Positions 1-64,000 of a DNA stretch of 64,000 bases are shown here, piece by piece. The DNA is from Microbacterium commune. GTDB taxonomy: Bacteria > Actinomycetota > Actinomycetes > Actinomycetales > Microbacteriaceae. Numbering within the stretch: position 1 is the stretch's first letter; each line of letters begins with the position of its first letter. The notes under the pieces are model-generated. The model was not told where the DNA came from. It saw nothing but the letters and a program-made list of their open reading frames with translations, and did no database searches. The stretch lies in contig NZ_JACSPX010000001.1 of NCBI RefSeq assembly GCF_014836945.1, positions 1,515,313 to 1,579,312 on the forward strand. The letters run 5' to 3'. The translations under genes were made by a program, and so were the position numbers.

Positions 1-915
1 GCGCGGCGGCCCCGGGGAGGGGGCAGCACGATCGACCAGGCCCGCCGCCGCCTGTTCGTGCCGTTCGTCGGACCCGCCTTCCTGCTGTATTCGATCCTGT
101 TCGTCGTGCCCTCGGTGTACGCGATCTGGATCAGCTTCAACAAGTGGGCCGGTGCCGGTCCCATGGAGTTCGTCGGCCTCGGCAACTACGTGCGGCTGTT
201 CAACGACAAGCTCTTCCTGCGCTCGTTCGGCAACACGCTGCTGCTGCTGTTCGTCGTCGGACTCGCGATCTTCGTGATCGCCTTCGCGCTCACCCTCGTG
301 CTTCGCGACATGGCGGGCAAGAAGATCGCGCGCTCGGTGATCTTCTTCCCCCATCTGGTCAACGCGATGATCTTCGGCGTCCTCGCCGGGTTCATCTTCA
401 ACCCGGGCGGCCTGGTCAACACGCTGCTCGGCGCCTTCGGCGTCACCGATCCGCCCGCCTGGCTCTCGCAGGACAACCTGTTCCCGCTGATCATGGTCAT
501 GATGACGTGGATCACCACGGGATACTTCACGACGATCCTGATGGCGGGCGTCGACCGCATCCCGCCGTACTACTACGAGGACTGCGCCCTCGCCGGGGCG
601 AACGCCTGGCAGCGTCTGCGCCACGTCATCCTGCCGCTGACCTGGGACGTGTTCGGCACGTGCGCCGTGCTGTGGACGATCTCGTCCGTCAAGATCTTCG
701 AGATCATCTGGATCTTCGGCGGCTCGACCGGGGCGGGCATGCCGCCGACGCAGACCTGGACCACGGCGGTGTACACCTACGTCACCGCCTTCTCCGGCGA
801 ATCCGTGCCCGCGTACGGCGCGGCATCCGCCTCGGCCGTGCTGTCGCTCGCCCTCGTGTCGGTGCTGGTGCTGCTGCTGCGTCGCGTGATGAAGCGCGAA
901 GCGATCGAATTCTAG
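1..915 (+). CDS. Sugar ABC transporter permease (MalF type), 5' end cut off
   Basis: Inner-membrane subunit of a carbohydrate ABC importer (binding-protein-dependent permease, MalF/UgpA family). The frame is open from the first base, so the true start lies upstream of the window. The visible part has about six hydrophobic segments and the EAA-type cytoplasmic loop near nt 570-640 (core DCALAGANAWQRLRHVILPL), which docks on the ATPase. The next permease gene follows 8 bases after the stop, so the two form the usual heterodimer. The binding protein is presumably upstream. No ATPase gene is seen here, as is common for actinobacterial sugar importers that share one ATPase. Substrate unknown; the downstream sulfatase hints at a sulfated glycan fragment. 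Confidence 0.9.
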   Translation, partial: ARRPRGGGSTIDQARRRLFVPFVGPAFLLYSILFVVPSVYAIWISFNKWAGAGPMEFVGLGNYVRLFNDKLFLRSFGNTLLLLFVVGLAIFVIAFALTLVLRDMAGKKIARSVIFFPHLVNAMIFGVLAGFIFNPGGLVNTLLGAFGVTDPPAWLSQDNLFPLIMVMMTWITTGYFTTILMAGVDRIPPYYYEDCALAGANAWQRLRHVILPLTWDVFGTCAVLWTISSVKIFEIIWIFGGSTGAGMPPTQTWTTAVYTYVTAFSGESVPAYGAASASAVLSLALVSVLVLLLRRVMKREAIEF

Positions 916-923
916 GAGACATC

Positions 924-1847
924 GTGACTGCGACACTCACCGAAGACACCACCCGCACCATCGTGGTGCCCCCCGAGCACCGACGCCCCCGCCGCCGGAG
1001 CGGAGCCGCGATCGGCAACGACCGCAGCGTGATCCGCGCGATCGGCATCGTGCTGCTGTGGGCCTTCGTCGTGCTGAACGTGGCGTGGATGGTGTGGATG
1101 GTCATCCAGGCCTTCCGGGACACCCGCTCGATCCTCGCCGATCCCTGGGGACTGCCCACCTCGCTCGACCCGGTGAACTTCGTCACCGCGTGGACGGTCG
1201 GGGACTTCGCGACGGCGACGATGAACAGCGTCGTGACCACGCTCGTCTCGTCGTTCCTGACCGTGGCGCTCGCCGCACCCGCGGCGTACTACCTGAGTCG
1301 TGTCGAGAACCGGCTCACGAACTCGCTGACGATGTACTTCGTGCTCGGGCTCGGCATCCCCGCCCAGGTGATCGTCATCCCGCTGTTCGTCATGCTGAAC
1401 GAGGTGTACCTCACCGACAGCCTGATCGGGCTCAACCTCGTGTACATCGGTGTCTCGATGCCGTTCACCGTGTTCCTGCTCACCGCCTTCTTCCGCTCGC
1501 TGCCGCTGGAGATGGAGGAGGCCGCGGCGCTGGACGGCACGACCGCCTTCGGCACCTTCTGGCGCATCACGCTGCCGCTGGCGAAGGGAGGCATCCTCAC
1601 CGCCTTCGTGCTGCAGGTCATCTCGCACTGGAACGAGACCCTCCTCGCTCTGACGCTGCTGCAGTCCACCGAGAAGTACACCCTGCCCGTCGCGCTGATC
1701 TCCTTCATCCAGCAGCAGACGTACTCGGGTGCGGACTGGGGCGGCCTGTTCGCCGGACTCTGCATCGTCGTGCTGCCGATGCTGGCCATCTACCTGTGGC
1801 TGGGCCGCCGCCTCACGGAGGGACTGACCCTCGGCATGGGCAAGTGA
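924..1847 (+). CDS. Sugar ABC transporter permease (MalG type)
   Basis: Second membrane subunit of the same importer, about 307 residues. I take the GTG at 924, preceded by AGGAGA at 914-919, because the frame further upstream is only an overlap with the first permease. A basic N-terminal tail is followed by about six membrane segments. The EAA loop EEAAALDGTTAFGTFWRITL lies around residues 190-215 and is typical of MalG/LacG-type subunits. Its stop overlaps the start of the sulfatase gene by one base, which indicates translational coupling. MalG-type permeases pair one-to-one with MalF-type ones. Family is clear; substrate is unknown. Confidence 0.93.
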   Translation: MTATLTEDTTRTIVVPPEHRRPRRRSGAAIGNDRSVIRAIGIVLLWAFVVLNVAWMVWMVIQAFRDTRSILADPWGLPTSLDPVNFVTAWTVGDFATATMNSVVTTLVSSFLTVALAAPAAYYLSRVENRLTNSLTMYFVLGLGIPAQVIVIPLFVMLNEVYLTDSLIGLNLVYIGVSMPFTVFLLTAFFRSLPLEMEEAAALDGTTAFGTFWRITLPLAKGGILTAFVLQVISHWNETLLALTLLQSTEKYTLPVALISFIQQQTYSGADWGGLFAGLCIVVLPMLAIYLWLGRRLTEGLTLGMGK

Positions 1848-3235
1848 TGACGGCCGAGGGGCGCCCGAACCTGCTCGTGGTGATGGCCGACCAGCTCGGC
1901 GCGCACGTCATCGACCGCGATGAGGGATGGGTCGACACTCCGCACCTCGACCGGCTGCGCCGATCGGGGGCGGAGTTCACCCGCACCGCGGTGACCTTCC
2001 CGCTGTGCGTGCCGTCACGTGCCTCGCTTCTCACGGGGCGGATGCCGCACGAGCTCGGCGTCGGCGGCAACCGACACGGGGCGGCGGACGCGGAGCCGGG
2101 GGCTCGGCCCGACAGCATGGGGCACCTGCTCACCGCGGCCGGCTACGCCTGCGCCTACGCCGGGAAGTGGCACGCGATCTCGCCCAGCGCACCGCCGGAT
2201 GCCGGATTCGAGGTGCTGCATCCGTTCGGCGATCGCGGTCTCGCCGACGCGGCCGTCGCGTGGCTGCGGGGACGGACGGATGCCGCGCGACCCTTCCTGC
2301 TGTTCGCCTCGTTCGACGATCCGCACAGCGTGTGCGAGTACGCGCGTCGCCAGCCGATGCCCTACGGCGATGTCGATCCAGGCGCGGGGCGCGACGCACC
2401 GCCGCTGCCGGCGAACTTCGAGCCCGCCCCGTTCGAGCCCGAGGCGGTGCGCTTCGAGAAGCACGCCGCCCAGCAGACCTACGGCACCGCCGAGTACACA
2501 CCCGAGGAGTGGCGACTGTACCGCGCGGCCTACCGGCGGCTCGTCGAACGGGCGGATGCGCAGCTGGGGCGGATCCTGGATGCGCTCGACGACGCGGGCC
2601 TCACCGACACGACGCTGGTCGTCTTCACGAGCGATCACGGCGACGGCGACGCCGCGCACCGGTGGAATCAGAAGACGGCGCTGTTCGAGGAGTGCGTGCG
2701 CGTGCCGCTGATCGTGTCAGGGCCGGGCGTGGTGGCCGGACCGCGAACCAGCCCGGTATCGGCGGGACTGGACGTGCTGCCCACGTTGCTCGAGGCCGCC
2801 GGTGTGCCTGTGCCCGCCGCGCTGCATGGGCGAGCGCTGCCGTTCGCCGACCCCGCAGACGCCGGCGCGGCCGACGTCGATCCGATCGACGGCAGCGGGC
2901 ATCCGCCTTCCGGGCGCATTGTCGGCGTCGAGACCCGGTTCGAGCGCGCAGACCCGCCACTCACCCGCGGCCGCGCGGTCTACCGCGGCCGGTACAAGTA
3001 CACGGTGTACAGCTGGGGCCGTCATCGCGAGCAGCTGCACGACGTGGTCGCCGACCCGGGGGAACGCCGCAATCTCGCCGTCGAATCGACCTTCGACGCG
3101 GTGCGCGAGCAGATGCGGGCGAGCCTGCTGCAGTGGTGCATCGACACCGACGACCAGGAGTTCCTCAAGCTGGTTCCGCTGCCTGCCGCGGCCGAACCGG
3201 GCACGCAGGAGCGGATCTTCGCCGTCCCCTATTGA
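1847..3235 (+). CDS. Formylglycine-dependent sulfatase
   Basis: About 462 residues, type I sulfatase family (alkaline phosphatase superfamily); hydrolyses sulfate esters. The sulfatase signature CVPSRASLLTGR is present near residue 51; its Cys is normally converted to formylglycine. Metal-binding residues are visible in NLLVVMADQ near the N-terminus and in TSDHGDGDAAHRWNQK near residues 263-278. There is no signal peptide, so the enzyme should act in the cytoplasm on an imported sulfated saccharide. It overlaps the upstream permease gene by one base (TGATG), which ties it to that importer. A choline-sulfatase-like or glycan sulfatase role are both possible; the transporter context favours a glycan. 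No maturation enzyme gene is in the window. Confidence 0.9.
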   Translation: MTAEGRPNLLVVMADQLGAHVIDRDEGWVDTPHLDRLRRSGAEFTRTAVTFPLCVPSRASLLTGRMPHELGVGGNRHGAADAEPGARPDSMGHLLTAAGYACAYAGKWHAISPSAPPDAGFEVLHPFGDRGLADAAVAWLRGRTDAARPFLLFASFDDPHSVCEYARRQPMPYGDVDPGAGRDAPPLPANFEPAPFEPEAVRFEKHAAQQTYGTAEYTPEEWRLYRAAYRRLVERADAQLGRILDALDDAGLTDTTLVVFTSDHGDGDAAHRWNQKTALFEECVRVPLIVSGPGVVAGPRTSPVSAGLDVLPTLLEAAGVPVPAALHGRALPFADPADAGAADVDPIDGSGHPPSGRIVGVETRFERADPPLTRGRAVYRGRYKYTVYSWGRHREQLHDVVADPGERRNLAVESTFDAVREQMRASLLQWCIDTDDQEFLKLVPLPAAAEPGTQERIFAVPY

Positions 3236-3245
3236 GCCGCAGCAT

Positions 3246-3276
3246 CCCGAGAGGCGCTTGGTGCGCCTGACTCGGG
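3246..3276 (+). terminator. Hairpin after the sulfatase gene
   Basis: CCCGAG-AGGCGC, a 5-base loop, GCGCCT, two unpaired bases, then CTCGGG. It starts 11 bases past the sulfatase stop. No strong T-run follows, so intrinsic termination is only likely, not certain. Confidence 0.45.
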
Positions 3277-3342
3277 CAAGCCCTTGAACCGACGGCCACT
3301 CGGGCGCACAATGGCCCCGTCGACGGATGAGAGGACGAGGCA

Positions 3343-3699
3343 ATGGCGCACGGAGACATCACGCACATCGACATCCCGGTGACCGACATGCGACGCGCGA
3401 GCGACTTCTACGGAACCCTGTTCGGCTGGAGCATCGCCGAGATGCCCGGTTTCGAGGGCTACCCGATGTGGCAGGCCCCGAACGGGATCTCCGGCGGCGG
3501 GCTGGCGCCGCGCTCGGAGGGCTTCACGCAACCCCGCTCGTACGTCGAGGTCGACTCGATCGACGACACGATCGCCGCGGCGACGCAGGCGGGTGCGACG
3601 GTGGCGCTGGACAAGAGCCCGATCACCGACACCAGCTCCTGGGCCGTGATCGTCGACCCCGACGGCAACCACATCGGCCTCTACGAGGGCACGACCTGA
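3343..3699 (+). CDS. VOC family (glyoxalase/bleomycin-resistance fold) protein
   Basis: 118 residues with the single-module VOC pattern: ITHIDIPVTDMRRASDFYGTLFGW at the N-terminus and VDPDGNHIGLYE at the C-terminus, each a beta-alpha-beta-beta-beta half. Such proteins bind a divalent metal and act as lyases, dioxygenases or drug-binding proteins. Candidate metal ligands are His8 and the Glu of GLYEG. It appears monocistronic, lying between two hairpins, with a GAGG ribosome site upstream. Substrate cannot be inferred from context. Confidence 0.85.
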   Translation: MAHGDITHIDIPVTDMRRASDFYGTLFGWSIAEMPGFEGYPMWQAPNGISGGGLAPRSEGFTQPRSYVEVDSIDDTIAAATQAGATVALDKSPITDTSSWAVIVDPDGNHIGLYEGTT

Positions 3700-3718
3700 C
3701 CCCTCCGCTACTGCTTCC

Positions 3719-3769
3719 GGTATGAGTTCGTGCCGCTCCAGCGCGATTGATGCGGCACGAACTCATACC
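3719..3769. repeat. Perfect 18-bp inverted repeat (intergenic hairpin)
   Basis: GGTATGAGTTCGTGCCGC at 3719-3736 and its exact reverse complement at 3752-3769, with a 15-base loop. It begins 19 bases after the VOC gene stop. It may be a terminator for that gene, but the arms are longer and less GC-rich than the other terminators here and no T-run follows. Confidence 0.75.
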
Positions 3770-3817
3770 CGAGCGAGAGGCGGGGCGCGGGTCGAGGCGG
3801 CGGTAGCCTCGGGGGTC

Positions 3818-4783
3818 ATGGGATCAGCGACGCACCACACATCGCGCACCGGCGCGGGGCTCGCCGTCGCGCTCGGGGCGGCGCTGTCGTTCGGCATGTC
3901 GGGGGCGTGGGCGCGCGGCCTGATCGACGCGGGATGGACGCCGGGCGCGGCCGTCACCGCCCGCATCTGGGTGGCCGCGCTGGTGCTGCTGGTGCCCGCC
4001 GTGCTGGCGCTGCGCGGGCGGTGGGGTCTGCTGCGCCGCAACGCCGGCATGATCGTCGCGTACGGCCTGCTCGCCGTCACCGCCACGCAGCTGTGCTACT
4101 TCCAGGCCGTCGCGGTGATGGACGTCGGCATCGCCCTGCTGATCGAGTACACCGCACCGGTCGCGGTGGTGCTCTGGCTGTGGCTGCGCCGCGGAGAGCA
4201 GCCCACACGGCGCAGCATCCTGGGCGCGGTCGTCGCCTTCCTCGGCCTGGTGCTGATGCTCGATGTGCTCACCGGGGCGCGGGTGGATGTCGGCGGCATC
4301 TTCTGGGCGCTCGCCGCGATGGTCGGGGCGGCGACGTATTTCGTGCTCTCCGCACGCGAAGACACCGGGCTGCCGCCGATCGTGCTCGCCGCCGCCGGTC
4401 TGCTGCTCGGCGGCGTCGGGCTGACGCTCGCCGGCATCGTGGGCGTGCTGCCCATGGCGTGGAGCTTCGCCGACGTCGGGTACCGATTCGGCACCCTGCC
4501 GTGGTTCGTCCCCGTGCTCGCGATCGGGGTGCTCGCCACCGCCCTCGCGTATGTGCTGGGCATCGCCTCGACGCGCATGCTGGGCTCGCGCCTGGCCTCG
4601 TTCATCGCGCTCGCCGAGGTGGTCGCGGCGCTGCTGTTCGGATGGCTGCTGCTGGGCCAGCTGCCCGCTCCGGTGCAGCTCGTCGGCGGTGTGCTGGTGC
4701 TGGCCGGCGTGGTGATCGTCAAGCTCGGCGAGCCCGCCGCCGCGGCTGAGCTCGTGGAGCCGCTTCCCGAATCGGCGCGCTGA
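3818..4783 (+). CDS. EamA/DMT-family transporter
   Basis: About 321 residues with roughly ten hydrophobic segments in two homologous halves (N-half from [17 protein letters not shown]-half from [17 protein letters not shown]), the EamA drug/metabolite exporter arrangement. A frame-compatible ATG exists at 3722 but lies inside the long hairpin and would add 32 residues of low-complexity arginine-rich sequence. I therefore choose the ATG at 3818, which brings the protein to normal family length. Likely exports an amino acid or other metabolite; substrate unknown. Not obviously co-transcribed with its neighbours. Confidence 0.9.
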
Positions 4784-4808
4784 GGACAGCACGCCAAGGG
4801 TGCTGTTT

Positions 4809-4816
4809 GTATACGC
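4809..4816. promoter_or_regulatory. GTATACGC element 1, candidate GntR operator
   Basis: GTATACGC with a GTATAC palindrome, repeated exactly at 4862-4869, both upstream of the GntR gene. FadR-subfamily GntR proteins commonly bind GTnTAC-type palindromes, so this is a plausible autoregulatory site. Confidence 0.5.
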
Positions 4817-4861
4817 ACGCAGCATCCGCGGCGCCAGAAGCTGGCATCCGGTCGTCGTTGT

Positions 4862-4869
4862 GTATACGC
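4862..4869. promoter_or_regulatory. GTATACGC element 2, overlapping a possible -10 of the prp operon
   Basis: Second copy of GTATACGC. TATACG at 4863-4868 lies about 8 bases before the GntR start codon at 4877, as expected for a leaderless transcript. A repressor bound here would block the promoter. Confidence 0.5.
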
Positions 4870-4876
4870 TGGCGTC

Positions 4877-5536
4877 ATGAGCACTGTCGTCGATCGCCTC
4901 CGCGCGAGCGACCGCGCCTACGCCACGCTGCTCGAGGAGATCCAGTCGGGTGCCCTCGCCGCCGGCACCGTGCTCGCCGAGGTCGAGCAGGCCGCGCGAC
5001 TCGGTGTCAGTCGTACGCCGATGCGCGAGGCGCTTCGCCGCCTCGCCGCCGACGGTCTGGTCGTGCAGCAGTCGCCGCGCGTCACCGTGGTCGCGGGCCT
5101 GGACGCCGACGACATCCGCTCCCTGTTCGAGATCCGCCGCGCCCTCGAGGAGACCTCCGCCCGCCTCGCCGCGCAGCGGGGGGATGCCCAGGTCTTCGGC
5201 GCCCTGGCGGACGAGTTCAGTCGCGTCGATCTCGCCGAGGTCGAGGGTCGGGATGCCTATTACGCCCTCATCGCACGTCTCGACGCCGGGCTCGACGCGG
5301 CCGTCGCCAACGACTATCTCAGCTCTGCGCTGCGCACCGTCCGCACGCACCTCGTGCGGGTGCGGCGCATGGCCCGCGACAAGCCCGACCGGCTCGCCGC
5401 CTCAGCGCGCGAGCATCTGCTGATCGCCCGCGCCCTGGCATCCCGCGACGCCGACCTCGCCGCGCACGCGACCCACATCCACCTCCACAACGCTCTCGAG
5501 AGCATCCTGCAGTCCCTCAGGGAAGGAACCCCATGA
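4877..5536 (+). CDS. GntR/FadR-family regulator, probable regulator of the methylcitrate operon
   Basis: 219 residues. N-terminal winged helix-turn-helix (about residues 10-75; [28 protein letters not shown] is the recognition region) and a C-terminal all-helical FCD ligand-binding domain. The final ATGA overlaps the start of prpD, so regulator and enzymes are one transcript. FadR-type GntR proteins usually sense small carboxylic acids, here perhaps a methylcitrate-cycle intermediate. Two GTATACGC elements upstream suggest autoregulation. The start at 4877 has no clear Shine-Dalgarno sequence and may be leaderless. Confidence 0.9.
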
Positions 5537-7059
5537 CCGTCAACCACCACGTCCGCGTCTACCGCTCCGAAGAGGAGCTGCCCCGCGACGAGCAGCTTGC
5601 GTGGAAGATCGCCCAGGTCGCCGTCGACCCCGTCGAGGTCGAGCCAGAGGTCGTCGACATGATCATCAACCGCGTGATCGACAATGCGGCCGTCGCCGCG
5701 GCATCCCTCACCCGCGCCCCGATCAACGCGGCGCGCGCGCAGGCGTTCAGCCACCCGGTCTCGACCGGCGGCAAGGGCGCCACCGTCTTCGGATGCCCGC
5801 TCGACCAGCGCACCAGCCCCGAGTGGGCGGCGTGGGCGAACGGCGTCGCCGTGCGCGAGCTCGACTACCACGACACCTTCCTCGCAGCCGAGTACTCGCA
5901 CCCCGGCGACAACATCCCGCCGATCGTCGCCGTCGCCCAGCATGTCGGATCCGACGGGCACGCCCTGGTGCGTGCGCTCGCCACCGGCTACGAGATCCAG
6001 GTCGACCTCGTCAAGGCGATCTCGCTGCACAAGCACAAGATCGACCACGTCGCGCACCTCGGCCCGTCGGCCGCCGCCGGCATCGGCACGCTGCTCGGGC
6101 TCGACGCCGAGACGATCTACCAGGCCATCGGCCAGGCGCTGCACACCACCACCGCCACCCGCCAGAGCCGCAAGGGCGAGATCTCGACCTGGAAGGCGCA
6201 CGCGCCGGCCTTCGCCGGGAAGATGGCCGTCGAGGCGGTCGACCGGGCGATGCGCGGTCAGACCTCTCCGTCGCCGATATACGAAGGCGAGGACGGGGTG
6301 ATCGCCTGGATGCTCGACGGCAAGGACGCCTCGTACGACGTGCCGCTGCCCGCGCCCGGTGAGCCCAAGCGCGCAATCCTCGACACGTACACCAAGGAGC
6401 ACTCGGCCGAGTACCAGGCCCAGGCGATCATCGACCTCGCCCGCCGCCTCGGCACCGACAACCCCGCGCTGCGCGACCCCGCCAACATCGCGTCGATCGT
6501 GCTGCACACCAGCCACCACACCCACAACGTGATCGGCTCGGGTGCGGGCGACCCGCAGAAGTACGACCCCACCGCATCGCGCGAGACGCTCGATCACTCC
6601 GTGCCGTACATCTTCGCCGTCGCCCTGCAGGACGGCACCTGGCACCACGTCGACTCGTACACACCCGAGCGCGCGCAGCGCCCCGACACCGTTGAGCTGT
6701 GGCACAAGATCACCACGGTCGAGGATCCCGAGTGGACCCGCCGCTACCACTCCACCGACATCACCGAGAAGGCGTTCGGCGGTCGCGTCGAGATCACCCT
6801 GACCGACGGAAGCACCGTCGTCGACGAGATCGCCGTCGCCGACGCGCACCCGCTCGGTGCTCGTCCGTTCGCGCGGGAGAACTACATCCGCAAGTTCCGC
6901 GTCCTCGCGCAGCCCGTGCTCGACGCGGCCGAGATCGAGCGGTTCCTCGAGCTCGTGCAGCGCCTTCCCGAGCTCACCGCAGACGAGGTGCAGGAGCTCT
7001 CGATCGTCGCGAAGAAGGGTGTCCTGGCATCCGCCGACGCCCCGAAGGGGCTGTTCTGA
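5533..7059 (+). CDS. prpD: 2-methylcitrate dehydratase (MmgE/PrpD family)
   Basis: 508 residues, normal for PrpD. Dehydrates 2-methylcitrate to 2-methyl-cis-aconitate in propionyl-CoA catabolism (cytosolic, iron-sulfur-independent). The family pattern is clear across the length, with an N-terminal helical domain from about residue 30 and the conserved [25 protein letters not shown] and [15 protein letters not shown] stretches. The ATG overlaps the regulator stop (ATGA at 5533-5536) behind a GGAAGGA site. Followed after a long hairpin by prpB and prpC, the standard gene set. Confidence 0.95.
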
Positions 7060-7071
7060 CCGTGCTGACCC

Positions 7072-7136
7072 GCTTTCGAATCGCTCAACTGGCCGGCGTT
7101 CAGCTGGTTCAGATGCCAGTTGGGCGATTCGAAAGC
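7072..7136. repeat. 22-bp inverted repeat between prpD and prpB
   Basis: Arms at 7072-7093 and 7115-7136 (outer ends GCTTTCGAATCG and CGATTCGAAAGC) with a 21-base loop; the only mismatch is a G-U-compatible pair. It ends 15 bases before the prpB start codon. It could attenuate prpBC relative to prpD or stabilise the prpD message. Confidence 0.75.
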
Positions 7137-7151
7137 TGAAGGAGGATCCTG

Positions 7152-8063
7152 ATGCTGTACGCCACCACCCCCGCGCACGAGAAGCGCCGCGCGTTCCGGG
7201 AGCGGCTCGCCGGCGGTGAGCTGCTGCGCTTCCCCGGCGCGTTCAATCCGCTCAGCGCCCGCCTCATCGAGCAGAAGGGCTTCGAGGGCGTCTACATCTC
7301 CGGCGCGGTGCTGTCGGCCGATCTCGGGCTGCCCGACATCGGTCTGACGACGCTCACCGAGGTCGCCGGTCGCGGGCAGCAGATCGCGCGCATGACCGAG
7401 CTGCCCGCCATCATCGACGCCGACACCGGATTCGGCGAGCCGATGAACGTCGCCCGCACGATCCAGACCCTCGAAGACGCCGGCCTCGCCGGCGCCCACA
7501 TCGAAGACCAGATCAACCCGAAGCGCTGCGGTCACCTCGACGGCAAGGCGGTGGTCGACGCGGATACGGCGATCAAACGCATCCGGTCCGCGGTCGACGC
7601 GCGTCGTGACGAGAACTTCCTCATCATGGCGCGCACCGATATCGCCGCCGTCGACGGGCTGCAGGCGGCGAAGGACCGCGCCAAGGCGCTGGTGGATGCC
7701 GGTGCCGACGCGATCTTCCCCGAGGCGATGCGGTCGCTGGACGAGTTCGCCGCGATCCGGGATGCCGTCGACGTGCCGATCCTGGCGAACATGACCGAGT
7801 TCGGCAAGTCCGACCTGTTCTCGGTGGCGCAGCTGCAGGACGTGGGCGTGAACATCGTGATCTGGCCGGTGTCGCTGCTGCGCATCGCCATGGGCGCCGC
7901 GGGCCGCGCGCTCGACACGCTGAACGACGAGGGGCACCTGACCTCGAAGCTGGGCGAGATGCAGCACCGCGCCGATCTCTATGATCTGATCGACTACGAG
8001 TCGTACAACCACTTCGACTCGGGAGTCTTCAACTTCACCATCGAGCGAGGAGTGACCGAATGA
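7152..8063 (+). CDS. prpB: Methylisocitrate lyase
   Basis: 303 residues, PEP-mutase/isocitrate-lyase superfamily barrel. Cleaves 2-methylisocitrate to pyruvate and succinate. The catalytic loop KRCGH lies at residues 124-128 with the essential Cys126, and the metal-binding aspartates are in IIDADTGFGEP (residues 88-96). Ribosome site AAGGAGG about 7 bases before the ATG. Its stop overlaps the prpC start by 4 bases (ATGA), so the two are coupled. It follows a strong hairpin, so it may be expressed at a different level from prpD. Confidence 0.95.
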   Translation: MLYATTPAHEKRRAFRERLAGGELLRFPGAFNPLSARLIEQKGFEGVYISGAVLSADLGLPDIGLTTLTEVAGRGQQIARMTELPAIIDADTGFGEPMNVARTIQTLEDAGLAGAHIEDQINPKRCGHLDGKAVVDADTAIKRIRSAVDARRDENFLIMARTDIAAVDGLQAAKDRAKALVDAGADAIFPEAMRSLDEFAAIRDAVDVPILANMTEFGKSDLFSVAQLQDVGVNIVIWPVSLLRIAMGAAGRALDTLNDEGHLTSKLGEMQHRADLYDLIDYESYNHFDSGVFNFTIERGVTE

Positions 8064-9250
8064 GCGAATCCGAGATCAGGAAGGGCCTCGCGGGCGTGGT
8101 CGCCGATGTGACGGCGATCAGCAAGGTCAACCCCGAGACCAACAGCCTGCTCTATCGCGGGTACCCCGTGCAGGAGCTCGCGGCGACGCAGCCGTTCGAG
8201 GCCGTCGCGTACCTGCTGTGGCACGGTGAGCTGCCGACCGCAGCGCAGCTGGCCGAGTTCCGCACCACCGAGCGCAGGCACCGCGCTCTGACCCCCGAGG
8301 TGAAGGCCGCTGTCGACGCGCTGCCGCTCGACTCGCACCCGATGGACGAGGTGCGCACGGCCGTCAGCGTGATCGGCGCGTTCGAGACCGCGGGCACCGG
8401 CAGCGTGCTCGACGCGGTCGGCACACCCGAGCAGAACCTGCAGCGCAGCCTGCAGCTGTTCGCGGTGCTGCCGGCCGTCGTCTCGTACGGTCAGCGCCGA
8501 CGCCGCGGGCAGGAGCTGATCGAGTCGCGCGACGACCTCGACTACGCCGCGAACTTCCTGTGGCTGACCTTCGGCGAAGAGCCCCACCAGGCGGTCGTCG
8601 ACGCGTTCAACCGCTCGATGATCCTGTACGCCGAGCACTCGTTCAACGCCTCCACGTTCACCGCCCGGGTGATCACCTCGACGCTCAGCGACCTGTACTC
8701 GGCGGTCGTGGGCGCGATCGGCGCGCTCAAGGGACCGCTGCACGGCGGTGCCAACGAGGCCGTCATGCACATCTTCGACGAGATCGGCTCGGCCGACCGT
8801 GTCGAGGAATGGCTCGACGCCGCGCTCGCCGAGAAGCGCAAGATCATGGGCTTCGGGCACCGGGTCTACAAGCGCGGCGACTCGCGCGTGCCCACGATGA
8901 AGGCCGCGCTCGACACCCTCGTCGAGCACTACGACAGGCCCGACGTCGCCGAGCTGTACGAGAAGCTCGAGACCGAGTTCGTCGAGCGCAAGGGCATCTA
9001 CCCGAACCTCGACTACCCCTCCGGTCCGGCGTACAACCTGATCGGGTACGACACGCTGACGTTCACGCCACTGTTCATCGCCGCGCGGATCGTGGGCTGG
9101 ACCGCCCACATTCTCGAGCAGCAGGCCTCGAACGCCCTGATCCGCCCGCTGTCGGCGTACAACGGCGTCGACGAGCGGCACATCGAGCAGTACGAGCCCG
9201 ACACCGCCGCGATCGAGGTGCAGGAGCGTCCGGAGGAAGCCGCCGGCTGA
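8060..9250 (+). CDS. prpC: 2-methylcitrate synthase
   Basis: 396 residues, citrate synthase fold. Condenses propionyl-CoA with oxaloacetate. Catalytic histidines are visible in GPLHGGANEAVM (about residue 230) and GFGHRVYKRGDSR (about residue 270). The length fits the shorter PrpC/citrate synthase II group, and its position after prpD and prpB supports methylcitrate rather than citrate synthase. Last gene of the operon; it ends about 50 bases from a convergent aldo/keto reductase. Confidence 0.95.
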   Translation: MSESEIRKGLAGVVADVTAISKVNPETNSLLYRGYPVQELAATQPFEAVAYLLWHGELPTAAQLAEFRTTERRHRALTPEVKAAVDALPLDSHPMDEVRTAVSVIGAFETAGTGSVLDAVGTPEQNLQRSLQLFAVLPAVVSYGQRRRRGQELIESRDDLDYAANFLWLTFGEEPHQAVVDAFNRSMILYAEHSFNASTFTARVITSTLSDLYSAVVGAIGALKGPLHGGANEAVMHIFDEIGSADRVEEWLDAALAEKRKIMGFGHRVYKRGDSRVPTMKAALDTLVEHYDRPDVAELYEKLETEFVERKGIYPNLDYPSGPAYNLIGYDTLTFTPLFIAARIVGWTAHILEQQASNALIRPLSAYNGVDERHIEQYEPDTAAIEVQERPEEAAG

Positions 9251-9269
9251 CGGCATCCGCCCTCGCCTG

Positions 9270-9296
9270 GCCCCTCAGCGAAGCACGGCTGGGGGC
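9270..9296. terminator. Hairpin between convergent prpC and aldo/keto reductase
   Basis: GCCCCTCAGC and GCTGGGGGC pair with one bulged T around an 8-base loop, in the 50-base gap between convergent genes. Could act in both directions. Confidence 0.45.
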
Positions 9297-9300
9297 GGGG

Positions 9301-10119
9301 CTACTGGCGATCGCGCGGGTGGGTGCCGGTGCGCTCGCCGGTCTCGAGGGCGGCGATCGCCGACAGATCGGCGGCGTCGAGCACGAAGCCGTCGAGATCG
9401 AGATTCTGGCGCAGGCGCTCCGGATGCACGGACTTGACCACCGCGGCACCGCCGAGCTCCATGTGCCAGCGGAGGATGACCTGGGCGACCGCCACCGAAT
9501 GCTTCGCCGCGATGTCGGCGAGAGTCGGGTCGTCGAGCAGGCGGCCGCGACCGAGCGGACTCCACGCCTGCGTGACGATGCCGTGCTCGGCGTGGAACGC
9601 CCGCAGCTCGTGCTGCGGCAGCCACGGATGGGACTCGACCTGGTTGAGGGCGGGTGCGACGCCGGTCTCGTCGATGAGGCGGCGGAGGTCTTCGATCTCG
9701 AAGTTCGCCACGCCGATCGTGCGCACGCGCCCATCGTGCCGGAGGTCGATGAGCGCCCGCCAGACGTCGACGAACGCGCCCCGTGCCGAGCGCGGCCAGT
9801 GGATCAGGTACAGATCGAGCGGACCGATGCCGAGGTCGCGCTCGGACCGCGCGAAGTCGGCGAGAGCCTGCCCGGCGCTCTGCGCCGGGTCGCCCCAGAA
9901 CTTCGAGGCGACGAGCAGCTCGTCGCGACGGCGCGACGAGCGGATCGCCTCGCCCAGCTCGCGCTCGTTGCCGTAGAACTGCGCGCCGTCCACGAGCCGG
10001 TACCCCGCATCGATCCCGGCGGTCACGACCTGGGCGGTCTGCTCGATCGGCACCTTGTAGAGGCCGAATCCGAGCGACGGCAGGCGGGTGCCGTCGTTGA
10101 GTGGGAGAGATGCGGGCAT
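9301..10119 (-). CDS. Aldo/keto reductase
   Basis: 272 residues, NADPH-dependent AKR barrel of the 2,5-diketo-gluconate-reductase type. All four catalytic positions are present: Asp and Tyr in RLVDGAQFYGNE, Lys in LLVASKFWG and His in LYLIHWP. Reduces aldehydes or ketones; physiological substrate unknown. It lies 55 bases downstream of the epimerase gene on the same strand, so the two probably form a small minus-strand operon. Confidence 0.92.
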   Translation of the reverse strand: MPASLPLNDGTRLPSLGFGLYKVPIEQTAQVVTAGIDAGYRLVDGAQFYGNERELGEAIRSSRRRDELLVASKFWGDPAQSAGQALADFARSERDLGIGPLDLYLIHWPRSARGAFVDVWRALIDLRHDGRVRTIGVANFEIEDLRRLIDETGVAPALNQVESHPWLPQHELRAFHAEHGIVTQAWSPLGRGRLLDDPTLADIAAKHSVAVAQVILRWHMELGGAAVVKSVHPERLRQNLDLDGFVLDAADLSAIAALETGERTGTHPRDRQ

Positions 10120-10174
10120 GCCGACATCCTGGCACGGTGCGCATCCGGGCGGAACGCGCCGGCGAAGCGGCGGC

Positions 10175-11020
10175 TCAGACGTGATCGCGCCACGAGTGCC
10201 GCGGCTCGAACCCCAGCAACTCGCGGGCGTGCTCGATCGACAGCAGCGTCTCGTTGTCGCCGACCTCCCTGGTGACTGGCACGCCGGGGAAGACCTCGGC
10301 GATCAGGTCGGAATTGCGCCGCGTCATGACGGTATCGGCCGCGGCGATGATGAAGCGGTCGAATCCGGGCTTCGCCACCTGCAGTGCGCGCTCCACTGCC
10401 TGCGCGCCGTCGCGCGCATCGATGTAGCCCCACAGGTTCCACTTGCGCAGGGTGGCGTCGGCGTCGAAGGACGGGAACTCGGCGTAGTCGTCGGGCACCA
10501 TGACGTTCGAGAATCGCAGGGCCGTGATTGACAGATCCGGATGCCAGCGCACCAGCTCGCGTGCCAGCTGCTCTTCGAGGGTCTTCACCAGCGAGTAGAC
10601 CGACTCCGGCCGCGCCGGATACTCCTCGTCGACGGGGATGTATGGCGGCGGCACGTCGAACGGGAGCCCCTGCACCGTCTCGCTGGACGCGTAGACGATG
10701 CGCCGGATGCCCAGGCGGACGGCTGCCCAGAAGACGTTGAACGTGGCGTTCATGTTGTTGTGGAACGTGGCGACGTCGGTGCGGATGCCCGGTGCGGGCA
10801 CGGCGCCGAGATGGACGACGGCGTCGATGCCGTCGTGCTGGTCGCCGACCGCGGTGAACGCGTCGACGACCTGACCGTAGTCGGTGAGGTCGACCTGCAC
10901 GAAGCCGGGGCCGCGTGTGCCCGAGATGTCCATGCCGATCACATCCCATCCGTTCGCTCGCAGTTCGCGGGCGACGACTGTGCCGAGCTTGCCCGATGAT
11001 CCGGTGAGTGCGATGCGCAT
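10175..11020 (-). CDS. NAD-dependent epimerase/dehydratase (extended SDR)
   Basis: 281 residues from the ATG at 11018-11020; an upstream in-frame extension through the intergenic region is not protein-like. N-terminal Rossmann motif TGSSGKLG, then D31-type acidic residue (DISG), and the catalytic YSLVK (YxxxK). The family includes UDP-sugar epimerases and uronate dehydrogenases; the short length and VYASSETVQG stretch are compatible with a uronate dehydrogenase-like enzyme, but this is not settled. Divergent from the phytase gene, sharing a 230-base intergenic region that contains operator A. Confidence 0.85.
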   Translation of the reverse strand: MRIALTGSSGKLGTVVARELRANGWDVIGMDISGTRGPGFVQVDLTDYGQVVDAFTAVGDQHDGIDAVVHLGAVPAPGIRTDVATFHNNMNATFNVFWAAVRLGIRRIVYASSETVQGLPFDVPPPYIPVDEEYPARPESVYSLVKTLEEQLARELVRWHPDLSITALRFSNVMVPDDYAEFPSFDADATLRKWNLWGYIDARDGAQAVERALQVAKPGFDRFIIAAADTVMTRRNSDLIAEVFPGVPVTREVGDNETLLSIEHARELLGFEPRHSWRDHV

Positions 11021-11132
11021 GAATCGAGGCCTTCCGTCCGTAGGGTGTTCTGCAACGCTATAGGTCTCGCCGGGGGTCGGCGGGCGCTTTGTGACGCTGA
11101 CCCACCGTTGGCGTCCGCCACCTCCGATTATC

Positions 11133-11169
11133 TTGACAGCTATATAAATACATTCTAATGTCCGGACAA
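11133..11169 (+). promoter_or_regulatory. Phytase promoter with operator A
   Basis: TTGACA at 11133-11138, a 17-base spacer and TAATGT at 11156-11161, close to the sigma-70 consensus in an unusually AT-rich stretch. Operator A, ATGTCCGGACAA at 11158-11169 (core palindrome TGTCCGGACA), overlaps the -10. Same operator family as at 13526, 13629, 24072 and 24193. Drives the phytase gene at 11253. Confidence 0.75.
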
Positions 11170-11252
11170 ATGCGTTCGAGGTCGGTGTCGCAGTGCCGCG
11201 TGCCGGGGCGGATGCACTGATCCACCGCTGCAGGCGGGGGAGGAGGAATGTC

Positions 11253-12671
11253 ATGTCTCGATTACCCGAGCATTCGCGGGCGGGGGCCGCGATCCTGGCC
11301 GCGGTCGCGCTGGCCGGAGGAGCACTGCTGCCGAGCTCGGCGAACGCCGCCCAGCAGGCCCACGGTCCGCACAGCGTCACCGTCCGCACCACCGGCAACT
11401 TGTACGGGACCAAGGCCGTGTACGAGCCGTTCCAGGATGCGCGCACCTACCGCCGTCCGCCGGCGAGCTACCGTCCGGTCCTCGTCGAGCACGTGGGACG
11501 GCACGGGTCGCGTCTGCTGTCGAGCAGGAAGTACGACGATCTGCTCTGGCAGCTCTGGCAGATCGCGCACGCTGACGGCGGGCTCACCGGGCTCGGCGAG
11601 CAGCTCGGCGACGACCTGCAGGAGATCATGGCCATTCATGAGGAGGTCGGCTACGGCGCGCTGAGCGCGCGTGGCGCTGCTGAGCAGCAGGGCATCGCCG
11701 AGCGCGCAGTGGCCCGCGTGCCCGGCGTCTTCGACGCGGCCGTGGCGGACGGCGCGCCCATCAGCATCGTCTCCTCCGGCGTGGATCGCGCCGTCGACAG
11801 CGCTGAGAACTTCGTCGTCGGCCTGCAGGAGGCCTACCCCGAGCTCGCCCCGCTCATCCAGCCCCAGGTCACGGATCGCGACCTGCTGTACTTCCACGAC
11901 ACCGACCCCGACTACCTCGAGTACGAGGAATCGGAGCAGCTCGCGGCCATCGACGATGCTCTCGAGCAGCTTCCGATCATCGCGGAGACCGCGCGCGATG
12001 TCGTGAGCAGGCTGTTCACCGCGGAGTTCATCGGTCGCGTCGACGCCGGGGAGTTCGACCTCGTCGATCAGGGCAAGGGCAAGACGCACCTGAAGTCCGT
12101 GGTCGACATCGCCTCCTTCGTCTACGAGCTGTACGTCATCGCTCCCGGCATGGATCAGGACGCCGCTGTCGACATGTCGCCCTACATGAGCGACGAGGAC
12201 GCCGAGGTGTTCGCCTACCTGTCCGACGCAGCCGACTTCTACGAGAAGGGCCCGGCCTTCGCCGGCTCGGATGTCACCTACCGGATGGCGCACGTGCTGG
12301 TCGACGCCATGCTCGACTCGGTCGAGGCCGTCGCGGCCGGCGAAGAGGTTCCCGCGGCCGAGTTCCGCTTCGCCCACGCCGAGGAGATCATTCCTCTCGC
12401 CGCGCTGCTCGAGCTGCCAGGCAGCACCGTGCAGCAGCCCGAGGGAGAGCTGTTCGACTACGACGTGAACCCGTGGCGGGGTGCGCAGGTGGCTCCCATG
12501 GCCGCCAACCTGCAGTGGGACGTGTACGTGGGTCCCCGCGGCCGCACCATCGTGCGGATGCTGTACAACGAGCAGGAGACCGCGTTCCCCGACGACTGTG
12601 AGCCCATGCGCCCGGGAAGCATGTTCTACACGGCCGCCGAGCTCACCAGCTGCCTGGCTGACAAGCGCTGA
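11253..12671 (+). CDS. Secreted multiple inositol polyphosphate phosphatase (MINPP-type phytase)
   Basis: About 472 residues, histidine phosphatase clade 2. A signal peptide covers roughly residues 1-32 (hydrophobic AAILAAVALAGGALL, then ANA/A). The phosphohistidine motif RHGSR is at 83-87. The proton-donor motif is HAE at 375-377 (FRFAHAEEIIPLAALL), the MINPP signature in place of the HD of HAP phytases. It should strip phosphates from extracellular phytate. ATG at 11253 follows GGAGGA; an in-frame GTG 60 bases upstream has no ribosome site. It shares its operator type with the iol operon, which links it to inositol use. Ends in a strong terminator. No wall anchor or membrane segment at the C-terminus. 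Confidence 0.9.
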   Translation: MSRLPEHSRAGAAILAAVALAGGALLPSSANAAQQAHGPHSVTVRTTGNLYGTKAVYEPFQDARTYRRPPASYRPVLVEHVGRHGSRLLSSRKYDDLLWQLWQIAHADGGLTGLGEQLGDDLQEIMAIHEEVGYGALSARGAAEQQGIAERAVARVPGVFDAAVADGAPISIVSSGVDRAVDSAENFVVGLQEAYPELAPLIQPQVTDRDLLYFHDTDPDYLEYEESEQLAAIDDALEQLPIIAETARDVVSRLFTAEFIGRVDAGEFDLVDQGKGKTHLKSVVDIASFVYELYVIAPGMDQDAAVDMSPYMSDEDAEVFAYLSDAADFYEKGPAFAGSDVTYRMAHVLVDAMLDSVEAVAAGEEVPAAEFRFAHAEEIIPLAALLELPGSTVQQPEGELFDYDVNPWRGAQVAPMAANLQWDVYVGPRGRTIVRMLYNEQETAFPDDCEPMRPGSMFYTAAELTSCLADKR

Positions 12672-12677
12672 CGAACG

Positions 12678-12713
12678 ACTCGGGGGCGGATGCTTCGGCA
12701 TCCGCCCCCGAGT
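12678..12713. terminator. Terminator after the phytase gene
   Basis: Perfect 16-bp stem (left arm ACTCGGGGGCGGATGC) with a TTCG tetraloop, starting 7 bases past the stop, between convergent phytase and GntR genes. Confidence 0.85.
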
Positions 12714-12722
12714 GCGTCACCC

Positions 12723-13484
12723 TCACTTGGCGACGAGCGTCGCTTCGAAGCTGTACATGTCGGGCCGGTAGCAGTGCGTGCCGAACTCGACGGCTCTGCC
12801 GGCCGCGTCGTAGGCGGTGCGCTGCATCGTCAGAAGCGGGCTGCCCGCGTCGATGTCGAGCAGCTGCGCCTCGTCGCCGTGCTCGCCGCGCGCGCCGATG
12901 CGCTGCTTGGCCACGCGGATGGTCACACCGCGGCTGCGCAGGATCTGGTACAGGCCCTGCTCCTCCAGCTGTGCGCGGGTGATGTCGGAGAGGTCTGCCG
13001 GCAGGAAGTTCTCCATCACGGCGACGGGGACGCCGTCGGTGCTCCGCAGCCGTCGCATGTACAGCACCGGCGACCCGGCAGCCACACCGAGATGCTCGGC
13101 CACCTCGTCGGTGGCGGGGCGGACATCGTGCTGCAGCACCTCGGTGGCGGGGGTGTGCTGCGTGCTGGCGAGGTCCTCGAACAGGCTGGTCAGCTCGACC
13201 TGCCGGGTCACCTGACCCTGCACGACCTGAGTGCCGATGCCGCGGCGCCTGACCAGCAGCCCCTTGTCCACGACCTCCTGGATGGCCCGGCGGATCGTCG
13301 GGCGCGACACGCCCAGCCGCCGGCCGATCTCGATCTCGTTCTCCAGCCGTGCCCCTGGCGGGATCTGCCCCGACTGGATCGCGGCCTCCAGGCGGCGCGA
13401 GACCTGGAAGTACAGCGGCACAGGACCCGCGCGGTCGAGGTCGTGGAACAGCTCGTCCGGCCAGACCGGTTCATCGTTCGGCAT
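12723..13484 (-). CDS. GntR-family (HutC/UTRA) regulator, proposed repressor of the phytate-inositol regulon
   Basis: 253 residues from the ATG at 13482-13484. N-terminal winged helix (about residues 12-80; LENEIEIGRRLGVSRPTIRRAIQ) and a C-terminal UTRA effector domain (about 100-250). It is divergent from the iolC gene, with operator B in its own upstream region and operator C on the iol promoter. HutC-type GntR proteins bind short palindromes such as the one seen here. The effector is probably an inositol catabolite or inositol phosphate (inference). In Bacillus the iol repressor is of the DeoR type, so this is a different regulator for the same pathway. Confidence 0.88.
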   Translation of the reverse strand: MPNDEPVWPDELFHDLDRAGPVPLYFQVSRRLEAAIQSGQIPPGARLENEIEIGRRLGVSRPTIRRAIQEVVDKGLLVRRRGIGTQVVQGQVTRQVELTSLFEDLASTQHTPATEVLQHDVRPATDEVAEHLGVAAGSPVLYMRRLRSTDGVPVAVMENFLPADLSDITRAQLEEQGLYQILRSRGVTIRVAKQRIGARGEHGDEAQLLDIDAGSPLLTMQRTAYDAAGRAVEFGTHCYRPDMYSFEATLVAK

Positions 13485-13525
13485 GCGGCGTCCCTCTCCT
13501 CGGCACTGATCCACGGCTCGCACCA

Positions 13526-13537
13526 TTGTCAGGACAA
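13526..13537 (-). promoter_or_regulatory. Operator B (upstream of the GntR gene)
   Basis: TTGTCAGGACAA, the most symmetrical copy of the operator (only the central two bases break the palindrome). On the minus strand a TACTGT -10-like hexamer (13542-13537) overlaps it, suggesting autorepression. No good -35 was seen. Confidence 0.65.
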
Positions 13538-13628
13538 CAGTACCGCCGGTGGGCGGTGGCGGGGAGGCGGCGCGGGAATTCGCTGATCTCGAGGCCCGAG
13601 GCTTCCACCGCCGTCGCCGCATGTGATA

Positions 13629-13640
13629 TTGTTAGGACAA
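13629..13640 (+). promoter_or_regulatory. Operator C on the iol operon promoter
   Basis: TTGTTAGGACAA, overlapping a -10-like TATTGT at 13627-13632, about 26 bases before the iolC start. The -35 is weak (TTCCAC at 13603-13608, 18-base spacer). Confidence 0.7.
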
Positions 13641-13665
13641 ATGAACGCGGCAATGGAGCGTGAAG

Positions 13666-14610
13666 ATGAGTGGCAGTCCTGAGGTTCTGGCGATCGGCCG
13701 GCTCGGTGTGGATGTCTATCCCCTCGAGAACGGAGTCGGGCTCGAGCAGGTGAACACCTTCGGCAAATATCTCGGCGGCACTGCCGCCAACGTCGCCGTC
13801 GCGGTCGCGCGCTACGGGCACGAGGTCGAACTCGTCTCGCGTGTCGGCGACGACCCCTTCGGGCGCTATCTGCTCGCGGAGCTGCGACGCCTCGGCGTCG
13901 GGGAGAGGCTGGTCGCGACCGATCCCGGCCTGAAGACCCCGATCACGTTCTGCGAGCTCTTCCCTCCCGACGACTTCCCGCTGTACTTCTACCGGGAGCC
14001 CAAGGCTCCGGACATGAACGTCGACGTCGCCCAGCTGGATCTCGAGGCGGTCCGCGAGGCGAGGATCCTGTGGGTCACGGCCACCGGGCTCAGTGATGAG
14101 CCCAGCCGCCAGGCCCATCATGCGGCGATCGCCGCCCGGGACCGCATCCGCCACACCATCCTCGACCTCGACTACCGGCCGATGTTCTGGGACGACGCGT
14201 CCCAGGCCACCGCCCAGCTGGAGCGCGTCCTCGGCCAGGTCACCGTCGCCGTCGGCAACCGCGAGGAGTGCCTCGTCGCCGTCGGCGAGGACGACCCGGA
14301 GCGTGCCGCGGACGCCCTGCTGGAACGGGGCGTGGAGCTGGCGGTCGTCAAGCAGGGGCCCAGGGGCGTGCTCGCGAAGACGCGCGAGGAGACGGTCGAG
14401 GTGCCGGTGTACCACGTCGACGTCGTGAACGGGCTCGGTGCGGGGGACGCCTTCGGCGGCGCGCTGTGCCACGGCCTCCTCGAGGGGTGGAGCCTGGAGC
14501 GCATCATCGCCTTCGCCAACGTCGCCGGGGCCATCGTCGCCTCACGTCGGGAGTGCTCCACGGCCATGCCCGACGCATCCGAAGTCAACGCACTGCTGCA
14601 GGGAGCATGA
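13666..14610 (+). CDS. iolC: 5-dehydro-2-deoxygluconokinase (PfkB-family sugar kinase)
   Basis: 314 residues from the ATG at 13666, placed 7 bases after GGAG; a GTG two codons earlier is possible but too close to that site. Phosphorylates 5-dehydro-2-deoxy-D-gluconate (DKG) in myo-inositol breakdown. PfkB features: LGGTAANVAVAVARYG near residues 36-51 and the C-terminal anion-hole/catalytic motif GLGAGDAFGGALCHG with the base Asp. First gene of a seven-gene operon with short gaps or 4-base overlaps. Preceded by operator C. Confidence 0.92.
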   Translation: MSGSPEVLAIGRLGVDVYPLENGVGLEQVNTFGKYLGGTAANVAVAVARYGHEVELVSRVGDDPFGRYLLAELRRLGVGERLVATDPGLKTPITFCELFPPDDFPLYFYREPKAPDMNVDVAQLDLEAVREARILWVTATGLSDEPSRQAHHAAIAARDRIRHTILDLDYRPMFWDDASQATAQLERVLGQVTVAVGNREECLVAVGEDDPERAADALLERGVELAVVKQGPRGVLAKTREETVEVPVYHVDVVNGLGAGDAFGGALCHGLLEGWSLERIIAFANVAGAIVASRRECSTAMPDASEVNALLQGA

Positions 14611-14611
14611 G

Positions 14612-15559
14612 ATGTCGGTGATCGGATCGGGGGAGTTCGCGCGGCTGCGCGACATCAGGGCCACGCAGCCGGAGCTGGTCTCGGCAGCGCTCGCGGCACG
14701 CAAGCGCCGCCCGCTGCTGCGCGGCGACCAGCGGCTGTTCTTCGTCGCCGCCGACCACCCTGCGCGCGGGGCGCTCTCCGTCGGAGGCGACCGGATGGCG
14801 ATGGCCGACCGCTACGTCCTGCTCGAGCGACTCGTGATCGCGTTGAGCCATCCGGGCGTCGACGGAGTGCTCGGAACCCCGGATATCATCGACGACCTCG
14901 CGCTCCTGGGCGCCCTGGAGGACAAGATCGTCGTCGGGTCGATGAACAGGGGAGGCCTGCAGGGCTCCGGGTTCGAGCTGGATGACCGGTACACCGCCTA
15001 CGACGTGCCGACCATGACCGAACGCGGGATCGATTTCGGGAAAGCCCTGGTGCGGATCGACCTGGACGACCCGGCGACCGCCGGCACGCTGGCGGCGACC
15101 GCCGAGGCGGTGACCGCCGCATCCGCGGCCGGGACGCCCATCATGCTGGAGCCGTTCATGAGCCGGCGACGCGACGGCCGGGTCGTGAACGATCTGACCC
15201 CGGACGCGGTCATCCGCTCCATCTCGATCGCCTCGGCGCTCGGCGCCGACAGCGCGTTCACGTGGCTGAAGCTGCCCGTCGTCGATGAGATGGAACGGGT
15301 GATGGCATCCACCACCATGCCGGCCCTGCTGCTGGGAGGCGACGCCGGCGACGATCCGGACGAGCGGTTCGCCTCCTGGGAGAATGCGCTCGGCCTTCCC
15401 GGCGTCCGCGGTCTCACCGTGGGACGCACGCTGCTGTACCCCGAGGACGGGGACGTCTGGGGCGCCGTCGATGCGGCGGCCCGACTGGTCCACCCGGCCT
15501 TCTCGATCGAAACATCCACCGAGGATCTCGGTGTGCACACCCTGAAGGAGAGAGCATGA
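14612..15559 (+). CDS. DeoC/Cgl0158-type aldolase, probable 6-phospho-5-dehydro-2-deoxygluconate aldolase
   Basis: 315 residues from the ATG at 14612 (GGGAG 7 bases upstream; gap to iolC of one base). Class I aldolase-type barrel related to deoxyribose-phosphate aldolase; conserved-looking stretches are FFVAADHPARGAL, IMLEPFMSRR, TWLKLPVV and LLLGGDAGDDP. The Lys in TWLKLP is a candidate Schiff-base residue. In actinobacterial iol clusters a protein of this kind occupies the place of IolJ, which splits DKG-6-phosphate to malonate semialdehyde and glycerone phosphate. Assignment to that step rests on operon position. Confidence 0.8.
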   Translation: MSVIGSGEFARLRDIRATQPELVSAALAARKRRPLLRGDQRLFFVAADHPARGALSVGGDRMAMADRYVLLERLVIALSHPGVDGVLGTPDIIDDLALLGALEDKIVVGSMNRGGLQGSGFELDDRYTAYDVPTMTERGIDFGKALVRIDLDDPATAGTLAATAEAVTAASAAGTPIMLEPFMSRRRDGRVVNDLTPDAVIRSISIASALGADSAFTWLKLPVVDEMERVMASTTMPALLLGGDAGDDPDERFASWENALGLPGVRGLTVGRTLLYPEDGDVWGAVDAAARLVHPAFSIETSTEDLGVHTLKERA

Positions 15560-17097
15560 CGGTCACAGCCACCGCAGTCCGCACGATCGGACACTGGATC
15601 GACGCAGCGGAGCACGTACCCGACGGCTCTCGCACCGCCGACGTGTTCAACCCCGCCACCGGCACGGTGACGACCCGGCTCGCGCTCGCCGATGACGCGG
15701 TGATCGACCGCGCGATCGAATCCGCGCAGCGGGGCTTCGAGCAGTGGTCCGCATACTCCATCGCCAGGCGCCAGACCGTGCTCTTCGCGTTCCGCGAGCT
15801 GCTGAACGAGCGTCGTGACGAACTCGCCGCCCTCATCACCTCCGAGCATGGCAAGGTGCTCTCCGACGCGATGGGGGAGATCATGCGCGGGCAGGAGGTC
15901 GTCGAGCTGGCCTGCGGCTTCCCGCACCTGACCAAGGGTGAGTTCAGCGAGAACGCCTCCACCGGCGTGGACGTGTACTCGATCAAGCAGCCCCTCGGCG
16001 TGGTCGGGATCATCAGCCCGTTCAACTTCCCGGCCATGGTGCCGATGTGGTTCTTCCCCGTCGCGATCGCGGCAGGCAACGCCGTGATCCTCAAGCCCAG
16101 CGAGAAGGACCCCTCCGCGGCGATGTGGATCGCGCGGCTGTGGGCCGAGGCCGGCCTGCCCGAGGGGGTGTTCACGGTGCTGCAGGGAGACAAGGCGGCC
16201 GTGGACGGGCTGCTGAACGACCCGCGGGTGCAGTCCATCTCGTTCGTCGGCTCCACCCCGATCGCGCAGTACATCTACGAGCAGGCCTCCCGCAACGGCA
16301 AGCGCGTGCAGGCGCTGGGCGGTGCGAAGAACCACATGCTCGTGCTTCCGGATGCCGACCTCGACCTCGTCGCGGATCAGGCGGTCAACGCCGGGTACGG
16401 CGCCGCCGGCGAGCGCTGCATGGCGGTCTCGGTGGTGCTGGCCGTCGAGCCGGTCGCGGACGAGCTGATCGAGAAGATCGCCACGCGCATCAGCAGGCTC
16501 CGCGTGGGCGACGGCGCCGGAGCCGACGGGGTCGAACCGGACATGGGGCCCCTGATCACGCAGGAGCACCGGGACCGGGTCGCGTCGTACGTCGACATCG
16601 CCGAAGCCGACGGCGGCCGCATCGTGGTCGACGGCCGTCGGTTCGAGGCCGAGGGCTGCGAGAGCGGCTTCTTCTTCGGACCGACCCTGATCGACGACCT
16701 TCCGCTGGACTCTCAGGCGTACACAGACGAGATCTTTGGGCCGGTGCTTCAGGTCGTCCGCATCGGCAGCTTCCAGGAGGGGGTCGCGCTGATCAACTCC
16801 GGCAGGTTCGGCAACGGCACGGCCATCTTCACGAACGACGGCGGCGCCGCCCGCCGCTTCCAGCACGAGGTGCAGGTGGGCATGATCGGCATCAATGTGC
16901 CCATCCCGGTCCCCGTGGCGTACCACTCGTTCGGCGGATGGAAGCAGTCGCTGTTCGGCGACGCCAAGGCGTACGGCGTGCACGGGTTCGAGTTCTTCAC
17001 CCGCGAGAAGGCGGTGACCGCACGGTGGATCGACCCGTCCCGGCGTGCCTCCTCCGAGCACGCCGGCATCAACCTCGGCTTCCCGCAGAACGATTGA
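15556..17097 (+). CDS. mmsA: Methylmalonate-semialdehyde/malonate-semialdehyde dehydrogenase (CoA-acylating)
   Basis: 513 residues, aldehyde dehydrogenase superfamily (IolA/MmsA). Converts malonate semialdehyde from inositol to acetyl-CoA and CO2 with NAD+ and CoA. Catalytic Cys in GYGAAGERCMAVSVV (about residue 288), with IISPFNFPAMVPMWFFPVAIA and KPSEKDP forming the NAD site. The start overlaps the aldolase stop by 4 bases. The same enzyme can serve valine catabolism, but the iol operon setting defines its role here. Confidence 0.95.
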   Translation: MTVTATAVRTIGHWIDAAEHVPDGSRTADVFNPATGTVTTRLALADDAVIDRAIESAQRGFEQWSAYSIARRQTVLFAFRELLNERRDELAALITSEHGKVLSDAMGEIMRGQEVVELACGFPHLTKGEFSENASTGVDVYSIKQPLGVVGIISPFNFPAMVPMWFFPVAIAAGNAVILKPSEKDPSAAMWIARLWAEAGLPEGVFTVLQGDKAAVDGLLNDPRVQSISFVGSTPIAQYIYEQASRNGKRVQALGGAKNHMLVLPDADLDLVADQAVNAGYGAAGERCMAVSVVLAVEPVADELIEKIATRISRLRVGDGAGADGVEPDMGPLITQEHRDRVASYVDIAEADGGRIVVDGRRFEAEGCESGFFFGPTLIDDLPLDSQAYTDEIFGPVLQVVRIGSFQEGVALINSGRFGNGTAIFTNDGGAARRFQHEVQVGMIGINVPIPVPVAYHSFGGWKQSLFGDAKAYGVHGFEFFTREKAVTARWIDPSRRASSEHAGINLGFPQND

Positions 17098-17106
17098 GGG
17101 AGCGGC

Positions 17107-18012
17107 ATGACAGAGCAGCGCTGGTTTCATCGGCGGGGCGCTCTCGCCCGCGACGGCTGGGAGAGCGTCGTGGACAGCGGACTGACAGGCTGGCAGCACA
17201 CCGGCCTCCGTGTCGCGGAGCTGCACGGAACCGACGTGCTCCCTCTCGACGAGGAGGGTGTGGAGCGGATCATCGTCCCACTGCACGGGTCGTTCACCGT
17301 GACGCACGCGAACCATCCCGGCGGGGGCGAGACGCTGCTGCACGGCCGCAGGTCGGTCTTCCACGGCCCGACCGACGCGCTGTACCTGCCGAGCGGCGCA
17401 ACGGCTGAGGTCCGCGGCGACGGACGCGTCGCCGTGGCGGAGGCTCCGAACGCGGAGACGCGCTCATGGCGGTACCTGCCGGCCGCCGACACGGCGGTCG
17501 AGCTGCGCGGCGCCGGGCGCTCCAGCCGGCAGGTGCACAACTTCGGCACCCCGGAGGCGCTGGACGCCGACAGGCTGATCGTGTGCGAGGTCATCACGCC
17601 CGCCGGCAACTGGTCGTCGTACCCACCGCACAAGCACGACGAGAGCGTGCCAGGACAGGAATCGCGGCTCGAGGAGATCTACTACTTCGAGGCGGCTCCG
17701 GAGCGCCGCGCCGACAGCCCCGAACCGGGCGCCGCGTTCGGACTCTTCTCGGCATACTCCTCACCGGCCGGCGAGATCGACGTCAACACCATGGTCCGCA
17801 CGGGCGACATCGCCCTGGTGCCCTACGGCTACCATGGCCCTGCGGTCGCGGCACCCGGCTACGACCTGTACTACCTCAACGTCATGGCCGGCCCCGACGC
17901 GGACCGAGCCTGGCTCATCACCGACGATCCCGAGCACGCGTGGGTGCGCGGCTCCTGGGATGCGCAGGAGCCGGATAGCAGGCTCCCCTACCGCGACGAA
18001 GCAGGAGGATGA
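17107..18012 (+). CDS. iolB: 5-deoxy-glucuronate isomerase
   Basis: 301 residues, bicupin fold. Isomerises 5-deoxy-D-glucuronate to DKG. Metal-binding motif SSYPPHKHDE (about residues 172-181) and the downstream EEIYYFE of the catalytic cupin are present. Ribosome site GAGGGAG upstream; starts 9 bases after mmsA. Its terminal ATGA lies within the ribosome-binding region of iolD. Confidence 0.95.
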   Translation: MTEQRWFHRRGALARDGWESVVDSGLTGWQHTGLRVAELHGTDVLPLDEEGVERIIVPLHGSFTVTHANHPGGGETLLHGRRSVFHGPTDALYLPSGATAEVRGDGRVAVAEAPNAETRSWRYLPAADTAVELRGAGRSSRQVHNFGTPEALDADRLIVCEVITPAGNWSSYPPHKHDESVPGQESRLEEIYYFEAAPERRADSPEPGAAFGLFSAYSSPAGEIDVNTMVRTGDIALVPYGYHGPAVAAPGYDLYYLNVMAGPDADRAWLITDDPEHAWVRGSWDAQEPDSRLPYRDEAGG

Positions 18013-18017
18013 CAGGA

Positions 18018-19982
18018 ATGACCGCGACGAGACGGATGACTGCGGGCCAGGCGCTCGCCGAGTTCCTCGCACACCAGTGGACGGTCGACGGAGACCGCCG
18101 CGAGCGCACGATCGCCGGAGTCCTGGGCATCTTCGGGCACGGCAACGTGGCCGGACTCGGGCAGGCGCTGGCACAGGTGCACGCCGCCGATCCCGCGCTG
18201 CTGCCCTACCGTCAGGCCCGCAACGAGCAGGCGATGGTGCATCAGGCGGTGGGATACGCGCGCATGCACCGCCGCCGGGGCACCCTGGCATGCACGGCAT
18301 CCGTGGGGCCGGGAGCCGCGAACATGATCACCGGCGCCGCACTGGCGACCTCGAACCGCCTTCCGGCGCTGCTGCTGCCCAGCGACACCTTCGCGACGAG
18401 GGTGTCCGATCCGGTGCTGCAGCAGCTCGAGCATCCGCACGATCCGGGCGTGCAGGTCACCGACGCCTTCCGGCCGGTGTCGCGGTTCTTCGACCGCGTG
18501 CAGCGGCCGGAGCAGCTGTACTCCATCGCGCTCGGCGCCATGCGGGTGCTCACCGACCCTGCTGAGACGGGGGCGGTCACGATCGCGCTCCCCGAGGACG
18601 TGCAGGCCGAGGCGATGGACGTGCCGCTGGAGTTCCTCCAGGAGCGGGAGTGGCACGTCCGGCGCCCGCTGCCGGAGGCGGGCCCGCTCGCGCGCGCCGT
18701 GGCCGCGATCCGCGCGGCACGCCGCCCGCTCATCGTGGCAGGTGGCGGGGTGCTCTACTCGGGGGCGGAGGACGAGCTGCGCGAGTTCGTCGCCGACACC
18801 GGCATCCCGGTAGCCACCACCCAAGCCGGCGGGGGCTCGCTCAGCTGGGACCACCCGCAGTACCTGGGCGGCGTCGGAGCGACCGGCAGCACCGCCGCGA
18901 ACCGGCTGGCAGCCCACGCGGATGTGGTGGTGGGCATCGGCACGCGGTACAGCGACTTCACGACCGGGTCGCGCACGGCGTTCCGCGACCCGGACGTCGT
19001 CTTCGTGAACATCAACATCTCGTCGTTCGACGCCTACAAGCACGGCACGCAGCTGCCGGTGATCGCCGACGCGCGGGAGACGATCGCCGCGCTGCGCGGA
19101 GCGCTCGCCGGCTGGCGGGTGCAGGCGGATCATGCCGAGACGGCAGCCCGCGAGAAGGCGGAGTGGGACGGGATCGTCGATGAGGCGTTCGCCCCGTCCG
19201 GACTGACCCTGCCCGGTCAGCCGGAGATCATCGGGGCCGTGCAGGCCGCCGCCGCCCCCGAGGACGTCATCGTGCAGGCCGCCGGCTCGCTGCCCGGCGA
19301 CCTGCACAAGCTCTGGCGCGTGCGCGACCCGCTCGGCTACCACGTGGAGTACGCGTTCTCCTGCATGGGGTACGAGATCGCCGGGGGACTGGGGGCCAAG
19401 CGCGGGCTGCTGGCCGACGGCGACGATCGGGACGTGATCGTGATGGTCGGCGACGGCTCCTACATGATGCTCAGCACCGAGCTGGCTACCGTGGTCGCGG
19501 AGGGCATCAAGATCATCGTCATCCTCGTGCAGAACCACGGCTTCGCGTCCATCGGCCACCTCTCCGAGACCGTCGGCTCCGCCCGGTTCGGCACGAAGCA
19601 CCGCATGTACGACTCTCAGGCCGGCGACTTCCAGGGCGATGCGGTGCTGCCCGTCGATCTGGCGATGAACGCACGCAGCTACGGCCTCGACGTCATCGAG
19701 ATCGCGCCCTCTCCGGATGCGATCTCCGACCTCGGTGCGGCGATCGCGCGGGCCAAGGCCGCCGACCGTGCGACCTTCATCCACATCAACAGCGACCCGC
19801 TGCGCTACGCGCCGGAGGGAGAAGGCTGGTGGGACGTGCCCGTCGCCGAGGTCGCGCAGATGGACTCCACACGCGAGGCCAGGGCGCAGTACGAAGCGCA
19901 GGTCGCCGTTCAGCGTCCGCTGCTCGGGGCGGCACCGGCGAGCGCCCCGGTATCCGCGCAGGCGGACGGATCCGGCTCGTGA
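18018..19982 (+). CDS. iolD: 3D-(3,5/4)-trihydroxycyclohexane-1,2-dione hydrolase (ThDP enzyme)
   Basis: About 654 residues, ThDP-dependent acetolactate-synthase family; opens the inositol ring to 5-deoxy-glucuronate. N-terminal Pyr domain with the catalytic Glu region (YRQARNEQAMVHQAVG), a middle domain, and a C-terminal PP domain with GDGSYMMLSTEL...NHGFASIG, the ThDP/Mg motif. An ATG at 18009 overlapping iolB sits directly against AGGAGG (18003-18008). The ATG at 18018 is 9 bases from it and is preferred. Confidence 0.95.
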   Translation: MTATRRMTAGQALAEFLAHQWTVDGDRRERTIAGVLGIFGHGNVAGLGQALAQVHAADPALLPYRQARNEQAMVHQAVGYARMHRRRGTLACTASVGPGAANMITGAALATSNRLPALLLPSDTFATRVSDPVLQQLEHPHDPGVQVTDAFRPVSRFFDRVQRPEQLYSIALGAMRVLTDPAETGAVTIALPEDVQAEAMDVPLEFLQEREWHVRRPLPEAGPLARAVAAIRAARRPLIVAGGGVLYSGAEDELREFVADTGIPVATTQAGGGSLSWDHPQYLGGVGATGSTAANRLAAHADVVVGIGTRYSDFTTGSRTAFRDPDVVFVNINISSFDAYKHGTQLPVIADARETIAALRGALAGWRVQADHAETAAREKAEWDGIVDEAFAPSGLTLPGQPEIIGAVQAAAAPEDVIVQAAGSLPGDLHKLWRVRDPLGYHVEYAFSCMGYEIAGGLGAKRGLLADGDDRDVIVMVGDGSYMMLSTELATVVAEGIKIIVILVQNHGFASIGHLSETVGSARFGTKHRMYDSQAGDFQGDAVLPVDLAMNARSYGLDVIEIAPSPDAISDLGAAIARAKAADRATFIHINSDPLRYAPEGEGWWDVPVAEVAQMDSTREARAQYEAQVAVQRPLLGAAPASAPVSAQADGSGS

Positions 19983-20896
19983 ACGCCACGGTCGCGGGAG
20001 CGCCGGTCAGCTACGGTGTGTTCGAGCTGACTCCCGAAGGCGCGGAGACGGTGTCGCCGGATGCCATGGGGGAGTCGCTGCAGGCGACCGGCTATCGCGG
20101 GATCGATCTCGGCCCGCTCGGGTACCTCGGCCGGGGCCGCGAGCTGCGCGCCAGGCTGGCCAGGTTCGAGCTCGAACTCGCCGGCGGCTGGGTGCAGCTG
20201 CCGTTCAGCGATGACGAGGCGTTCGCGGCATCCCTCCCGGACCTCGATGACGCCCTGCGGGTCTTCTCGGATGCCGCGGAGGCGGCCCCGCAGAGGCTGC
20301 CCCTCCCCACGCTCGCCGACAGCGGCTCGGCTGCCAGGACGGCGGCGCCGGGAAGGGGCGCGAGCGCCGACCCGCTCACCCGAGCGCGTGCGGAACGCCT
20401 GCAGCGCAACGTCGGCCGCGCGGCGGCGACGGTGCGCGCCGCGGGGTTCGAGCCCACCTTCCATCACCACGCGGGGACATTCGTCGAGTCACCCGATGAG
20501 ATCGACGCCTTCCTCGCGCACACCGATGTGGGTCTGACCCTCGACGTCGGGCACCTCGTGCTCGCCGGGGGAGACCCTCTCGAGGGCGTGCGCAGCTGGG
20601 GCGGGCGCATCAACCATCTGCATCTGAAGGATGTCGACCGCGCCCGGGTCGCCGGCATCCTCGCCGCGGGTGGCGGGATGGCGGAGGTGTGGTCCGGCGG
20701 GGCGTTCGTCGCCTTCGGCCGCGGCGACATCGATCTGTCCTCGGTGATGGAGCCGCTCGTCGCAGCCGGGTTCGACGGCTGGGTGGTCGTCGAGCAGGAC
20801 GTGCTCAACGGGCCCGACGTGGCGATCGACGCGTTCCTGCGCGAGCGCACCGCCGACCAGCGCGTCAACCGCGACGCGCTGCTGCCGTGGCTGTGA
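19979..20896 (+). CDS. iolE: Inosose dehydratase (xylose-isomerase-like barrel)
   Basis: 305 residues from the GTG at 19979, whose GTGA overlaps the iolD stop. Dehydrates 2-keto-myo-inositol to the trione-type substrate of IolD. TIM-barrel metal-site stretches: FHHHAGTFVES (about residue 160), LTLDVGHLVLAGGDP and RINHLHLKDVD. An in-frame upstream extension lies wholly inside iolD and is arginine/alanine-rich, so it is rejected. Similarity to other sugar isomerase barrels is generic, but the operon supports IolE. Confidence 0.9.
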   Translation: MNATVAGAPVSYGVFELTPEGAETVSPDAMGESLQATGYRGIDLGPLGYLGRGRELRARLARFELELAGGWVQLPFSDDEAFAASLPDLDDALRVFSDAAEAAPQRLPLPTLADSGSAARTAAPGRGASADPLTRARAERLQRNVGRAAATVRAAGFEPTFHHHAGTFVESPDEIDAFLAHTDVGLTLDVGHLVLAGGDPLEGVRSWGGRINHLHLKDVDRARVAGILAAGGGMAEVWSGGAFVAFGRGDIDLSSVMEPLVAAGFDGWVVVEQDVLNGPDVAIDAFLRERTADQRVNRDALLPWL

Positions 20897-20925
20897 GAAA
20901 TCCGACGAGAAAGCAGGAAAACGCA

Positions 20926-21930
20926 ATGACCATTCGCTTCGGCCTGATCGGAACGGGACGCATCGGCCAGGTCCACGCGGCCAACATCGCTCGCAGCGAC
21001 GACGCGACGCTGAGCTGGATCGCCGATCCCTTCGTCGACGGCGCCCGCCGCGTGTCGGAGCGGTTCGGCGGTGCGGTCACGTCCGACCCCGGGGAGCTGC
21101 TGGCTTCCGGCGAGGTCGATGCTGTCCTGGTCGCCTCGCCCACGCCCACCCACATCGACCTCATCGCCAGGTCGATCGAGCGGGGCCTCCCGGTGCTGTG
21201 CGAGAAGCCGATCGACCTCGACATCGCGCGCGTCGACGCGCTGCGTGAGACGGTCCGCTCCGCCGGTGTTCCGGTGGCGCTCGGCTTCAACCGCCGATTC
21301 GATCCCGCGTTCGCGAGTGTGCGCGCCCGGGTGACGGCGGGTGAGATCGGCTCCCTGGAGCAGCTGACGATCGTCAGCCGCGACCCCGCGCCGCCGCCCG
21401 CCGCCTACATCGCCGAGTCCGGCGGGATCTTCCGCGACATGACCATCCACGACTTCGACATGGTGCGGTTCTTCCTGCCGGAGATCGTCGAGGTCTCCGC
21501 CGCCGGCTCGGCGCTGTTCGACGAGGGCGCCCGCGAGCACGGCGACTTCGACAGCGCGGTGGTGACGCTGCGCGATCGATCCGGAGCGATCGCCACCATC
21601 ATCAACTCGCGGCACAGCGCCGTCGGCTACGACCAGCGGCTGGAAGCGTTCGGGCCTACCGGGTCGCTGTCCGTCGCCAACGCCGCGACGAGTCTGGTCA
21701 GTCTGTCGACTGCCCAGACGGTGGAGGCGAAGCCTCCCTACCAGGACTTCTTCCTGGAGCGCTACGCGCAGGCGTACATCGACGAGCTGCACGAGTTCGT
21801 CAGGCTGGTGCGCGGCGAGGAGTCCACTTCGCCGACGTTCGAGGACGGGCGTGCGGCGCTGGTCCTGGCCGATGCGGCTCAGCGCTCGGCGACCGAGCAC
21901 CGCGTGGTCTCGATCGATCCGGCTGAATGA
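20926..21930 (+). CDS. iolG: myo-Inositol 2-dehydrogenase (Gfo/Idh/MocA family)
   Basis: 334 residues. Oxidises myo-inositol to 2-keto-myo-inositol with NAD+, the first step of the pathway. Rossmann motif GLIGTGRIGQVHAANIA at the N-terminus, the EKP catalytic-lysine motif (CEKPIDLD, about residue 97) and DMTIHDFDM with the catalytic Asp/His pair near residue 175. AAGCAGGAAAA serves as ribosome site. Last gene of the iol operon, ending at a bidirectional terminator. Confidence 0.95.
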   Translation: MTIRFGLIGTGRIGQVHAANIARSDDATLSWIADPFVDGARRVSERFGGAVTSDPGELLASGEVDAVLVASPTPTHIDLIARSIERGLPVLCEKPIDLDIARVDALRETVRSAGVPVALGFNRRFDPAFASVRARVTAGEIGSLEQLTIVSRDPAPPPAAYIAESGGIFRDMTIHDFDMVRFFLPEIVEVSAAGSALFDEGAREHGDFDSAVVTLRDRSGAIATIINSRHSAVGYDQRLEAFGPTGSLSVANAATSLVSLSTAQTVEAKPPYQDFFLERYAQAYIDELHEFVRLVRGEESTSPTFEDGRAALVLADAAQRSATEHRVVSIDPAE

Positions 21931-21932
21931 CC

Positions 21933-21969
21933 TCGAGCGGCGGCGGTCGCCGGGACCGCCGCCGCTCGA
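21933..21969. terminator. Bidirectional terminator between iolG and the minus-strand binding protein
   Basis: Perfect 16-bp stem (left arm TCGAGCGGCGGCGGTC) with a 5-base loop, filling the 47-base gap between two convergent stops. Confidence 0.85.
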
Positions 21970-21977
21970 TGCCGTCC

Positions 21978-23189
21978 TCAGCGACCGTGCAGGGTCCAGA
22001 GGTCCTGCCATTCGGCGAGGGTGCTGTGATCGTCGGCCGCGGTCGCAGGGTCGGGATCGAAGACCTGATCGCGCGACTGCGCGATGCCCGACGGCTCGGC
22101 ATCCGAGGCGGCGATCGCCGCGTTGGTGGAGAACTTGCCGTCGACCAGCTGCGGGCCGATGCCCTTCTCCGTGAGCAGGTACTGCACGAACAGCTTCGAT
22201 GCGTTCGGGCTGCTCGTGCCGGTCGCGATCACCGCCACCTTCGTGTACGAACGGCCCAGCCACGGCGTGATCCCCTCGCACAGACCGAGGTGGTAGCCGG
22301 CGTCGGCGTTCGACCGGTACTCCGCGGTGCTGACCATCCCCACCGGCGGGGCTGCCTGGCCGGATGCGCCGATCGCCTCGGCGACGTCGCCTCCGGACTG
22401 CTTGAGAATGGGCTCGTTGGCGCCCAGCGCGGCCAGCCACTGTGCGGTAGCGCTCTGCTCCGAGGTGTCGATGGTCTTGCTGAAGTGCTCCTGATAGGCG
22501 GCGGCGACCTCGTCGTCCGCGTGGGTCTGCATCTGATTCACCCAGTACAGGAAGTCCGCCCGCAGCAGCGGGTCCGACAGCGCGACCCGTCCCTTCCACT
22601 CCGCGTCGGTGAGTGCCCACATGTTGTCGACAGGGCAGGTGTCGCCGTAGGTCTCGGTGTTGTAGGTCCAGGCATCGATCTCGGTGGTGATCGCCAGCGG
22701 TGACCGGTACTGCTCCGGGACCTCGTCGAACCCGGAGGGTGGGAACCAGCTGGTCGCCGCCTTCGAGGGGATCAGCTCGGCGCTCACGGCGGGCTCGTCC
22801 GTCATCAGGTAGACGTCGCCCTGCACGTTGCCGCTCTGGGCCTCCCTGGTCATGATCTCCTGCTGCTCGTTGGCCTTAGCCTTGACGCCGGTGGCCTTCA
22901 CGCCGTACTCGGCGGTGAAGGCCGCGGCGATGTCGACGATCTTGCCGGAGACGTCGTATACGACGATCGGGTCCTCCTTCTCGGCGGCCGCGATCAGCGC
23001 CTTGAGAGAGTATTCGTCATCCGGGATGCCGAGCGCCGGCGCGTCGGCATCGGGAGCCGGTGGTGCCGACGACGGGGTGCACCCCGTCAGCACGAGCGCG
23101 GCACCCATGGCGGTCACGGCGACTCTGGCAGCGCCTCGGACGATCACGGTGCCTCTGGCGCGAGGGCGGGGCGGGGTGGCAGTGAGCAT
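21978..23189 (-). CDS. Fe3+/AfuA-type ABC solute-binding lipoprotein, second copy
   Basis: 403 residues. Lipoprotein signal with lipobox LTGC (Cys37), then a periplasmic-binding fold of the SBP_bac_6/AfuA type. It resembles the binding protein at 27376-28575 along its whole length: LGI(P/S)DD(E/G)Y near the mature N-terminus, CP(V/I)DN(M/V)WALTD(A/E)EWKG in the middle and a shared C-terminal half. No permease or ATPase lies beside it on this strand, so it probably feeds the divergent importer with another related substrate. It is downstream of the MgtC-like gene and likely co-transcribed from the operator D promoter. Start chosen by AAAGGAG just upstream. Confidence 0.88.
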   Translation of the reverse strand: MLTATPPRPRARGTVIVRGAARVAVTAMGAALVLTGCTPSSAPPAPDADAPALGIPDDEYSLKALIAAAEKEDPIVVYDVSGKIVDIAAAFTAEYGVKATGVKAKANEQQEIMTREAQSGNVQGDVYLMTDEPAVSAELIPSKAATSWFPPSGFDEVPEQYRSPLAITTEIDAWTYNTETYGDTCPVDNMWALTDAEWKGRVALSDPLLRADFLYWVNQMQTHADDEVAAAYQEHFSKTIDTSEQSATAQWLAALGANEPILKQSGGDVAEAIGASGQAAPPVGMVSTAEYRSNADAGYHLGLCEGITPWLGRSYTKVAVIATGTSSPNASKLFVQYLLTEKGIGPQLVDGKFSTNAAIAASDAEPSGIAQSRDQVFDPDPATAADDHSTLAEWQDLWTLHGR

Positions 23190-23294
23190 GGCTCTCCTTT
23201 GTTGATGGTCGGTCGATCGATGGGTCGGCGGATGCCCGTATCGACGGGCCCCGCATGGTCGGCGGGGGCGACGCTCTCGCGAGATGCCCGGGAC

Positions 23295-24083
23295 TCAGAA
23301 CTCGTCATCGTCCTCTTCCTTGTCGGACTCGTCCAGCCACCAGCGCGCAGAGGTCACCTTCGGGTCGAGCGTGAGCCGGCTGACCGCGCGCTCCAGCGGC
23401 TCGGGGTCCAGCTGCGTCGAGCGGAGCTCGGCGAGGAGCGCGACACGGCCTTGCTTGGTGTGCGAGGTGGTGACCGCCGTGAGGTGGTACTCCGGACGGC
23501 TGAGGGTCTGCAGCAGCAGTGCGCGCACGCGCGGCTCGGCCTTGTCGTTCGTCATGACCTCGAAGGCGAACTGCGAAGGGGTGAGCTCGGACTTCGCGGT
23601 GGGCGTGAGCTGCCGACCGCTTCGCCGGTTGACCACCCGCCCCAGAGGGCGGAGGAAGATGTTCGCCAGCACGATGAGACCGGTGCCGACCACGGCGATG
23701 ATGTACATCCCGGTGCCGGCGAGGCAGCCGATGGCGGCGGAGCACCAGAGCGTGGCGGCGGTGTTCAGACCGCGGATGTTCAATCCCTCGCGGATCATCA
23801 CGCCTGCGCCGAGGAACCCGATCCCGGACACGACCTGAGCAGCGACTCGCGTCGGGTCGGCGGTGCCGTCGGGGGTGAAGCCGTAGGCTCCCATCACAAC
23901 GAACAGTGCTGCCCCGACCGACACCAGCGCATTCGTGCGCAGGCCCGCCCGGCCTGCGCGCCACTGCCGCTCGAGTCCGACGCATGCACCCAGGGTGAGA
24001 CTGAACAGGATGCGGATGCCGACCTCGAGCTCGCTGGGCACCCCCAGGGGGAAGATCTCACTTAAGACCGAATGTAAGGACAT
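23295..24083 (-). CDS. MgtC/SapB-family membrane protein
   Basis: About 262 residues. Four to five hydrophobic segments in the N-terminal 150 residues with the MgtC hallmarks GACVGLERQWRAGRAGLRTNALVSVGAALF and GIGFLGAGVMIREG, and a soluble ACT-like C-terminal domain ending in an acidic tail. MgtC proteins are linked to growth at low Mg2+ and to phosphate/ATP homeostasis. Start: the ATG at 24083 lies 7 bases after a TATTAT -10 and would be leaderless; a GTG two codons upstream (24089) is the alternative. Operator D covers the first codons. Its place in this regulon may relate to phytate being a strong Mg2+ chelator (inference). Confidence 0.88.
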   Translation of the reverse strand: MSLHSVLSEIFPLGVPSELEVGIRILFSLTLGACVGLERQWRAGRAGLRTNALVSVGAALFVVMGAYGFTPDGTADPTRVAAQVVSGIGFLGAGVMIREGLNIRGLNTAATLWCSAAIGCLAGTGMYIIAVVGTGLIVLANIFLRPLGRVVNRRSGRQLTPTAKSELTPSQFAFEVMTNDKAEPRVRALLLQTLSRPEYHLTAVTTSHTKQGRVALLAELRSTQLDPEPLERAVSRLTLDPKVTSARWWLDESDKEEDDDEF

Positions 24084-24118
24084 TTGCACATAATAGGCTC
24101 CCAGCCGCGCGAACTCAA
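24072..24118 (-). promoter_or_regulatory. MgtC promoter with operator D at the transcription start
   Basis: Minus strand: TTGAGT (24118-24113), exactly 17 bases, TATTAT (24095-24090), predicted start at 24083, the A of the ATG. Operator D, ATGTAAGGACAT at 24072-24083, covers +1 to +12. Confidence 0.7.
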
Positions 24119-24167
24119 GAGGGGCAAGGGTCTGAGGGCGGGCGGAACAGTGATCGCGAAGCCCGGG

Positions 24168-24204
24168 CTGGCATTCGGCGCTAGTTGTGCTATTGTCAGG
24201 ACAT
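24168..24204 (+). promoter_or_regulatory. Promoter of the importer operon with operator E
   Basis: CTGGCA (24168-24173), 17 bases, TATTGT (24191-24196). Operator E, TTGTCAGGACAT at 24193-24204, overlaps the -10. The gene starts about 100 bases downstream. Confidence 0.65.
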
Positions 24205-24305
24205 GACGCAAGCCAGTTGTTGACAGCGTCGGCGGGACACCCCGCTTCCCGAGCATAAGGATGTGCGATGGAAACCGATCACACGCGAACGCGAGGCGTG
24301 CAGCG

Positions 24306-26174
24306 ATGAGCAGAACACTTCTCGACGCGCCACGGCCGCAGGCACTGCCCCCGGTGGAGCCGGAGCCCTCATCTTCCCAGGCACGGCCCCGTGGAGGCGG
24401 CCTCTATCGCCTCAAGGTCGCTCTGCGCGAGCCGACGACCATCGTCGGGGTTCTGGCGCTGGCGCTCTTCACTTACCTCATCGTCGTGCCGATCATCAGC
24501 ATGCTCAGCGACGCCGCACTCGTGCAGTACGGCGACGAGTCGCGGAGCGGGCAGAACTTCGGTGAGCTCACGGCGTACTACCTGCAGCGCGTCTTCGCAT
24601 CGCCGCTGTCAGCGACGATCTTCTGGCGCCCGCTGGGGAACACGCTGACGATCGCGTTCGGAGCGATCGCGTTCGCCGTGCTCATCGGCGGAACGATGGC
24701 CTGGCTGCTCAGCCGCACGAACATGTGGGGGCGCAAATGGTTCGCCACCGCGCTGATCGTGCCCTACATGCTCCCGGCCTGGACCTTCGCGCTCGCCTGG
24801 ACGAGCCTGTTCAAGAACCGTCGCATCGGCGGGCAGGCCGGCTGGCTGGAGTCGCTCGGCTTCGAGCCGCCGGACTGGCTGTCGTACGGTCAGGTGCCGA
24901 TCATGGTCGTCCTGGCGCTGCACTACACACCGTTCGTCATCCTGCTCTTCGGCAATGCGCTGCGCCGGTTCGACTCGCAGCTGGAGGACTCCGCACGAAT
25001 CCTCGGCGCACGTCGCTTCACCGTCACCATGCGCGTGATCCTGCCCCTGATGCGGCCGTCCCTCATCTCGGCCATCATCCTGATCTTCGCGAAGTGCCTC
25101 GGCGAGTTCGGCGTCGCCTACGTGCTCGGCATGCCCGTGCAGTACGAGGTGCTCTCCACATCGCTGTACCGCAACATCTCGTCGCGGCAGACCGGCGTCG
25201 CCGCGGTCCTCGCCGGCGCGATCATCCTGATCGGGGTCATCTCGCTGCTGGTGGATGCGCGACTGGTGCGAGAGGGCAAGCGCTTCGTCACGGTCGGATC
25301 CAAGGGTTCGATGAATCGGCTGTCGGACCTCGGCAGGTGGCGCGGTGCGGCGACCGCAGGCGCCAGCCTGGTCTTCGCGATCAGCGTGGCCATCCCGCTG
25401 CTGACGCTGTTCCTGTCGACGGTGATGCGCAAGCCCGCCGACTTCTCACCGGGCAACTTCACGCTCGACTTCTGGATCGGTCAGGGGCTGAAGACGGTCG
25501 CTCTGCCGCAGGGCATCCTCCTGACACCGGAGTTCTGGGCCGCCGCGTGGAACACGCTGTGGATCGTCGGCCTCGCCGCGATGACATCCGGCGTCCTCGG
25601 CCTGCTCGTCGGATACGTCGTGGTGCGCACCCCGGTGAAGTTCGTCGGAGCGGCGCTCAGGCAGATCACCTTCTTCCCGTACCTGGTGCCGGGCATCGCG
25701 TTCGCTGTGGCGTATCTCTCGCTGTTCGCGGTGGCGCGAGGTCCCGTCCCCGCGCTGTACGGCACTGCGGCGATCCTGGTGCTGGCGTTCATCGCTGAGC
25801 AGATGCCCTACGCGTCCCGCGCCGGCATCTCGGCGATGATGCAGCTCGGCAAGGAGCCCGAGGAGGCGGCCCAGGTGGCCGGAGCCGGATGGTGGAAGCG
25901 CATGACGCGCATCGTCATCCCGATCCAGAAGGGATCTCTCGCCACCGGCGTGCTGCTCCCGTTCATCTCCGGTGTGAAGGGGCTGAGCCTTGTCGTCATC
26001 CTCGCCGTGCCGGGAACCCACGTCCTGACGACCTACTCGCTGCAGCTCGTCGACTACGGATACAACCAAGCGGCGAACGCTGTGGTTCTGATGGTGGCGG
26101 CGATCGCCTTCTTCGGGACTCTCTTTGGACAGAAGCTCACCAGGAGCAACTTGGCGGAAGGGCTGGGTGGCTGA
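24306..26174 (+). CDS. Fe3+/AfuB-type ABC transporter permease, fused two-domain
   Basis: About 622 residues with two copies of the permease domain in one chain, roughly 12 membrane segments (first half to about residue 315, second from about 360). Each half has its EAA loop (DSQLEDSARILGARRFTVTM and EEAAQVAGAGWWKRMTRI). This is the FbpB/AfuB architecture used for ferric iron, thiamine, phosphonate or sugar-phosphate uptake. Start ATG 24306 has GAGG 9 bases upstream; an ATG at 24261 adds 15 unconvincing residues. Followed one base after its stop by the ATPase gene. Substrate proposed here to be an inositol phosphate, by context only. Confidence 0.9.
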   Translation: MSRTLLDAPRPQALPPVEPEPSSSQARPRGGGLYRLKVALREPTTIVGVLALALFTYLIVVPIISMLSDAALVQYGDESRSGQNFGELTAYYLQRVFASPLSATIFWRPLGNTLTIAFGAIAFAVLIGGTMAWLLSRTNMWGRKWFATALIVPYMLPAWTFALAWTSLFKNRRIGGQAGWLESLGFEPPDWLSYGQVPIMVVLALHYTPFVILLFGNALRRFDSQLEDSARILGARRFTVTMRVILPLMRPSLISAIILIFAKCLGEFGVAYVLGMPVQYEVLSTSLYRNISSRQTGVAAVLAGAIILIGVISLLVDARLVREGKRFVTVGSKGSMNRLSDLGRWRGAATAGASLVFAISVAIPLLTLFLSTVMRKPADFSPGNFTLDFWIGQGLKTVALPQGILLTPEFWAAAWNTLWIVGLAAMTSGVLGLLVGYVVVRTPVKFVGAALRQITFFPYLVPGIAFAVAYLSLFAVARGPVPALYGTAAILVLAFIAEQMPYASRAGISAMMQLGKEPEEAAQVAGAGWWKRMTRIVIPIQKGSLATGVLLPFISGVKGLSLVVILAVPGTHVLTTYSLQLVDYGYNQAANAVVLMVAAIAFFGTLFGQKLTRSNLAEGLGG

Positions 26175-26175
26175 A

Positions 26176-27297
26176 ATGCCTAACATCACTCTTGAAGGGG
26201 TGCAGAAGAACTACGGTGGAGGGTCAGCCAACGCGGTCGCCAACCTCGACCTGGAGATCCGCGACGGCGAGTTCATGTGCCTGCTCGGACCCTCGGGCTG
26301 CGGGAAGACCACCACGCTGCGCATGATCAGCGGTCTCGAGCACCCCACCGGCGGTCGCATCCGGATCGGCGACCGGGTCGTCGACTCCATCCCCGACAGC
26401 ATCTACGTGCCGCCGGAGAAGCGCGATCTCGGACTCGTGTTCCAGAGCTACGCGCTGTGGCCGCACCTGACGATCGAGAACAACGTGGACTTCGGGCTCC
26501 GGCTGCGCAAGGTGCCGCGCGCCGAGCGCGAGCAGCGCAGGGCCGAGGTGATGGACAAGCTCGGCATCGCGAAGTACCGCAAGCGCTACCCGTCCGAGCT
26601 CTCGGGCGGGCAGCAGCAGCGCGTCGCGCTGGCGCGGATGCTCGCGGTGAACCCCGAGGTGCTTCTGCTGGACGAGCCGCTGTCGAACCTGGACGCGCGG
26701 CTCCGTCTCGAGATGCGAGCCGAGCTGAAGCGCATCCACGAGGAGTTCAACACCACCATCGTCTTCGTGACCCACGACCAGTGGGAGGCGATGACCCTCG
26801 CCACGCAGATCGCCGTGATGAGCGAGGGGGAGCTGCAGCAGCTGGGCACTCCCGACGAGATCTACGAGACGCCCGCGAACCGGTTCGTCGCCGAGTTCGT
26901 CGGCAACCCGCCGATCAACATCATCGAACTGGCGCGCGAGGAGAGCGGCGGGCTGGCGCTGTGGGCCATGCAGTACGTCACCTCGCGTTTCGGCGAGCTG
27001 CACGGACTCGGATCGGTCGGTGTGCGGCCAGAGGCGGTTCAGGTCACCGGCGCACCCGAGAACGTGCCGGACGGCGCGTTCAAGGCCCGGGCCCGGGTCA
27101 CCGGCATCCTCCCCACAGGCGGCAGCTGGATCGTCGAGCTGGATGTCGCCGGCCGCAAGGTGTTCTCGGTCACGAGCCTCGCGCCGGTCTGCCGGGTCGA
27201 CCAGGACGCCTACCTGTGGGTGCAGCCGAGCGACCTCAACCTCTTCGACCACGACGGGGCCCGGCTGCAGCCGGAGCGCCGCCTGCTGGCGGTGTAG
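26176..27297 (+). CDS. ABC transporter ATP-binding protein (FbpC/AfuC/PotA type)
   Basis: 373 residues. Walker A GPSGCGKTT at 38-46, signature LSGGQQQR at 142-149, Walker B LLLDEPLSNLD, and H-loop in FVTHDQWEAMTLA. The C-terminal third (from about residue 240) is a TOBE-type regulatory domain. Powers the fused permease encoded just upstream (one-base gap). The product belongs to the iron/spermidine/sulfate-type importer ATPases, which also include hexose-phosphate importers (AfuC). Confidence 0.93.
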   Translation: MPNITLEGVQKNYGGGSANAVANLDLEIRDGEFMCLLGPSGCGKTTTLRMISGLEHPTGGRIRIGDRVVDSIPDSIYVPPEKRDLGLVFQSYALWPHLTIENNVDFGLRLRKVPRAEREQRRAEVMDKLGIAKYRKRYPSELSGGQQQRVALARMLAVNPEVLLLDEPLSNLDARLRLEMRAELKRIHEEFNTTIVFVTHDQWEAMTLATQIAVMSEGELQQLGTPDEIYETPANRFVAEFVGNPPINIIELAREESGGLALWAMQYVTSRFGELHGLGSVGVRPEAVQVTGAPENVPDGAFKARARVTGILPTGGSWIVELDVAGRKVFSVTSLAPVCRVDQDAYLWVQPSDLNLFDHDGARLQPERRLLAV

Positions 27298-27375
27298 GCA
27301 CCCGACCGCCAGCGGAACCCTGCAAGTGATCAACGTACCCGGGATGCACCCGGTCGACACGAAGGAAAGAGAACG

Positions 27376-28575
27376 ATGACGTTCACGACAAGATCGTCCG
27401 CGCGTGTTGTGACAGCGCTGGCGTCGGTATCCCTGCTCTCCGTCGGCCTCCTCGCCTGCGCCCCCTCATCCGGGGGCGCGGCAGCCGAGGAGAAGACGAA
27501 GAAGCCGGCTGTCGAGCTGGGCATCAGCGACGACGGCTACACGCTCGACAAGCTCGTCGAAGCAGCCAAGAAGGAGGGCCCGCTGGTCGTCTCCGACAGC
27601 ACCGGCAAGATCACCGACATGGCGGACGCGTTCACCGAGAAGTACGGCATCAAGACCACGGGGGTGAAGCAGAAGGCCGGCGAGGCCACCGAGATCGCGA
27701 TCCGGGAGGCCGCTGCCAGCAACGTGCAGACGGACGTCTTCATCCTCAGCGACGCGCCGGCCGGCAAGCGCGAGCTCGTCGACCGCGACATCGCCATCTC
27801 GTGGACTCCGCCGGACCTCGCCGACCTGATCGACAAGGAGTACAAGGACCCGCTGACGGTCGCCACCGACGTGCAGGTCTGGGGATACAACACCGAGCTC
27901 TACCCGGACGGCTGCCCGATCGACAACGTGTGGGCTCTCACCGACGAGGAGTGGAAGGGCCACGTGGTCATGCAGGACCCGACGCTGATGGCGCCGATCG
28001 TGTACTGGATCAACGAGATGGCGACCAACCACGACGACAAGATGAAGAAGGCATATGAGGACTACTTCGGAGAGAACTTCTCCGGTGATGAGGAGACCGC
28101 TTCCGCCGAGTGGCTGAAGCGCCTGGCGCAGAACGACCCGCTGCTGGTGAAGAGCGGCGGCGACTCCGCGGAGTCCGCTGGAGCGCCGGGCCAGACCGAG
28201 GGGTTCATGGGCCTGATGAGCACGGCGAAGTTCCGCGAGAACGAGGACAGCGGGTACAAGCTCGGGCTCTGCACGGGCGTGGCGCCATACTCCGCGTTCG
28301 GCTACAGCAAGGTGGGCCTGATCGCCAAGGGCACCAAGAGCCCGAACGCCGCCAAGCTCTTCATGCACTACGTGATGACCGCAGAGGGCTTCGCCCCGCA
28401 GAACGAGGACGGCAAGTTCTCCACCAACAGCGAGGTGCCGCCCGCCGAGGACGAGCCGTCCGGCATCCTCGACGTCTGGGACGAGGTCTCCATGCCCGAC
28501 CGGGCGATGCTCGACAGCAACTTCGACGAGCTGCCCCGCTGGAGCGACTTCTGGATCCAGGCCAACCACTCCTGA
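27376..28575 (+). CDS. Fe3+/AfuA-type ABC solute-binding lipoprotein
   Basis: 399 residues. Lipobox LLAC with Cys28 after a hydrophobic VVTALASVSLLSVGLL. Mature protein is of the AfuA/SBP_bac_6 type (GPLVVSDSTGKITDMADAFTEKYG near residue 75). No obvious tyrosine pair typical of ferric-binding proteins is apparent by eye, which leaves room for an organic-phosphate ligand such as those of AfuA. Encoded after the ATPase with GGAAAGAGAA as ribosome site. Paralogue of the minus-strand protein at 21978-23189. Confidence 0.9.
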   Translation: MTFTTRSSARVVTALASVSLLSVGLLACAPSSGGAAAEEKTKKPAVELGISDDGYTLDKLVEAAKKEGPLVVSDSTGKITDMADAFTEKYGIKTTGVKQKAGEATEIAIREAAASNVQTDVFILSDAPAGKRELVDRDIAISWTPPDLADLIDKEYKDPLTVATDVQVWGYNTELYPDGCPIDNVWALTDEEWKGHVVMQDPTLMAPIVYWINEMATNHDDKMKKAYEDYFGENFSGDEETASAEWLKRLAQNDPLLVKSGGDSAESAGAPGQTEGFMGLMSTAKFRENEDSGYKLGLCTGVAPYSAFGYSKVGLIAKGTKSPNAAKLFMHYVMTAEGFAPQNEDGKFSTNSEVPPAEDEPSGILDVWDEVSMPDRAMLDSNFDELPRWSDFWIQANHS

Positions 28576-28609
28576 CAACTGCCGGCACCGAACGAAGCAA
28601 GGATGATCG

Positions 28610-29458
28610 ATGACTGATGTGACCCTCGAATCCCGCACCCTGAGGCGGACGGCCGTCGGCGCCGCCCTCGGAGTCGGCGACCAGCTGCGGGCCGCCTTCC
28701 GGGCGCCCATGCAGCGAGATTTCAAGAGAGACGCGCACGACATCGTCACCGTGCACGACAAGGCGGCCGAGAAGAGCATCACGACGGTGCTGCTCTCGGG
28801 ACACCCCGACTCCATGATCGTGGGCGAGGAAGGGGGCGTCAGCGGTTCCGGTCGAGTGCAATGGCACATCGATCCGATCGATGGCACCTCCAACTTCGCC
28901 CGCGGTCTGGCGTACTGGTGCGTCTCCATCGCGGCCGTCATCGAAGAGCGGGTCGTCGCGGGGGTGGTGTTCGATCCGATGGCCGGCAACGTGTTCAGCG
29001 CCGACCTGACCGGAGCCTGGCTCGGCGACGACCCGCTGACGTCACGCGCCGCCGCGGCCGAGATCGACGCCACCGTGGTCTCGAGCTTCCCGAACCCGAA
29101 GGACACCTGGCTCTTCGGCGAGACCGCCTACGAAGCGCAGGCCCGCCTGGTCGACGCGTTCCAGGCCGTGCGCAATTTCGGCAGCGGCGCGCTCAACCTC
29201 GCGCACGTCGCGGCCGGCTGGGCCGACGCGACGATGGGCTTCTACACGAACTCGTGGGACATCTCGGCAGGCGGGTTCATCCTGCAGCAGGCCGGCGGCA
29301 GCATCCAGGGCCTGGCCGGCGGAGAGCACCGCGAGACGTTCCACACATCACCCGACTACTACGCGGTCGGCGAGGGCGGCGACTACCCCACCCTCGCCGA
29401 CGTCATGCGGACCTGGTCATCGCGCTACGACGCGACCAGCCCGCCTCCGCGACGCTGA
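28610..29458 (+). CDS. Inositol monophosphatase family protein, copy 1
   Basis: 282 residues, Mg2+-dependent Li-sensitive phosphatase fold. All metal-site motifs are present: GEE at 72-74, DPIDGT at 88-93, and WD with Asp217. Family members hydrolyse inositol monophosphates, but also 3'-phosphoadenosine phosphate, fructose-1,6-bisphosphate or histidinol phosphate. Its place in an operon with an importer, in the same regulon as inositol catabolism, argues for inositol phosphate. Clearly related to the copy at 30274 (FKRDAHDIVTVHDK versus HKRDARDVVTVHDK). Confidence 0.92.
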   Translation: MTDVTLESRTLRRTAVGAALGVGDQLRAAFRAPMQRDFKRDAHDIVTVHDKAAEKSITTVLLSGHPDSMIVGEEGGVSGSGRVQWHIDPIDGTSNFARGLAYWCVSIAAVIEERVVAGVVFDPMAGNVFSADLTGAWLGDDPLTSRAAAAEIDATVVSSFPNPKDTWLFGETAYEAQARLVDAFQAVRNFGSGALNLAHVAAGWADATMGFYTNSWDISAGGFILQQAGGSIQGLAGGEHRETFHTSPDYYAVGEGGDYPTLADVMRTWSSRYDATSPPPRR

Positions 29459-29488
29459 CACACCACCCACACGAGGAGAAGAAGAAGA

Positions 29489-30277
29489 ATGACGAAACTC
29501 ATCAGGCCCCGCGGTCTGCTGGTGGACTTCGGCGGCGTCATCGTCGAGACGGCGAGTCGCGCCGGCTGGCGCGGCGAACTGGCAGAGCTCGTGCACGACC
29601 GGCTCACCGAAGCGGGGATCGAGTTCCCGAGCCTGACGAAGGAGGCCATCGAGGACGACCTTCGAGAGGGGGCCAAGGCCGACTCGCGCTGGAAGGACGC
29701 CATGTCGCGCCCGTTCGCTCCCGCCGAGCTGACCTATCGGGAGTTCTGGGAGGGGTTCGTTGCGGCCGACTGGCCGACAGCCGCCCGGGAGTACGTCCGC
29801 GAGCACGCTCGCGAGCTGTGCCGCGAGATGGGGGAGAGAAAGCAGGAGCGCGTCACCCGCGACGGCTTCATCGAGGTCCTGGATCTGGCGGACGAGGCAT
29901 CCATCCCCGTTGCCATCGTCAGCAACACCCTGATGGGCCAGGTGCATCGCGACTACCTCACCCGGCACGGACTGACCGACCGCTTCGTGGAGCAGATCTA
30001 CAGCGACGAGGTCCGCGTGCGCAAGCCCAACCCCGAGATGATCCACCTCGGCGCCCGCTCGATCGACGAGACAGCAGCCACGTGCTGGTACGTGGGCGAC
30101 AACTTCGACCGCGATGTGCTCTGCGGCGTGCGCGCCGGCGTCGGCGGCAACATCCTGATGGAGGCGCGCAGCACCTACGACCTGCCGTATCAGCTGTCGG
30201 TGACCGCGGATGCCGTCGTCGCCGACCCGTGGGGGCTGCTGGAGATCATGTCGGCATCGCTGGAGCGTGTTGCGTGA
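29489..30277 (+). CDS. HAD-superfamily phosphatase (YihX-like)
   Basis: 262 residues. HAD motif I LLVDFGGVIV (nucleophile Asp13; Gly replaces the second Asp, as in YihX-like phosphatases), motif II VSNT, motif III Lys in RKPNPEM, and motif IV GDNFDRD. A helical cap is inserted after motif I (about residues 30-110). Probably a small-molecule phosphatase acting on sugar or polyol phosphates. Sandwiched between two inositol-monophosphatase genes; its stop overlaps the next start by 4 bases (GTGA). Substrate not known. Confidence 0.88.
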   Translation: MTKLIRPRGLLVDFGGVIVETASRAGWRGELAELVHDRLTEAGIEFPSLTKEAIEDDLREGAKADSRWKDAMSRPFAPAELTYREFWEGFVAADWPTAAREYVREHARELCREMGERKQERVTRDGFIEVLDLADEASIPVAIVSNTLMGQVHRDYLTRHGLTDRFVEQIYSDEVRVRKPNPEMIHLGARSIDETAATCWYVGDNFDRDVLCGVRAGVGGNILMEARSTYDLPYQLSVTADAVVADPWGLLEIMSASLERVA

Positions 30278-31104
30278 CCGAGGAGCCGCACGCGCGATCG
30301 CGTCGACTGCGTGAGATCGCCGAGGGCGCAGCGCGGTCGGTGCAGGAGCAGCTGCGCGAGGCCTTCCGCGGTCGGATGACCGTCGATCACAAGCGGGATG
30401 CCCGCGATGTGGTCACAGTGCACGACAAGAACGCGGAGAAGGCCATCGCGGCGTACATCTTCGAGCACGAGCCCGATTCGCGGCTGCTCGGCGAGGAGGG
30501 CGGTGCCGTCGGCGACGGCAGCGTGTCGTGGTTCGTCGATCCCATCGACGGGACGAGCAACTTCGTCGACGGGATCGCGTTCTGGTGCATCTCCATCGCC
30601 GCCGCCGTGGACGGCGAGGTCGTCGCGGCAGTCATCCTCGATCCGATGGCGGACGACCTGTTCGCCGCCGACCTCGACGGCGCCTGGCTGAACGGCTCGG
30701 CGATGCGCTCGAACGCCGCGAAGGCGGAGGCGGAGGCGACGCTGATCACCGGGTACCCCAACGCCCGGCAGCTCTCGGCGCACGGCGGAGTCGCGCTCAC
30801 CGACTTCGCCGAGCTGGTGCTCGCGTTCCGCGCGCTGCGCCGGCCGGGGAGCGCAGCGCTGACGCTGGCGCACGTGGCGGCGGGCTGGGCGGATGCCGCG
30901 GCGGGCTTCAGCGTGAACCCGTGGGATGTCAGCGCCGCCGAGCTCATCGTGCGGCAGGCCGGGGGGACCTACGTGCCCCTGGCGGTCGGGCAGTCGGAAC
31001 GGCCCGCGCACTCCTACGAGCACCGTGGATACGTGGCCGTGGGAGGCGGAGGCTCGTACCCGACCCTGATGGCTGTCGCCCGCGACATCGCGGCGCGCAG
31101 CTGA
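30274..31104 (+). CDS. Inositol monophosphatase family protein, copy 2
   Basis: 276 residues from the GTG at 30274 overlapping the HAD stop. Motifs GEE at 73-75, DPIDGT at 89-94 and NPWDVSAAE with the third metal Asp are intact, so it should be active. Looks like a duplicate of the 28610 gene that has diverged; the two may act on different phosphate positions or isomers. Last gene of the importer operon, followed by a strong terminator. Confidence 0.92.
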   Translation: MTEEPHARSRRLREIAEGAARSVQEQLREAFRGRMTVDHKRDARDVVTVHDKNAEKAIAAYIFEHEPDSRLLGEEGGAVGDGSVSWFVDPIDGTSNFVDGIAFWCISIAAAVDGEVVAAVILDPMADDLFAADLDGAWLNGSAMRSNAAKAEAEATLITGYPNARQLSAHGGVALTDFAELVLAFRALRRPGSAALTLAHVAAGWADAAAGFSVNPWDVSAAELIVRQAGGTYVPLAVGQSERPAHSYEHRGYVAVGGGGSYPTLMAVARDIAARS

Positions 31105-31121
31105 GTCGATCCCGATGACGG

Positions 31122-31152
31122 CCCCGGGCGCAGATCGAGTCTGCGCCCGGGG
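31122..31152 (+). terminator. Terminator closing the importer/phosphatase operon
   Basis: Perfect 13-bp stem (CCCCGGGCGCAGA and its complement) with a 5-base loop, followed by TCTCGTCT. Confidence 0.85.
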
Positions 31153-31205
31153 TCTCGTCTCATCGTGATGCGGTTGACGTGATTGCATCTTGTTCGGAGA
31201 TGCAG

Positions 31206-31217
31206 TACAACGTTGTA
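31206..31217. promoter_or_regulatory. LacI operator TACAACGTTGTA (regulator gene)
   Basis: Perfect 12-bp palindrome with the central CG typical of LacI-family sites, 52 bases before the LacI start. The identical 12-mer recurs before the importer genes at 32322. Confidence 0.8.
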
Positions 31218-31268
31218 TGGTTCGCATCTGCCGTCGACCGCGGCTCTACGACAGACGAGGGAGAACGA

Positions 31269-32279
31269 ATGGCGGCGACGCTGCACGACGTGGCGAGGCT
31301 GGCGGGGGTCTCGATCAAGACCGTGTCGAACGTCATCAACGACTACGAGCACATCCGCCCGGCCACGCGCGCGAAGGTGGAGAAGGCGATCGGCGAGCTC
31401 GGGTACACGCCCAATCTCACCGCACGGAACCTGCGGTCGGGGCGCACGGGCGCGATCGCTCTCGCCCTGCCCGACCTGAGCCTGGCGTACTTCGCCGAGC
31501 TGGCCGCGCAGGTCATCCACGAGGCCGAAGCCGCCGGCGTCGTCGTTCTCGTCGAGCAGACCGGCGCGGATCGCGAGCGCGAGCTCGACCTGCTGCGCAG
31601 CTCGCGACTCAAGCTCACCGACGGGCTGATCTTCAGCCCGCTCGGCATGGGGCCCGATGACGTGGCGGCTCTGGACGTGCCCTATCCGCTCGTGCTGCTC
31701 GGCGAGCGCATCTTCGACGGCCCGACCGACCACGTGACCATGCGCAACGTCGACGCGGCGCGCGCGGCCACCGAGCACCTGATCGCACAGGGGCGACGCC
31801 GCATCGCCGTCGTCGGCGCCCACGAGGGCGAGATCGTCGGATCCGCGGCGCTGCGCCTGCAGGGGTACCGCGAGGCGCTGGACGCGGCCGGCATCGAGTA
31901 CGACGACTCCATCGTCGGGTACACGACGCTGTGGCATCGGGCGAACGGCGCCGATTCGATGCGCGACATCCTCGCCAGGGGAGCGGAGTTCGATGCCGTC
32001 TTCGGGTTGAACGACACCCTCGCGCTGGGCGCCATGCGGGTACTGCAGGAGGCGGGTCTGCGGGTGCCGCACGACGTGTCGGTGATCGGCTTCGACGGTC
32101 TCGACGAGGCGGCGTACTCGATCCCGTCGCTCACGACGGTCGATCCCGGCCGCGGCTGGATCGCGAAGACGGCCGTTTCGACGCTGCTGGCCCGCATCGG
32201 CGGCAAGGCGGATGCTGCGCCGCAGACCCTCTTCGCCGACTACCGCATCCTCGAACGCGAGTCGTCCGCTTCCAGTTGA
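31269..32279 (+). CDS. LacI-family regulator of the arabino-oligosaccharide operon
   Basis: 336 residues. N-terminal helix-turn-helix ATLHDVARLAGVSIKTVSNVINDYEHI and hinge, then a periplasmic-binding-like effector domain (about 60-330) ending near DADAAPQTLFADYRILERES. The start at 31269 follows GAGGGAGAA; an in-frame ATG 90 bases upstream would place the operator inside the gene. Identical palindromes before this gene and before the binding-protein gene show that it controls both. Effector presumably an arabinose-containing oligosaccharide (inference from the enzymes downstream). Confidence 0.92.
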   Translation: MAATLHDVARLAGVSIKTVSNVINDYEHIRPATRAKVEKAIGELGYTPNLTARNLRSGRTGAIALALPDLSLAYFAELAAQVIHEAEAAGVVVLVEQTGADRERELDLLRSSRLKLTDGLIFSPLGMGPDDVAALDVPYPLVLLGERIFDGPTDHVTMRNVDAARAATEHLIAQGRRRIAVVGAHEGEIVGSAALRLQGYREALDAAGIEYDDSIVGYTTLWHRANGADSMRDILARGAEFDAVFGLNDTLALGAMRVLQEAGLRVPHDVSVIGFDGLDEAAYSIPSLTTVDPGRGWIAKTAVSTLLARIGGKADAAPQTLFADYRILERESSASS

Positions 32280-32309
32280 CAGCGGCGGCCGGTGGGGTCA
32301 CAATGTTTC

Positions 32310-32333
32310 TACAACGTTTACTACAACGTTGTA
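32310..32333 (+). promoter_or_regulatory. Tandem LacI operators before the importer operon
   Basis: TACAACGTTTAC at 32310-32321 and the perfect palindrome TACAACGTTGTA at 32322-32333, directly adjacent. A -10-like TAAATT overlaps the right end (32332-32337). Confidence 0.8.
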
Positions 32334-32409
32334 AATTCTGTGAGGATCGCTGGGCGGCATGGCGCTGGGCGATGACATCGAAGTCAGCTCTGAGAGGAAG
32401 ACCCGCACA

Positions 32410-33729
32410 ATGAAGTCACGGATCCTGGCCATCGCCGGCGTGATCACGCTCGCCGGCATCACCGCAACCGGCTGCTCCGCATCCGGAGCGGCGAGCGACG
32501 ACGGCACGCTCACCTTCATGTTCCGAGGCAGCGACGCCGAGAAGGCCGCCTACACCAAGGCGATCGAGGAGTTCGAGAAGGCCAACGACGTCGACGTGAA
32601 GATCATCATGACCACGGCCGACGAGTACAGCACCAAGCTCAAGGCGGCCATCGCCGGCAAGAAGGTCCCCGACGTCTTCTACGTCGACCCTGGCAGCGTG
32701 CAGGCGTACGTGCGCTCCGGGATCATCAAGGACATCACCGCGGCCGTCGAGAAGGAGGTCGACCTCGACAACGTGTGGGCGTACGGGATCGACAGCTACC
32801 GCTTCGACGGCGCGCTCATGGGCAAGGGCGACATCTACGCCATGCCGAAGGACGTCGGCCCGTTCTCGTTCGGCTACAACAAGACGATGTTCGAAGAGGC
32901 CGGCATCCCGCTGCCCGACGTCGATCAGCCCTACACCTGGGCGGAGTTCATCGATGTCGCCAAGAAGCTGACGAAGGACAACGACGGCGACGGCAAGCTC
33001 GACCAGTGGGGCACCGGGCTGAACGTGCAGTGGAACCTGCAGTCGTTCGTGTGGTCGAACGGCGGGGACTGGCTCAACGACGACCGCACCCGGGTTACTG
33101 TCGACAGCCCCGAGTTCGTCGAGGCGCTGCAGTTCTTCGCCGACATGAGCACGAAGGACGCCGTCACCCCCTCGAGCTCCGACTCGCAGACGCTCGACAC
33201 CTACCAGCGCTGGATGCAGGGCGAGATCGGGTTCTTCCCGGTCGGCCCGTGGGATGTGCCCACGTACCAGAAGCTCGACTTCGAGTGGGACCTCATCCCG
33301 TACCCGGTCGGCAAGACCGGTGAGACGGCCACCTGGACCGGAACCCTCGGCATCGCCGTCAGCGAGAGCACGAAGAACGCCGACCTCGCCACGAAGCTCG
33401 CGATCTACCTCTCGACGAACGAGACCGCGCAGCAGTCGCTCGTCGACGACGGCGTGCAGATCCCGAACCTCATCGACATGGCCGACACGTGGGTCGCCGA
33501 CTCCACCACGCCGCCGGCGAACAAGCAGGAGTTCCTCGACATCGTGCAGGACTACGGCCGCGCACTGCCCGCCAACACCACCTACAGCGCCGAGTGGTAC
33601 GACGAGCTGTGGAAGAACATCCAGCCCGTGCTCGACGGCAAGCAGAGCGCGAAGGACTACCTCGATGAGGTGCAGCCGCGCATGCAGGAGCTGCTCGACA
33701 AGGCCAACGCCGACGCCGGCATCGGCTGA
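32410..33729 (+). CDS. Sugar ABC transporter solute-binding lipoprotein
   Basis: 439 residues, family 1 extracellular solute-binding protein. Lipobox ATGC with Cys22. Sugar-binding aromatic residues are plausible in the IDSYRFDG and YKTMFEEAG-type region. Start ATG 32410 follows AGAGGAAG; an in-frame ATG 51 bases upstream is inside the leader. Precedes two permease genes but is separated from them by a strong GC hairpin, giving excess binding protein over permease. Together with the GH43 and GH51 enzymes downstream it most likely captures arabino-oligosaccharides. Confidence 0.92.
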   Translation: MKSRILAIAGVITLAGITATGCSASGAASDDGTLTFMFRGSDAEKAAYTKAIEEFEKANDVDVKIIMTTADEYSTKLKAAIAGKKVPDVFYVDPGSVQAYVRSGIIKDITAAVEKEVDLDNVWAYGIDSYRFDGALMGKGDIYAMPKDVGPFSFGYNKTMFEEAGIPLPDVDQPYTWAEFIDVAKKLTKDNDGDGKLDQWGTGLNVQWNLQSFVWSNGGDWLNDDRTRVTVDSPEFVEALQFFADMSTKDAVTPSSSDSQTLDTYQRWMQGEIGFFPVGPWDVPTYQKLDFEWDLIPYPVGKTGETATWTGTLGIAVSESTKNADLATKLAIYLSTNETAQQSLVDDGVQIPNLIDMADTWVADSTTPPANKQEFLDIVQDYGRALPANTTYSAEWYDELWKNIQPVLDGKQSAKDYLDEVQPRMQELLDKANADAGIG

Positions 33730-33735
33730 TCGTCC

Positions 33736-33761
33736 GCCGGGGGCGCACGCGCGCCCCCGGC
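33736..33761 (+). terminator. Intercistronic hairpin after the binding-protein gene
   Basis: Perfect 11-bp stem GCCGGGGGCGC with a 4-base loop, 6 bases past the stop and inside the operon. Probably an attenuator or 3'-end stabiliser that sets a high ratio of binding protein to permease. Confidence 0.7.
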
Positions 33762-33796
33762 ACCCGCATCCGGTACCCGAAAGGAGGTGAGCCGTG

Positions 33797-34702
33797 ATGG
33801 GCTCTCCGACCACCATCCGACGTTCCCGACTCCACCGCCGAGAGCACCTCGCCGCAGCCGCCTTCATCGCGGCTCCGGTCATCGGCTTCCTCATCTTCAT
33901 CGGCTATCCCATGCTGTACGCGGTGTACGCCTCGTTCACCAAGTGGAACGGCCTGAGCGAGCCGACGTTCAACGGTCTCGACAACTACGTCGAGATGATC
34001 GGCGACCCGTACTTCTGGAAGGCGATGGGCAACACCGTCTTCATGATGATCGGCATCCCCATCGGCCTGATCATCTCGCTCCTGCTGGCCCTCGCGCTGA
34101 ACCGGCGCATGCGCGGCACGACGTTCTTCCGCACCGTCTACTACGTGCCGGTCATCTCGTCGCTCGCGGCCGTGGCGATCCTGTGGCAGTGGGCCTACAA
34201 CGGCGACTTCGGCCTCATCAACCAGGTGCTCGCGATGCTCGGCATCGACGGCCCGAACTGGCTGCAGGACGCGTCCACCGCGAAGCCCGCGATCATCATC
34301 ATGGCGGTGTGGAAGGGCGTCGGCTTCTCGATGCTGCTGTATCTGGCCGCCCTGCAGTCGGTGCCGAGGCACCTGTACGAGGCGGCGGCGATCGACGGTG
34401 CGAACGCCCTGCAGCAGTTCCGCCACATCACGATTCCCATGCTGCGGCCGGTCACCTTCTTCCTCGTCGTGACGAGCATCATCGGCGGCGCGCAGATCTT
34501 CATCGAGATCAACATCATGACCCCCACCGGGGGGCCCGAGTTCTCGACGGCGTCCATCGTCTGGTACATCTGGCAGAAAGCCTTCAACTACCTCCAGATG
34601 GGCTACGCCACCTCGATGTCCGTGGTTCTCGGGCTGCTGGTCTTCGTCATCACCGCGATCCAGTTCCAGATGAACCGACGCTCCCAGTTCTCGATCGAGT
34701 GA
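33797..34702 (+). CDS. Sugar ABC transporter permease (MalF type)
   Basis: 301 residues, about six membrane segments, EAA loop LYEAAAIDGANALQQFRHITIPML near residue 200. The ATG at 33797 is preferred to the GTG at 33794 because the upstream AAGGAGGTGA is a full-length Shine-Dalgarno match at ideal distance. Pairs with the next permease (7-base gap). Substrate probably arabino-oligosaccharide. Confidence 0.93.
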   Translation: MGSPTTIRRSRLHRREHLAAAAFIAAPVIGFLIFIGYPMLYAVYASFTKWNGLSEPTFNGLDNYVEMIGDPYFWKAMGNTVFMMIGIPIGLIISLLLALALNRRMRGTTFFRTVYYVPVISSLAAVAILWQWAYNGDFGLINQVLAMLGIDGPNWLQDASTAKPAIIIMAVWKGVGFSMLLYLAALQSVPRHLYEAAAIDGANALQQFRHITIPMLRPVTFFLVVTSIIGGAQIFIEINIMTPTGGPEFSTASIVWYIWQKAFNYLQMGYATSMSVVLGLLVFVITAIQFQMNRRSQFSIE

Positions 34703-34709
34703 GGCAGCC

Positions 34710-35675
34710 ATGACTTTCACGACCTCGACCTCGCCGTCGCCCGCCCCCGCGACCGCCGTGGCAGTGCTCCCTCAGGACCCCGGCGGCCGCCGCCGTCGAC
34801 GCGCCCCGATCGGCGACTCGTCGACCCCGGTCGGCATGCGCTCGCGCTCCTACCGCTCGATGAACGTCATCGTCACGATCGTGCTCGCCGTCGGCGGGAT
34901 CATCATGATCGCGCCGCTGCTGTGGACCTTCACGACGTCGCTGAAGACCCGTGAGGCGGTGTTCGCGCTGCCGCCGCAGTGGATCCCCGACCCCGTGCAG
35001 TGGGAGAACTATCTGCGCGTGTGGTCAGCGGGTCCGCTGGCCAGCGGCATCTGGAACAGCATCGTCGTCTCGGTGAGCGTGACGGTGGTGGGCACCGCGA
35101 CGAGCGCGCTCGCCGCCTTCGCGTTCGCGAAGATGCGGCTGCCCTTCAAGAACGTCGTCTTCCTCACCCTGCTCGTGGCGATCATGATCCCGTTCCCGAC
35201 GATCATGATCCCGCAGTTCAAGATGTTCGGCGATCTGGGCATGGTCGACACCCTGTGGCCGCTCATCCTGCCCGGCCTGTTCGGGAACATCGTGATGATC
35301 TTCTTCCTGCGTCAGTTCCTGGACTCGGTGCCCGACTCGATCATCGAGGCCGCCAAACTCGACGGCGCCGGGTATCTGCGCATCTTCTGGACGCTGATCT
35401 TCCCCGCCATCCGCCCCGCGGTGGCTGCGCAGTTCATCCTGTGGTTCATGGCGGTGTGGAACGACTACCTGGCGCCGATCATCTACCTGAACTCGCCGGA
35501 GAGGCAGACGCTGCAGCTCGTGATCGCGAGCTTCAACGCCACCTACGCGAGCCAGACGGACTACCCGCTGATCATGGCCGCATCGTTCATCGCGCTCATC
35601 CCCGTGCTCGTGGTGTTCGTGATCTTCCAGCGGCAGATCATCGAATCCGTCGCGCTGACCGGGGCCAAGGGCTGA
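34710..35675 (+). CDS. Sugar ABC transporter permease (MalG type)
   Basis: 321 residues. A long basic, proline-rich cytoplasmic N-terminus (about 50 residues) precedes six membrane segments. EAA loop IIEAAKLDGAGYLRIFWTLIFP near residue 215. Completes the importer started by 32410 and 33797; no ATPase gene is present in the operon, so a shared multi-sugar ATPase encoded elsewhere is expected. Two bases separate it from the GH43 gene. Confidence 0.93.
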   Translation: MTFTTSTSPSPAPATAVAVLPQDPGGRRRRRAPIGDSSTPVGMRSRSYRSMNVIVTIVLAVGGIIMIAPLLWTFTTSLKTREAVFALPPQWIPDPVQWENYLRVWSAGPLASGIWNSIVVSVSVTVVGTATSALAAFAFAKMRLPFKNVVFLTLLVAIMIPFPTIMIPQFKMFGDLGMVDTLWPLILPGLFGNIVMIFFLRQFLDSVPDSIIEAAKLDGAGYLRIFWTLIFPAIRPAVAAQFILWFMAVWNDYLAPIIYLNSPERQTLQLVIASFNATYASQTDYPLIMAASFIALIPVLVVFVIFQRQIIESVALTGAKG

Positions 35676-35677
35676 GC

Positions 35678-37024
35678 ATGATCGATACCGCAGACACCGC
35701 AGACACCGTCGACACCGCAGACACCGCGACCTGGGGTGCGCGCAACGCGCACGACCCGACCGTCGTGCACGGCGACGACGGACTCTGGTACATGTTCTCG
35801 ACCGACGCCGCATCGGGGCTCGACCGGGTGCCGGCCGGCGTGCACGTGCGCACCTCGCCGGACCTGGTCACGTGGACCTACCGCGGCACCGCGCTGAAGG
35901 GGGTGCCGACTCCCGCCGGCTCGTGGTCGGGGGCGGTGGGACTGTGGGCGCCGGAGGTGGTGCGCTGGCCGGCCGCCGATGCCGACGGCGACGGGCTGCG
36001 GGAGACGCGGTGGCACATGTACTACTCCGCGTCGACGTTCGGCTCGCGCACCTCGGCGATCGGACTGGCCACGGCGGCCGAGCCCGCCGGTCCCTGGCGC
36101 GACGAGGGCATCGTGATCGCGACGGACCACGCGCGCGACACGATCAACGCGATCGACGCGGCAGTCGGGTACGACCGCGACGGCACACCGTGGATGCTGT
36201 ACGGATCGTTCTTCGGCGGCATCCACGCGGTAGAGCTCGCGCTCGAGACCGGCCGGCGCCGACGTGACGAACCGGGCACGCTGATCGCCCGACGACCCGC
36301 CGGCGTCGACGGCGCGATCGAGGGCGCCTACGTCGTGCAGCGCGACGGTCGCCACGTGCTCTTCGTGTCGTACGACTCGCTGGTCGACACGTACAGCGTG
36401 CGGGTGGGCATCTCGGACTCGATCACGGGGCCGTACCTCGACCACCAGGGGCGCGACCTCACCTCGCCGACCGACGAGCACGCCGTCTCGACCGGCACCA
36501 AGGTGCTCGGCGGTCTGCGCTTTCCCGGCGGCCCGGGGCTGATCGCTCCGGGGCACAACTCGATCTTCCACGACGGCACCGACACCTTCATGGTGCACCA
36601 CGTGCGCTTCGCGGACGCCCCGACCGAGCACGAGGCGCAGATCCGTCGCGTGCACTGGACCGCCACGGGCTGGCCCGTCGTGTCGCCGCACCCGTATGCG
36701 GGCGACGGCACCGAGCGCCTCGCCGCTGCCGAGCCCGTCGCAGGGGAGTGGGATGCCGTGCGCTTCGCGCCGGAGACCGCCGGCGTCGTCGACGCCGAGC
36801 GCGTGCGCATCGAGTCGGATCTGATGAGCGCAGGAGAGCCGGCCACGACCCATCTGACGGTGATCCCGGACGCGTCGTCCGGCTCGGCCGGATCGGAAGC
36901 CGCCGGGCTGGATGCCGTGGTCTTCGGCGCATGGGATCCCGTCGCGGGATGCCCGGTGCTCTCGTTCAGCGGCATCGATGCCGACGGGGTGGTCTGGAGC
37001 GGCTCGAAGACGGTGCGCTCATGA
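35678..37024 (+). CDS. Glycoside hydrolase family 43, intracellular
   Basis: 448 residues without a signal peptide. Five-bladed propeller of GH43 with the base Asp in NAHDPTVV, the pKa-modulating Asp in NAIDAAVGYD and the acid Glu in AIEGAYVVQRDG. A C-terminal beta-domain follows from about residue 330. Likely an arabinanase or arabinosidase/xylosidase that trims imported arabino-oligosaccharides. The N-terminus is odd: a DTA/DTV repeat encoded by five 9-bp units (35684-35728). Start ATG 35678 lies 2 bases past the permease stop. Exact linkage specificity cannot be read. Confidence 0.88.
   Translation: MIDTADTADTVDTADTATWGARNAHDPTVVHGDDGLWYMFSTDAASGLDRVPAGVHVRTSPDLVTWTYRGTALKGVPTPAGSWSGAVGLWAPEVVRWPAADADGDGLRETRWHMYYSASTFGSRTSAIGLATAAEPAGPWRDEGIVIATDHARDTINAIDAAVGYDRDGTPWMLYGSFFGGIHAVELALETGRRRRDEPGTLIARRPAGVDGAIEGAYVVQRDGRHVLFVSYDSLVDTYSVRVGISDSITGPYLDHQGRDLTSPTDEHAVSTGTKVLGGLRFPGGPGLIAPGHNSIFHDGTDTFMVHHVRFADAPTEHEAQIRRVHWTATGWPVVSPHPYAGDGTERLAAAEPVAGEWDAVRFAPETAGVVDAERVRIESDLMSAGEPATTHLTVIPDASSGSAGSEAAGLDAVVFGAWDPVAGCPVLSFSGIDADGVVWSGSKTVRS
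35684..35728 (+). repeat. Five tandem 9-bp repeats in the GH43 coding start
   Basis: Units GATACCGCA, GACACCGCA, GACACCGTC, GACACCGCA, GACACCGCG. They encode a DTA-type repeat at residues 3-17. Copy-number change would keep the frame. Confidence 0.85.
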
Positions 37025-37701
37025 GCGCCGAGACGTACGCCGCTGCAGGGTGGACGGGCCGGGTCATGCAGATGCTCGACGCCGTGTGGACCCTGGTGCT
37101 CGTCAACCTGCTGTTCATCGGCGGCGTGCTCGCGGGCGGCGTGGTGGCCGGGGTCATGCCGGCCGGCGTCGCCGCGGCATCCGTCCTGCTTCCCGGCGGC
37201 CGCCCCGCCGATGACGGCATCGTGCGCGCGTTCGTGCGGCACTACCGTGCCGCGTTCCGCCGGGCGAACCTCACCGGCATCCCGTTCCTGATCGCGGGTC
37301 TGCTGCTGGCTGCGGATGCGGCGGCGCTGGCCCGGCTCGCCGGACCGGCCGCCGCGGTGCTCTCCGGCCTCACGGCGATCGTCGCTCTCGTGGTCGTGGT
37401 GACCCTCGCGGTCACGCTGACCCTGCTCGCCCGGCACGGCGACCGGCCCTCCGCGGTGCTGCGCGCCGCCGTCGCCGTCGCGCTCTCCGCCCCCGCGACG
37501 GGCCTGGGCGTGCTCATCGCTCTGCTCGCCATGGCCGTCATCGCCGGGGTGTTCCCCGTGACGATCCCGCTGGTCGGCATCTCCCTTCCTCTCGCTGTCG
37601 CCGTGCGCCTGATCGACCGCCGTCTCGCCCGGCTTCCGATCGGCCCCGCGCAACCGACCCTCGACTCCGCCACCCCCAACCCAGACAAGGACATCCTGTG
37701 A
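37021..37701 (+). CDS. YesL/DUF624-like membrane protein
   Basis: 226 residues, five to six hydrophobic segments. The N-terminal LDAVWTLVLVNLLFIGG and the general layout match the YesL family (DUF624), small membrane proteins found with sugar ABC importers and pectin/arabinan enzymes in Gram-positive bacteria. Function unproven; possibly an accessory of the importer. Overlaps GH43 by 4 bases and GH51 by 4 bases, so it is fully embedded in the operon. Confidence 0.75.
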   Translation: MSAETYAAAGWTGRVMQMLDAVWTLVLVNLLFIGGVLAGGVVAGVMPAGVAAASVLLPGGRPADDGIVRAFVRHYRAAFRRANLTGIPFLIAGLLLAADAAALARLAGPAAAVLSGLTAIVALVVVVTLAVTLTLLARHGDRPSAVLRAAVAVALSAPATGLGVLIALLAMAVIAGVFPVTIPLVGISLPLAVAVRLIDRRLARLPIGPAQPTLDSATPNPDKDIL

Positions 37702-39197
37702 CCAAGGCACGCATCTCCATCGACCGGACCGCGGTCGTCGCTCCGATCGATCGGCGCATCTTCGGCTCGTTCGTCGAGCACCTCGGCCGCTGCGTCTACG
37801 ACGGCATCTACGAGCCCGGCCACCCCACCGCGAACGAGGACGGCTTCCGTCTCGACGTCGTCGACCTGGTGCGCGAGCTCGGCTCGACCACCATCCGCTA
37901 CCCCGGCGGCAACTTCGTCTCCGGCTTCCGGTGGGAGGACTCGGTCGGACCGCGCGACAAGCGCCCGGTGCGTCGTGATCTCGCCTGGCACTCGCTCGAG
38001 ACCAACCAGGTCGGCGTCGACGAGTTCTCGCGCTGGCTCAAGCTCACCGGCTCCGAGCTGATGATGGCCGTCAACCTGGGCACGCGCGGCATCGAGGCGG
38101 CGCTCGACCTGCTGGAGTACTGCAACCACCCGTCGGGCACGGCGCTCAGCGATCAGCGCATCGCCAACGGCACCGTCGAACCGCACGACATCCGCATGTG
38201 GTGCCTGGGCAACGAGATGGACGGCCCCTGGCAGACCGGTTACATGACGGCCGACGACTACGGCAAGATCGCGGCCCGCACCGCCCAGGCGATGAAGGCG
38301 GCCGACCGCACGCTCGAGCTGGTGGTGTGCGGGTCATCGGGTTCCGGCATGCCGACCTTCGGCGACTGGGAGCGCACGGTGCTCGAGCACACCTACGAGC
38401 ACGTCGACTTCATCTCGTGCCACGCGTACTACCAGGAGCGCGGCGGTGACCTCGCCTCGTACCTCGCGTCGTCCATCGACATGCAGTACTTCATCGAGAC
38501 GGTCGTCGCCACCGCCGATCACGTGGGGCACAAGCTGAAGTCGAGCAAGAAGATCAAGCTCTCGTTCGACGAGTGGAACATCTGGTACCTCGATGAGCAC
38601 CGGGAGTCGGACGAGGTGAACGACGAGTGGCGCTACGCGCCGCGCCAGCTGGAGGACGTCTACTCGGTGGCGGATGCCGTGGTGCTCGGCAACCTGCTGA
38701 TCACGCTTCTGAAGAACCACGACCGCGTCGCGTCGGCCTCGCTCGCGCAGCTCGTGAACGTGATCGCCCCGATCATGACCGAGCCGGGCGGCGACGCGTG
38801 GCGGCAGACCACCTTCTTCCCCTTCTCGATCACGTCGCGTCTGGCGAAGGGCGAGGTGATCGCGCCTCGCATCGAGGTCGGGACCTACGACACCGCCGTC
38901 TACGGTCAGGCGCCCCTGGTCGACTCGGTGGTCACCGTCGATGAGGGCTCCGCGGCCGTGTTCCTCGTCAACCGCAGCCAGACCGAGTCGATCGAGGTGA
39001 GCATCGCCGTGGACGGGCTGGGCATCACGACCATCGACGAGGCCGTGACGCTGTGGGACGACGACGTGTACGCGAAGAACACGCTCGCCGAGCAGGACCG
39101 GGTCGGGCTGAAGGCCCTCGAGGGCGCGGTGATCCGCGACGGCGTGCTCACCGTCACCCTGCCGCCGGTCTCGTGGTCGGCGCTGTCGCTGTCGTGA
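37698..39197 (+). CDS. alpha-L-Arabinofuranosidase, GH51
   Basis: 499 residues, no signal peptide, the standard length for intracellular GH51. Acid/base Glu173 in CLGNEMDGPW and nucleophile Glu292 in LSFDEWNIWY are in place on the (beta/alpha)8 barrel; a C-terminal beta-sandwich follows. Releases L-arabinofuranose from arabinan or arabinoxylan oligomers after import. Start is the GTG at 37698, coupled to the YesL-like gene through GTGA. Confidence 0.95.
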   Translation: MTKARISIDRTAVVAPIDRRIFGSFVEHLGRCVYDGIYEPGHPTANEDGFRLDVVDLVRELGSTTIRYPGGNFVSGFRWEDSVGPRDKRPVRRDLAWHSLETNQVGVDEFSRWLKLTGSELMMAVNLGTRGIEAALDLLEYCNHPSGTALSDQRIANGTVEPHDIRMWCLGNEMDGPWQTGYMTADDYGKIAARTAQAMKAADRTLELVVCGSSGSGMPTFGDWERTVLEHTYEHVDFISCHAYYQERGGDLASYLASSIDMQYFIETVVATADHVGHKLKSSKKIKLSFDEWNIWYLDEHRESDEVNDEWRYAPRQLEDVYSVADAVVLGNLLITLLKNHDRVASASLAQLVNVIAPIMTEPGGDAWRQTTFFPFSITSRLAKGEVIAPRIEVGTYDTAVYGQAPLVDSVVTVDEGSAAVFLVNRSQTESIEVSIAVDGLGITTIDEAVTLWDDDVYAKNTLAEQDRVGLKALEGAVIRDGVLTVTLPPVSWSALSLS

Positions 39198-40180
39198 CCC
39201 GGAACCTGCGCCCGGTCGGCGCCACCGCTGCTCTGATCGCAGCGGCGGCGCTCGCCGGGTGCGCGCCGGCGAGCGCCGTCGCACCCGTGCTGACCGGCGA
39301 CGTGTTCGTGCACGACCCGGCCTACGTGCAGGTCGGCGACGATCGCTTCGTCTACTCGACGGGCAACGGTCAGATCGCCGACGGGAACATCCAGATCCGC
39401 CGTTCCGACGACGGCGTCGACTGGGAGTATGCGGGCGAGGTGTGGGACGAGAAGCCGGCGTGGCTCGACGACGCGGTGCCCGGTGTCGACAACCTCTGGG
39501 CGCCCGAGCTCTACCAGCACGACGGCACCTGGTACCTCTACTACTCGGTGTCGACGTTCGGCAGCGGCGACTCGGTCATCGCCCTGGCGACGAACACGAC
39601 CCTCGACCCCGACGATCCCGACTTCGAGTGGGTCGACCGCGGTGAGGTCATCGCGTCGGAGGGAACCGACTTCAACGCGATCGACGCCGGCATCGTCGAA
39701 GACGCGGACGGCACACCGTGGATGTCGTTCGGGTCGTTCTCATCGGGCATCCGGATGGTCGAACTCGAGTGGCCCAGCGGCCTGCGCGCGGACTCCGCCG
39801 CGCCGCTTCGCCTCGCCGATCGCGGTCTCGTCGAGAACGCGATCGAGGCGCCGTACATCGTCGCGCGCGACGGCTGGTTCTACCTGGTCGTCTCGCGCGG
39901 ATTCTGCTGCCGGGGAGTGGACAGCACGTACGAGATCGTCGTCGGGCGGTCGAAGGACGTCGCCGGCCCCTACCTGGATGCCGACGGGACCTCACTGCTC
40001 GATGACGGCGGCACGGTCGTGCTCTCCGGCGACGGCGCCGATCGCATCGGGCCGGGCGGACAGTCGGTGTTCGGCGACACGCTGGCGTTCCACTACTACG
40101 ACGGTGCGGCCGACGGCGTCCCCACGCTCGGCCTGCTGCCCCTGCAGTGGCAGGACGGCTGGCCGAGGGCGAGCTGGTGA
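39194..40180 (+). CDS. GH43 family lipoprotein (arabinan-active)
   Basis: 328 residues from the GTG at 39194 (GTGA overlap with GH51). Lipoprotein signal with LAGC, Cys23, so it is anchored on the outer face of the membrane. GH43 residues: base Asp in VFVHDPAYVQ, Asp in FNAIDAGIVED, acid Glu in AIEAPYIVARDG. The arrangement (FVYSTGNGQ, WAPELYQHDGTWYLYYS) resembles endo-1,5-alpha-L-arabinanases. It likely makes oligosaccharides for the importer encoded upstream. Last gene of the long operon. Confidence 0.9.
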   Translation: MTRNLRPVGATAALIAAAALAGCAPASAVAPVLTGDVFVHDPAYVQVGDDRFVYSTGNGQIADGNIQIRRSDDGVDWEYAGEVWDEKPAWLDDAVPGVDNLWAPELYQHDGTWYLYYSVSTFGSGDSVIALATNTTLDPDDPDFEWVDRGEVIASEGTDFNAIDAGIVEDADGTPWMSFGSFSSGIRMVELEWPSGLRADSAAPLRLADRGLVENAIEAPYIVARDGWFYLVVSRGFCCRGVDSTYEIVVGRSKDVAGPYLDADGTSLLDDGGTVVLSGDGADRIGPGGQSVFGDTLAFHYYDGAADGVPTLGLLPLQWQDGWPRASW

Positions 40181-40246
40181 GCGCGATGGACGGCCGGGCG
40201 TCACGCCTCGGCCGGCCCGATGCCCTCACCGTGGGATCATGACGGA

Positions 40247-41506
40247 ATGAACACCGAGCGCAATTGGGCAGGGAACGTCGTCTACGGGGCGGCTGGGCTC
40301 GTTCATCCCGGATCGATCGACGAGGTGCGCACGGCGCTCGCCTCGAGCGAGCGGGTGCGGACGCTGGGCACCAGGCACTCGTTCAACGACATCGCCGACA
40401 CCGACGGAGTGCTCATCGCGCTCGATCGGATGCCGCGTGTCGTCGAGGTCAGCGACGCGCGTGACGCTGTGCGCGTCAGCGGCGCACTGCGCTACGGCGA
40501 CGTCGCACCTCAGCTCGAAGCCTCCGGTCTCGCGCTCGCCAACCTCGCCTCGCTGCCGCACATCTCGATCGCCGGCGCTGTGGCCACGGGCACGCACGGA
40601 TCGGGCGACCGCTCCGGTTCGCTCGCGACCGCGGTGCGGGCGCTCACGATCGTGAGCGCCGACGGCGAGGTGCACGAACTGCGCCGCGGCGACCCCGACT
40701 TCGACGGCGCAGTCGTCTCGCTCGGTGCGCTCGGCGCCGTGATCGACCTCACGCTCGACGTGGAGCCCACGTACGCCGTCGCGCAGCACGTCTACGAGGG
40801 ACCGAGCTGGGACGCGATCCTCGCCGACCTCGACGCGGTCACGGGCGCCGGCACCAGCGTGAGCATCTTCTCGACCTGGCAGCGCACCGACGCCGCCGAT
40901 CAGCTGTGGGTGAAGCAGCGTCAGCCCGACGACCGCGTCGACCAGCGCGCGGCCGTCGCCGCATCGCTCGGGGCGGTGCCTGCCGCGGGCAAGCGTCACC
41001 CGATCCTCGGCGCCGATCCGCGGGCGTGCAGCGAGCAGGGCGGTGTTGCGGGGGAGTGGTTCGAGCGGCTGCCGCACTTCCGGCTCGCGTTCACCCCGTC
41101 AGCCGGCGTCGAGCTGCAGAGCGAGTACCTCGTGCCGCGTCGCGATGCGATCGATGCGATCGAGGCGGTTCGCGGGCTGGCCTCACGCATCGCGCCGCTG
41201 CTGCTCGTGAACGAGATCCGCACGGTGCGAGCCGACGAGTTGTGGTTGAGCTCGTCGTTCGGGACGGATGCCGTCGGCATCCACTTCACGTGGCGACCCG
41301 ACGAGTCCGCGGTGCGGGCGCTGCTGCCGGAGATCGAGGCGGCGCTGCCGGATTCGACGCGACCGCACTGGGGCAAGATCTCGACCCTGGATGCCGCTGA
41401 GGTGCGCGCGCGCTTCCCGCGCTGGGCCGACTTCGCGGCGCTCGCCGCGTCGTACGACCCGGAGCGACGACTCGTGAACCGGCGCCTGGAGCTGCTCGGA
41501 CTCTGA
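40247..41506 (+). CDS. Alditol oxidase-like FAD-dependent oxidoreductase (AldO family)
   Basis: 419 residues, close to the length of Streptomyces AldO. PCMH-type FAD domain with TLGTRHSFNDIAD, where His44 corresponds to the histidine that carries covalent FAD, and SLPHISIAGAVATGTHGSGDRSGSLA. C-terminal part has the AldO-like EWFERLPHFRLAFTPSAGVELQSEYLVPR and RPHWGKISTL. Such enzymes oxidise xylitol, sorbitol or related polyols with O2, making H2O2. Start at ATG 40247; no signal peptide. Physiological link to arabinan use is unclear; arabinitol is a conceivable substrate. Confidence 0.88.
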   Translation: MNTERNWAGNVVYGAAGLVHPGSIDEVRTALASSERVRTLGTRHSFNDIADTDGVLIALDRMPRVVEVSDARDAVRVSGALRYGDVAPQLEASGLALANLASLPHISIAGAVATGTHGSGDRSGSLATAVRALTIVSADGEVHELRRGDPDFDGAVVSLGALGAVIDLTLDVEPTYAVAQHVYEGPSWDAILADLDAVTGAGTSVSIFSTWQRTDAADQLWVKQRQPDDRVDQRAAVAASLGAVPAAGKRHPILGADPRACSEQGGVAGEWFERLPHFRLAFTPSAGVELQSEYLVPRRDAIDAIEAVRGLASRIAPLLLVNEIRTVRADELWLSSSFGTDAVGIHFTWRPDESAVRALLPEIEAALPDSTRPHWGKISTLDAAEVRARFPRWADFAALAASYDPERRLVNRRLELLGL

Positions 41507-41510
41507 CGGG

Positions 41511-41532
41511 CGCGACGCGGCAGCGTCACGCG
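41511..41532 (+). terminator. Hairpin after the alditol oxidase gene
   Basis: CGCGACGC, loop GGCA, GCGTC-A-CGCG with one bulge, 5 bases past the stop. Confidence 0.4.
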
Positions 41533-41544
41533 GTGATCAGCCTC

Positions 41545-41574
41545 TTGTGTTCCGCTCGTGATACCGGTAACATC
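41545..41574 (+). promoter_or_regulatory. Promoter and LacI operator 1 of the wall-anchored GH43 gene
   Basis: TTGTGT (41545-41550), 17 bases, TAACAT (41568-41573). Operator 18-mer at 41557-41574 matches GATGTTACCGGTAACATC at 15 of 18 positions; its right half CCGGTAACATC is exact and includes the -10. The same element occurs at 45067 and 47777. Confidence 0.7.
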
Positions 41575-41817
41575 CGAATCAGCTGGCCCCAACGCCGTGG
41601 CATCTGTCGTATCTCGAGGAGGAGACACCCCACCCCACCGAACCCGGTGGCGCGGCCCCAGCTGATCGCGGCTCCGGCCGCCGGCCCGACCGGGCCGATC
41701 TTCCCCACCTGCCGTCTCAGGGCGCGCATGAGCGGCATCCCCTCATGCCGCTGCTCGAGCGCGCCCGCTCTTCGGCGAGCGCTGAGACGGCCGATGCACT
41801 AGAAGGAGTTCGTACAC
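41575..41817 (+). other. Long leader before the GH43 gene, no gene seen
   Basis: About 240 bases between the predicted promoter and the GTG at 41818. It contains GC-rich self-complementary stretches (around 41667-41702) but no recognised riboswitch and no convincing short reading frame with a ribosome site. An AAGGAG at 41803-41808 serves the GH43 gene. Confidence 0.5.
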
Positions 41818-44800
41818 GTGAGAACACACGACAATCCTCCGCGCCGTCGGCGCCGATCAGCCCGGCGCGTGGCCGCGGTGATCGGAGTCACCGCGCTGGT
41901 CGCCTCCTCGGCGACCGCCGTCGGCCAGGCCGCCTTCGCGGCTCCGGTCGACCTCGTCGCCGACGGCACGTTCGAGACCGGGATCTCGGGCTGGACCGCG
42001 CCCTTCGGCGGCACTCTGGCCTCGAGTGACGACGCCAAGAGCGGCAGCAAGGCGCTGGCGATCAGTGGCCGCTCCGCATTCCAGTCGGGCCCCGCTGCCA
42101 CCGTCACCGGCAAGCTCGCGACCAACAAGTCGTTCGACCTCAGCGTCTCCCTGAAGTTCACAGAGGCGCAGAACAACCGTGAGACGCAGAACTTCAACGC
42201 GGTGCTCTGCACGACGTCTCGCAGTCAGTGCGATGTCGTCGGGTCGGTCGCGGCGAAGAAGGGCGAATGGGCCACGCTGACCACCACCTTCACCCCGAAT
42301 ACCGCGGACTACGACGTTCTGTTCCTGGAGACGCCGTGGAACACCGACATCCAGTCGTTCGTGATCGACGACGTCTCGCTGCGCACAGACGACGGCGCGC
42401 CGGCCGTGACCGAGCCGCCGGCCGTGCCGGGCAACCTGCTGCCCGACGGGCGGTTCGCAGGCAGCACGACCGGATGGACGAACACCCGCGGCGGCGAACT
42501 GGCGCTCACCGCCGACGCCGCCAGCGGCTCGCACGCACTCGCCGCGACGAAGCGGGAGAACACGCAGTCAGGGCCCTTCGCCGACGTCTCGGGCAAGCTC
42601 GAGACCGGCGCCACCTATCGCATGAGCGGAAAGCTGAAGTACACCGAAGGTGAGGCGACGCAGCGCTTCAACTTCACCTTCTGCCCGTCGAACTTCAACG
42701 GCTGCGCCGACTACGGTCACACCTTCACCAAGGGGGAGTGGGGATCGTTCTCGCAGGAGTTCACTGCTGAGGCGAAGCACGCCGACGCGAACTGGTTCTT
42801 CATCGAGACGCCGTGGGGCTCGAACGCCCTGCAGGACTTCGCCGTCGACGAGATCTCGCTGATCAAGATCGCGGACGCTCCCGAGCAGCCGGCCTATCAG
42901 GGGCTCGAGGACGTGCAGACCAAGCCGATCGGCGACCACAACCCGCTCGTCGGCCACAAGTTCGGCGCCGACCCGCACCACCTCGTGTACAACGGTCGGC
43001 TCTACATCTACTCCACCGACGACACGCAGCAGTACGAGGCGAACAGCAAGGACGCCAACGGCCTGCCCACGCAGTCGAACGGCTACGGTGCCATCACGCG
43101 TCTCAACGTGATGTCGACCAGCGACATGGTGAACTGGGTCGATCACGGTGCGGTCCCGATCGCTCGCGAGGGTGGCGCCGCTCCCTGGGCGCGCAACTCG
43201 TGGGCTCCCGCGGCGATCGAGAAGGACGGCAAGGTCTACTTGTACTTCTGCGACAGCGGCACCGGGACTGCCGTCGTCGTCGGAGGCTCGCCGCTCGGGC
43301 CGTGGACCGACCCGCTCGAAAAGAAGATCATCCCCGACACCGTCGACCGCGACTACATCGCCTCGGGCGGTTTCCCCGCGGGCATGTGGCTGTTCGACCC
43401 CGAGATCTTCATCGACGACGACGGTCAGGCCTACCTCTACTTCGGCGGCAACTCGCAGATCGGCACCGCGCCGAACGTGCAGGGCCCGCAGAACCCCAAG
43501 TCGACCCGAGTCGTGAAGCTGAAGGACGACCTGGTGACCCTCGACGGCGACCCGGTCGAGATCGACGCTCCCGGCATGTTCGAGGCGTCCAGCATGTTCA
43601 AGCGCGACGGCAAGTACTACTACTCCTACTCGTCCAACTTCCAGGTGAAGGAAGAGGCAGGCAAGTACCCGAAAACCGGGGCCATCGCCTACATGATGAC
43701 GGACGATCCGATGGATCTCACGGCCTCAAAGTACGCGGGTGAAGCCTTCCTGAACCAGGCGACGTTCTTCGGCGCGGGCAACGGGGGCAACAACCACTCC
43801 GACATGTTCACCTACAAGGGTGGGACCTACTTCACCTACCACGCGCAGACACGCGGAGCCGCCTGGGCCGCCGCGTTCGGCAGCCCGGGCGCCACGCAGG
43901 GCTACCGCTCGGTGCACATCGACAAGCTGGAGTTCAACGCCGACGGCACCATCAAGCCGGTGCAGGGGACCCGCGCGGGCGTCGAGCAGGTCGAGGCGTT
44001 CGACCCGTATCGCACGTTCGAGGCCGAAACCCTCGCATGGCAGCTGGGCATCACCACGGCCAAGACGGAGGCAGCATCCGTCGAGTTCCCCGAGCACAAC
44101 GGCGGGGGCAACCTCGTCGTGGCATCGGTCGACGACGGTGACTTCACCGGCGTCTCCGGGGTCGACTTCGGAGCCGGCGCGAAGACCGTGTCGGCGCGGG
44201 TGAAGCCGCTGACCGAGGGCAGCAGCATCCAGGTCCGTCTCGACCAGCCCGACGGGCCGGTCGTGGCGACCCTGCCGGTGGACGGCGCGGTCGGCGAATG
44301 GACGACCGTGCAGGCCGACGTCGACGGCGCGACCGGGGAGCACGACGTGTTCTTCGTGTTCGCCGGCGGCGAAGGCGCGGAGGCAGGCGTCGACCTCGTG
44401 GAGATCGACAACTGGGCGTTCACCGGATCGCAGGATTCGGGACCCGGTGAGCAGGAGCTCACGGCGAAGCTCTCGAGCACGCAGGTCGAGGCCGGTGGCT
44501 CGGTGACGATCACCGCAGCCGGCGTCGACGCCGCGGAGGTCGAGATCGGCATCGAGAGCACCTACCGCAAGCTCGGCACGGCGCGGGTGGCAGGCGGCGC
44601 GCTGTCGGCCACCGTCGTGATCCCGGCCGACATCGAACTGGGTGCCCATGAGATCGTGCTGCGCGCCGACGGTGCAGAACTGACGCGGCTGCCTCTCACG
44701 GTGACGGCCGCCGCCGCACCGGGCGATGGCGACCCGGGCGGTGACGGTTCGAGCGACGGCGGTGTCGGCACCGGTGGATCCACCACCGGCGGCACGGCGT

Positions 44801-44955
44801 CGGCCGGCTCGGACGGCGGCGCACTCGCCACGACCGGTGCGGACGGCTCGGGCAGCGCCCTCGCCGCAGCGATCGCGGCGCTGCTGCTGGCTGCGGGCTC
44901 CGGTCTGTGGATGCTGCGGCGCCGCCGGTCCGGCGTGAGCGAGCTCGCGGGATGA
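41818..44955 (+). CDS. Large secreted, wall-anchored GH43 enzyme with carbohydrate-binding domains
   Basis: 1045 residues. Signal peptide to about residue 42 (RRRR-rich start, then VAAVIGVTALVASS, cut near AFAA). Two related CBM4/9-like beta-sandwiches at about 45-185 and 200-350 (each opening L-x-DG-x-F...GW). GH43 catalytic domain about 375-725 with Asp in FGADPHHLVY, Asp in WLFDPEIFID and acid Glu in GMFEASSMFKRDG. A CBM6-like domain at about 735-880, an Ig-like module, a Gly/Ser/Thr linker, and a sorting signal: LATTG at 1003-1007, hydrophobic helix, RRRR tail, fitting sortase E-type LAxTG substrates. Probably an arabinoxylan/arabinan arabinofuranohydrolase displayed on the wall. GTG start with AAGGAG 9 bases upstream. 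Confidence 0.9.
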   Translation: MRTHDNPPRRRRRSARRVAAVIGVTALVASSATAVGQAAFAAPVDLVADGTFETGISGWTAPFGGTLASSDDAKSGSKALAISGRSAFQSGPAATVTGKLATNKSFDLSVSLKFTEAQNNRETQNFNAVLCTTSRSQCDVVGSVAAKKGEWATLTTTFTPNTADYDVLFLETPWNTDIQSFVIDDVSLRTDDGAPAVTEPPAVPGNLLPDGRFAGSTTGWTNTRGGELALTADAASGSHALAATKRENTQSGPFADVSGKLETGATYRMSGKLKYTEGEATQRFNFTFCPSNFNGCADYGHTFTKGEWGSFSQEFTAEAKHADANWFFIETPWGSNALQDFAVDEISLIKIADAPEQPAYQGLEDVQTKPIGDHNPLVGHKFGADPHHLVYNGRLYIYSTDDTQQYEANSKDANGLPTQSNGYGAITRLNVMSTSDMVNWVDHGAVPIAREGGAAPWARNSWAPAAIEKDGKVYLYFCDSGTGTAVVVGGSPLGPWTDPLEKKIIPDTVDRDYIASGGFPAGMWLFDPEIFIDDDGQAYLYFGGNSQIGTAPNVQGPQNPKSTRVVKLKDDLVTLDGDPVEIDAPGMFEASSMFKRDGKYYYSYSSNFQVKEEAGKYPKTGAIAYMMTDDPMDLTASKYAGEAFLNQATFFGAGNGGNNHSDMFTYKGGTYFTYHAQTRGAAWAAAFGSPGATQGYRSVHIDKLEFNADGTIKPVQGTRAGVEQVEAFDPYRTFEAETLAWQLGITTAKTEAASVEFPEHNGGGNLVVASVDDGDFTGVSGVDFGAGAKTVSARVKPLTEGSSIQVRLDQPDGPVVATLPVDGAVGEWTTVQADVDGATGEHDVFFVFAGGEGAEAGVDLVEIDNWAFTGSQDSGPGEQELTAKLSSTQVEAGGSVTITAAGVDAAEVEIGIESTYRKLGTARVAGGALSATVVIPADIELGAHEIVLRADGAELTRLPLTVTAAAAPGDGDPGGDGSSDGGVGTGGSTTGGTASAGSDGGALATTGADGSGSALAAAIAALLLAAGSGLWMLRRRRSGVSELAG

Positions 44956-44985
44956 CCCTGAGTCGTCGGACTCCGCGCTGATGCC

Positions 44986-45029
44986 ATCGGCCCGGTCGTG
45001 CCTCCGAAAGAGGGCGCGGCCGGGCTGAT
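44986..45029 (+). terminator. Terminator after the wall-anchored GH43 gene
   Basis: Long GC stem (left arm 44986-45004, right arm 45010-45029) with a CGAAA loop, G-U pairs and one bulge, about 30 bases past the stop. Confidence 0.7.
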
Positions 45030-45053
45030 CGCGCGTCTGCCGGCGCCGGTGCG

Positions 45054-45084
45054 TTGCGATGGCCGTGCTGTGCTCGGTAACATC
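45054..45084 (+). promoter_or_regulatory. Promoter and LacI operator 2 (regulator gene)
   Basis: TTGCGA (45054-45059), 18 bases, TAACAT (45078-45083). Operator 18-mer at 45067-45084 matches the consensus at 14 of 18, with right half CGGTAACATC exact. Indicates autoregulation. Confidence 0.6.
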
Positions 45085-45112
45085 TCGACAGGCAAGCCGA
45101 CGGAGGAGACGC

Positions 45113-46132
45113 ATGGCCAACGTCGGCTCCGACAAACCGAACATCAGGCAGGTCGCGGCGATCGCCGGTGTCTCGCACATGACCGTCTCGCGGGTGCTCA
45201 ACGACTATCCGAACATCAAGCCCGAGACCCGGCGCCGCGTGCTCGAGGCGATCGAAGAGCTCGACTACCGGCCGAATCTGGTCGCCCGCGCGCTCGCCAC
45301 GCAGCGCAGCCGGCGCATCGGGGTGATCGTCGAGAGTCCCGTGGCGCACGGACCGACCAGCATCCTGCGTGCGGTCGAACTCGCGGCGCGCGAGGCCGAC
45401 TACTCGGTCACGCCGATCGCGCTGTACGAGGGCGACGCGATGACCCCTCATGACGCGGTCGACAGTCTCACCACGCAGGGCGTCGATGCGATCTGTGTCG
45501 TCGCGCCCCGGTCATCGTCGGTGGCGGCGCTGCGCCGCGTGCCGATGAGCGTGCCGCTGCTGGTGGTGAAGGCCGACCCCGATCCGACCTTCCTCACGGT
45601 CTCGATCGACCAGCACGCCGGTGCGACCCTCGTGGTCGATCACCTCGTCGCCCTCGGTCACCGCGACATCCTGCACATCTCCGGTCCGCTCGACTGGCTC
45701 GACGCCAGGGCGCGAGAGCGGGCCTTCCACACCAGAGCGAAATCGTGGGGCATCCGGGAGCGGCCGATCGTGGTCGGCGACTGGAGCGCCGACTTCGCCT
45801 ACGACTTCGCGATCGGGCTGCAGCGTCTTCCCGAGGCGACCGCCATCTTCGCCGCCAACGACGACACCGCGATCGGCCTCATCCACGGGCTGCACGACCG
45901 CGGATTCGACGTGCCCGGCGAGATCAGCGTCGTCGGATTCGACGACGTGCCGCTCGCGCGGCACTTCCTTCCCCCGCTCACGACCGTGCGGCAGGATTTC
46001 CAGGCCCTCGGAGGGGCCGTGGTCGAGATGCTGCGCGCGGCGATCGAGCAGCGCGAGCTGCCGCCGTACACCCGCATCCCGACCGAGCTCGTGGTGCGCG
46101 ATTCGACGGCCAAGCCGCGGGGGGCGCGATGA
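45113..46132 (+). CDS. LacI-family regulator of the arabinofuranose importer and wall-anchored GH43
   Basis: 339 residues from the ATG at 45113 after GGAGGAG; an upstream in-frame ATG would place the operator inside the gene. Helix-turn-helix NIRQVAAIAGVSHMTVSRVLNDYPNIKP, then an effector domain. Its final ATGA overlaps the downstream ATPase gene. Operators of the GATGTTACCGGTAACATC type precede this gene, the GH43 gene at 41818 and the binding-protein gene at 47884, so it probably controls all three. Effector likely L-arabinose or a derivative (inference). Confidence 0.92.
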   Translation: MANVGSDKPNIRQVAAIAGVSHMTVSRVLNDYPNIKPETRRRVLEAIEELDYRPNLVARALATQRSRRIGVIVESPVAHGPTSILRAVELAAREADYSVTPIALYEGDAMTPHDAVDSLTTQGVDAICVVAPRSSSVAALRRVPMSVPLLVVKADPDPTFLTVSIDQHAGATLVVDHLVALGHRDILHISGPLDWLDARARERAFHTRAKSWGIRERPIVVGDWSADFAYDFAIGLQRLPEATAIFAANDDTAIGLIHGLHDRGFDVPGEISVVGFDDVPLARHFLPPLTTVRQDFQALGGAVVEMLRAAIEQRELPPYTRIPTELVVRDSTAKPRGAR

Positions 46133-47670
46133 GCGGCCCGGCCCCCGCTCCCGTGATCGAGTTACGAGGCATCACCGTCGAGCTGCCGGGCGTGCGGGCG
46201 CTGGATGCCGTGGACTTCCGTCTCTTCCCCGGCGAGGTGCACGCGGTGATGGGTGAGAACGGCGCGGGCAAATCGACGCTCATCGGCGTGATCACCGGAA
46301 CCCGCCGGCCGACGTCGGGGGCGGTCGTCGTCGACGGCGAGGAGCGCACGTTCGGCGGCGTCGGCGACAGCAGAGCGGCCGGTATCGCCACGGTGTTCCA
46401 GGACATGCAGCTGAGTCCCAATCTCACCGTCACCGAGGCGGTCATGCTCGGGCGCGAGCGCCGCGGCCGGTGGGGGATCGACTGGCGGCGCAACAGAGCG
46501 GATGCCGCGCATGCGCTGGCTCGGCTCGGGCTCGATGACCTCGACCCCCGCACACCGCTCGCGTTCCTCTCGCCCGCTCAGAAGCAGCTCGTCGCACTGG
46601 CGCGCGCGGTGGTCGACGAGCCGCGCGTGCTCGTGCTCGACGAGCCGACCTCCAGCCTCGACCGCGCCGAGGTGGCGGCGCTGATGAGGGTGATCCGCGG
46701 ATTGCGCGACCGGGGCGTCGCCATACTCTTCGTCTCTCATTTCCTCGAGCAGGCCTTCGCGATCAGCGACCGCATGACCGTGCTGCGAGGCGGTCGCAAG
46801 GTGGCCGAGACTCCCACACGGGAGCTCGAGCGCGCCGAGGTCATCTCGCAGATGCTCGGCAAGGACATCGAGGGGCTGCGCGCACTGGGGTCAGAGCGGA
46901 AGGCGCATCACTACGTGTCAGAGGGGGAACCGACCTTCCGCGCAGACGCACTCGGGCGCAGGGGCGAGCTCCGTCCGACGGACATCGAGGTGCATCGCGG
47001 CGAGATCGTGGGGTTCGCCGGTCTGCGTGGTGCCGGCCGCACCGAGCTCGGCGCGCTCATGTCGGGTGCGCTGCGCTCGGACTCGGGTGAGCTGTGGGTC
47101 GACGGCGAGCGGGTGCGGCTGCACAGCCCGTCGACTGCGCTGCGGCGTCGGATCGCCGCATCGAGCGAGAGCCGCCGCGTCGACGGGATCGTCGCCGGGC
47201 TCACCGCCCGCGAGAACATCCTGCTCTCGCTGCAGGCGCTGCGCGGTTGGATCCGCCCGATCCCGCGGCTGGAACAGCGCGTGCTGCTGGACATCTACGT
47301 CGAAGCGCTCAATCTCAGCCCCGCCGATCTCGCCTGCCCGGTCGAGCAGCTGTCCGGCGGGACGCAGCAGAAGGTGCTGCTCGCCAGGGCGCTGGCTGTT
47401 CGTCCGCACGTGCTCATCCTCGACGAGCCCACGCGCGGCATCGACATCGCCGCGAAACTCCAGATCCAGCGCAGCATCAGCGCTCTGGCCGGGCAGGGCG
47501 TCGCCGTGATCTTCATCTCGTCCGAGCTGCAGGAGGTCGTGCGGCTCAGCGACAGGATCGTCGTGCTGAAGGACCGCGAGAAGATCGGCGAGCTCAGCAA
47601 CGGGCCCGGGGTCACCGTCGACACGATCGTGGAGATGATCGCCGCGGAATCCGCCGGCGACGCCGACTGA
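46129..47670 (+). CDS. Sugar ABC ATPase (RbsA/XylG/YtfR type), extra copy
   Basis: 513 residues with two ATPase domains. Domain 1: Walker A GENGAGKST near residue 43, signature region LSPAQKQLV, Walker B LVLDEPTSSLD. Domain 2: GLRGAGRTE in the Walker A place (usual in this family), LSGGTQQK and LILDEPTRGID. It closely resembles the ATPase at 48950, including the C-terminal SSELQEVVRLSDRIVVLKDREKIGEL, so it is a tandem duplicate. It is separated from the importer genes by the promoter at 47764 and has no permease of its own. Overlaps the LacI gene by 4 bases. Confidence 0.92.
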   Translation: MSGPAPAPVIELRGITVELPGVRALDAVDFRLFPGEVHAVMGENGAGKSTLIGVITGTRRPTSGAVVVDGEERTFGGVGDSRAAGIATVFQDMQLSPNLTVTEAVMLGRERRGRWGIDWRRNRADAAHALARLGLDDLDPRTPLAFLSPAQKQLVALARAVVDEPRVLVLDEPTSSLDRAEVAALMRVIRGLRDRGVAILFVSHFLEQAFAISDRMTVLRGGRKVAETPTRELERAEVISQMLGKDIEGLRALGSERKAHHYVSEGEPTFRADALGRRGELRPTDIEVHRGEIVGFAGLRGAGRTELGALMSGALRSDSGELWVDGERVRLHSPSTALRRRIAASSESRRVDGIVAGLTARENILLSLQALRGWIRPIPRLEQRVLLDIYVEALNLSPADLACPVEQLSGGTQQKVLLARALAVRPHVLILDEPTRGIDIAAKLQIQRSISALAGQGVAVIFISSELQEVVRLSDRIVVLKDREKIGELSNGPGVTVDTIVEMIAAESAGDAD

Positions 47671-47763
47671 GCCGCCGCGGCTCGCGCAGACGCGCGCCTC
47701 ACGATGGCGCACGCGCGCGGCGTCGAGAATCCGTCGCCGAGTCGCGAACGTTATGCAACACGC

Positions 47764-47794
47764 TTGTACACTGCGGGATGTTCCCGGTAACATC
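47764..47794 (+). promoter_or_regulatory. Promoter and LacI operator 3 of the furanose importer
   Basis: TTGTAC (47764-47769), 18 bases, TAACAT (47788-47793). Operator GATGTTCCCGGTAACATC at 47777-47794 is 17 of 18 to the palindromic consensus, the best copy of the three. An alternative -10, TACACT at 47767-47772, would put the start inside the operator. Confidence 0.75.
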
Positions 47795-47883
47795 AGACGC
47801 AGGACGCAACGCATCCTGCAATCACCCGAGGGCCGCACGGCCCACCCTCCGGGCAGCGCCCCGGTCTCTCAAGGAGGAGAACT

Positions 47884-48885
47884 ATGTCTGCAAAGAAGCA
47901 CATCCGCGCGGTACTCGGCTTTGCGGCCGTCGGTGCGCTCGCGCTCGGCCTGACCGCCTGCAGCGGCGGCGACGACAAGGGCTCGTCGGACGGCGGCGCC
48001 TCCGGCGAGCTCGTCGAGGTCGGCTTCGTGGCGGTCGGCCCCGAGGGCGGCTGGCGTCAGGCGAACGAGCAGAACATCAAGGACACGTTCACCGAGGATG
48101 CGGGCTACAAGCTCAGCTACGCGCCCGCCGCCAACCTCGACCAGAAGTCGCAGATCGACAGCTTCACGGCGTTCGTCGACCAGGGCGTCGACGTCATCCT
48201 GCTCTCGGCCACCGAGGCCACGGGCTGGGAGGACTCCCTGAAGCTCGCGCAGGAGGCCGAGATCCCGGTCATCCTGCTCGACCGCGGCATCGAGCCCGAG
48301 GACGACAGCCTCTACGTCACGCGCATCGCGCCCGACAACATCGAGGTCGCCAAGGAGGTAGGCGAGTGGGCTGCCTCGGCGTTCCCCGACGGCGGCAACT
48401 ACGTCGTGCTCGAGGGTCCGGCCGGTGTCGGTGTGGTCAACGAGCGCAACGAGGGCTTCGAAGCGGGCCTCGGCGACTCCGCGCTGAACAAGGTCGACGC
48501 GCAGACCGCGAACTGGTCGACCGAAGAGGGCAAGAGCGTGCTCGAGACGATGCTCAAGGCCAACGGCAACGACATCCAGTTCGTCTTCGCGCAGAACGAC
48601 GAGATGGGCCTCGGCGCCGCGCAGGCCGCGGAAGAGGCGGGCCTCGTCGTCGGCCAGGACATCAAGATCGCCACGATCGACGGCACCAAGAACGCCATCC
48701 AGGCGCTCGCAGACGGAAAGCTCAGCTACGTGCACGAGTACAACCCGCTCTTCGGCGAGACCGCTCTGGACGTCGTGAAGAAGGCACTCGACGGCGAGGA
48801 CGTGGACTCGTACATCATCGTCCCCAGCGAGGCCTTCGACTCGGCCGACGCGGCCAAGGCCGTGCTCGCCGACCGCAAGTACTGA
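47884..48885 (+). CDS. YtfQ-type furanose-binding lipoprotein
   Basis: 333 residues, LacI-like periplasmic-binding family (Peripla_BP_4). Lipobox LTAC with Cys26. The mature N-terminal half resembles E. coli YtfQ, a galactofuranose-binding protein: VGFVAVGPEGGWRQANEQN, FVDQGVDVILLSATEATGWE and IPVILLDRGIE. Strong ribosome site AAGGAGGAGA. In this arabinan locus the natural ligand may be L-arabinofuranose (inference). A perfect hairpin follows it before the ATPase gene. Confidence 0.92.
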   Translation: MSAKKHIRAVLGFAAVGALALGLTACSGGDDKGSSDGGASGELVEVGFVAVGPEGGWRQANEQNIKDTFTEDAGYKLSYAPAANLDQKSQIDSFTAFVDQGVDVILLSATEATGWEDSLKLAQEAEIPVILLDRGIEPEDDSLYVTRIAPDNIEVAKEVGEWAASAFPDGGNYVVLEGPAGVGVVNERNEGFEAGLGDSALNKVDAQTANWSTEEGKSVLETMLKANGNDIQFVFAQNDEMGLGAAQAAEEAGLVVGQDIKIATIDGTKNAIQALADGKLSYVHEYNPLFGETALDVVKKALDGEDVDSYIIVPSEAFDSADAAKAVLADRKY

Positions 48886-48892
48886 TCGGAGA

Positions 48893-48921
48893 GCCGGGTG
48901 GCGCGCTGCGCGCCACCCGGC
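48893..48921 (+). terminator. Intercistronic hairpin after the furanose-binding protein gene
   Basis: Perfect 13-bp stem GCCGGGTGGCGCG with a 3-base loop, 8 bases past the stop and within the operon. Same position as the hairpin at 33736 in the other importer. Confidence 0.7.
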
Positions 48922-48949
48922 ATCCGTCACCACAGACTGAGAGACAGCG

Positions 48950-50557
48950 ATGACCGAAGAACTGCCCATCGTGCAGATGCGCGGCATCTCGATCGAGTTC
49001 CCGGGTGTGAAAGCCCTGGACGACGTCGAGTTCCGGCTCTTCCCCGGCGAGGTGCACGCCCTGATGGGCGAGAACGGCGCCGGCAAGTCCACCCTCATCA
49101 AGGCGCTCACCGGCGTCTACCGGATCGACTCCGGCTCGATCGTGGTCGCAGGCCAGGAACGGCAGTTCAGCGGCACCGGCGACGCGCAGAGCGCGGGGAT
49201 CTCGACGGTGTACCAGGAGGTGAACCTGGCGCCCAACCTCAGCATCGGCGAGAACGTCATGCTCGGTCACGAGATCCGCGGGCCGTTCGGAGTGGACTGG
49301 CGCGCGACGCATCGCGCGGCCACCGAGGCGCTCGGCAGGCTGGGACTGTCGCACCTCGACACCCACAAGCCGCTCTCCACCCTCTCGATCGCCGTGCAGC
49401 AGCTCGTCGCGATCAGTCGTGCGATGGCGGTCAAGGCCAAGGTGCTCATCCTCGACGAGCCGACCTCCAGCCTCGACGCGGCCGAGGTCGAGGGCCTGTT
49501 CACCGTGATGCGCACGCTGCGCGATCAGGGAGTCGCGATCCTCTTCGTGTCGCACTTCCTCGACCAGATCTACGCCATCAGCGACCGCCTCACGGTGCTG
49601 CGCAACGGACGGTACGAGGGCGAGTACCTCACGCGCGACCTGAACCGCCACGCGCTGATCTCGAAGATGATCGGCAAGGACCTCGACGCGCTCACATCGC
49701 TCGGCGGCAACCGCCGCACCGAAGCGCGCCATGCCGACGAGAAGCCGCTGCTGTCGGCATCCGGCATCGCCCGCCGCGGCTCCGTCGAGCCGACCGACCT
49801 CGACATCCGCCCCGGTGAGGTGGTCGGCTTCGCCGGCCTGCTCGGCTCGGGTCGCACCGAACTCGCCCGCCTGCTCTACGGCGCCGACCGGGCCGACCAG
49901 GGCGCCATCCAGCTGCACGGTCGCGACATCGAGCTCCGCTCGCCCGCGGACGGACTCGACGCGCGCATCGCGTTCTCGACCGAGAACCGGCGCGACGAGG
50001 GAATCATCGGCGACCTCACCGTGCGCGAGAACATCATCCTGGCCGTGCAGGCCGAGCGCGGGTGGGCTCGACCGCTGCCGCGGAAGGAGCAGGATGCCAT
50101 CGTCGAGAAGTACATCGCCGAGCTGAACGTGCGTCCCGCAGATCCGAACCGCATGATCAAGAACCTCTCCGGCGGCAACCAGCAGAAGGTGCTGCTCGGG
50201 CGGTGGCTCGCCACCAAGCCAGAGCTGCTGATCCTCGACGAGCCGACCCGCGGAATCGACGTGGGCGCGAAAGCCGAGATCCAGGAGGCCGTCGCCGCTC
50301 TCGCGGAGGACGGGGTGGCGGTCGTGTTCGTCTCGTCGGAGCTGGAGGAGGTCGTCCGCCTCTCCGAGCGCATCGTCGTGCTGAAGGACCACGAGAAGAT
50401 CGGGGAGATCCAGAACGGCCCCGAGGTCAACGCCCAGCAGATCGTGGACGTCATCGCCGCGCACGGAACCGACGTCGCGGCTGCCACACTCGACGAGGCC
50501 GAGGGCGCCCTGCCCGACAGCATCCCCGCATCGACCGCAGAGGAGGGGGCGCGATGA
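48950..50557 (+). CDS. Sugar ABC ATPase (YtfR type)
   Basis: 535 residues, two fused ATPase domains. Domain 1: GENGAGKST, LSIAVQQLV, LILDEPTSSLD. Domain 2: GLLGSGRTE, LSGGNQQK, LILDEPTRGID. Powers the two permeases encoded immediately downstream; its stop overlaps the first by 4 bases. Gene order binding protein, ATPase, permease, permease equals the ytfQ-ytfR-ytfT-yjfF order of E. coli. Confidence 0.93.
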   Translation: MTEELPIVQMRGISIEFPGVKALDDVEFRLFPGEVHALMGENGAGKSTLIKALTGVYRIDSGSIVVAGQERQFSGTGDAQSAGISTVYQEVNLAPNLSIGENVMLGHEIRGPFGVDWRATHRAATEALGRLGLSHLDTHKPLSTLSIAVQQLVAISRAMAVKAKVLILDEPTSSLDAAEVEGLFTVMRTLRDQGVAILFVSHFLDQIYAISDRLTVLRNGRYEGEYLTRDLNRHALISKMIGKDLDALTSLGGNRRTEARHADEKPLLSASGIARRGSVEPTDLDIRPGEVVGFAGLLGSGRTELARLLYGADRADQGAIQLHGRDIELRSPADGLDARIAFSTENRRDEGIIGDLTVRENIILAVQAERGWARPLPRKEQDAIVEKYIAELNVRPADPNRMIKNLSGGNQQKVLLGRWLATKPELLILDEPTRGIDVGAKAEIQEAVAALAEDGVAVVFVSSELEEVVRLSERIVVLKDHEKIGEIQNGPEVNAQQIVDVIAAHGTDVAAATLDEAEGALPDSIPASTAEEGAR

Positions 50558-51624
50558 AGAACGCGACCACCGTCTGGCGAGACCTGATCCACAAGCCGTT
50601 CTTCTGGGGCATCATCGCGATCGTCGCGCTGCTGCTGCTGAACGTGCTGAAGGATCCCGGCTATCTCGCCCTGACCGTCAACCCGAACAACGGCCACCTC
50701 GTGGGCAACGTGATCGACATCCTGCGCCAGGCCGCGCCGATCATGATGATCGCCATCGGCATGTCGCTCGTGATCGCCACGGCGGGCATCGACCTGTCGG
50801 TCGGCTCGCTCATGGCGGTCGCCGGGGCCGTGTCGATGGAGTTCCTGCGCAGCACCGACGGCACCTCGGCCGGCTCCGCCCTGGCGGCGGTCGGGCTGTC
50901 GCTGGCGATCACCGCGCTGCTGGGTGCCGTGAACGGCGTGCTCGTCGCCTACGTCGGGCTGCAGCCGTTCATCGCCACACTCGTGCTGATGCTCGCCGGG
51001 CGCGGAATCGCGAAGGTCATCACCGGCGGCCAGAACACCGCGGCCAGCAACGACACCTACCGCTGGATCGCCAACGGCTACGTCGTCGGCATCCCCGTCG
51101 TGTTCCTGCTCGCCGTCGCGATCGTGATCGCCGTCGCCTGGGTGGTGCGCCGCAGCGCCCTGGGACTGATGATCGAGGCGATCGGCATCAACCCGCGAGC
51201 CAGCCGCATGGCGGGCATCAAGCCGAAGGGCCTGCTGCTGACCGCGTACATCCTCAGCGGCGTCCTCGCCGGCATCGCCGGCGTGATGTCGGTGGGAAGC
51301 GTGATGACCGTCGACATCTCGCGGACCGGCTACCAGCTCGAGCTCGACGCCATCCTCGCCGTCGTCATCGGCGGCGCCTCCCTGATGGGCGGGAAGTTCT
51401 CGCTGTCAGGGGCGTTCGTGGGCGCCCTGCTCATCGCCACGCTCGACAAGACGGTGCTCTTCCTCGGCGTCTCGTCGTCGGCGACCCCCGCCTTCAAGGC
51501 GACGGTGATCATCGTCATCTGCCTGCTGCAGTCCGAGCGCGTGCGCGCCTGGTTCCGGCGCCGTCGCACCCCGGCCTCCCCTCCGAGCGCCGAGACGTCC
51601 GAGATGAAGGAGGTGGCGGCATGA
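50554..51624 (+). CDS. Sugar ABC permease (YtfT type)
   Basis: 356 residues, eight to ten membrane segments of the RbsC/BPD_transp_2 family, with the family signature SLVIATAGIDLSVGSLMAVAGAV near residue 80 and GGASLMGGKFSLSGAFVGALL near the C-terminus. A cytoplasmic tail of about 40 residues closes it. Start ATG 50554 after GAGGGGG; coupled on both sides by 4-base overlaps. Confidence 0.93.
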   Translation: MKNATTVWRDLIHKPFFWGIIAIVALLLLNVLKDPGYLALTVNPNNGHLVGNVIDILRQAAPIMMIAIGMSLVIATAGIDLSVGSLMAVAGAVSMEFLRSTDGTSAGSALAAVGLSLAITALLGAVNGVLVAYVGLQPFIATLVLMLAGRGIAKVITGGQNTAASNDTYRWIANGYVVGIPVVFLLAVAIVIAVAWVVRRSALGLMIEAIGINPRASRMAGIKPKGLLLTAYILSGVLAGIAGVMSVGSVMTVDISRTGYQLELDAILAVVIGGASLMGGKFSLSGAFVGALLIATLDKTVLFLGVSSSATPAFKATVIIVICLLQSERVRAWFRRRRTPASPPSAETSEMKEVAA

Positions 51625-52658
51625 GCACCATGACCGCGACACCCGCCGCGCCCGCCCGCGCGAGCCTCGCCGCGCGCGTGGGACGCACGATCACCGCGAA
51701 CCCGTCGATCCTGCCGACCATCGCCTCGGTCGTCATCTTCGTCGCCATGATCGTCTACGGCGAGATCGCCTACGGGCGCATCGTGCAGGCGAGCACCCTG
51801 TCGAACCTGCTCATCAACAACGCGCACCTGATCGTGCTGGCCGTCGCGCTGACCTTCGTGATCCTCACCGGCGGCATCGACCTGTCGGTCGGGTCGATCA
51901 TCGCGTTCTCGTCGGTCGCCGGCGTCATGCTCGCGGGTGCGGGATGGCCTCCGCTGCTCGTGGTGGTCGCGATGATCGCCATGGGCGCGGCCTTCGGGCT
52001 GTGCTCGGGGCTGCTCATCAGGTACTTCAACGTGCAGCCGTTCATCGCGACGCTCGCGATGATGTTCCTCGGCCGCGGCCTGGCATCCCTGCTGAGCACG
52101 AAGCCTCAGCGCCTCGCCGAGGACTCCCCGATCCGCTGGATGGGCGAGAAGATCAAGGTCATCGACGGACCGAAGGTCAACGACCTCACCATCACGCCCG
52201 CGGTGATCGTCGCCGTCGTCGTGGTCGCCGCCGCGTTCTTCGTGCTGCACCGCACCCGGACCGGTCGCACCGTGTACGCGATCGGAGGATCCGAGAGCTC
52301 CGCGCTGCTGATGGGCCTGCCCGTGCACCGCAGCAAGGTTCTGGTGTACGTGATCAGCGGCACGCTCGCCGGCGTCGCCGCCGTGCTCTACACGGCGCGC
52401 CTGGGCACGGCTCAGAACATCACCGGCATCGGGTGGGAGCTCGACGCGATCGCCGCAGCCGTCATCGGCGGCACGGTGCTCACCGGCGCGTACGGATACG
52501 TGCTCGGCTCGGTGGTCGGTGCGCTCGTGCTCGGACTGATGACCGTGCTGATCACCCGCGACGGCGGCATCCCGCCCGAGATGACCACGATCATCACCGG
52601 CGGCATCCTGCTCGTCTTCGTCCTGCTGCAGCGCGCGGTGATCCGCAAGAAGGAATGA
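51621..52658 (+). CDS. Sugar ABC permease (YjfF type)
   Basis: 345 residues, RbsC-type permease with TFVILTGGIDLSVGSIIAFSS and GGTVLTGAYGYVLGSVVGAL. Forms a heterodimer with the preceding permease; ribose-type importers usually have a homodimer, whereas two different permeases are a hallmark of the YtfT/YjfF furanose importer. Last gene of the operon. Confidence 0.93.
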   Translation: MSTMTATPAAPARASLAARVGRTITANPSILPTIASVVIFVAMIVYGEIAYGRIVQASTLSNLLINNAHLIVLAVALTFVILTGGIDLSVGSIIAFSSVAGVMLAGAGWPPLLVVVAMIAMGAAFGLCSGLLIRYFNVQPFIATLAMMFLGRGLASLLSTKPQRLAEDSPIRWMGEKIKVIDGPKVNDLTITPAVIVAVVVVAAAFFVLHRTRTGRTVYAIGGSESSALLMGLPVHRSKVLVYVISGTLAGVAAVLYTARLGTAQNITGIGWELDAIAAAVIGGTVLTGAYGYVLGSVVGALVLGLMTVLITRDGGIPPEMTTIITGGILLVFVLLQRAVIRKKE

Positions 52659-52677
52659 GAGATCTGAGCCGCGAGGG

Positions 52678-52693
52678 CCGCCCCCTGGGGCGG
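52678..52693 (+). terminator. Short hairpin after the furanose importer operon
   Basis: CCGCCCC-CT-GGGGCGG, 20 bases past the stop. Compact and GC-rich but no T-run. Confidence 0.35.
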
Positions 52694-52796
52694 ATGTCGG
52701 CGCAACGGACGGTTGTCGGCAGAATCGGGAGATGCGCGCCGGCATCCGTCCACCGTGCCGACATCCGTTCGGGGGAGGAGTTCGCCGGCCCAGCCG

Positions 52797-52802
52797 TACA
52801 CT
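52797..52802 (+). promoter_or_regulatory. -10 box for a leaderless LacI message
   Basis: TACACT, ending 7 bases before the GTG at 52810, which fits transcription starting at the start codon. No clear -35. Confidence 0.45.
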
Positions 52803-52809
52803 CAGGACG

Positions 52810-53826
52810 GTGAGCGACGTGGATGCGATGGGCAGGCGGCCGGTCGGCGTCCGCGAGGTCGCGGCTCGTGCCGGTGTCTCCCGCCAGACGGTGTCGCGGG
52901 TGCTCAACGAGCATCCGGAGGTCGCCGCAGACACCCGCGAGCGCGTGCTCGCCGCGATGGCCGAGCTCGGCTATCGCGTCAACAATGCGGCCAGGGCACT
53001 CGGCACCCGGCGCTCGCGCACACTCGGCGTGCTGGCATCCGACGCGCTGCAGTACGGCCCGTCACGCAGCCTTGCGGCGATCGAGGCGAGGGCTCGCGGT
53101 GCCGGGTACTGGGTCAGTGCGGCCTTCGCGGATGCCGGTGACGCGGCCGCGGTGGTCGCCGCGGTGCAGCACCTCGTGTCGCAGGGCGTCGAGGGCATCG
53201 TCGTCGTCGCCCCGCACGCGCGGACGCTGGACGCGCTGGATGCCCTGCAGATCGGCGTGCCGATCGTCACGCTGCACGCCTCGGGGCGAGGCATGCGAGG
53301 GCTCTCGGTCGACCAGGCGGCCGGCGCGCGTCTCGCCGTCGCCGCACTCGCCGATGCGGGCCACACGCGCATCGCGCACCTGGCCGGTCCTGCGGACTGG
53401 CTCGAGGCCGAGTCGCGGGCCGAGGGCTACGCGCAGGAGCTCGCCGCCCGCGGAATGCCGGACGGGCCGGTGATCGTGGGGGACTGGTCCGCCGCCTCCG
53501 GGCGCGCGGCCGCAGCGGCGGTGCGCGATCTCGGCGTGACGGCCGTCTTCAGCGCGAACGACCAGATGGCCCTCGGCCTGATCACCGGCCTGCGAGAAGC
53601 CGGGCTCGACGTGCCGCGCGACGTGAGCGTGGTGGGCTTCGACGACGTGCCGGATGCAGAGCACTACTGGCCGCCGCTGACCACCGTGCGGCAGGACTTC
53701 GACGAACTCGCTCGTCGTGCGGTGGCCGCGGTGATCGGCGAGGCGGCCGCGCCGCGCGACCCCGTGCGGCCCGTGCTGTGCGCGAGAGCGTCGATCGCGC
53801 CCGTCCGGGCCGGGCGTCCGCACTGA
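52810..53826 (+). CDS. LacI-family regulator, probable regulator of the arabinose isomerase operon
   Basis: 338 residues from the GTG at 52810 (no Shine-Dalgarno, but well placed for a leaderless start); an ATG at 52828 is the alternative and would still leave the whole helix-turn-helix VGVREVAARAGVSRQTVSRVLNEHPEV. C-terminal effector domain with VVGFDDVPDAEHYWPPLTTVRQDF. Similar in layout to the 45113 regulator (both have SVVGFDDVP and LTTVRQDF). It lies just upstream of araD, with a perfect palindrome in between, so it likely controls the araD-kinase-araA operon. Confidence 0.9.
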   Translation: MSDVDAMGRRPVGVREVAARAGVSRQTVSRVLNEHPEVAADTRERVLAAMAELGYRVNNAARALGTRRSRTLGVLASDALQYGPSRSLAAIEARARGAGYWVSAAFADAGDAAAVVAAVQHLVSQGVEGIVVVAPHARTLDALDALQIGVPIVTLHASGRGMRGLSVDQAAGARLAVAALADAGHTRIAHLAGPADWLEAESRAEGYAQELAARGMPDGPVIVGDWSAASGRAAAAAVRDLGVTAVFSANDQMALGLITGLREAGLDVPRDVSVVGFDDVPDAEHYWPPLTTVRQDFDELARRAVAAVIGEAAAPRDPVRPVLCARASIAPVRAGRPH

Positions 53827-53883
53827 CCGTCGGGTGGCCTTCGGTGCTGTTGACCGAAGCGGCACGGCCGTGACAGACTTTCC

Positions 53884-53895
53884 GTGACCGGTCAC
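53884..53895 (+). promoter_or_regulatory. Palindrome GTGACCGGTCAC, candidate operator of the ara operon
   Basis: Perfect 12-bp palindrome with a central CG, 38 bases before the araD start. Differs from the GATGTTACCGGTAACATC site but shares the ACCGGT core, consistent with a related LacI protein. Confidence 0.55.
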
Positions 53896-53932
53896 AGTGG
53901 CCGGTACTCCCCGTCGACCCACCGAGGTACCC

Positions 53933-54649
53933 GTGAGCAACGAAGCCCCCTTCACCCCCGAGGTGAAAGCCGCCATCCAGCTGGTGCGCGCCGACGTCGC
54001 GCGACTGCATGCAGAACTCGTCCGCTACGGTCTCGTGGTGTGGACCGGCGGCAACGTCTCGGGCCGGGTGCCCGGTGCCGACCTGTTCGTGATCAAGCCG
54101 AGCGGCGTCTCGTACGACGACCTGGCCCCCGAGAACATGATCCTCTGCGACCTCGACGGCAACGTCATCCCCGGCAGCGAGGGCAGCGACCGGTCGCCGT
54201 CGAGCGACACCGCCGCGCACGCCTACGTGTACCGGAACATGCCCGAGGTGGGCGGTGTGGTGCACACGCACTCGACCTATGCCGTCGCCTGGGCCGCGCG
54301 CGGCGAGGAGATCCCCTGCGTGATCACGGCCATGGCCGACGAGTTCGGCGGTCCGATCCCGGTCGGCCCGTTCGCGATCATCGGCGACGACTCGATCGGC
54401 CGCGGCATCGTCGACACCCTCACCGGTCACCGCTCGCGCGCCGTGCTGATGCAGAACCACGGGCCGTTCACGATCGGTGTCGACGCGAAGGATGCCGTGA
54501 AGGCGGCCGTCATGGTCGAGGACGTGGCCCGCACGGTGCACCACGCACGCGAGGCGGGACCGCTGATCCCCATCCCGCAGGAGGCGATCGACGCCCTCTT
54601 CGACCGATACCAGAACGTGTACGGCCAGAACTCGGACGCACGTCGATGA
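53933..54649 (+). CDS. araD: L-Ribulose-5-phosphate 4-epimerase
   Basis: 238 residues, class II aldolase/epimerase fold; converts L-ribulose 5-phosphate to D-xylulose 5-phosphate. Zinc ligands in VVHTHSTYA and the NHG of MQNHGPFTIG; the substrate loop TGGNVSGR and KPSGVSYDDL are typical. GTG at 53933 chosen because GAGG lies 5-6 bases upstream; the further upstream frame runs through the operator. First gene of the ara operon; its ATGA overlaps the kinase gene. Confidence 0.93.
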   Translation: MSNEAPFTPEVKAAIQLVRADVARLHAELVRYGLVVWTGGNVSGRVPGADLFVIKPSGVSYDDLAPENMILCDLDGNVIPGSEGSDRSPSSDTAAHAYVYRNMPEVGGVVHTHSTYAVAWAARGEEIPCVITAMADEFGGPIPVGPFAIIGDDSIGRGIVDTLTGHRSRAVLMQNHGPFTIGVDAKDAVKAAVMVEDVARTVHHAREAGPLIPIPQEAIDALFDRYQNVYGQNSDARR

Positions 54650-56214
54650 GCGCCACGGCAGAGACCATCCGCTCCGGCCGCACGGCTCTGGGCATCGAGC
54701 TCGGATCGACGCGCATCAAGGCGTGCCTCATCGACGCCGACACCCACGAGGTGCTCGCCACCGGATTCCACGACTGGGAGAACAGGTTCGAGGACCGGCT
54801 GTGGACCTACTCGCTCGACGCCGTGTGGACGGGGCTGCAGGAGGCCTATGCGGGCCTCGTCGCCGACGCGCACGACCGCTACGGCATCCGGCCGGACACC
54901 TTCGGCGCGATCGGCGTCTCGGCCATGATGCACGGGTATCTGCCGTTCGACCGCTCCGGCGAGCTGCTCGTGCCGTTCCGCACGTGGCGCAACACGAACA
55001 CGGGCGTCGCGGCGCAGGAGCTGACCGACCTGCTCGGCGTGAACATCCCGCTGCGCTGGTCGATCGCCCACCTTCGCCAGGCGCAGCTCGACGCCGAGCC
55101 GCACGTCGGCGACGTGCGCTTCTTCACCACGCTCGCCGGATACGTGCACTGGCAGCTCACCGGCCGACGCGTGCTGGGCGTGGGCGATGCGTCGGGAATG
55201 TTCCCGATCGACTCGACCACGCGCGACTACGACCAGGCGCTCATCGAGCGCTACGACGCGCACACCGGCGGTGACCTGCGCGCGATGCTGCCCGAGGCGC
55301 TCGTGGCCGGTCATGAGGCCGGGTCGCTGACGGCCGCGGGCGCGGCTCTGCTCGATCCCACGGGGGTGCTGCAGCCTGGCATCCCGTTCTGCCCGCCGGA
55401 AGGCGACGCCGGCACGGGCATGGTCGCGACGAACGCCGTGTCGCCGCGCACGGGCAATGTGAGCGCCGGCACCTCCATCTTCGCGATGGTGGTTCTCGAG
55501 CGCCCGCTCGCCGAGGTGCACCACGAACTCGACCTGGTGACCACCCCGGCGGGCGACGCGGTCGCGATGGTGCACTGCAACAACGGCGCCAGCGAGCTGG
55601 CGGCCTGGGTGGGCATGTTCGCCCGGTTCGCCGAGGCATCCGGCATGCCTCGATCGGCGGACGCCGTCTTCGAGACGCTGTTCCGGGAGGCGCTCGACGG
55701 CGAACCCGACGCCGGGGGCCTGCTCGCGTACAACCATCTCGCCGGCGAGCCGATCGCCGGCACCGACGAAGGCCGGCCGCTGTTCGTGCGCACGCCCGAC
55801 AGCCGGTTCACGCTCGCCAACGTCATGCGCGCCCAGCTCTATGGCGTGTTCGGCACGCTCGCCCTCGGCATGCAGGTGCTCGCGGACGAGGGCGTGACGA
55901 TCGAGCGGATGTTCGCGCACGGCGGCATCTTCCGCACCGCCGGGGTCGCGCAGCGCTTCCTCGCCGGAGCGCTGAACGCGCCGGTCGCCGTCGGAGACAC
56001 CGCCTCCGAAGGCGGCGCCTGGGGCATCGCCGTGCTCGCGGCCTTCCTCACAGCCGACCGATCGCTGGCCGACCACCTCGCCGACCGGGTCTTCGCCGAC
56101 GCCGGCGTCCGCATCGCCGAGCCGCTGCCCGACGACGTCGCCGGGTACGCCGCGTACCTCGACCGCTACCGGGCCGGCCTCGCCGTCGAAGCCGCTGCGG
56201 TCGCCGCCCTCTGA
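54646..56214 (+). CDS. FGGY-family pentulose kinase, probable ribulokinase
   Basis: 522 residues. FGGY kinase with the N-terminal phosphate-binding GIELGSTRIKACLID and a C-terminal nucleotide-binding part (FAHGGIFRTAGVAQRF, TASEGGAWGIAV). Placed between araD and araA, so it should phosphorylate L-ribulose. However, the sequence is unlike the classic AraB signature and also unlike the XylB encoded at 58745, so it belongs to a separate FGGY branch. Coupled to araD through a 4-base overlap. Confidence 0.85.
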   Translation: MSATAETIRSGRTALGIELGSTRIKACLIDADTHEVLATGFHDWENRFEDRLWTYSLDAVWTGLQEAYAGLVADAHDRYGIRPDTFGAIGVSAMMHGYLPFDRSGELLVPFRTWRNTNTGVAAQELTDLLGVNIPLRWSIAHLRQAQLDAEPHVGDVRFFTTLAGYVHWQLTGRRVLGVGDASGMFPIDSTTRDYDQALIERYDAHTGGDLRAMLPEALVAGHEAGSLTAAGAALLDPTGVLQPGIPFCPPEGDAGTGMVATNAVSPRTGNVSAGTSIFAMVVLERPLAEVHHELDLVTTPAGDAVAMVHCNNGASELAAWVGMFARFAEASGMPRSADAVFETLFREALDGEPDAGGLLAYNHLAGEPIAGTDEGRPLFVRTPDSRFTLANVMRAQLYGVFGTLALGMQVLADEGVTIERMFAHGGIFRTAGVAQRFLAGALNAPVAVGDTASEGGAWGIAVLAAFLTADRSLADHLADRVFADAGVRIAEPLPDDVAGYAAYLDRYRAGLAVEAAAVAAL

Positions 56215-56265
56215 ACCCACGATCAGCCTGAACCGCCCGACCGGGCCGACACGCAAGGAACTCCC

Positions 56266-57789
56266 ATGACCCGCACCCCGCTCACCACCACCCTCGACGA
56301 GTACGAGGTCTGGTTCCTGACCGGCAGCCAGCACCTCTACGGCCCCGAGACACTCGCGCAGGTCGCCGAGCAGTCGCAGCAGATCGCCCGCACGCTCGAC
56401 GAGTCCGCCGAGGTGCCCGTGAAGCTCGTCTGGAAGCCGGTGCTCACCGACTCGGCGTCGATCCGCCGCATCGCGCTCGAAGCCAACGCCGATGACCGGG
56501 TGATCGGCCTGGTGGCCTGGATGCACACGTTCAGCCCCGCCAAGATGTGGATCGCCGGTCTCGACGCGCTGCAGAAGCCGCTCGCGCACCTGCACACGCA
56601 GGCGAACGTCGAGCTGCCGTGGGCCGATATCGACTTCGACTTCATGAACCTCAACCAGGCCGCGCACGGCGACCGCGAGTTCGGGTACATCCAGACCCGC
56701 CTGGGCGTGCCGCGCAAGACGATCGTCGGGCACGCCTCCGACCCGCGCCTGCGTCAGGAGCTCGCGACCTGGCAGCGTGCGGCCGCCGGTCTCGCCGCCG
56801 CCCGCTCGCTGAAGCTCGCCCGGTTCGGCGACAACATGCGCTTCGTCGCCGTCACCGAGGGCGACAAGACCGAGGCCGAGCTGCGCTTCGGTGTGCAGGT
56901 GAACACGTGGGGCGTGAACGACCTGGCGGACGCCGTGGCCGCCGCCTCGCCGAGCGACGTCGACGCCCTGGTCGCGGAGTACGAGGAGCTGTACGAAGTC
57001 GCGCCCGAGCTGCGTCGCGGCGGCGAGCGTCACCAGTCGCTGCGCGACGGGGCCGCCATCGAGATCGGGCTGCGCTCGTTCCTCGAGGAGGGCGGCTTCG
57101 GCGCCTTCACCACCTCGTTCGAAGACCTCGGCGAGCTGAAGCAGCTGCCCGGCCTCGCCGTGCAGCGCCTGATGGCCGAGGGCTACGGGTTCGGCGCCGA
57201 GGGCGACTGGAAGACCGCGATCCTCGTGCGCGTGGCGAACGTGATGGGCGCCGGTCTGCCCGGCGGTGCCAGCCTCATGGAGGACTACACCTACGACATG
57301 ACGCCCGGAGACGAGCTGATCCTCGGCGCGCACATGCTCGAGGTCTCGCCCTCGCTGACCACCGCGAAGCCGACGCTCGAGATCCACCCGCTCGGGATCG
57401 GCGGTAAGGACGACCCGGTGCGCCTGGTCTTCACGGCCGACCCCGGCCCCGCCGTGGTCGTCGCGCTGAGCGACATGCGCGACCGCTTCCGTCTCACCGC
57501 GAACGTCGTCGAGAACGTCGAGCCGCGCGCCGCCCTGCCGAACCTCCCGGTGGGACGCGCGGTGTGGAAGCCGGCACCGGACTTCACCACCAGTGCCGCC
57601 GCCTGGCTGACCGCCGGTGCCGCGCACCACACGGTCATGTCGACCGCGGTCGGCATCGAGGCGTTCCGCGACTTCGCCGAGATGGCCGAGGTCGAGCTGC
57701 TCGTCATCGACGAGTCGACCACGCTGCCCGCATTCCAGAACCAGGTGCGCTGGAACGCGGCGTACCACCGCCTGGCGCAGGGCCTGTGA
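56266..57789 (+). CDS. araA: L-Arabinose isomerase
   Basis: 507 residues, normal for AraA. Converts L-arabinose to L-ribulose (Mn2+-dependent, cytosolic). Family stretches [17 protein letters not shown] at the N-terminus, [12 protein letters not shown], and [31 protein letters not shown] are essentially diagnostic. Ribosome site AAGGAA. Follows the kinase after 51 bases; its stop overlaps the next start by one base. Confidence 0.97.
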
Positions 57790-58712
57790 TGCTGCCGGCA
57801 TCCGGCCGTCAGCTCGCGATCGCCGGCCACGGCTACGAGGCGACGATCGCGAGCGTCGGCGCCACCCTGCGCACGCTCACGCACGAAGGACGCGACCTCG
57901 TCGTGCCGTTCGACGCCGACCAGGTGCGACCGAACTACCGCGGCGCGACGCTGGCACCGTGGCCGAACCGGGTCGTCGACGGCCGGTACTCGTTCGCCGG
58001 CGCACCGCACCAGCTGTCGCTCACCGAGCCGTCTCGCGGGCACGCCCTGCACGGTCTGGCGGCCTGGCTGGAGTTCGCCGATCAGGTCGTCGAACCCGAC
58101 CGGGTCGTGCTGACCGCGGTGATCGAGCCGCAGCTCGGCTACCCGTTCCGTGTGCAGGTCGACGTGGAGTACCGCGTCGCCGCAGACGGGCTCACCCAGG
58201 TCGTCACCGGGCGCAACCTCGGGGCGGATGCCGCACCCTGGGGCACCGGACCGCACCCGTACCTGGTCGCCGATCGGTCGTCGCGGTCTGCCGTCGATTC
58301 GTGGACGCTGGCGCTGCCGGCATCCGAGGTGCTCACCGTGACCGACGACCGACTGAACCCGATCGCCGTCGAGTCGGTCGATCGGCATCCGCAGTGGGAC
58401 TTCCGCACGCCGCGCACGATCGGCGACACGTTCATCGATCACGCCTTCACCGGCCTGCGCCGCGCAGACGGGCTGACCGCAGTCGAGCTGCGCTCACCCG
58501 ACGGCGGCGGCACGGCCATGGTCTGGGACGACGCGTGCCCCTGGGTGCAGATCCACACCGCCGACACCCCCGCCGACGAGACGACGCATCGGATCGGCCT
58601 GGCGGTCGAGCCGATGACGTGCGCGCCCGACGCCTTCAACTCCGGCGCCGGCCTCGTGGTGATCGCCCCGGGCGACGAGCACACGGCCTCCTGGACGATC
58701 CGCGCCCTCTGA
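57789..58712 (+). CDS. Aldose 1-epimerase family protein
   Basis: 307 residues, galactose mutarotase-like beta-sandwich. Key residues: Arg in LAPWPNRVVDGRYSF, His in GHALHGLA, the WGTGPHPYL motif with catalytic His, and Glu near LAVEPMTC. Interconverts anomers of the imported sugar, presumably arabinose. Start ATG 57789 overlaps the araA stop (TGATG). Last gene of the ara operon, convergent with xylB. Confidence 0.92.
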   Translation: MLPASGRQLAIAGHGYEATIASVGATLRTLTHEGRDLVVPFDADQVRPNYRGATLAPWPNRVVDGRYSFAGAPHQLSLTEPSRGHALHGLAAWLEFADQVVEPDRVVLTAVIEPQLGYPFRVQVDVEYRVAADGLTQVVTGRNLGADAAPWGTGPHPYLVADRSSRSAVDSWTLALPASEVLTVTDDRLNPIAVESVDRHPQWDFRTPRTIGDTFIDHAFTGLRRADGLTAVELRSPDGGGTAMVWDDACPWVQIHTADTPADETTHRIGLAVEPMTCAPDAFNSGAGLVVIAPGDEHTASWTIRAL

Positions 58713-58744
58713 CCGTTCGGCCGACGCCAGCGGGGGAGCGGTGG

Positions 58745-60160
58745 TCAGGGAAGCCGCGCGATGTATTGCTCCCGGATGCCGGGCACCGGCGTCTGGGACA
58801 CGGCATCCGCCTCGCCCGCGCCCCACGCCGGGCGCTCGCCGGTCAGAGCCCACGCGGCCTGAGCGGCCGCGCCGAGCGCCACGTACTCCTGCGGGGCGGG
58901 AACGACGACGGGAAGATCGAAGACCTGCGCGGCGATCGTCTGCACGGCGCGGCTCTGCGCCGCACCGCCGATCAGCAGGATGCGGGTGGGCGAGACGCCC
59001 TGCGCGCGGATGGCGTCCAGCCCGTGCGCCAGGCCGCAGAGCACGCCCTCGATCGCCGCGCGGGCCAGGTTCTCCCGCGTGGTGCTCGCCAGAGTCATGC
59101 CGAACAGGCTGGCGGTCGCATCGGGCAGGTTCGGCGTGCGCTCACCCTCGAACCAGGGCTGCAGCACGAGGCCGCCGGCGCCGGGGTCGGCGTTCAGGGC
59201 GAGCTCGCTGAACGTGGCGTGGTCCACGCCGAGCAGGGCGGCCGTGGCATCCATCACCCGGGCCGCGTTCAGCGTCGCGATCAGCGGCAGCCACCCGCCC
59301 GCCGCGTCGGCGAACCCGGCCACGGTTCCGCTCGCGTCGTGGGCCGGGGTGTCGGTCACCGCGAACACGGTGCCCGAGGTGCCGATCGACACGACCGCGT
59401 CGCCGCTGCGGGCGCCGAGCCCCAGCGCGGCTGCGGCGTTGTCGCCCGCCCCCGGAGCGACGGTCGCGCCGTCCTTCGCGGTGACGTGCTCCGTCGGGCC
59501 GAGCACCCGGGGGAGCACGATGGCGGAGGCATCACGTCGCAGCGCGAGCGACAGGATCTCGCGATCGTAGCCCGCGGCGCCCCAGTAGCCGGTGCCGCTG
59601 GCATCCGATCGGTCGGTCACCAGCTCGTCGAGCCGTGGGTCCTCCGGGCCGAAGCCGCGCAGCCGCCAGGTGAGCCAGTCGTGGGGCAGCGCGACCGCGG
59701 CGACGCGGGCGGCGTTGTCGGGCTCGTGGTCGGCGAGCCAGCGCAGCTTGGTGACGGTGAAGGATGCCACCGGCACGACGCCGGTGCGGGTGCTGAACTG
59801 CTCGGCGCCCAGCTCGGCCACGAGGTCGGCCGCGGCGCCGGCCGACCTCGTGTCGTTCCACAGCAGGGCGGGGCGGATGACCCGACCGGCGCTGTCGAGC
59901 GCGACCATTCCGTGCTGCTGGCCGCCGACAGACCACGCGGCGATGTCGCCGAGCGCGCCGGACGCGAGGCCGGACCCCGTGCCGTGTTCGCCGGCGTCTG
60001 CGAGGGCCCGCTGCAGGGCATCCCACCACGCCTCGGGATCGACCTCGGTGCCGTCGGGGTGGGACGCGCGGCCGGTGCGCAGCACGGCGCCCGTCACGGC
60101 ATCCCGCACCACGACCTTGCAGGACTGGGTCGACGAGTCGACCCCCAACACGAGTGCCAT
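58745..60160 (-). CDS. xylB: Xylulokinase
   Basis: 471 residues, FGGY kinase. Phosphorylates D-xylulose. N-terminal [15 protein letters not shown], substrate motif [23 protein letters not shown] and the C-terminal [20 protein letters not shown] are typical XylB features. ATG at 60158-60160 preferred over a GTG one codon upstream because of AAGGA spacing. Downstream of xylA on the same strand, 46 bases apart. D-Xylulose 5-phosphate is also the product of the arabinose route encoded next door. Confidence 0.95.
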
Positions 60161-60206
60161 CACGGCATCCTTCCGTCAGATCCCTCGGCGCGGGGGAGGA
60201 GTCGGC

Positions 60207-61397
60207 TCAGCGGGCGCCCATCAGGTGCTCGGTGGCCAGCTGCTGCAGGCGCACGAACCCGAAGCCGTGACCGCCCAGGTACGCCGCCGAGTCGAAGTCC
60301 TCGAACGCGCTGCGGTCGGCGAGCAGGTCGTCGTACGACTCGCCCTCACCGAGGGTGGGCTGCGCGAGCTCGGCGACCTTCGCCGCGGCCAGTGCCTCCT
60401 GCACCTCGGGGTCGGCGCGGAAGGCCGCGGCGCGCTCCTTGAGCAGCAGGTACATGCGCATGTTGGCGGCGGCCGAGTCCCAGACGCCGGTCTCGTCCTC
60501 GGTGCGGCTGGGCTTGTAGTCGAAGTGGCGCGGGCCGTCGTATGCCGCGCCGCCGTTCGGGCCCCCGTGCTCGAGGAGGTCGACCAGCGAGAACGCGTTG
60601 TTCAGGTCGCCGTGCCCGAACACGAGGTCCTGGTCGTACTTGATGCCGCGCTGGCCGTTCAGGTCGATGTGGAACAGCTTGCCGTGGTACAGCGCCTGCG
60701 CGATGCCGGCGGTGAAGTTCAGGCCCGCCATCTGCTCGTGGCCGACCTCGGGGTTCAGGCCCACCAGCTCGGGGCGCTCGAGCGAGTCGATGAAGGCGAT
60801 CGCGTGGCCGAGCGTGGGCAGCAGGATGTCGCCGCGGGGCTCGTTGGGCTTCGGCTCGATCGCGAAGCGGATGTCGTAGCCCTTGTCGGTGACGTAGTCG
60901 CCGAGCAGGTTGACCGCCTCGCGGTAGCGCTCGAGCGCGGCCTGGATGTCCTTCGCGGAGTCGTACTCGGCGCCCTCGCGGCCGCCCCACATGACGAAGG
61001 TCGATGCCCCCAGCTCGGCGGCGAGATCGATGTTGCGCAGCACCTTGCGCAGGGCGAAGCGACGCACCTGACGGTCGTTGGAGGTGAACCCGCCGTCCTT
61101 GAACACGGGGGCGCTGAACAGGTTGGTGGTGACCATCGGCACGATGAGGCCGGTCGCGTCCAGCGCGCCCTTCAGCCGGTCGATCTGCTTCTGCCGCTCG
61201 GCGTCGGTCGATCCGAAGGCGAACAGGTCGTCGTCGTGGAAGGTGAGGCCGTACGCGCCGAGCTCGTCGAGCTTCTCGACCGCGTGCACGACGTCGAGGG
61301 CCGGTCGGGTCGGGCCGCCGAAGGGGTCGGTGCCGTTGTAGCCGATGGTCCAGAGCCCGAACGAGAATCGGTCGGCCTTGGTGGGGGTGAGAGACAT
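60207..61397 (-). CDS. xylA: D-Xylose isomerase
   Basis: 396 residues, group I (short, actinobacterial) xylose isomerase. Catalytic/metal-site stretches are in place: [13 protein letters not shown] (His near residue 54), [43 protein letters not shown] and [24 protein letters not shown]. Interconverts xylose and xylulose. Upstream on the minus strand is an AT-richer stretch with a CTACAACATTT element (61424-61434) that may be part of its control region. Followed by xylB. Confidence 0.97.
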
Positions 61398-61507
61398 GTG
61401 ATCCGCCTTCAGCGACGTCGGTGAAATGTTGTAGAGGCGAACATATCAACGGGATGCCGAAGATGCAACGCCGGGATGCGCCGGCGCCCGGCGCCGGCGG
61501 GTGGCGC

Positions 61508-62506
61508 TCAGCGTGCGAGCGGGGCGGTGGACGCGCGCACGACGAGCTCGGCGGGCAGCCGCACGTCCTCCTGCGAGCCCTCATCGAGCATGGCGAGCAG
61601 CACGCGCACGGCGATCATCCCCATCTCGTGCAGGGGCTGGCGCACCGTGGTGAGCTGCGGGTCGTGCGAGGCGGCCTCGGGCACGTCGTCGAAGCCGACC
61701 ACCGACAGGTCCTGAGGCACGTGCACCCCGCGCTCCGCGGCGACGCGCATCATCTCGATCGCCGACAGGTCGTTCGCGGCGAAGACCGCGGTGGGGCGAT
61801 CGGCGAGGTCGAGCAGCCGATGCGCGCCGGCGGTGGAGTCGGCGGCGCGGTATCCGCCGTCGACGACCAGGGCGGGGTCGAAGGGGATGCCCGACTCGGC
61901 CAGCGCCCGACGGTAGCCGGCCTCGCGCTGCAGGGCGGACTCGAGATCGGTGCGACCGCGCAGGTGTCCGATGCGCCGGTGGCCGAGGCCGATCAGGTGC
62001 GCCACGGCCGCGTGCGCGCCGTCGTGGTTGTGCACGCTCACGGTCGAGGTGCCCTGCGGGCCGGCGTGCGGGTCGACGGCCACGATCGGCACGGTGGCGT
62101 GCGCCGGGGTCGTGGTGGGGGTGACGATGATGGCGCCGTCGATGAGCGTTCCCCCGAGGCGGGACAGAGATCGGCGCTCCCACCCCGCGTGCTCGCCGGC
62201 GGACACGCTGCCCGCGTACGCCAGGACGTCGTACTGCGTGTTCTGCAGTGCCGCCGAGACGCCCTGCAGCAGCTGCACGGCGAACGGCTCGAACTCGGCG
62301 ACGAGCACTCCGATCACGTTCGTCTGCCGGCGACGCATCGACGTCGCCACCAGCGAGCTCGCGTAACCCAGCTCCTCGACCACGCTCATCACATGGGAGA
62401 GCGTGGCGGGCGCGACGCCGTGGCGGCCGTTGATCGCTTTCGAGACCGTCGCGACCGACACGCCGGCGGCCTTGGCGACATCGTGGATGGTGGGGCGGGC
62501 GGCCAT
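61508..62506 (-). CDS. LacI-family regulator of the xylose unit
   Basis: 332 residues from the ATG at 62504-62506. Helix-turn-helix RPTIHDVAKAAGVSVATVSKAINGRHGV and an effector domain with SVVGFDDVPEAASHDPQLTTVRQP. A TAGGCT -10 (minus, 62518-62513) ends 7 bases before the ATG, so the message may be leaderless; a GTG two codons upstream is the alternative. Divergent from the binding-protein gene, with a palindromic operator between them covering its -35 region. About 110 bases upstream of xylA on the same strand. Confidence 0.92.
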   Translation of the reverse strand: MAARPTIHDVAKAAGVSVATVSKAINGRHGVAPATLSHVMSVVEELGYASSLVATSMRRRQTNVIGVLVAEFEPFAVQLLQGVSAALQNTQYDVLAYAGSVSAGEHAGWERRSLSRLGGTLIDGAIIVTPTTTPAHATVPIVAVDPHAGPQGTSTVSVHNHDGAHAAVAHLIGLGHRRIGHLRGRTDLESALQREAGYRRALAESGIPFDPALVVDGGYRAADSTAGAHRLLDLADRPTAVFAANDLSAIEMMRVAAERGVHVPQDLSVVGFDDVPEAASHDPQLTTVRQPLHEMGMIAVRVLLAMLDEGSQEDVRLPAELVVRASTAPLAR

Positions 62507-62529
62507 GGGCACAGCCTAGTGAGCGAAAA

Positions 62530-62543
62530 CGTTATCGATAACG
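62530..62543. promoter_or_regulatory. LacI operator CGTTATCGATAACG in the divergent xyl promoter region
   Basis: Perfect 14-bp palindrome with a central CG. On the minus strand it spans the position of a -35 (TTATCG, 17 bases from TAGGCT). On the plus strand a TTGACA (62545-62550) begins one base after it, although no good -10 follows at 16-18 bases. Confidence 0.75.
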
Positions 62544-62644
62544 ATTGACATGATGCAGAGCAGGTGTCAGAGTGGTGCCGACGAGATTGGGTGTCGTTGG
62601 CAACAAATACCGCGCCCAGCCACTCAACGATGAGGAGACACAGC

Positions 62645-63931
62645 ATGAAGATCCGGAAGACCTGGCTCGCGGCAACCGCCGTCGTCGCCGTGGGAGCGCT
62701 CGGCCTGAGTGGCTGCTCGGGCTCGACCGGTGGAGAAGGTGGCGGCGAGACGCTGACCATGTGGCACAACTCCACCACCGGCGAGGGCAAGCAGTACTGG
62801 GAGGACGCGGCGGCCGCATTCCAGGAGGAGAACGAGGGCGTGACCATCAAGGTCACGTCGATCCAGAACGAGGACATGGACGGCAAGCTGCAGACCGCCG
62901 TCAACTCCGGTGACATGCCCGACATCTTCATGGCACGCGGTGGCGGCAAGCTGGCCGACATCGTCAGCGCCGACAAGGTGAAGGACCTCACCGACCTCAT
63001 CGACGACGATGTCAAGGAGGCCATGGGAGACGCTCCGTTCGGCGCGTTCACCATCGACGGCAAGATCTACGGCATGCCCAGCGCCGTGCTGCCCGGTGGC
63101 ATGTTCTACAGCAAGGACCTCTTCGAGCAGGCCGGCATCACGTCCGAGCCCACCACCTTCGACGAGCTGAACGACGCCGTCTCGAAGCTCAAGGTCTCGG
63201 GTGTCGAGCCGATCGCCCTCGGAGCGAAGGCGGCGTGGCCGGCAGCGCACTGGTACTACTTCTTCGCCGTGCGCGCCTGCGATCAGGACGTGATCGAGAA
63301 CCTCGTCAGCGAGGCGGACTTCACCAACCCGTGCTGGCTGGACGCCGCGAAGAACCTTCAGGAGTTCGCCGCGACCGAGCCGTTCAACAAGGGCTTCCTG
63401 ACCACCTCCCCCCAGGAGGGTGCGAACTCGTCGGCCGGTCTGCTCGCCAACCACAAGGCCGCGATGGAGCTCATGGGCGCGTGGGACGTCGGCGTGATCG
63501 CCAGCCTGACCCCCGACCAGAAGCCTCTGCCCGACCTCGGCTGGTTCCCCTTCCCCGAGGTCGCCGGCGGCGACGGCGGAGCGGGCGCCATGATGGGCGG
63601 CGTCGACGGCTACTCGTGCGCCAAGGACTCCCCGGCGTCGTGCGAGAAGTTCCTGAACTTCGTGTCGTCGAAGGAGTGGCAGGAGAAGTACGCGGTCGCG
63701 TTCCAGACCATCCCCGCCTCGCAGGAGGCCACGGGCGCGGTCACCGATCCGTCGCTGAAGCCGCTGATGGAGGCCTACCAGAAGGCCCCGTACGTCGCGC
63801 TCTGGCTCGACACCGCGCTCGGGCAGAACGTGGGCAACGCGCTGAACACCAGCGTCGTCGAGATGCTGGCAGGACAGGGCAGCCCCGAGAAGCTCGTCGA
63901 CACGGTCGCCAAGGCGCAGGCGCGAGGCTGA
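62645..63931 (+). CDS. Sugar ABC transporter solute-binding lipoprotein (xylose unit)
   Basis: 428 residues, family 1 solute-binding protein. Lipobox LSGC with Cys24. Mature protein starts LTMWHNSTTGEGKQYWEDAAAAFQ, a common opening for xylo- or other oligosaccharide binders. ATG 62645 follows GAGGAGA; an ATG 81 bases upstream is in the leader. Divergent from the LacI gene and sharing its operator, next to xylA/xylB, so xylose or xylo-oligosaccharide is the likely ligand (inference). The permease genes should follow beyond the window. Confidence 0.92.
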   Translation: MKIRKTWLAATAVVAVGALGLSGCSGSTGGEGGGETLTMWHNSTTGEGKQYWEDAAAAFQEENEGVTIKVTSIQNEDMDGKLQTAVNSGDMPDIFMARGGGKLADIVSADKVKDLTDLIDDDVKEAMGDAPFGAFTIDGKIYGMPSAVLPGGMFYSKDLFEQAGITSEPTTFDELNDAVSKLKVSGVEPIALGAKAAWPAAHWYYFFAVRACDQDVIENLVSEADFTNPCWLDAAKNLQEFAATEPFNKGFLTTSPQEGANSSAGLLANHKAAMELMGAWDVGVIASLTPDQKPLPDLGWFPFPEVAGGDGGAGAMMGGVDGYSCAKDSPASCEKFLNFVSSKEWQEKYAVAFQTIPASQEATGAVTDPSLKPLMEAYQKAPYVALWLDTALGQNVGNALNTSVVEMLAGQGSPEKLVDTVAKAQARG

Positions 63932-63938
63932 CCGAACC

Positions 63939-64000
63939 ATGCACGACACCCAGGCACGGCAGCGCACCACGGTGCCTGAGAAGGATGCCCTCACCGGGGC
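63939..64000 (+). CDS. Start of next gene, probably an ABC permease, cut by window end
   Basis: An ATG 7 bases after the binding-protein stop opens a frame that stays open to the window edge (MHDTQARQRTTVPEKDALTG). Only a hydrophilic N-terminal tail is visible. The position suggests a sugar permease, but the visible residues do not prove it. Confidence 0.5.
   Translation, partial: MHDTQARQRTTVPEKDALTG

Follow-up and report, generated by a model that had tools for sequence, protein, structure and literature searches.

The window is a 64,000-nucleotide stretch of the Microbacterium commune genome. It holds an mgtC gene among predicted phytase, inositol catabolism and transport genes, with five palindromic putative operator sites, at the phytase gene, gntR, iolC, mgtC and the permease gene. 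Features are listed below with their window coordinates, strand and basis.

11159..11168: putative operator before the phytase gene, overlapping the TAATGT of TTGACA-N17-TAATGT (operator search; sequence)
11253..12671, plus: MINPP-like phytase, histidine phosphatase branch 2 (PF00328; match to a solved MINPP)
12723..13484, minus: GntR/UTRA regulator, presumed repressor (PF00392 and PF07702 on the longer ORF 12723-13622)
13527..13536: putative operator before gntR (operator search)
13630..13639: putative operator before iolC, overlapping TATTGT, a -10 read by eye (operator search)
13666..21930, plus: iolC, Cgl0159-like, iolA, iolB, iolD, iolE and iolG (gene order also in relatives L126-L129)
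21978..23189, minus: ABC solute-binding protein 1, downstream of mgtC (PF13531)
23295..24083, minus: mgtC, MgtC/SapB family with MgtC C-terminal domain (PF02308, PF21770)
24072..24083, minus: putative mgtC operator ATGTCCTTACAT, codons 1-4 (M S L H), predicted +1 to +12 (leave-one-out matrix; conservation)
24090..24095, minus: predicted -10 element of mgtC, TATTAT, ending 6 bases before the ATG (sequence)
24113..24118, minus: predicted -35 element of mgtC, TTGAGT (sequence; consensus scan)
24194..24203: putative operator before the ABC transporter genes, overlapping TATTGT, a -10 read by eye (operator search)
24306..26174, plus: two-domain ABC permease (PF00528)
26176..27297, plus: ABC ATPase (PF00005 on the longer ORF 26125-27297; ATG at 26176)
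27376..28575, plus: solute-binding protein 2 (PF13531, PF13416)
28610..29458, plus: inositol monophosphatase family protein 1 (PF00459, 156.1 bits)
29489..30277, plus: HAD-type hydrolase (PF00702, PF13419)
30280..31104, plus: inositol monophosphatase family protein 2, start codon provisional (PF00459, 166.6 bits)

The mgtC product has an MgtC domain (PF02308, 131.2 bits; cut-off 31.4) and an MgtC C-terminal domain (PF21770, 71.2 bits; cut-off 27), and its C-terminal part matches 7qa5 and 2lqj. It scores 171.2 bits against the MgtC equivalog PRK15385, below the NCBI cut-off of 255. Its nearest named relatives are from M. bovistercoris (85% identity) and M. hydrocarbonoxydans (87%). Between mgtC and the gene for solute-binding protein 1 a consensus scan reported neither a terminator-like site nor a second promoter-like one, so the predicted leaderless promoter of mgtC may also drive the binding-protein gene, and the two are perhaps co-transcribed. 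The same gene order recurs in relatives L130 and L161. An MFS-like ORF, named by reading its translation, follows mgtC in place of the binding-protein gene in L127.

The phytase product has an N-terminus that resembles a signal peptide by eye. Its best solved match is a multiple inositol-polyphosphate phosphatase (7zgf, residues 10-412, 286.7 bits), and the alignment includes RHGSR and HAEE, which we take to be the RHG and HAE motifs of MINPP-type phytases. The long similarity and these motifs identify 11253-12671 as a predicted MINPP-type phytase gene, and this match is the ground for assigning phytate to the regulon. The regulator carries both a GntR helix-turn-helix (PF00392, 50.4 bits) and a UTRA domain (PF07702, 140 bits), and its gene is divergent from the inositol catabolism genes. 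The latter were given their presumed iol names by reading their sequences; the product of 14609-15559, one of these genes, matches PF22649. The best NCBIfam match of the ABC permease is TIGR03262 PhnU2 (151.3 bits), below the cut-off of 593.25. The genes from the ABC permease to the second inositol monophosphatase family protein, including the HAD hydrolase, run divergently from mgtC. Read as a pathway, the locus would cut phytate outside the cell, import phosphate esters (the presumed substrate), dephosphorylate them inside and degrade the inositol.

Promoter and start codon of mgtC

On the minus strand, TTGAGT (24118-24113), a 17-base spacer, TATTAT (24095-24090) and GTGCAA precede the ATG at 24083; the elements and spacer match exactly those given in a sequence-only reading of this DNA. 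That reading also took the promoter to be leaderless, which comparison of relatives supports, the layout being kept in seven genomes. TTGA-N17/18-TANNNT followed after 6-7 bases by ATGTCYTTACAT, at the start codon, is present in all seven genomes whose mgtC was found to be 77% or more identical: G000, G346, G149, G115, G282, G366 (through its duplicate G451) and G607. G366 and G607 are labelled as another genus of the family. The seven were picked by the operator pattern, yet they are all that were found at this identity. Their -35 element is TTGAGT, TTGAGC or TTGAAC. Mean pairwise identity is 0.81 in the -35, 0.34 in the spacer, 0.75 in the -10 and 0.25 in upstream DNA, the values for the two elements being inflated because the pattern itself fixes four bases of the -35 and three of the -10.

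This promoter was the sole promoter-like site in a consensus scan of 21900-24320 (mean of 0.2 in shuffles). A post hoc pattern, TTGANN-N16-19-TANNNT-N5-8-ATG, written after the aligned promoters had been seen, fits 2 of the 1,435 ATGs on both strands of the window, with an equally post hoc chance per start of 0.000025-0.0009 under Markov models of the seven upstream regions. The second ATG, at 11170, lies in the phytase leader and the same putative regulon.

Alternatively, mgtC would be leadered and start at an in-frame GTG (24089), with GGAG as Shine-Dalgarno sequence, a promoter farther upstream and TATTAT present by chance. This GTG, absent from the sequence-only reading, lies at a good spacing, eight bases downstream of GGAG. 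Pairing of the anti-Shine-Dalgarno sequence with the 20 bases upstream of the ATG reaches -6.5 kcal/mol, owing to a GGGAG that lies 14 bases from the ATG and 8 from the GTG; 3 of 14 neighbour genes pair equally or more weakly (-6.5, -5.8 and -5.6). The genes iol14606 and IMPase2, whose assigned first codons are not starts, were left out of this comparison, leaving 14, and kept in the codon count given below. Across the seven leaderless genomes pairing varies from 0.0 to -6.5 kcal/mol, the window value overlapping those three neighbours, whereas the -35/-10 pattern is kept. The GTG is absent from five of the six other leaderless relatives, a stop codon separates GTG and ATG in G346, and the scan gave no other promoter-like site. 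We regard a start at the GTG as highly improbable.

Two more distant genomes, G192 and G090 (mgtC 65-68% identical), keep the MSLH start in leadered form, with GGAGGA before the ATG as Shine-Dalgarno sequence (-10.1 and -9.5 kcal/mol). Since GGAGGA precedes the same ATG, these genes support the ATG start and confine leaderlessness to one branch. The mgtC transcript presumably starts on the ATG or within a base or two of it, a leader of 1-3 bases being possible.

Operator sites and the first mgtC codons

A leave-one-out matrix built from the four other operators (phytase, gntR, iolC and ABC permease) scores the mgtC site at 15.6, rank 5 of about 64,000 window positions, and the next-best position at 4.8; this result is not post hoc. 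In the full matrix the site is narrowly the lowest of the five (23.9 versus 24.0-27.5). The exact mgtC 12-mer with up to two mismatches has 2 matches in the window versus a mean of 0.64 in shuffles, so that this search is not significant by itself. Elsewhere the leave-one-out score is 5.5 in G346, 1.7 in G192 and 9.3 in G090, and in the other six leaderless loci 2-5 positions outscore the mgtC site. The proposal in the sequence-only reading that the operator doubles as the first mgtC codons gains support from this matrix and from the comparison of relatives.

For the looser pattern TGTCNNNACA, 49 matches are listed on both strands of the 2.73-Mb assembly, and controls give a similar number; the core by itself therefore lacks specificity, and it is the extended sites that count. 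Across 139.6 kb of sequence from seven relatives, in eight stretches, 25 sites score at least 16, versus one in 1.396 Mb of Markov sequence. Operators stand at the same five places in L126, L127 and L129, and at four in L128, where the phytase is absent. Twelve further gntR loci were compared, the best 12 of 96 genomes with the regulator, and each has a site scoring at least 12 in the gntR-iolC interval. With this linkage to gntR, the TGT-N4-ACA sites are candidate targets of the GntR/UTRA regulator.

The register differs within the locus. At the phytase, iolC and permease genes the operator shares TGT with the end of the -10 element (read by eye), whereas the mgtC operator starts past the -10 and would cover +1 to +12. 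The site at 24072 could instead be an auxiliary operator that acts by looping on the ABC promoter 121 bp away, in the same divergent intergenic region, and does not control mgtC. The two sites are, however, 886-892 bp apart in L127, L128 and L129, in L130 and L161 some 9-10 kb or more separates the permease gene from mgtC, and the operator always stays on the mgtC start. A purely auxiliary role is very unlikely. An extra operator-like site occurs 61 bases before the mgtC-start site in L130 (8165) and L161 (10282).

Coding constraint was weighed against operator function. The sequence ATGTCCTTACAT might be merely the codons of a conserved MSLH start, which is common to all nine genomes compared. 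Common codons would serve, yet the third codon is TTA in the seven leaderless genomes and CTA in G192 and G090, where the start reads ATGTCACTACAT; these are 1 and 0, respectively, of 547 leucine codons in 16 window neighbour genes. The rare-codon argument is weaker in G366 and G607 because both use TTA elsewhere among the first codons. Third positions of the operator codons are 0.93 identical across the seven genomes, versus 0.39 in codons 5-14. Both the TTA and the CTA forms keep TGT-N4-ACA, and by its leave-one-out score the window site falls in with the other four operators. That the codons reflect MSLH only is hardly credible; we favor an operator written into codons 1-4. The window mgtC has a second TTA at codon 7 (24063-24065, minus), outside the operator, where the other six leaderless relatives have none.

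ATGs also lie just past other operators, at the phytase gene (11170) and in the permease and iolC leaders. They were considered as starts of leaderless leader peptides and treated as chance, because the 18-base sites of two relatives, L126 and L127, have no ATG there. At 11170-11220 (plus), the predicted phytase transcript start adjoins the ATG of a 16-codon ORF with one cysteine, and near 24203 the ABC operator is followed by an ORF of 6 codons.

Distribution among related genomes

The regulator and ABC permease genes are found in the stretch around mgtC in all nine genomes examined with mgtC at least 65% identical. This linkage, together with the shared operator, supports the earlier claim that mgtC belongs to a phytate/inositol regulon. 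The iol genes are in seven of the nine stretches and were not found in those of G366 and G607. Phytase is encoded in seven of the nine genomes; none was found in the G607 stretch or in the G115 assembly, where absence is uncertain because the contig ends about 140 bases beyond gntR.

Among 366 genomes of the genus, 7 have mgtC at least 65% identical, 6 have phytase at least 67% identical, and 6 have both. The GntR regulator is found at E 1e-60 or better in 96 of the 366, and iolC adjoins gntR in all 12 loci examined (the best 12 of the 96). The mgtC and phytase genes thus seem to have been added, in fewer genomes, to an iol locus that is itself common. The genomes are related and do not represent independent events; the locus may move as a block.

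Nine loci with mgtC homologues of 41-57% identity (L021-L023 and L162-L167; L024, L025 and other homologue loci were left out) have no operator scoring at least 9.5 and no iol or phytase match, so the association is seen only in the clade of at least 65% identity. Distant phytase homologues occur in G101 (49%) and G340 (44%), genomes that lack a close mgtC. The MgtC homologues of L166 and L167 (56-57%) adjoin a peptide-type ABC operon (SBP_bac_5) and have no operator, and L162 and L163 have two ABC ATPase matches beside mgtC. L127 has a calcineurin-like phosphoesterase ORF (16576-17448, named from its sequence) divergent to mgtC; a similar sequence lies upstream in L128 and L129 and is absent from the window. 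In L133 (G090; a one-contig assembly, 68% complete) several locus genes including mgtC are split into two frames, probably by sequencing error.

Proposed regulation and known systems

Promoter layout, conservation, shared operator and linkage make it quite probable that mgtC is a leaderless gene repressed by the HutC-type GntR regulator of the phytate-inositol regulon. A sigma-70-type promoter would start transcription at the ATG or one or two bases from it and yield a leaderless mRNA, and the repressor would bind ATGTCCTTACAT at +1 to +12. Without inducer, presumably an inositol-pathway metabolite, the bound repressor would exclude or trap RNA polymerase at the start, so that mgtC and the phytase, iol and transport genes would all be silent. 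With phytate present, the inducer would free the site, and mgtC would be induced with these genes. Its mRNA would begin at the ATG and be translated without a leader. Operator, start of transcription, start codon and coding DNA would then coincide in a single 12-base sequence, a compact natural case.

Phytate chelates Mg2+, and inositol monophosphatases need Mg2+. The most likely role of MgtC, proposed by analogy with Salmonella, would be to balance phosphate (or Mg2+) at a time when phosphate is being freed from phytate and inositol phosphates and Mg2+ is being bound by them. More tentatively, we suggest that MgtC, in a free-living bacterium, is devoted to phosphate homeostasis within a regulon for feeding on phytate, with the repressor site fixed as codons 1-4 of a leaderless gene. 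If so, selection on the operator would dictate the MgtC N-terminus and a very rare leucine codon, because the repressor site is the start codon and the next three. A role in Mg2+ supply in place of phosphate balance is somewhat unlikely: it would fit phytate's binding of Mg2+, the monophosphatases' need for it and the response of Salmonella mgtC to low Mg2+ (PMC6658541), whereas the operator puts mgtC under a catabolic-type regulator and not an Mg2+ sensor.

A search of the open-access literature gave no evident work on MgtC with phytate, on MgtC with inositol and a regulon in Actinobacteria, on phytase with inositol catabolism in Microbacterium, or on phytate, GntR and iol together, the few hits seeming unrelated from their titles. 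Leaderless genes in Actinobacteria are ordinary; the mgtC-phytate link and the conserved operator used as codons are new as far as searched. Work on MgtC has centred on virulence, and there is no settled view of its core biochemical role. A Microbacterium with mgtC induced on phytate breakdown would be a clean setting for distinguishing phosphate, Mg2+ or ATP as the MgtC target. Several targets are listed in PMC6658541.

According to the same paper, Salmonella MgtC activates PhoR and phosphate uptake, binds ATP synthase and is linked to low Mg2+. The window gene resembles Salmonella mgtC in encoding an MgtC family protein, whose link to phosphate and Mg2+ physiology is known from Salmonella (PMC6658541). 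In Salmonella, mgtC is under PhoP/PhoQ control and carries a regulatory leader of 296 nt, whereas the window mgtC is apparently leaderless and lies in a phytate locus, with an operator of the GntR type. Two further sources report leaderless transcripts as nearly a quarter of those in mycobacteria (PMC4633059) and 33% in C. glutamicum (PMC5401885). The leaderless genes described there have the ATG at the mRNA 5' end and lack a Shine-Dalgarno sequence, and the same is proposed for mgtC; unlike such genes generally, mgtC has a start that doubles as a putative repressor site, with codons kept across species. The ABC importer is likened by working principle to AfuABC, a predicted iron-type importer shown to carry phosphorylated carbohydrates (PMC4546632); phosphate-ester import here is a prediction from the genes. 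The regulator resembles HutC/GntR-UTRA catabolic repressors in its GntR and UTRA domains, a site at its own gene and palindromic TGT-N4-ACA, and differs from them in a presumed regulon that unites phytase, phosphate-ester uptake, inositol catabolism and mgtC.
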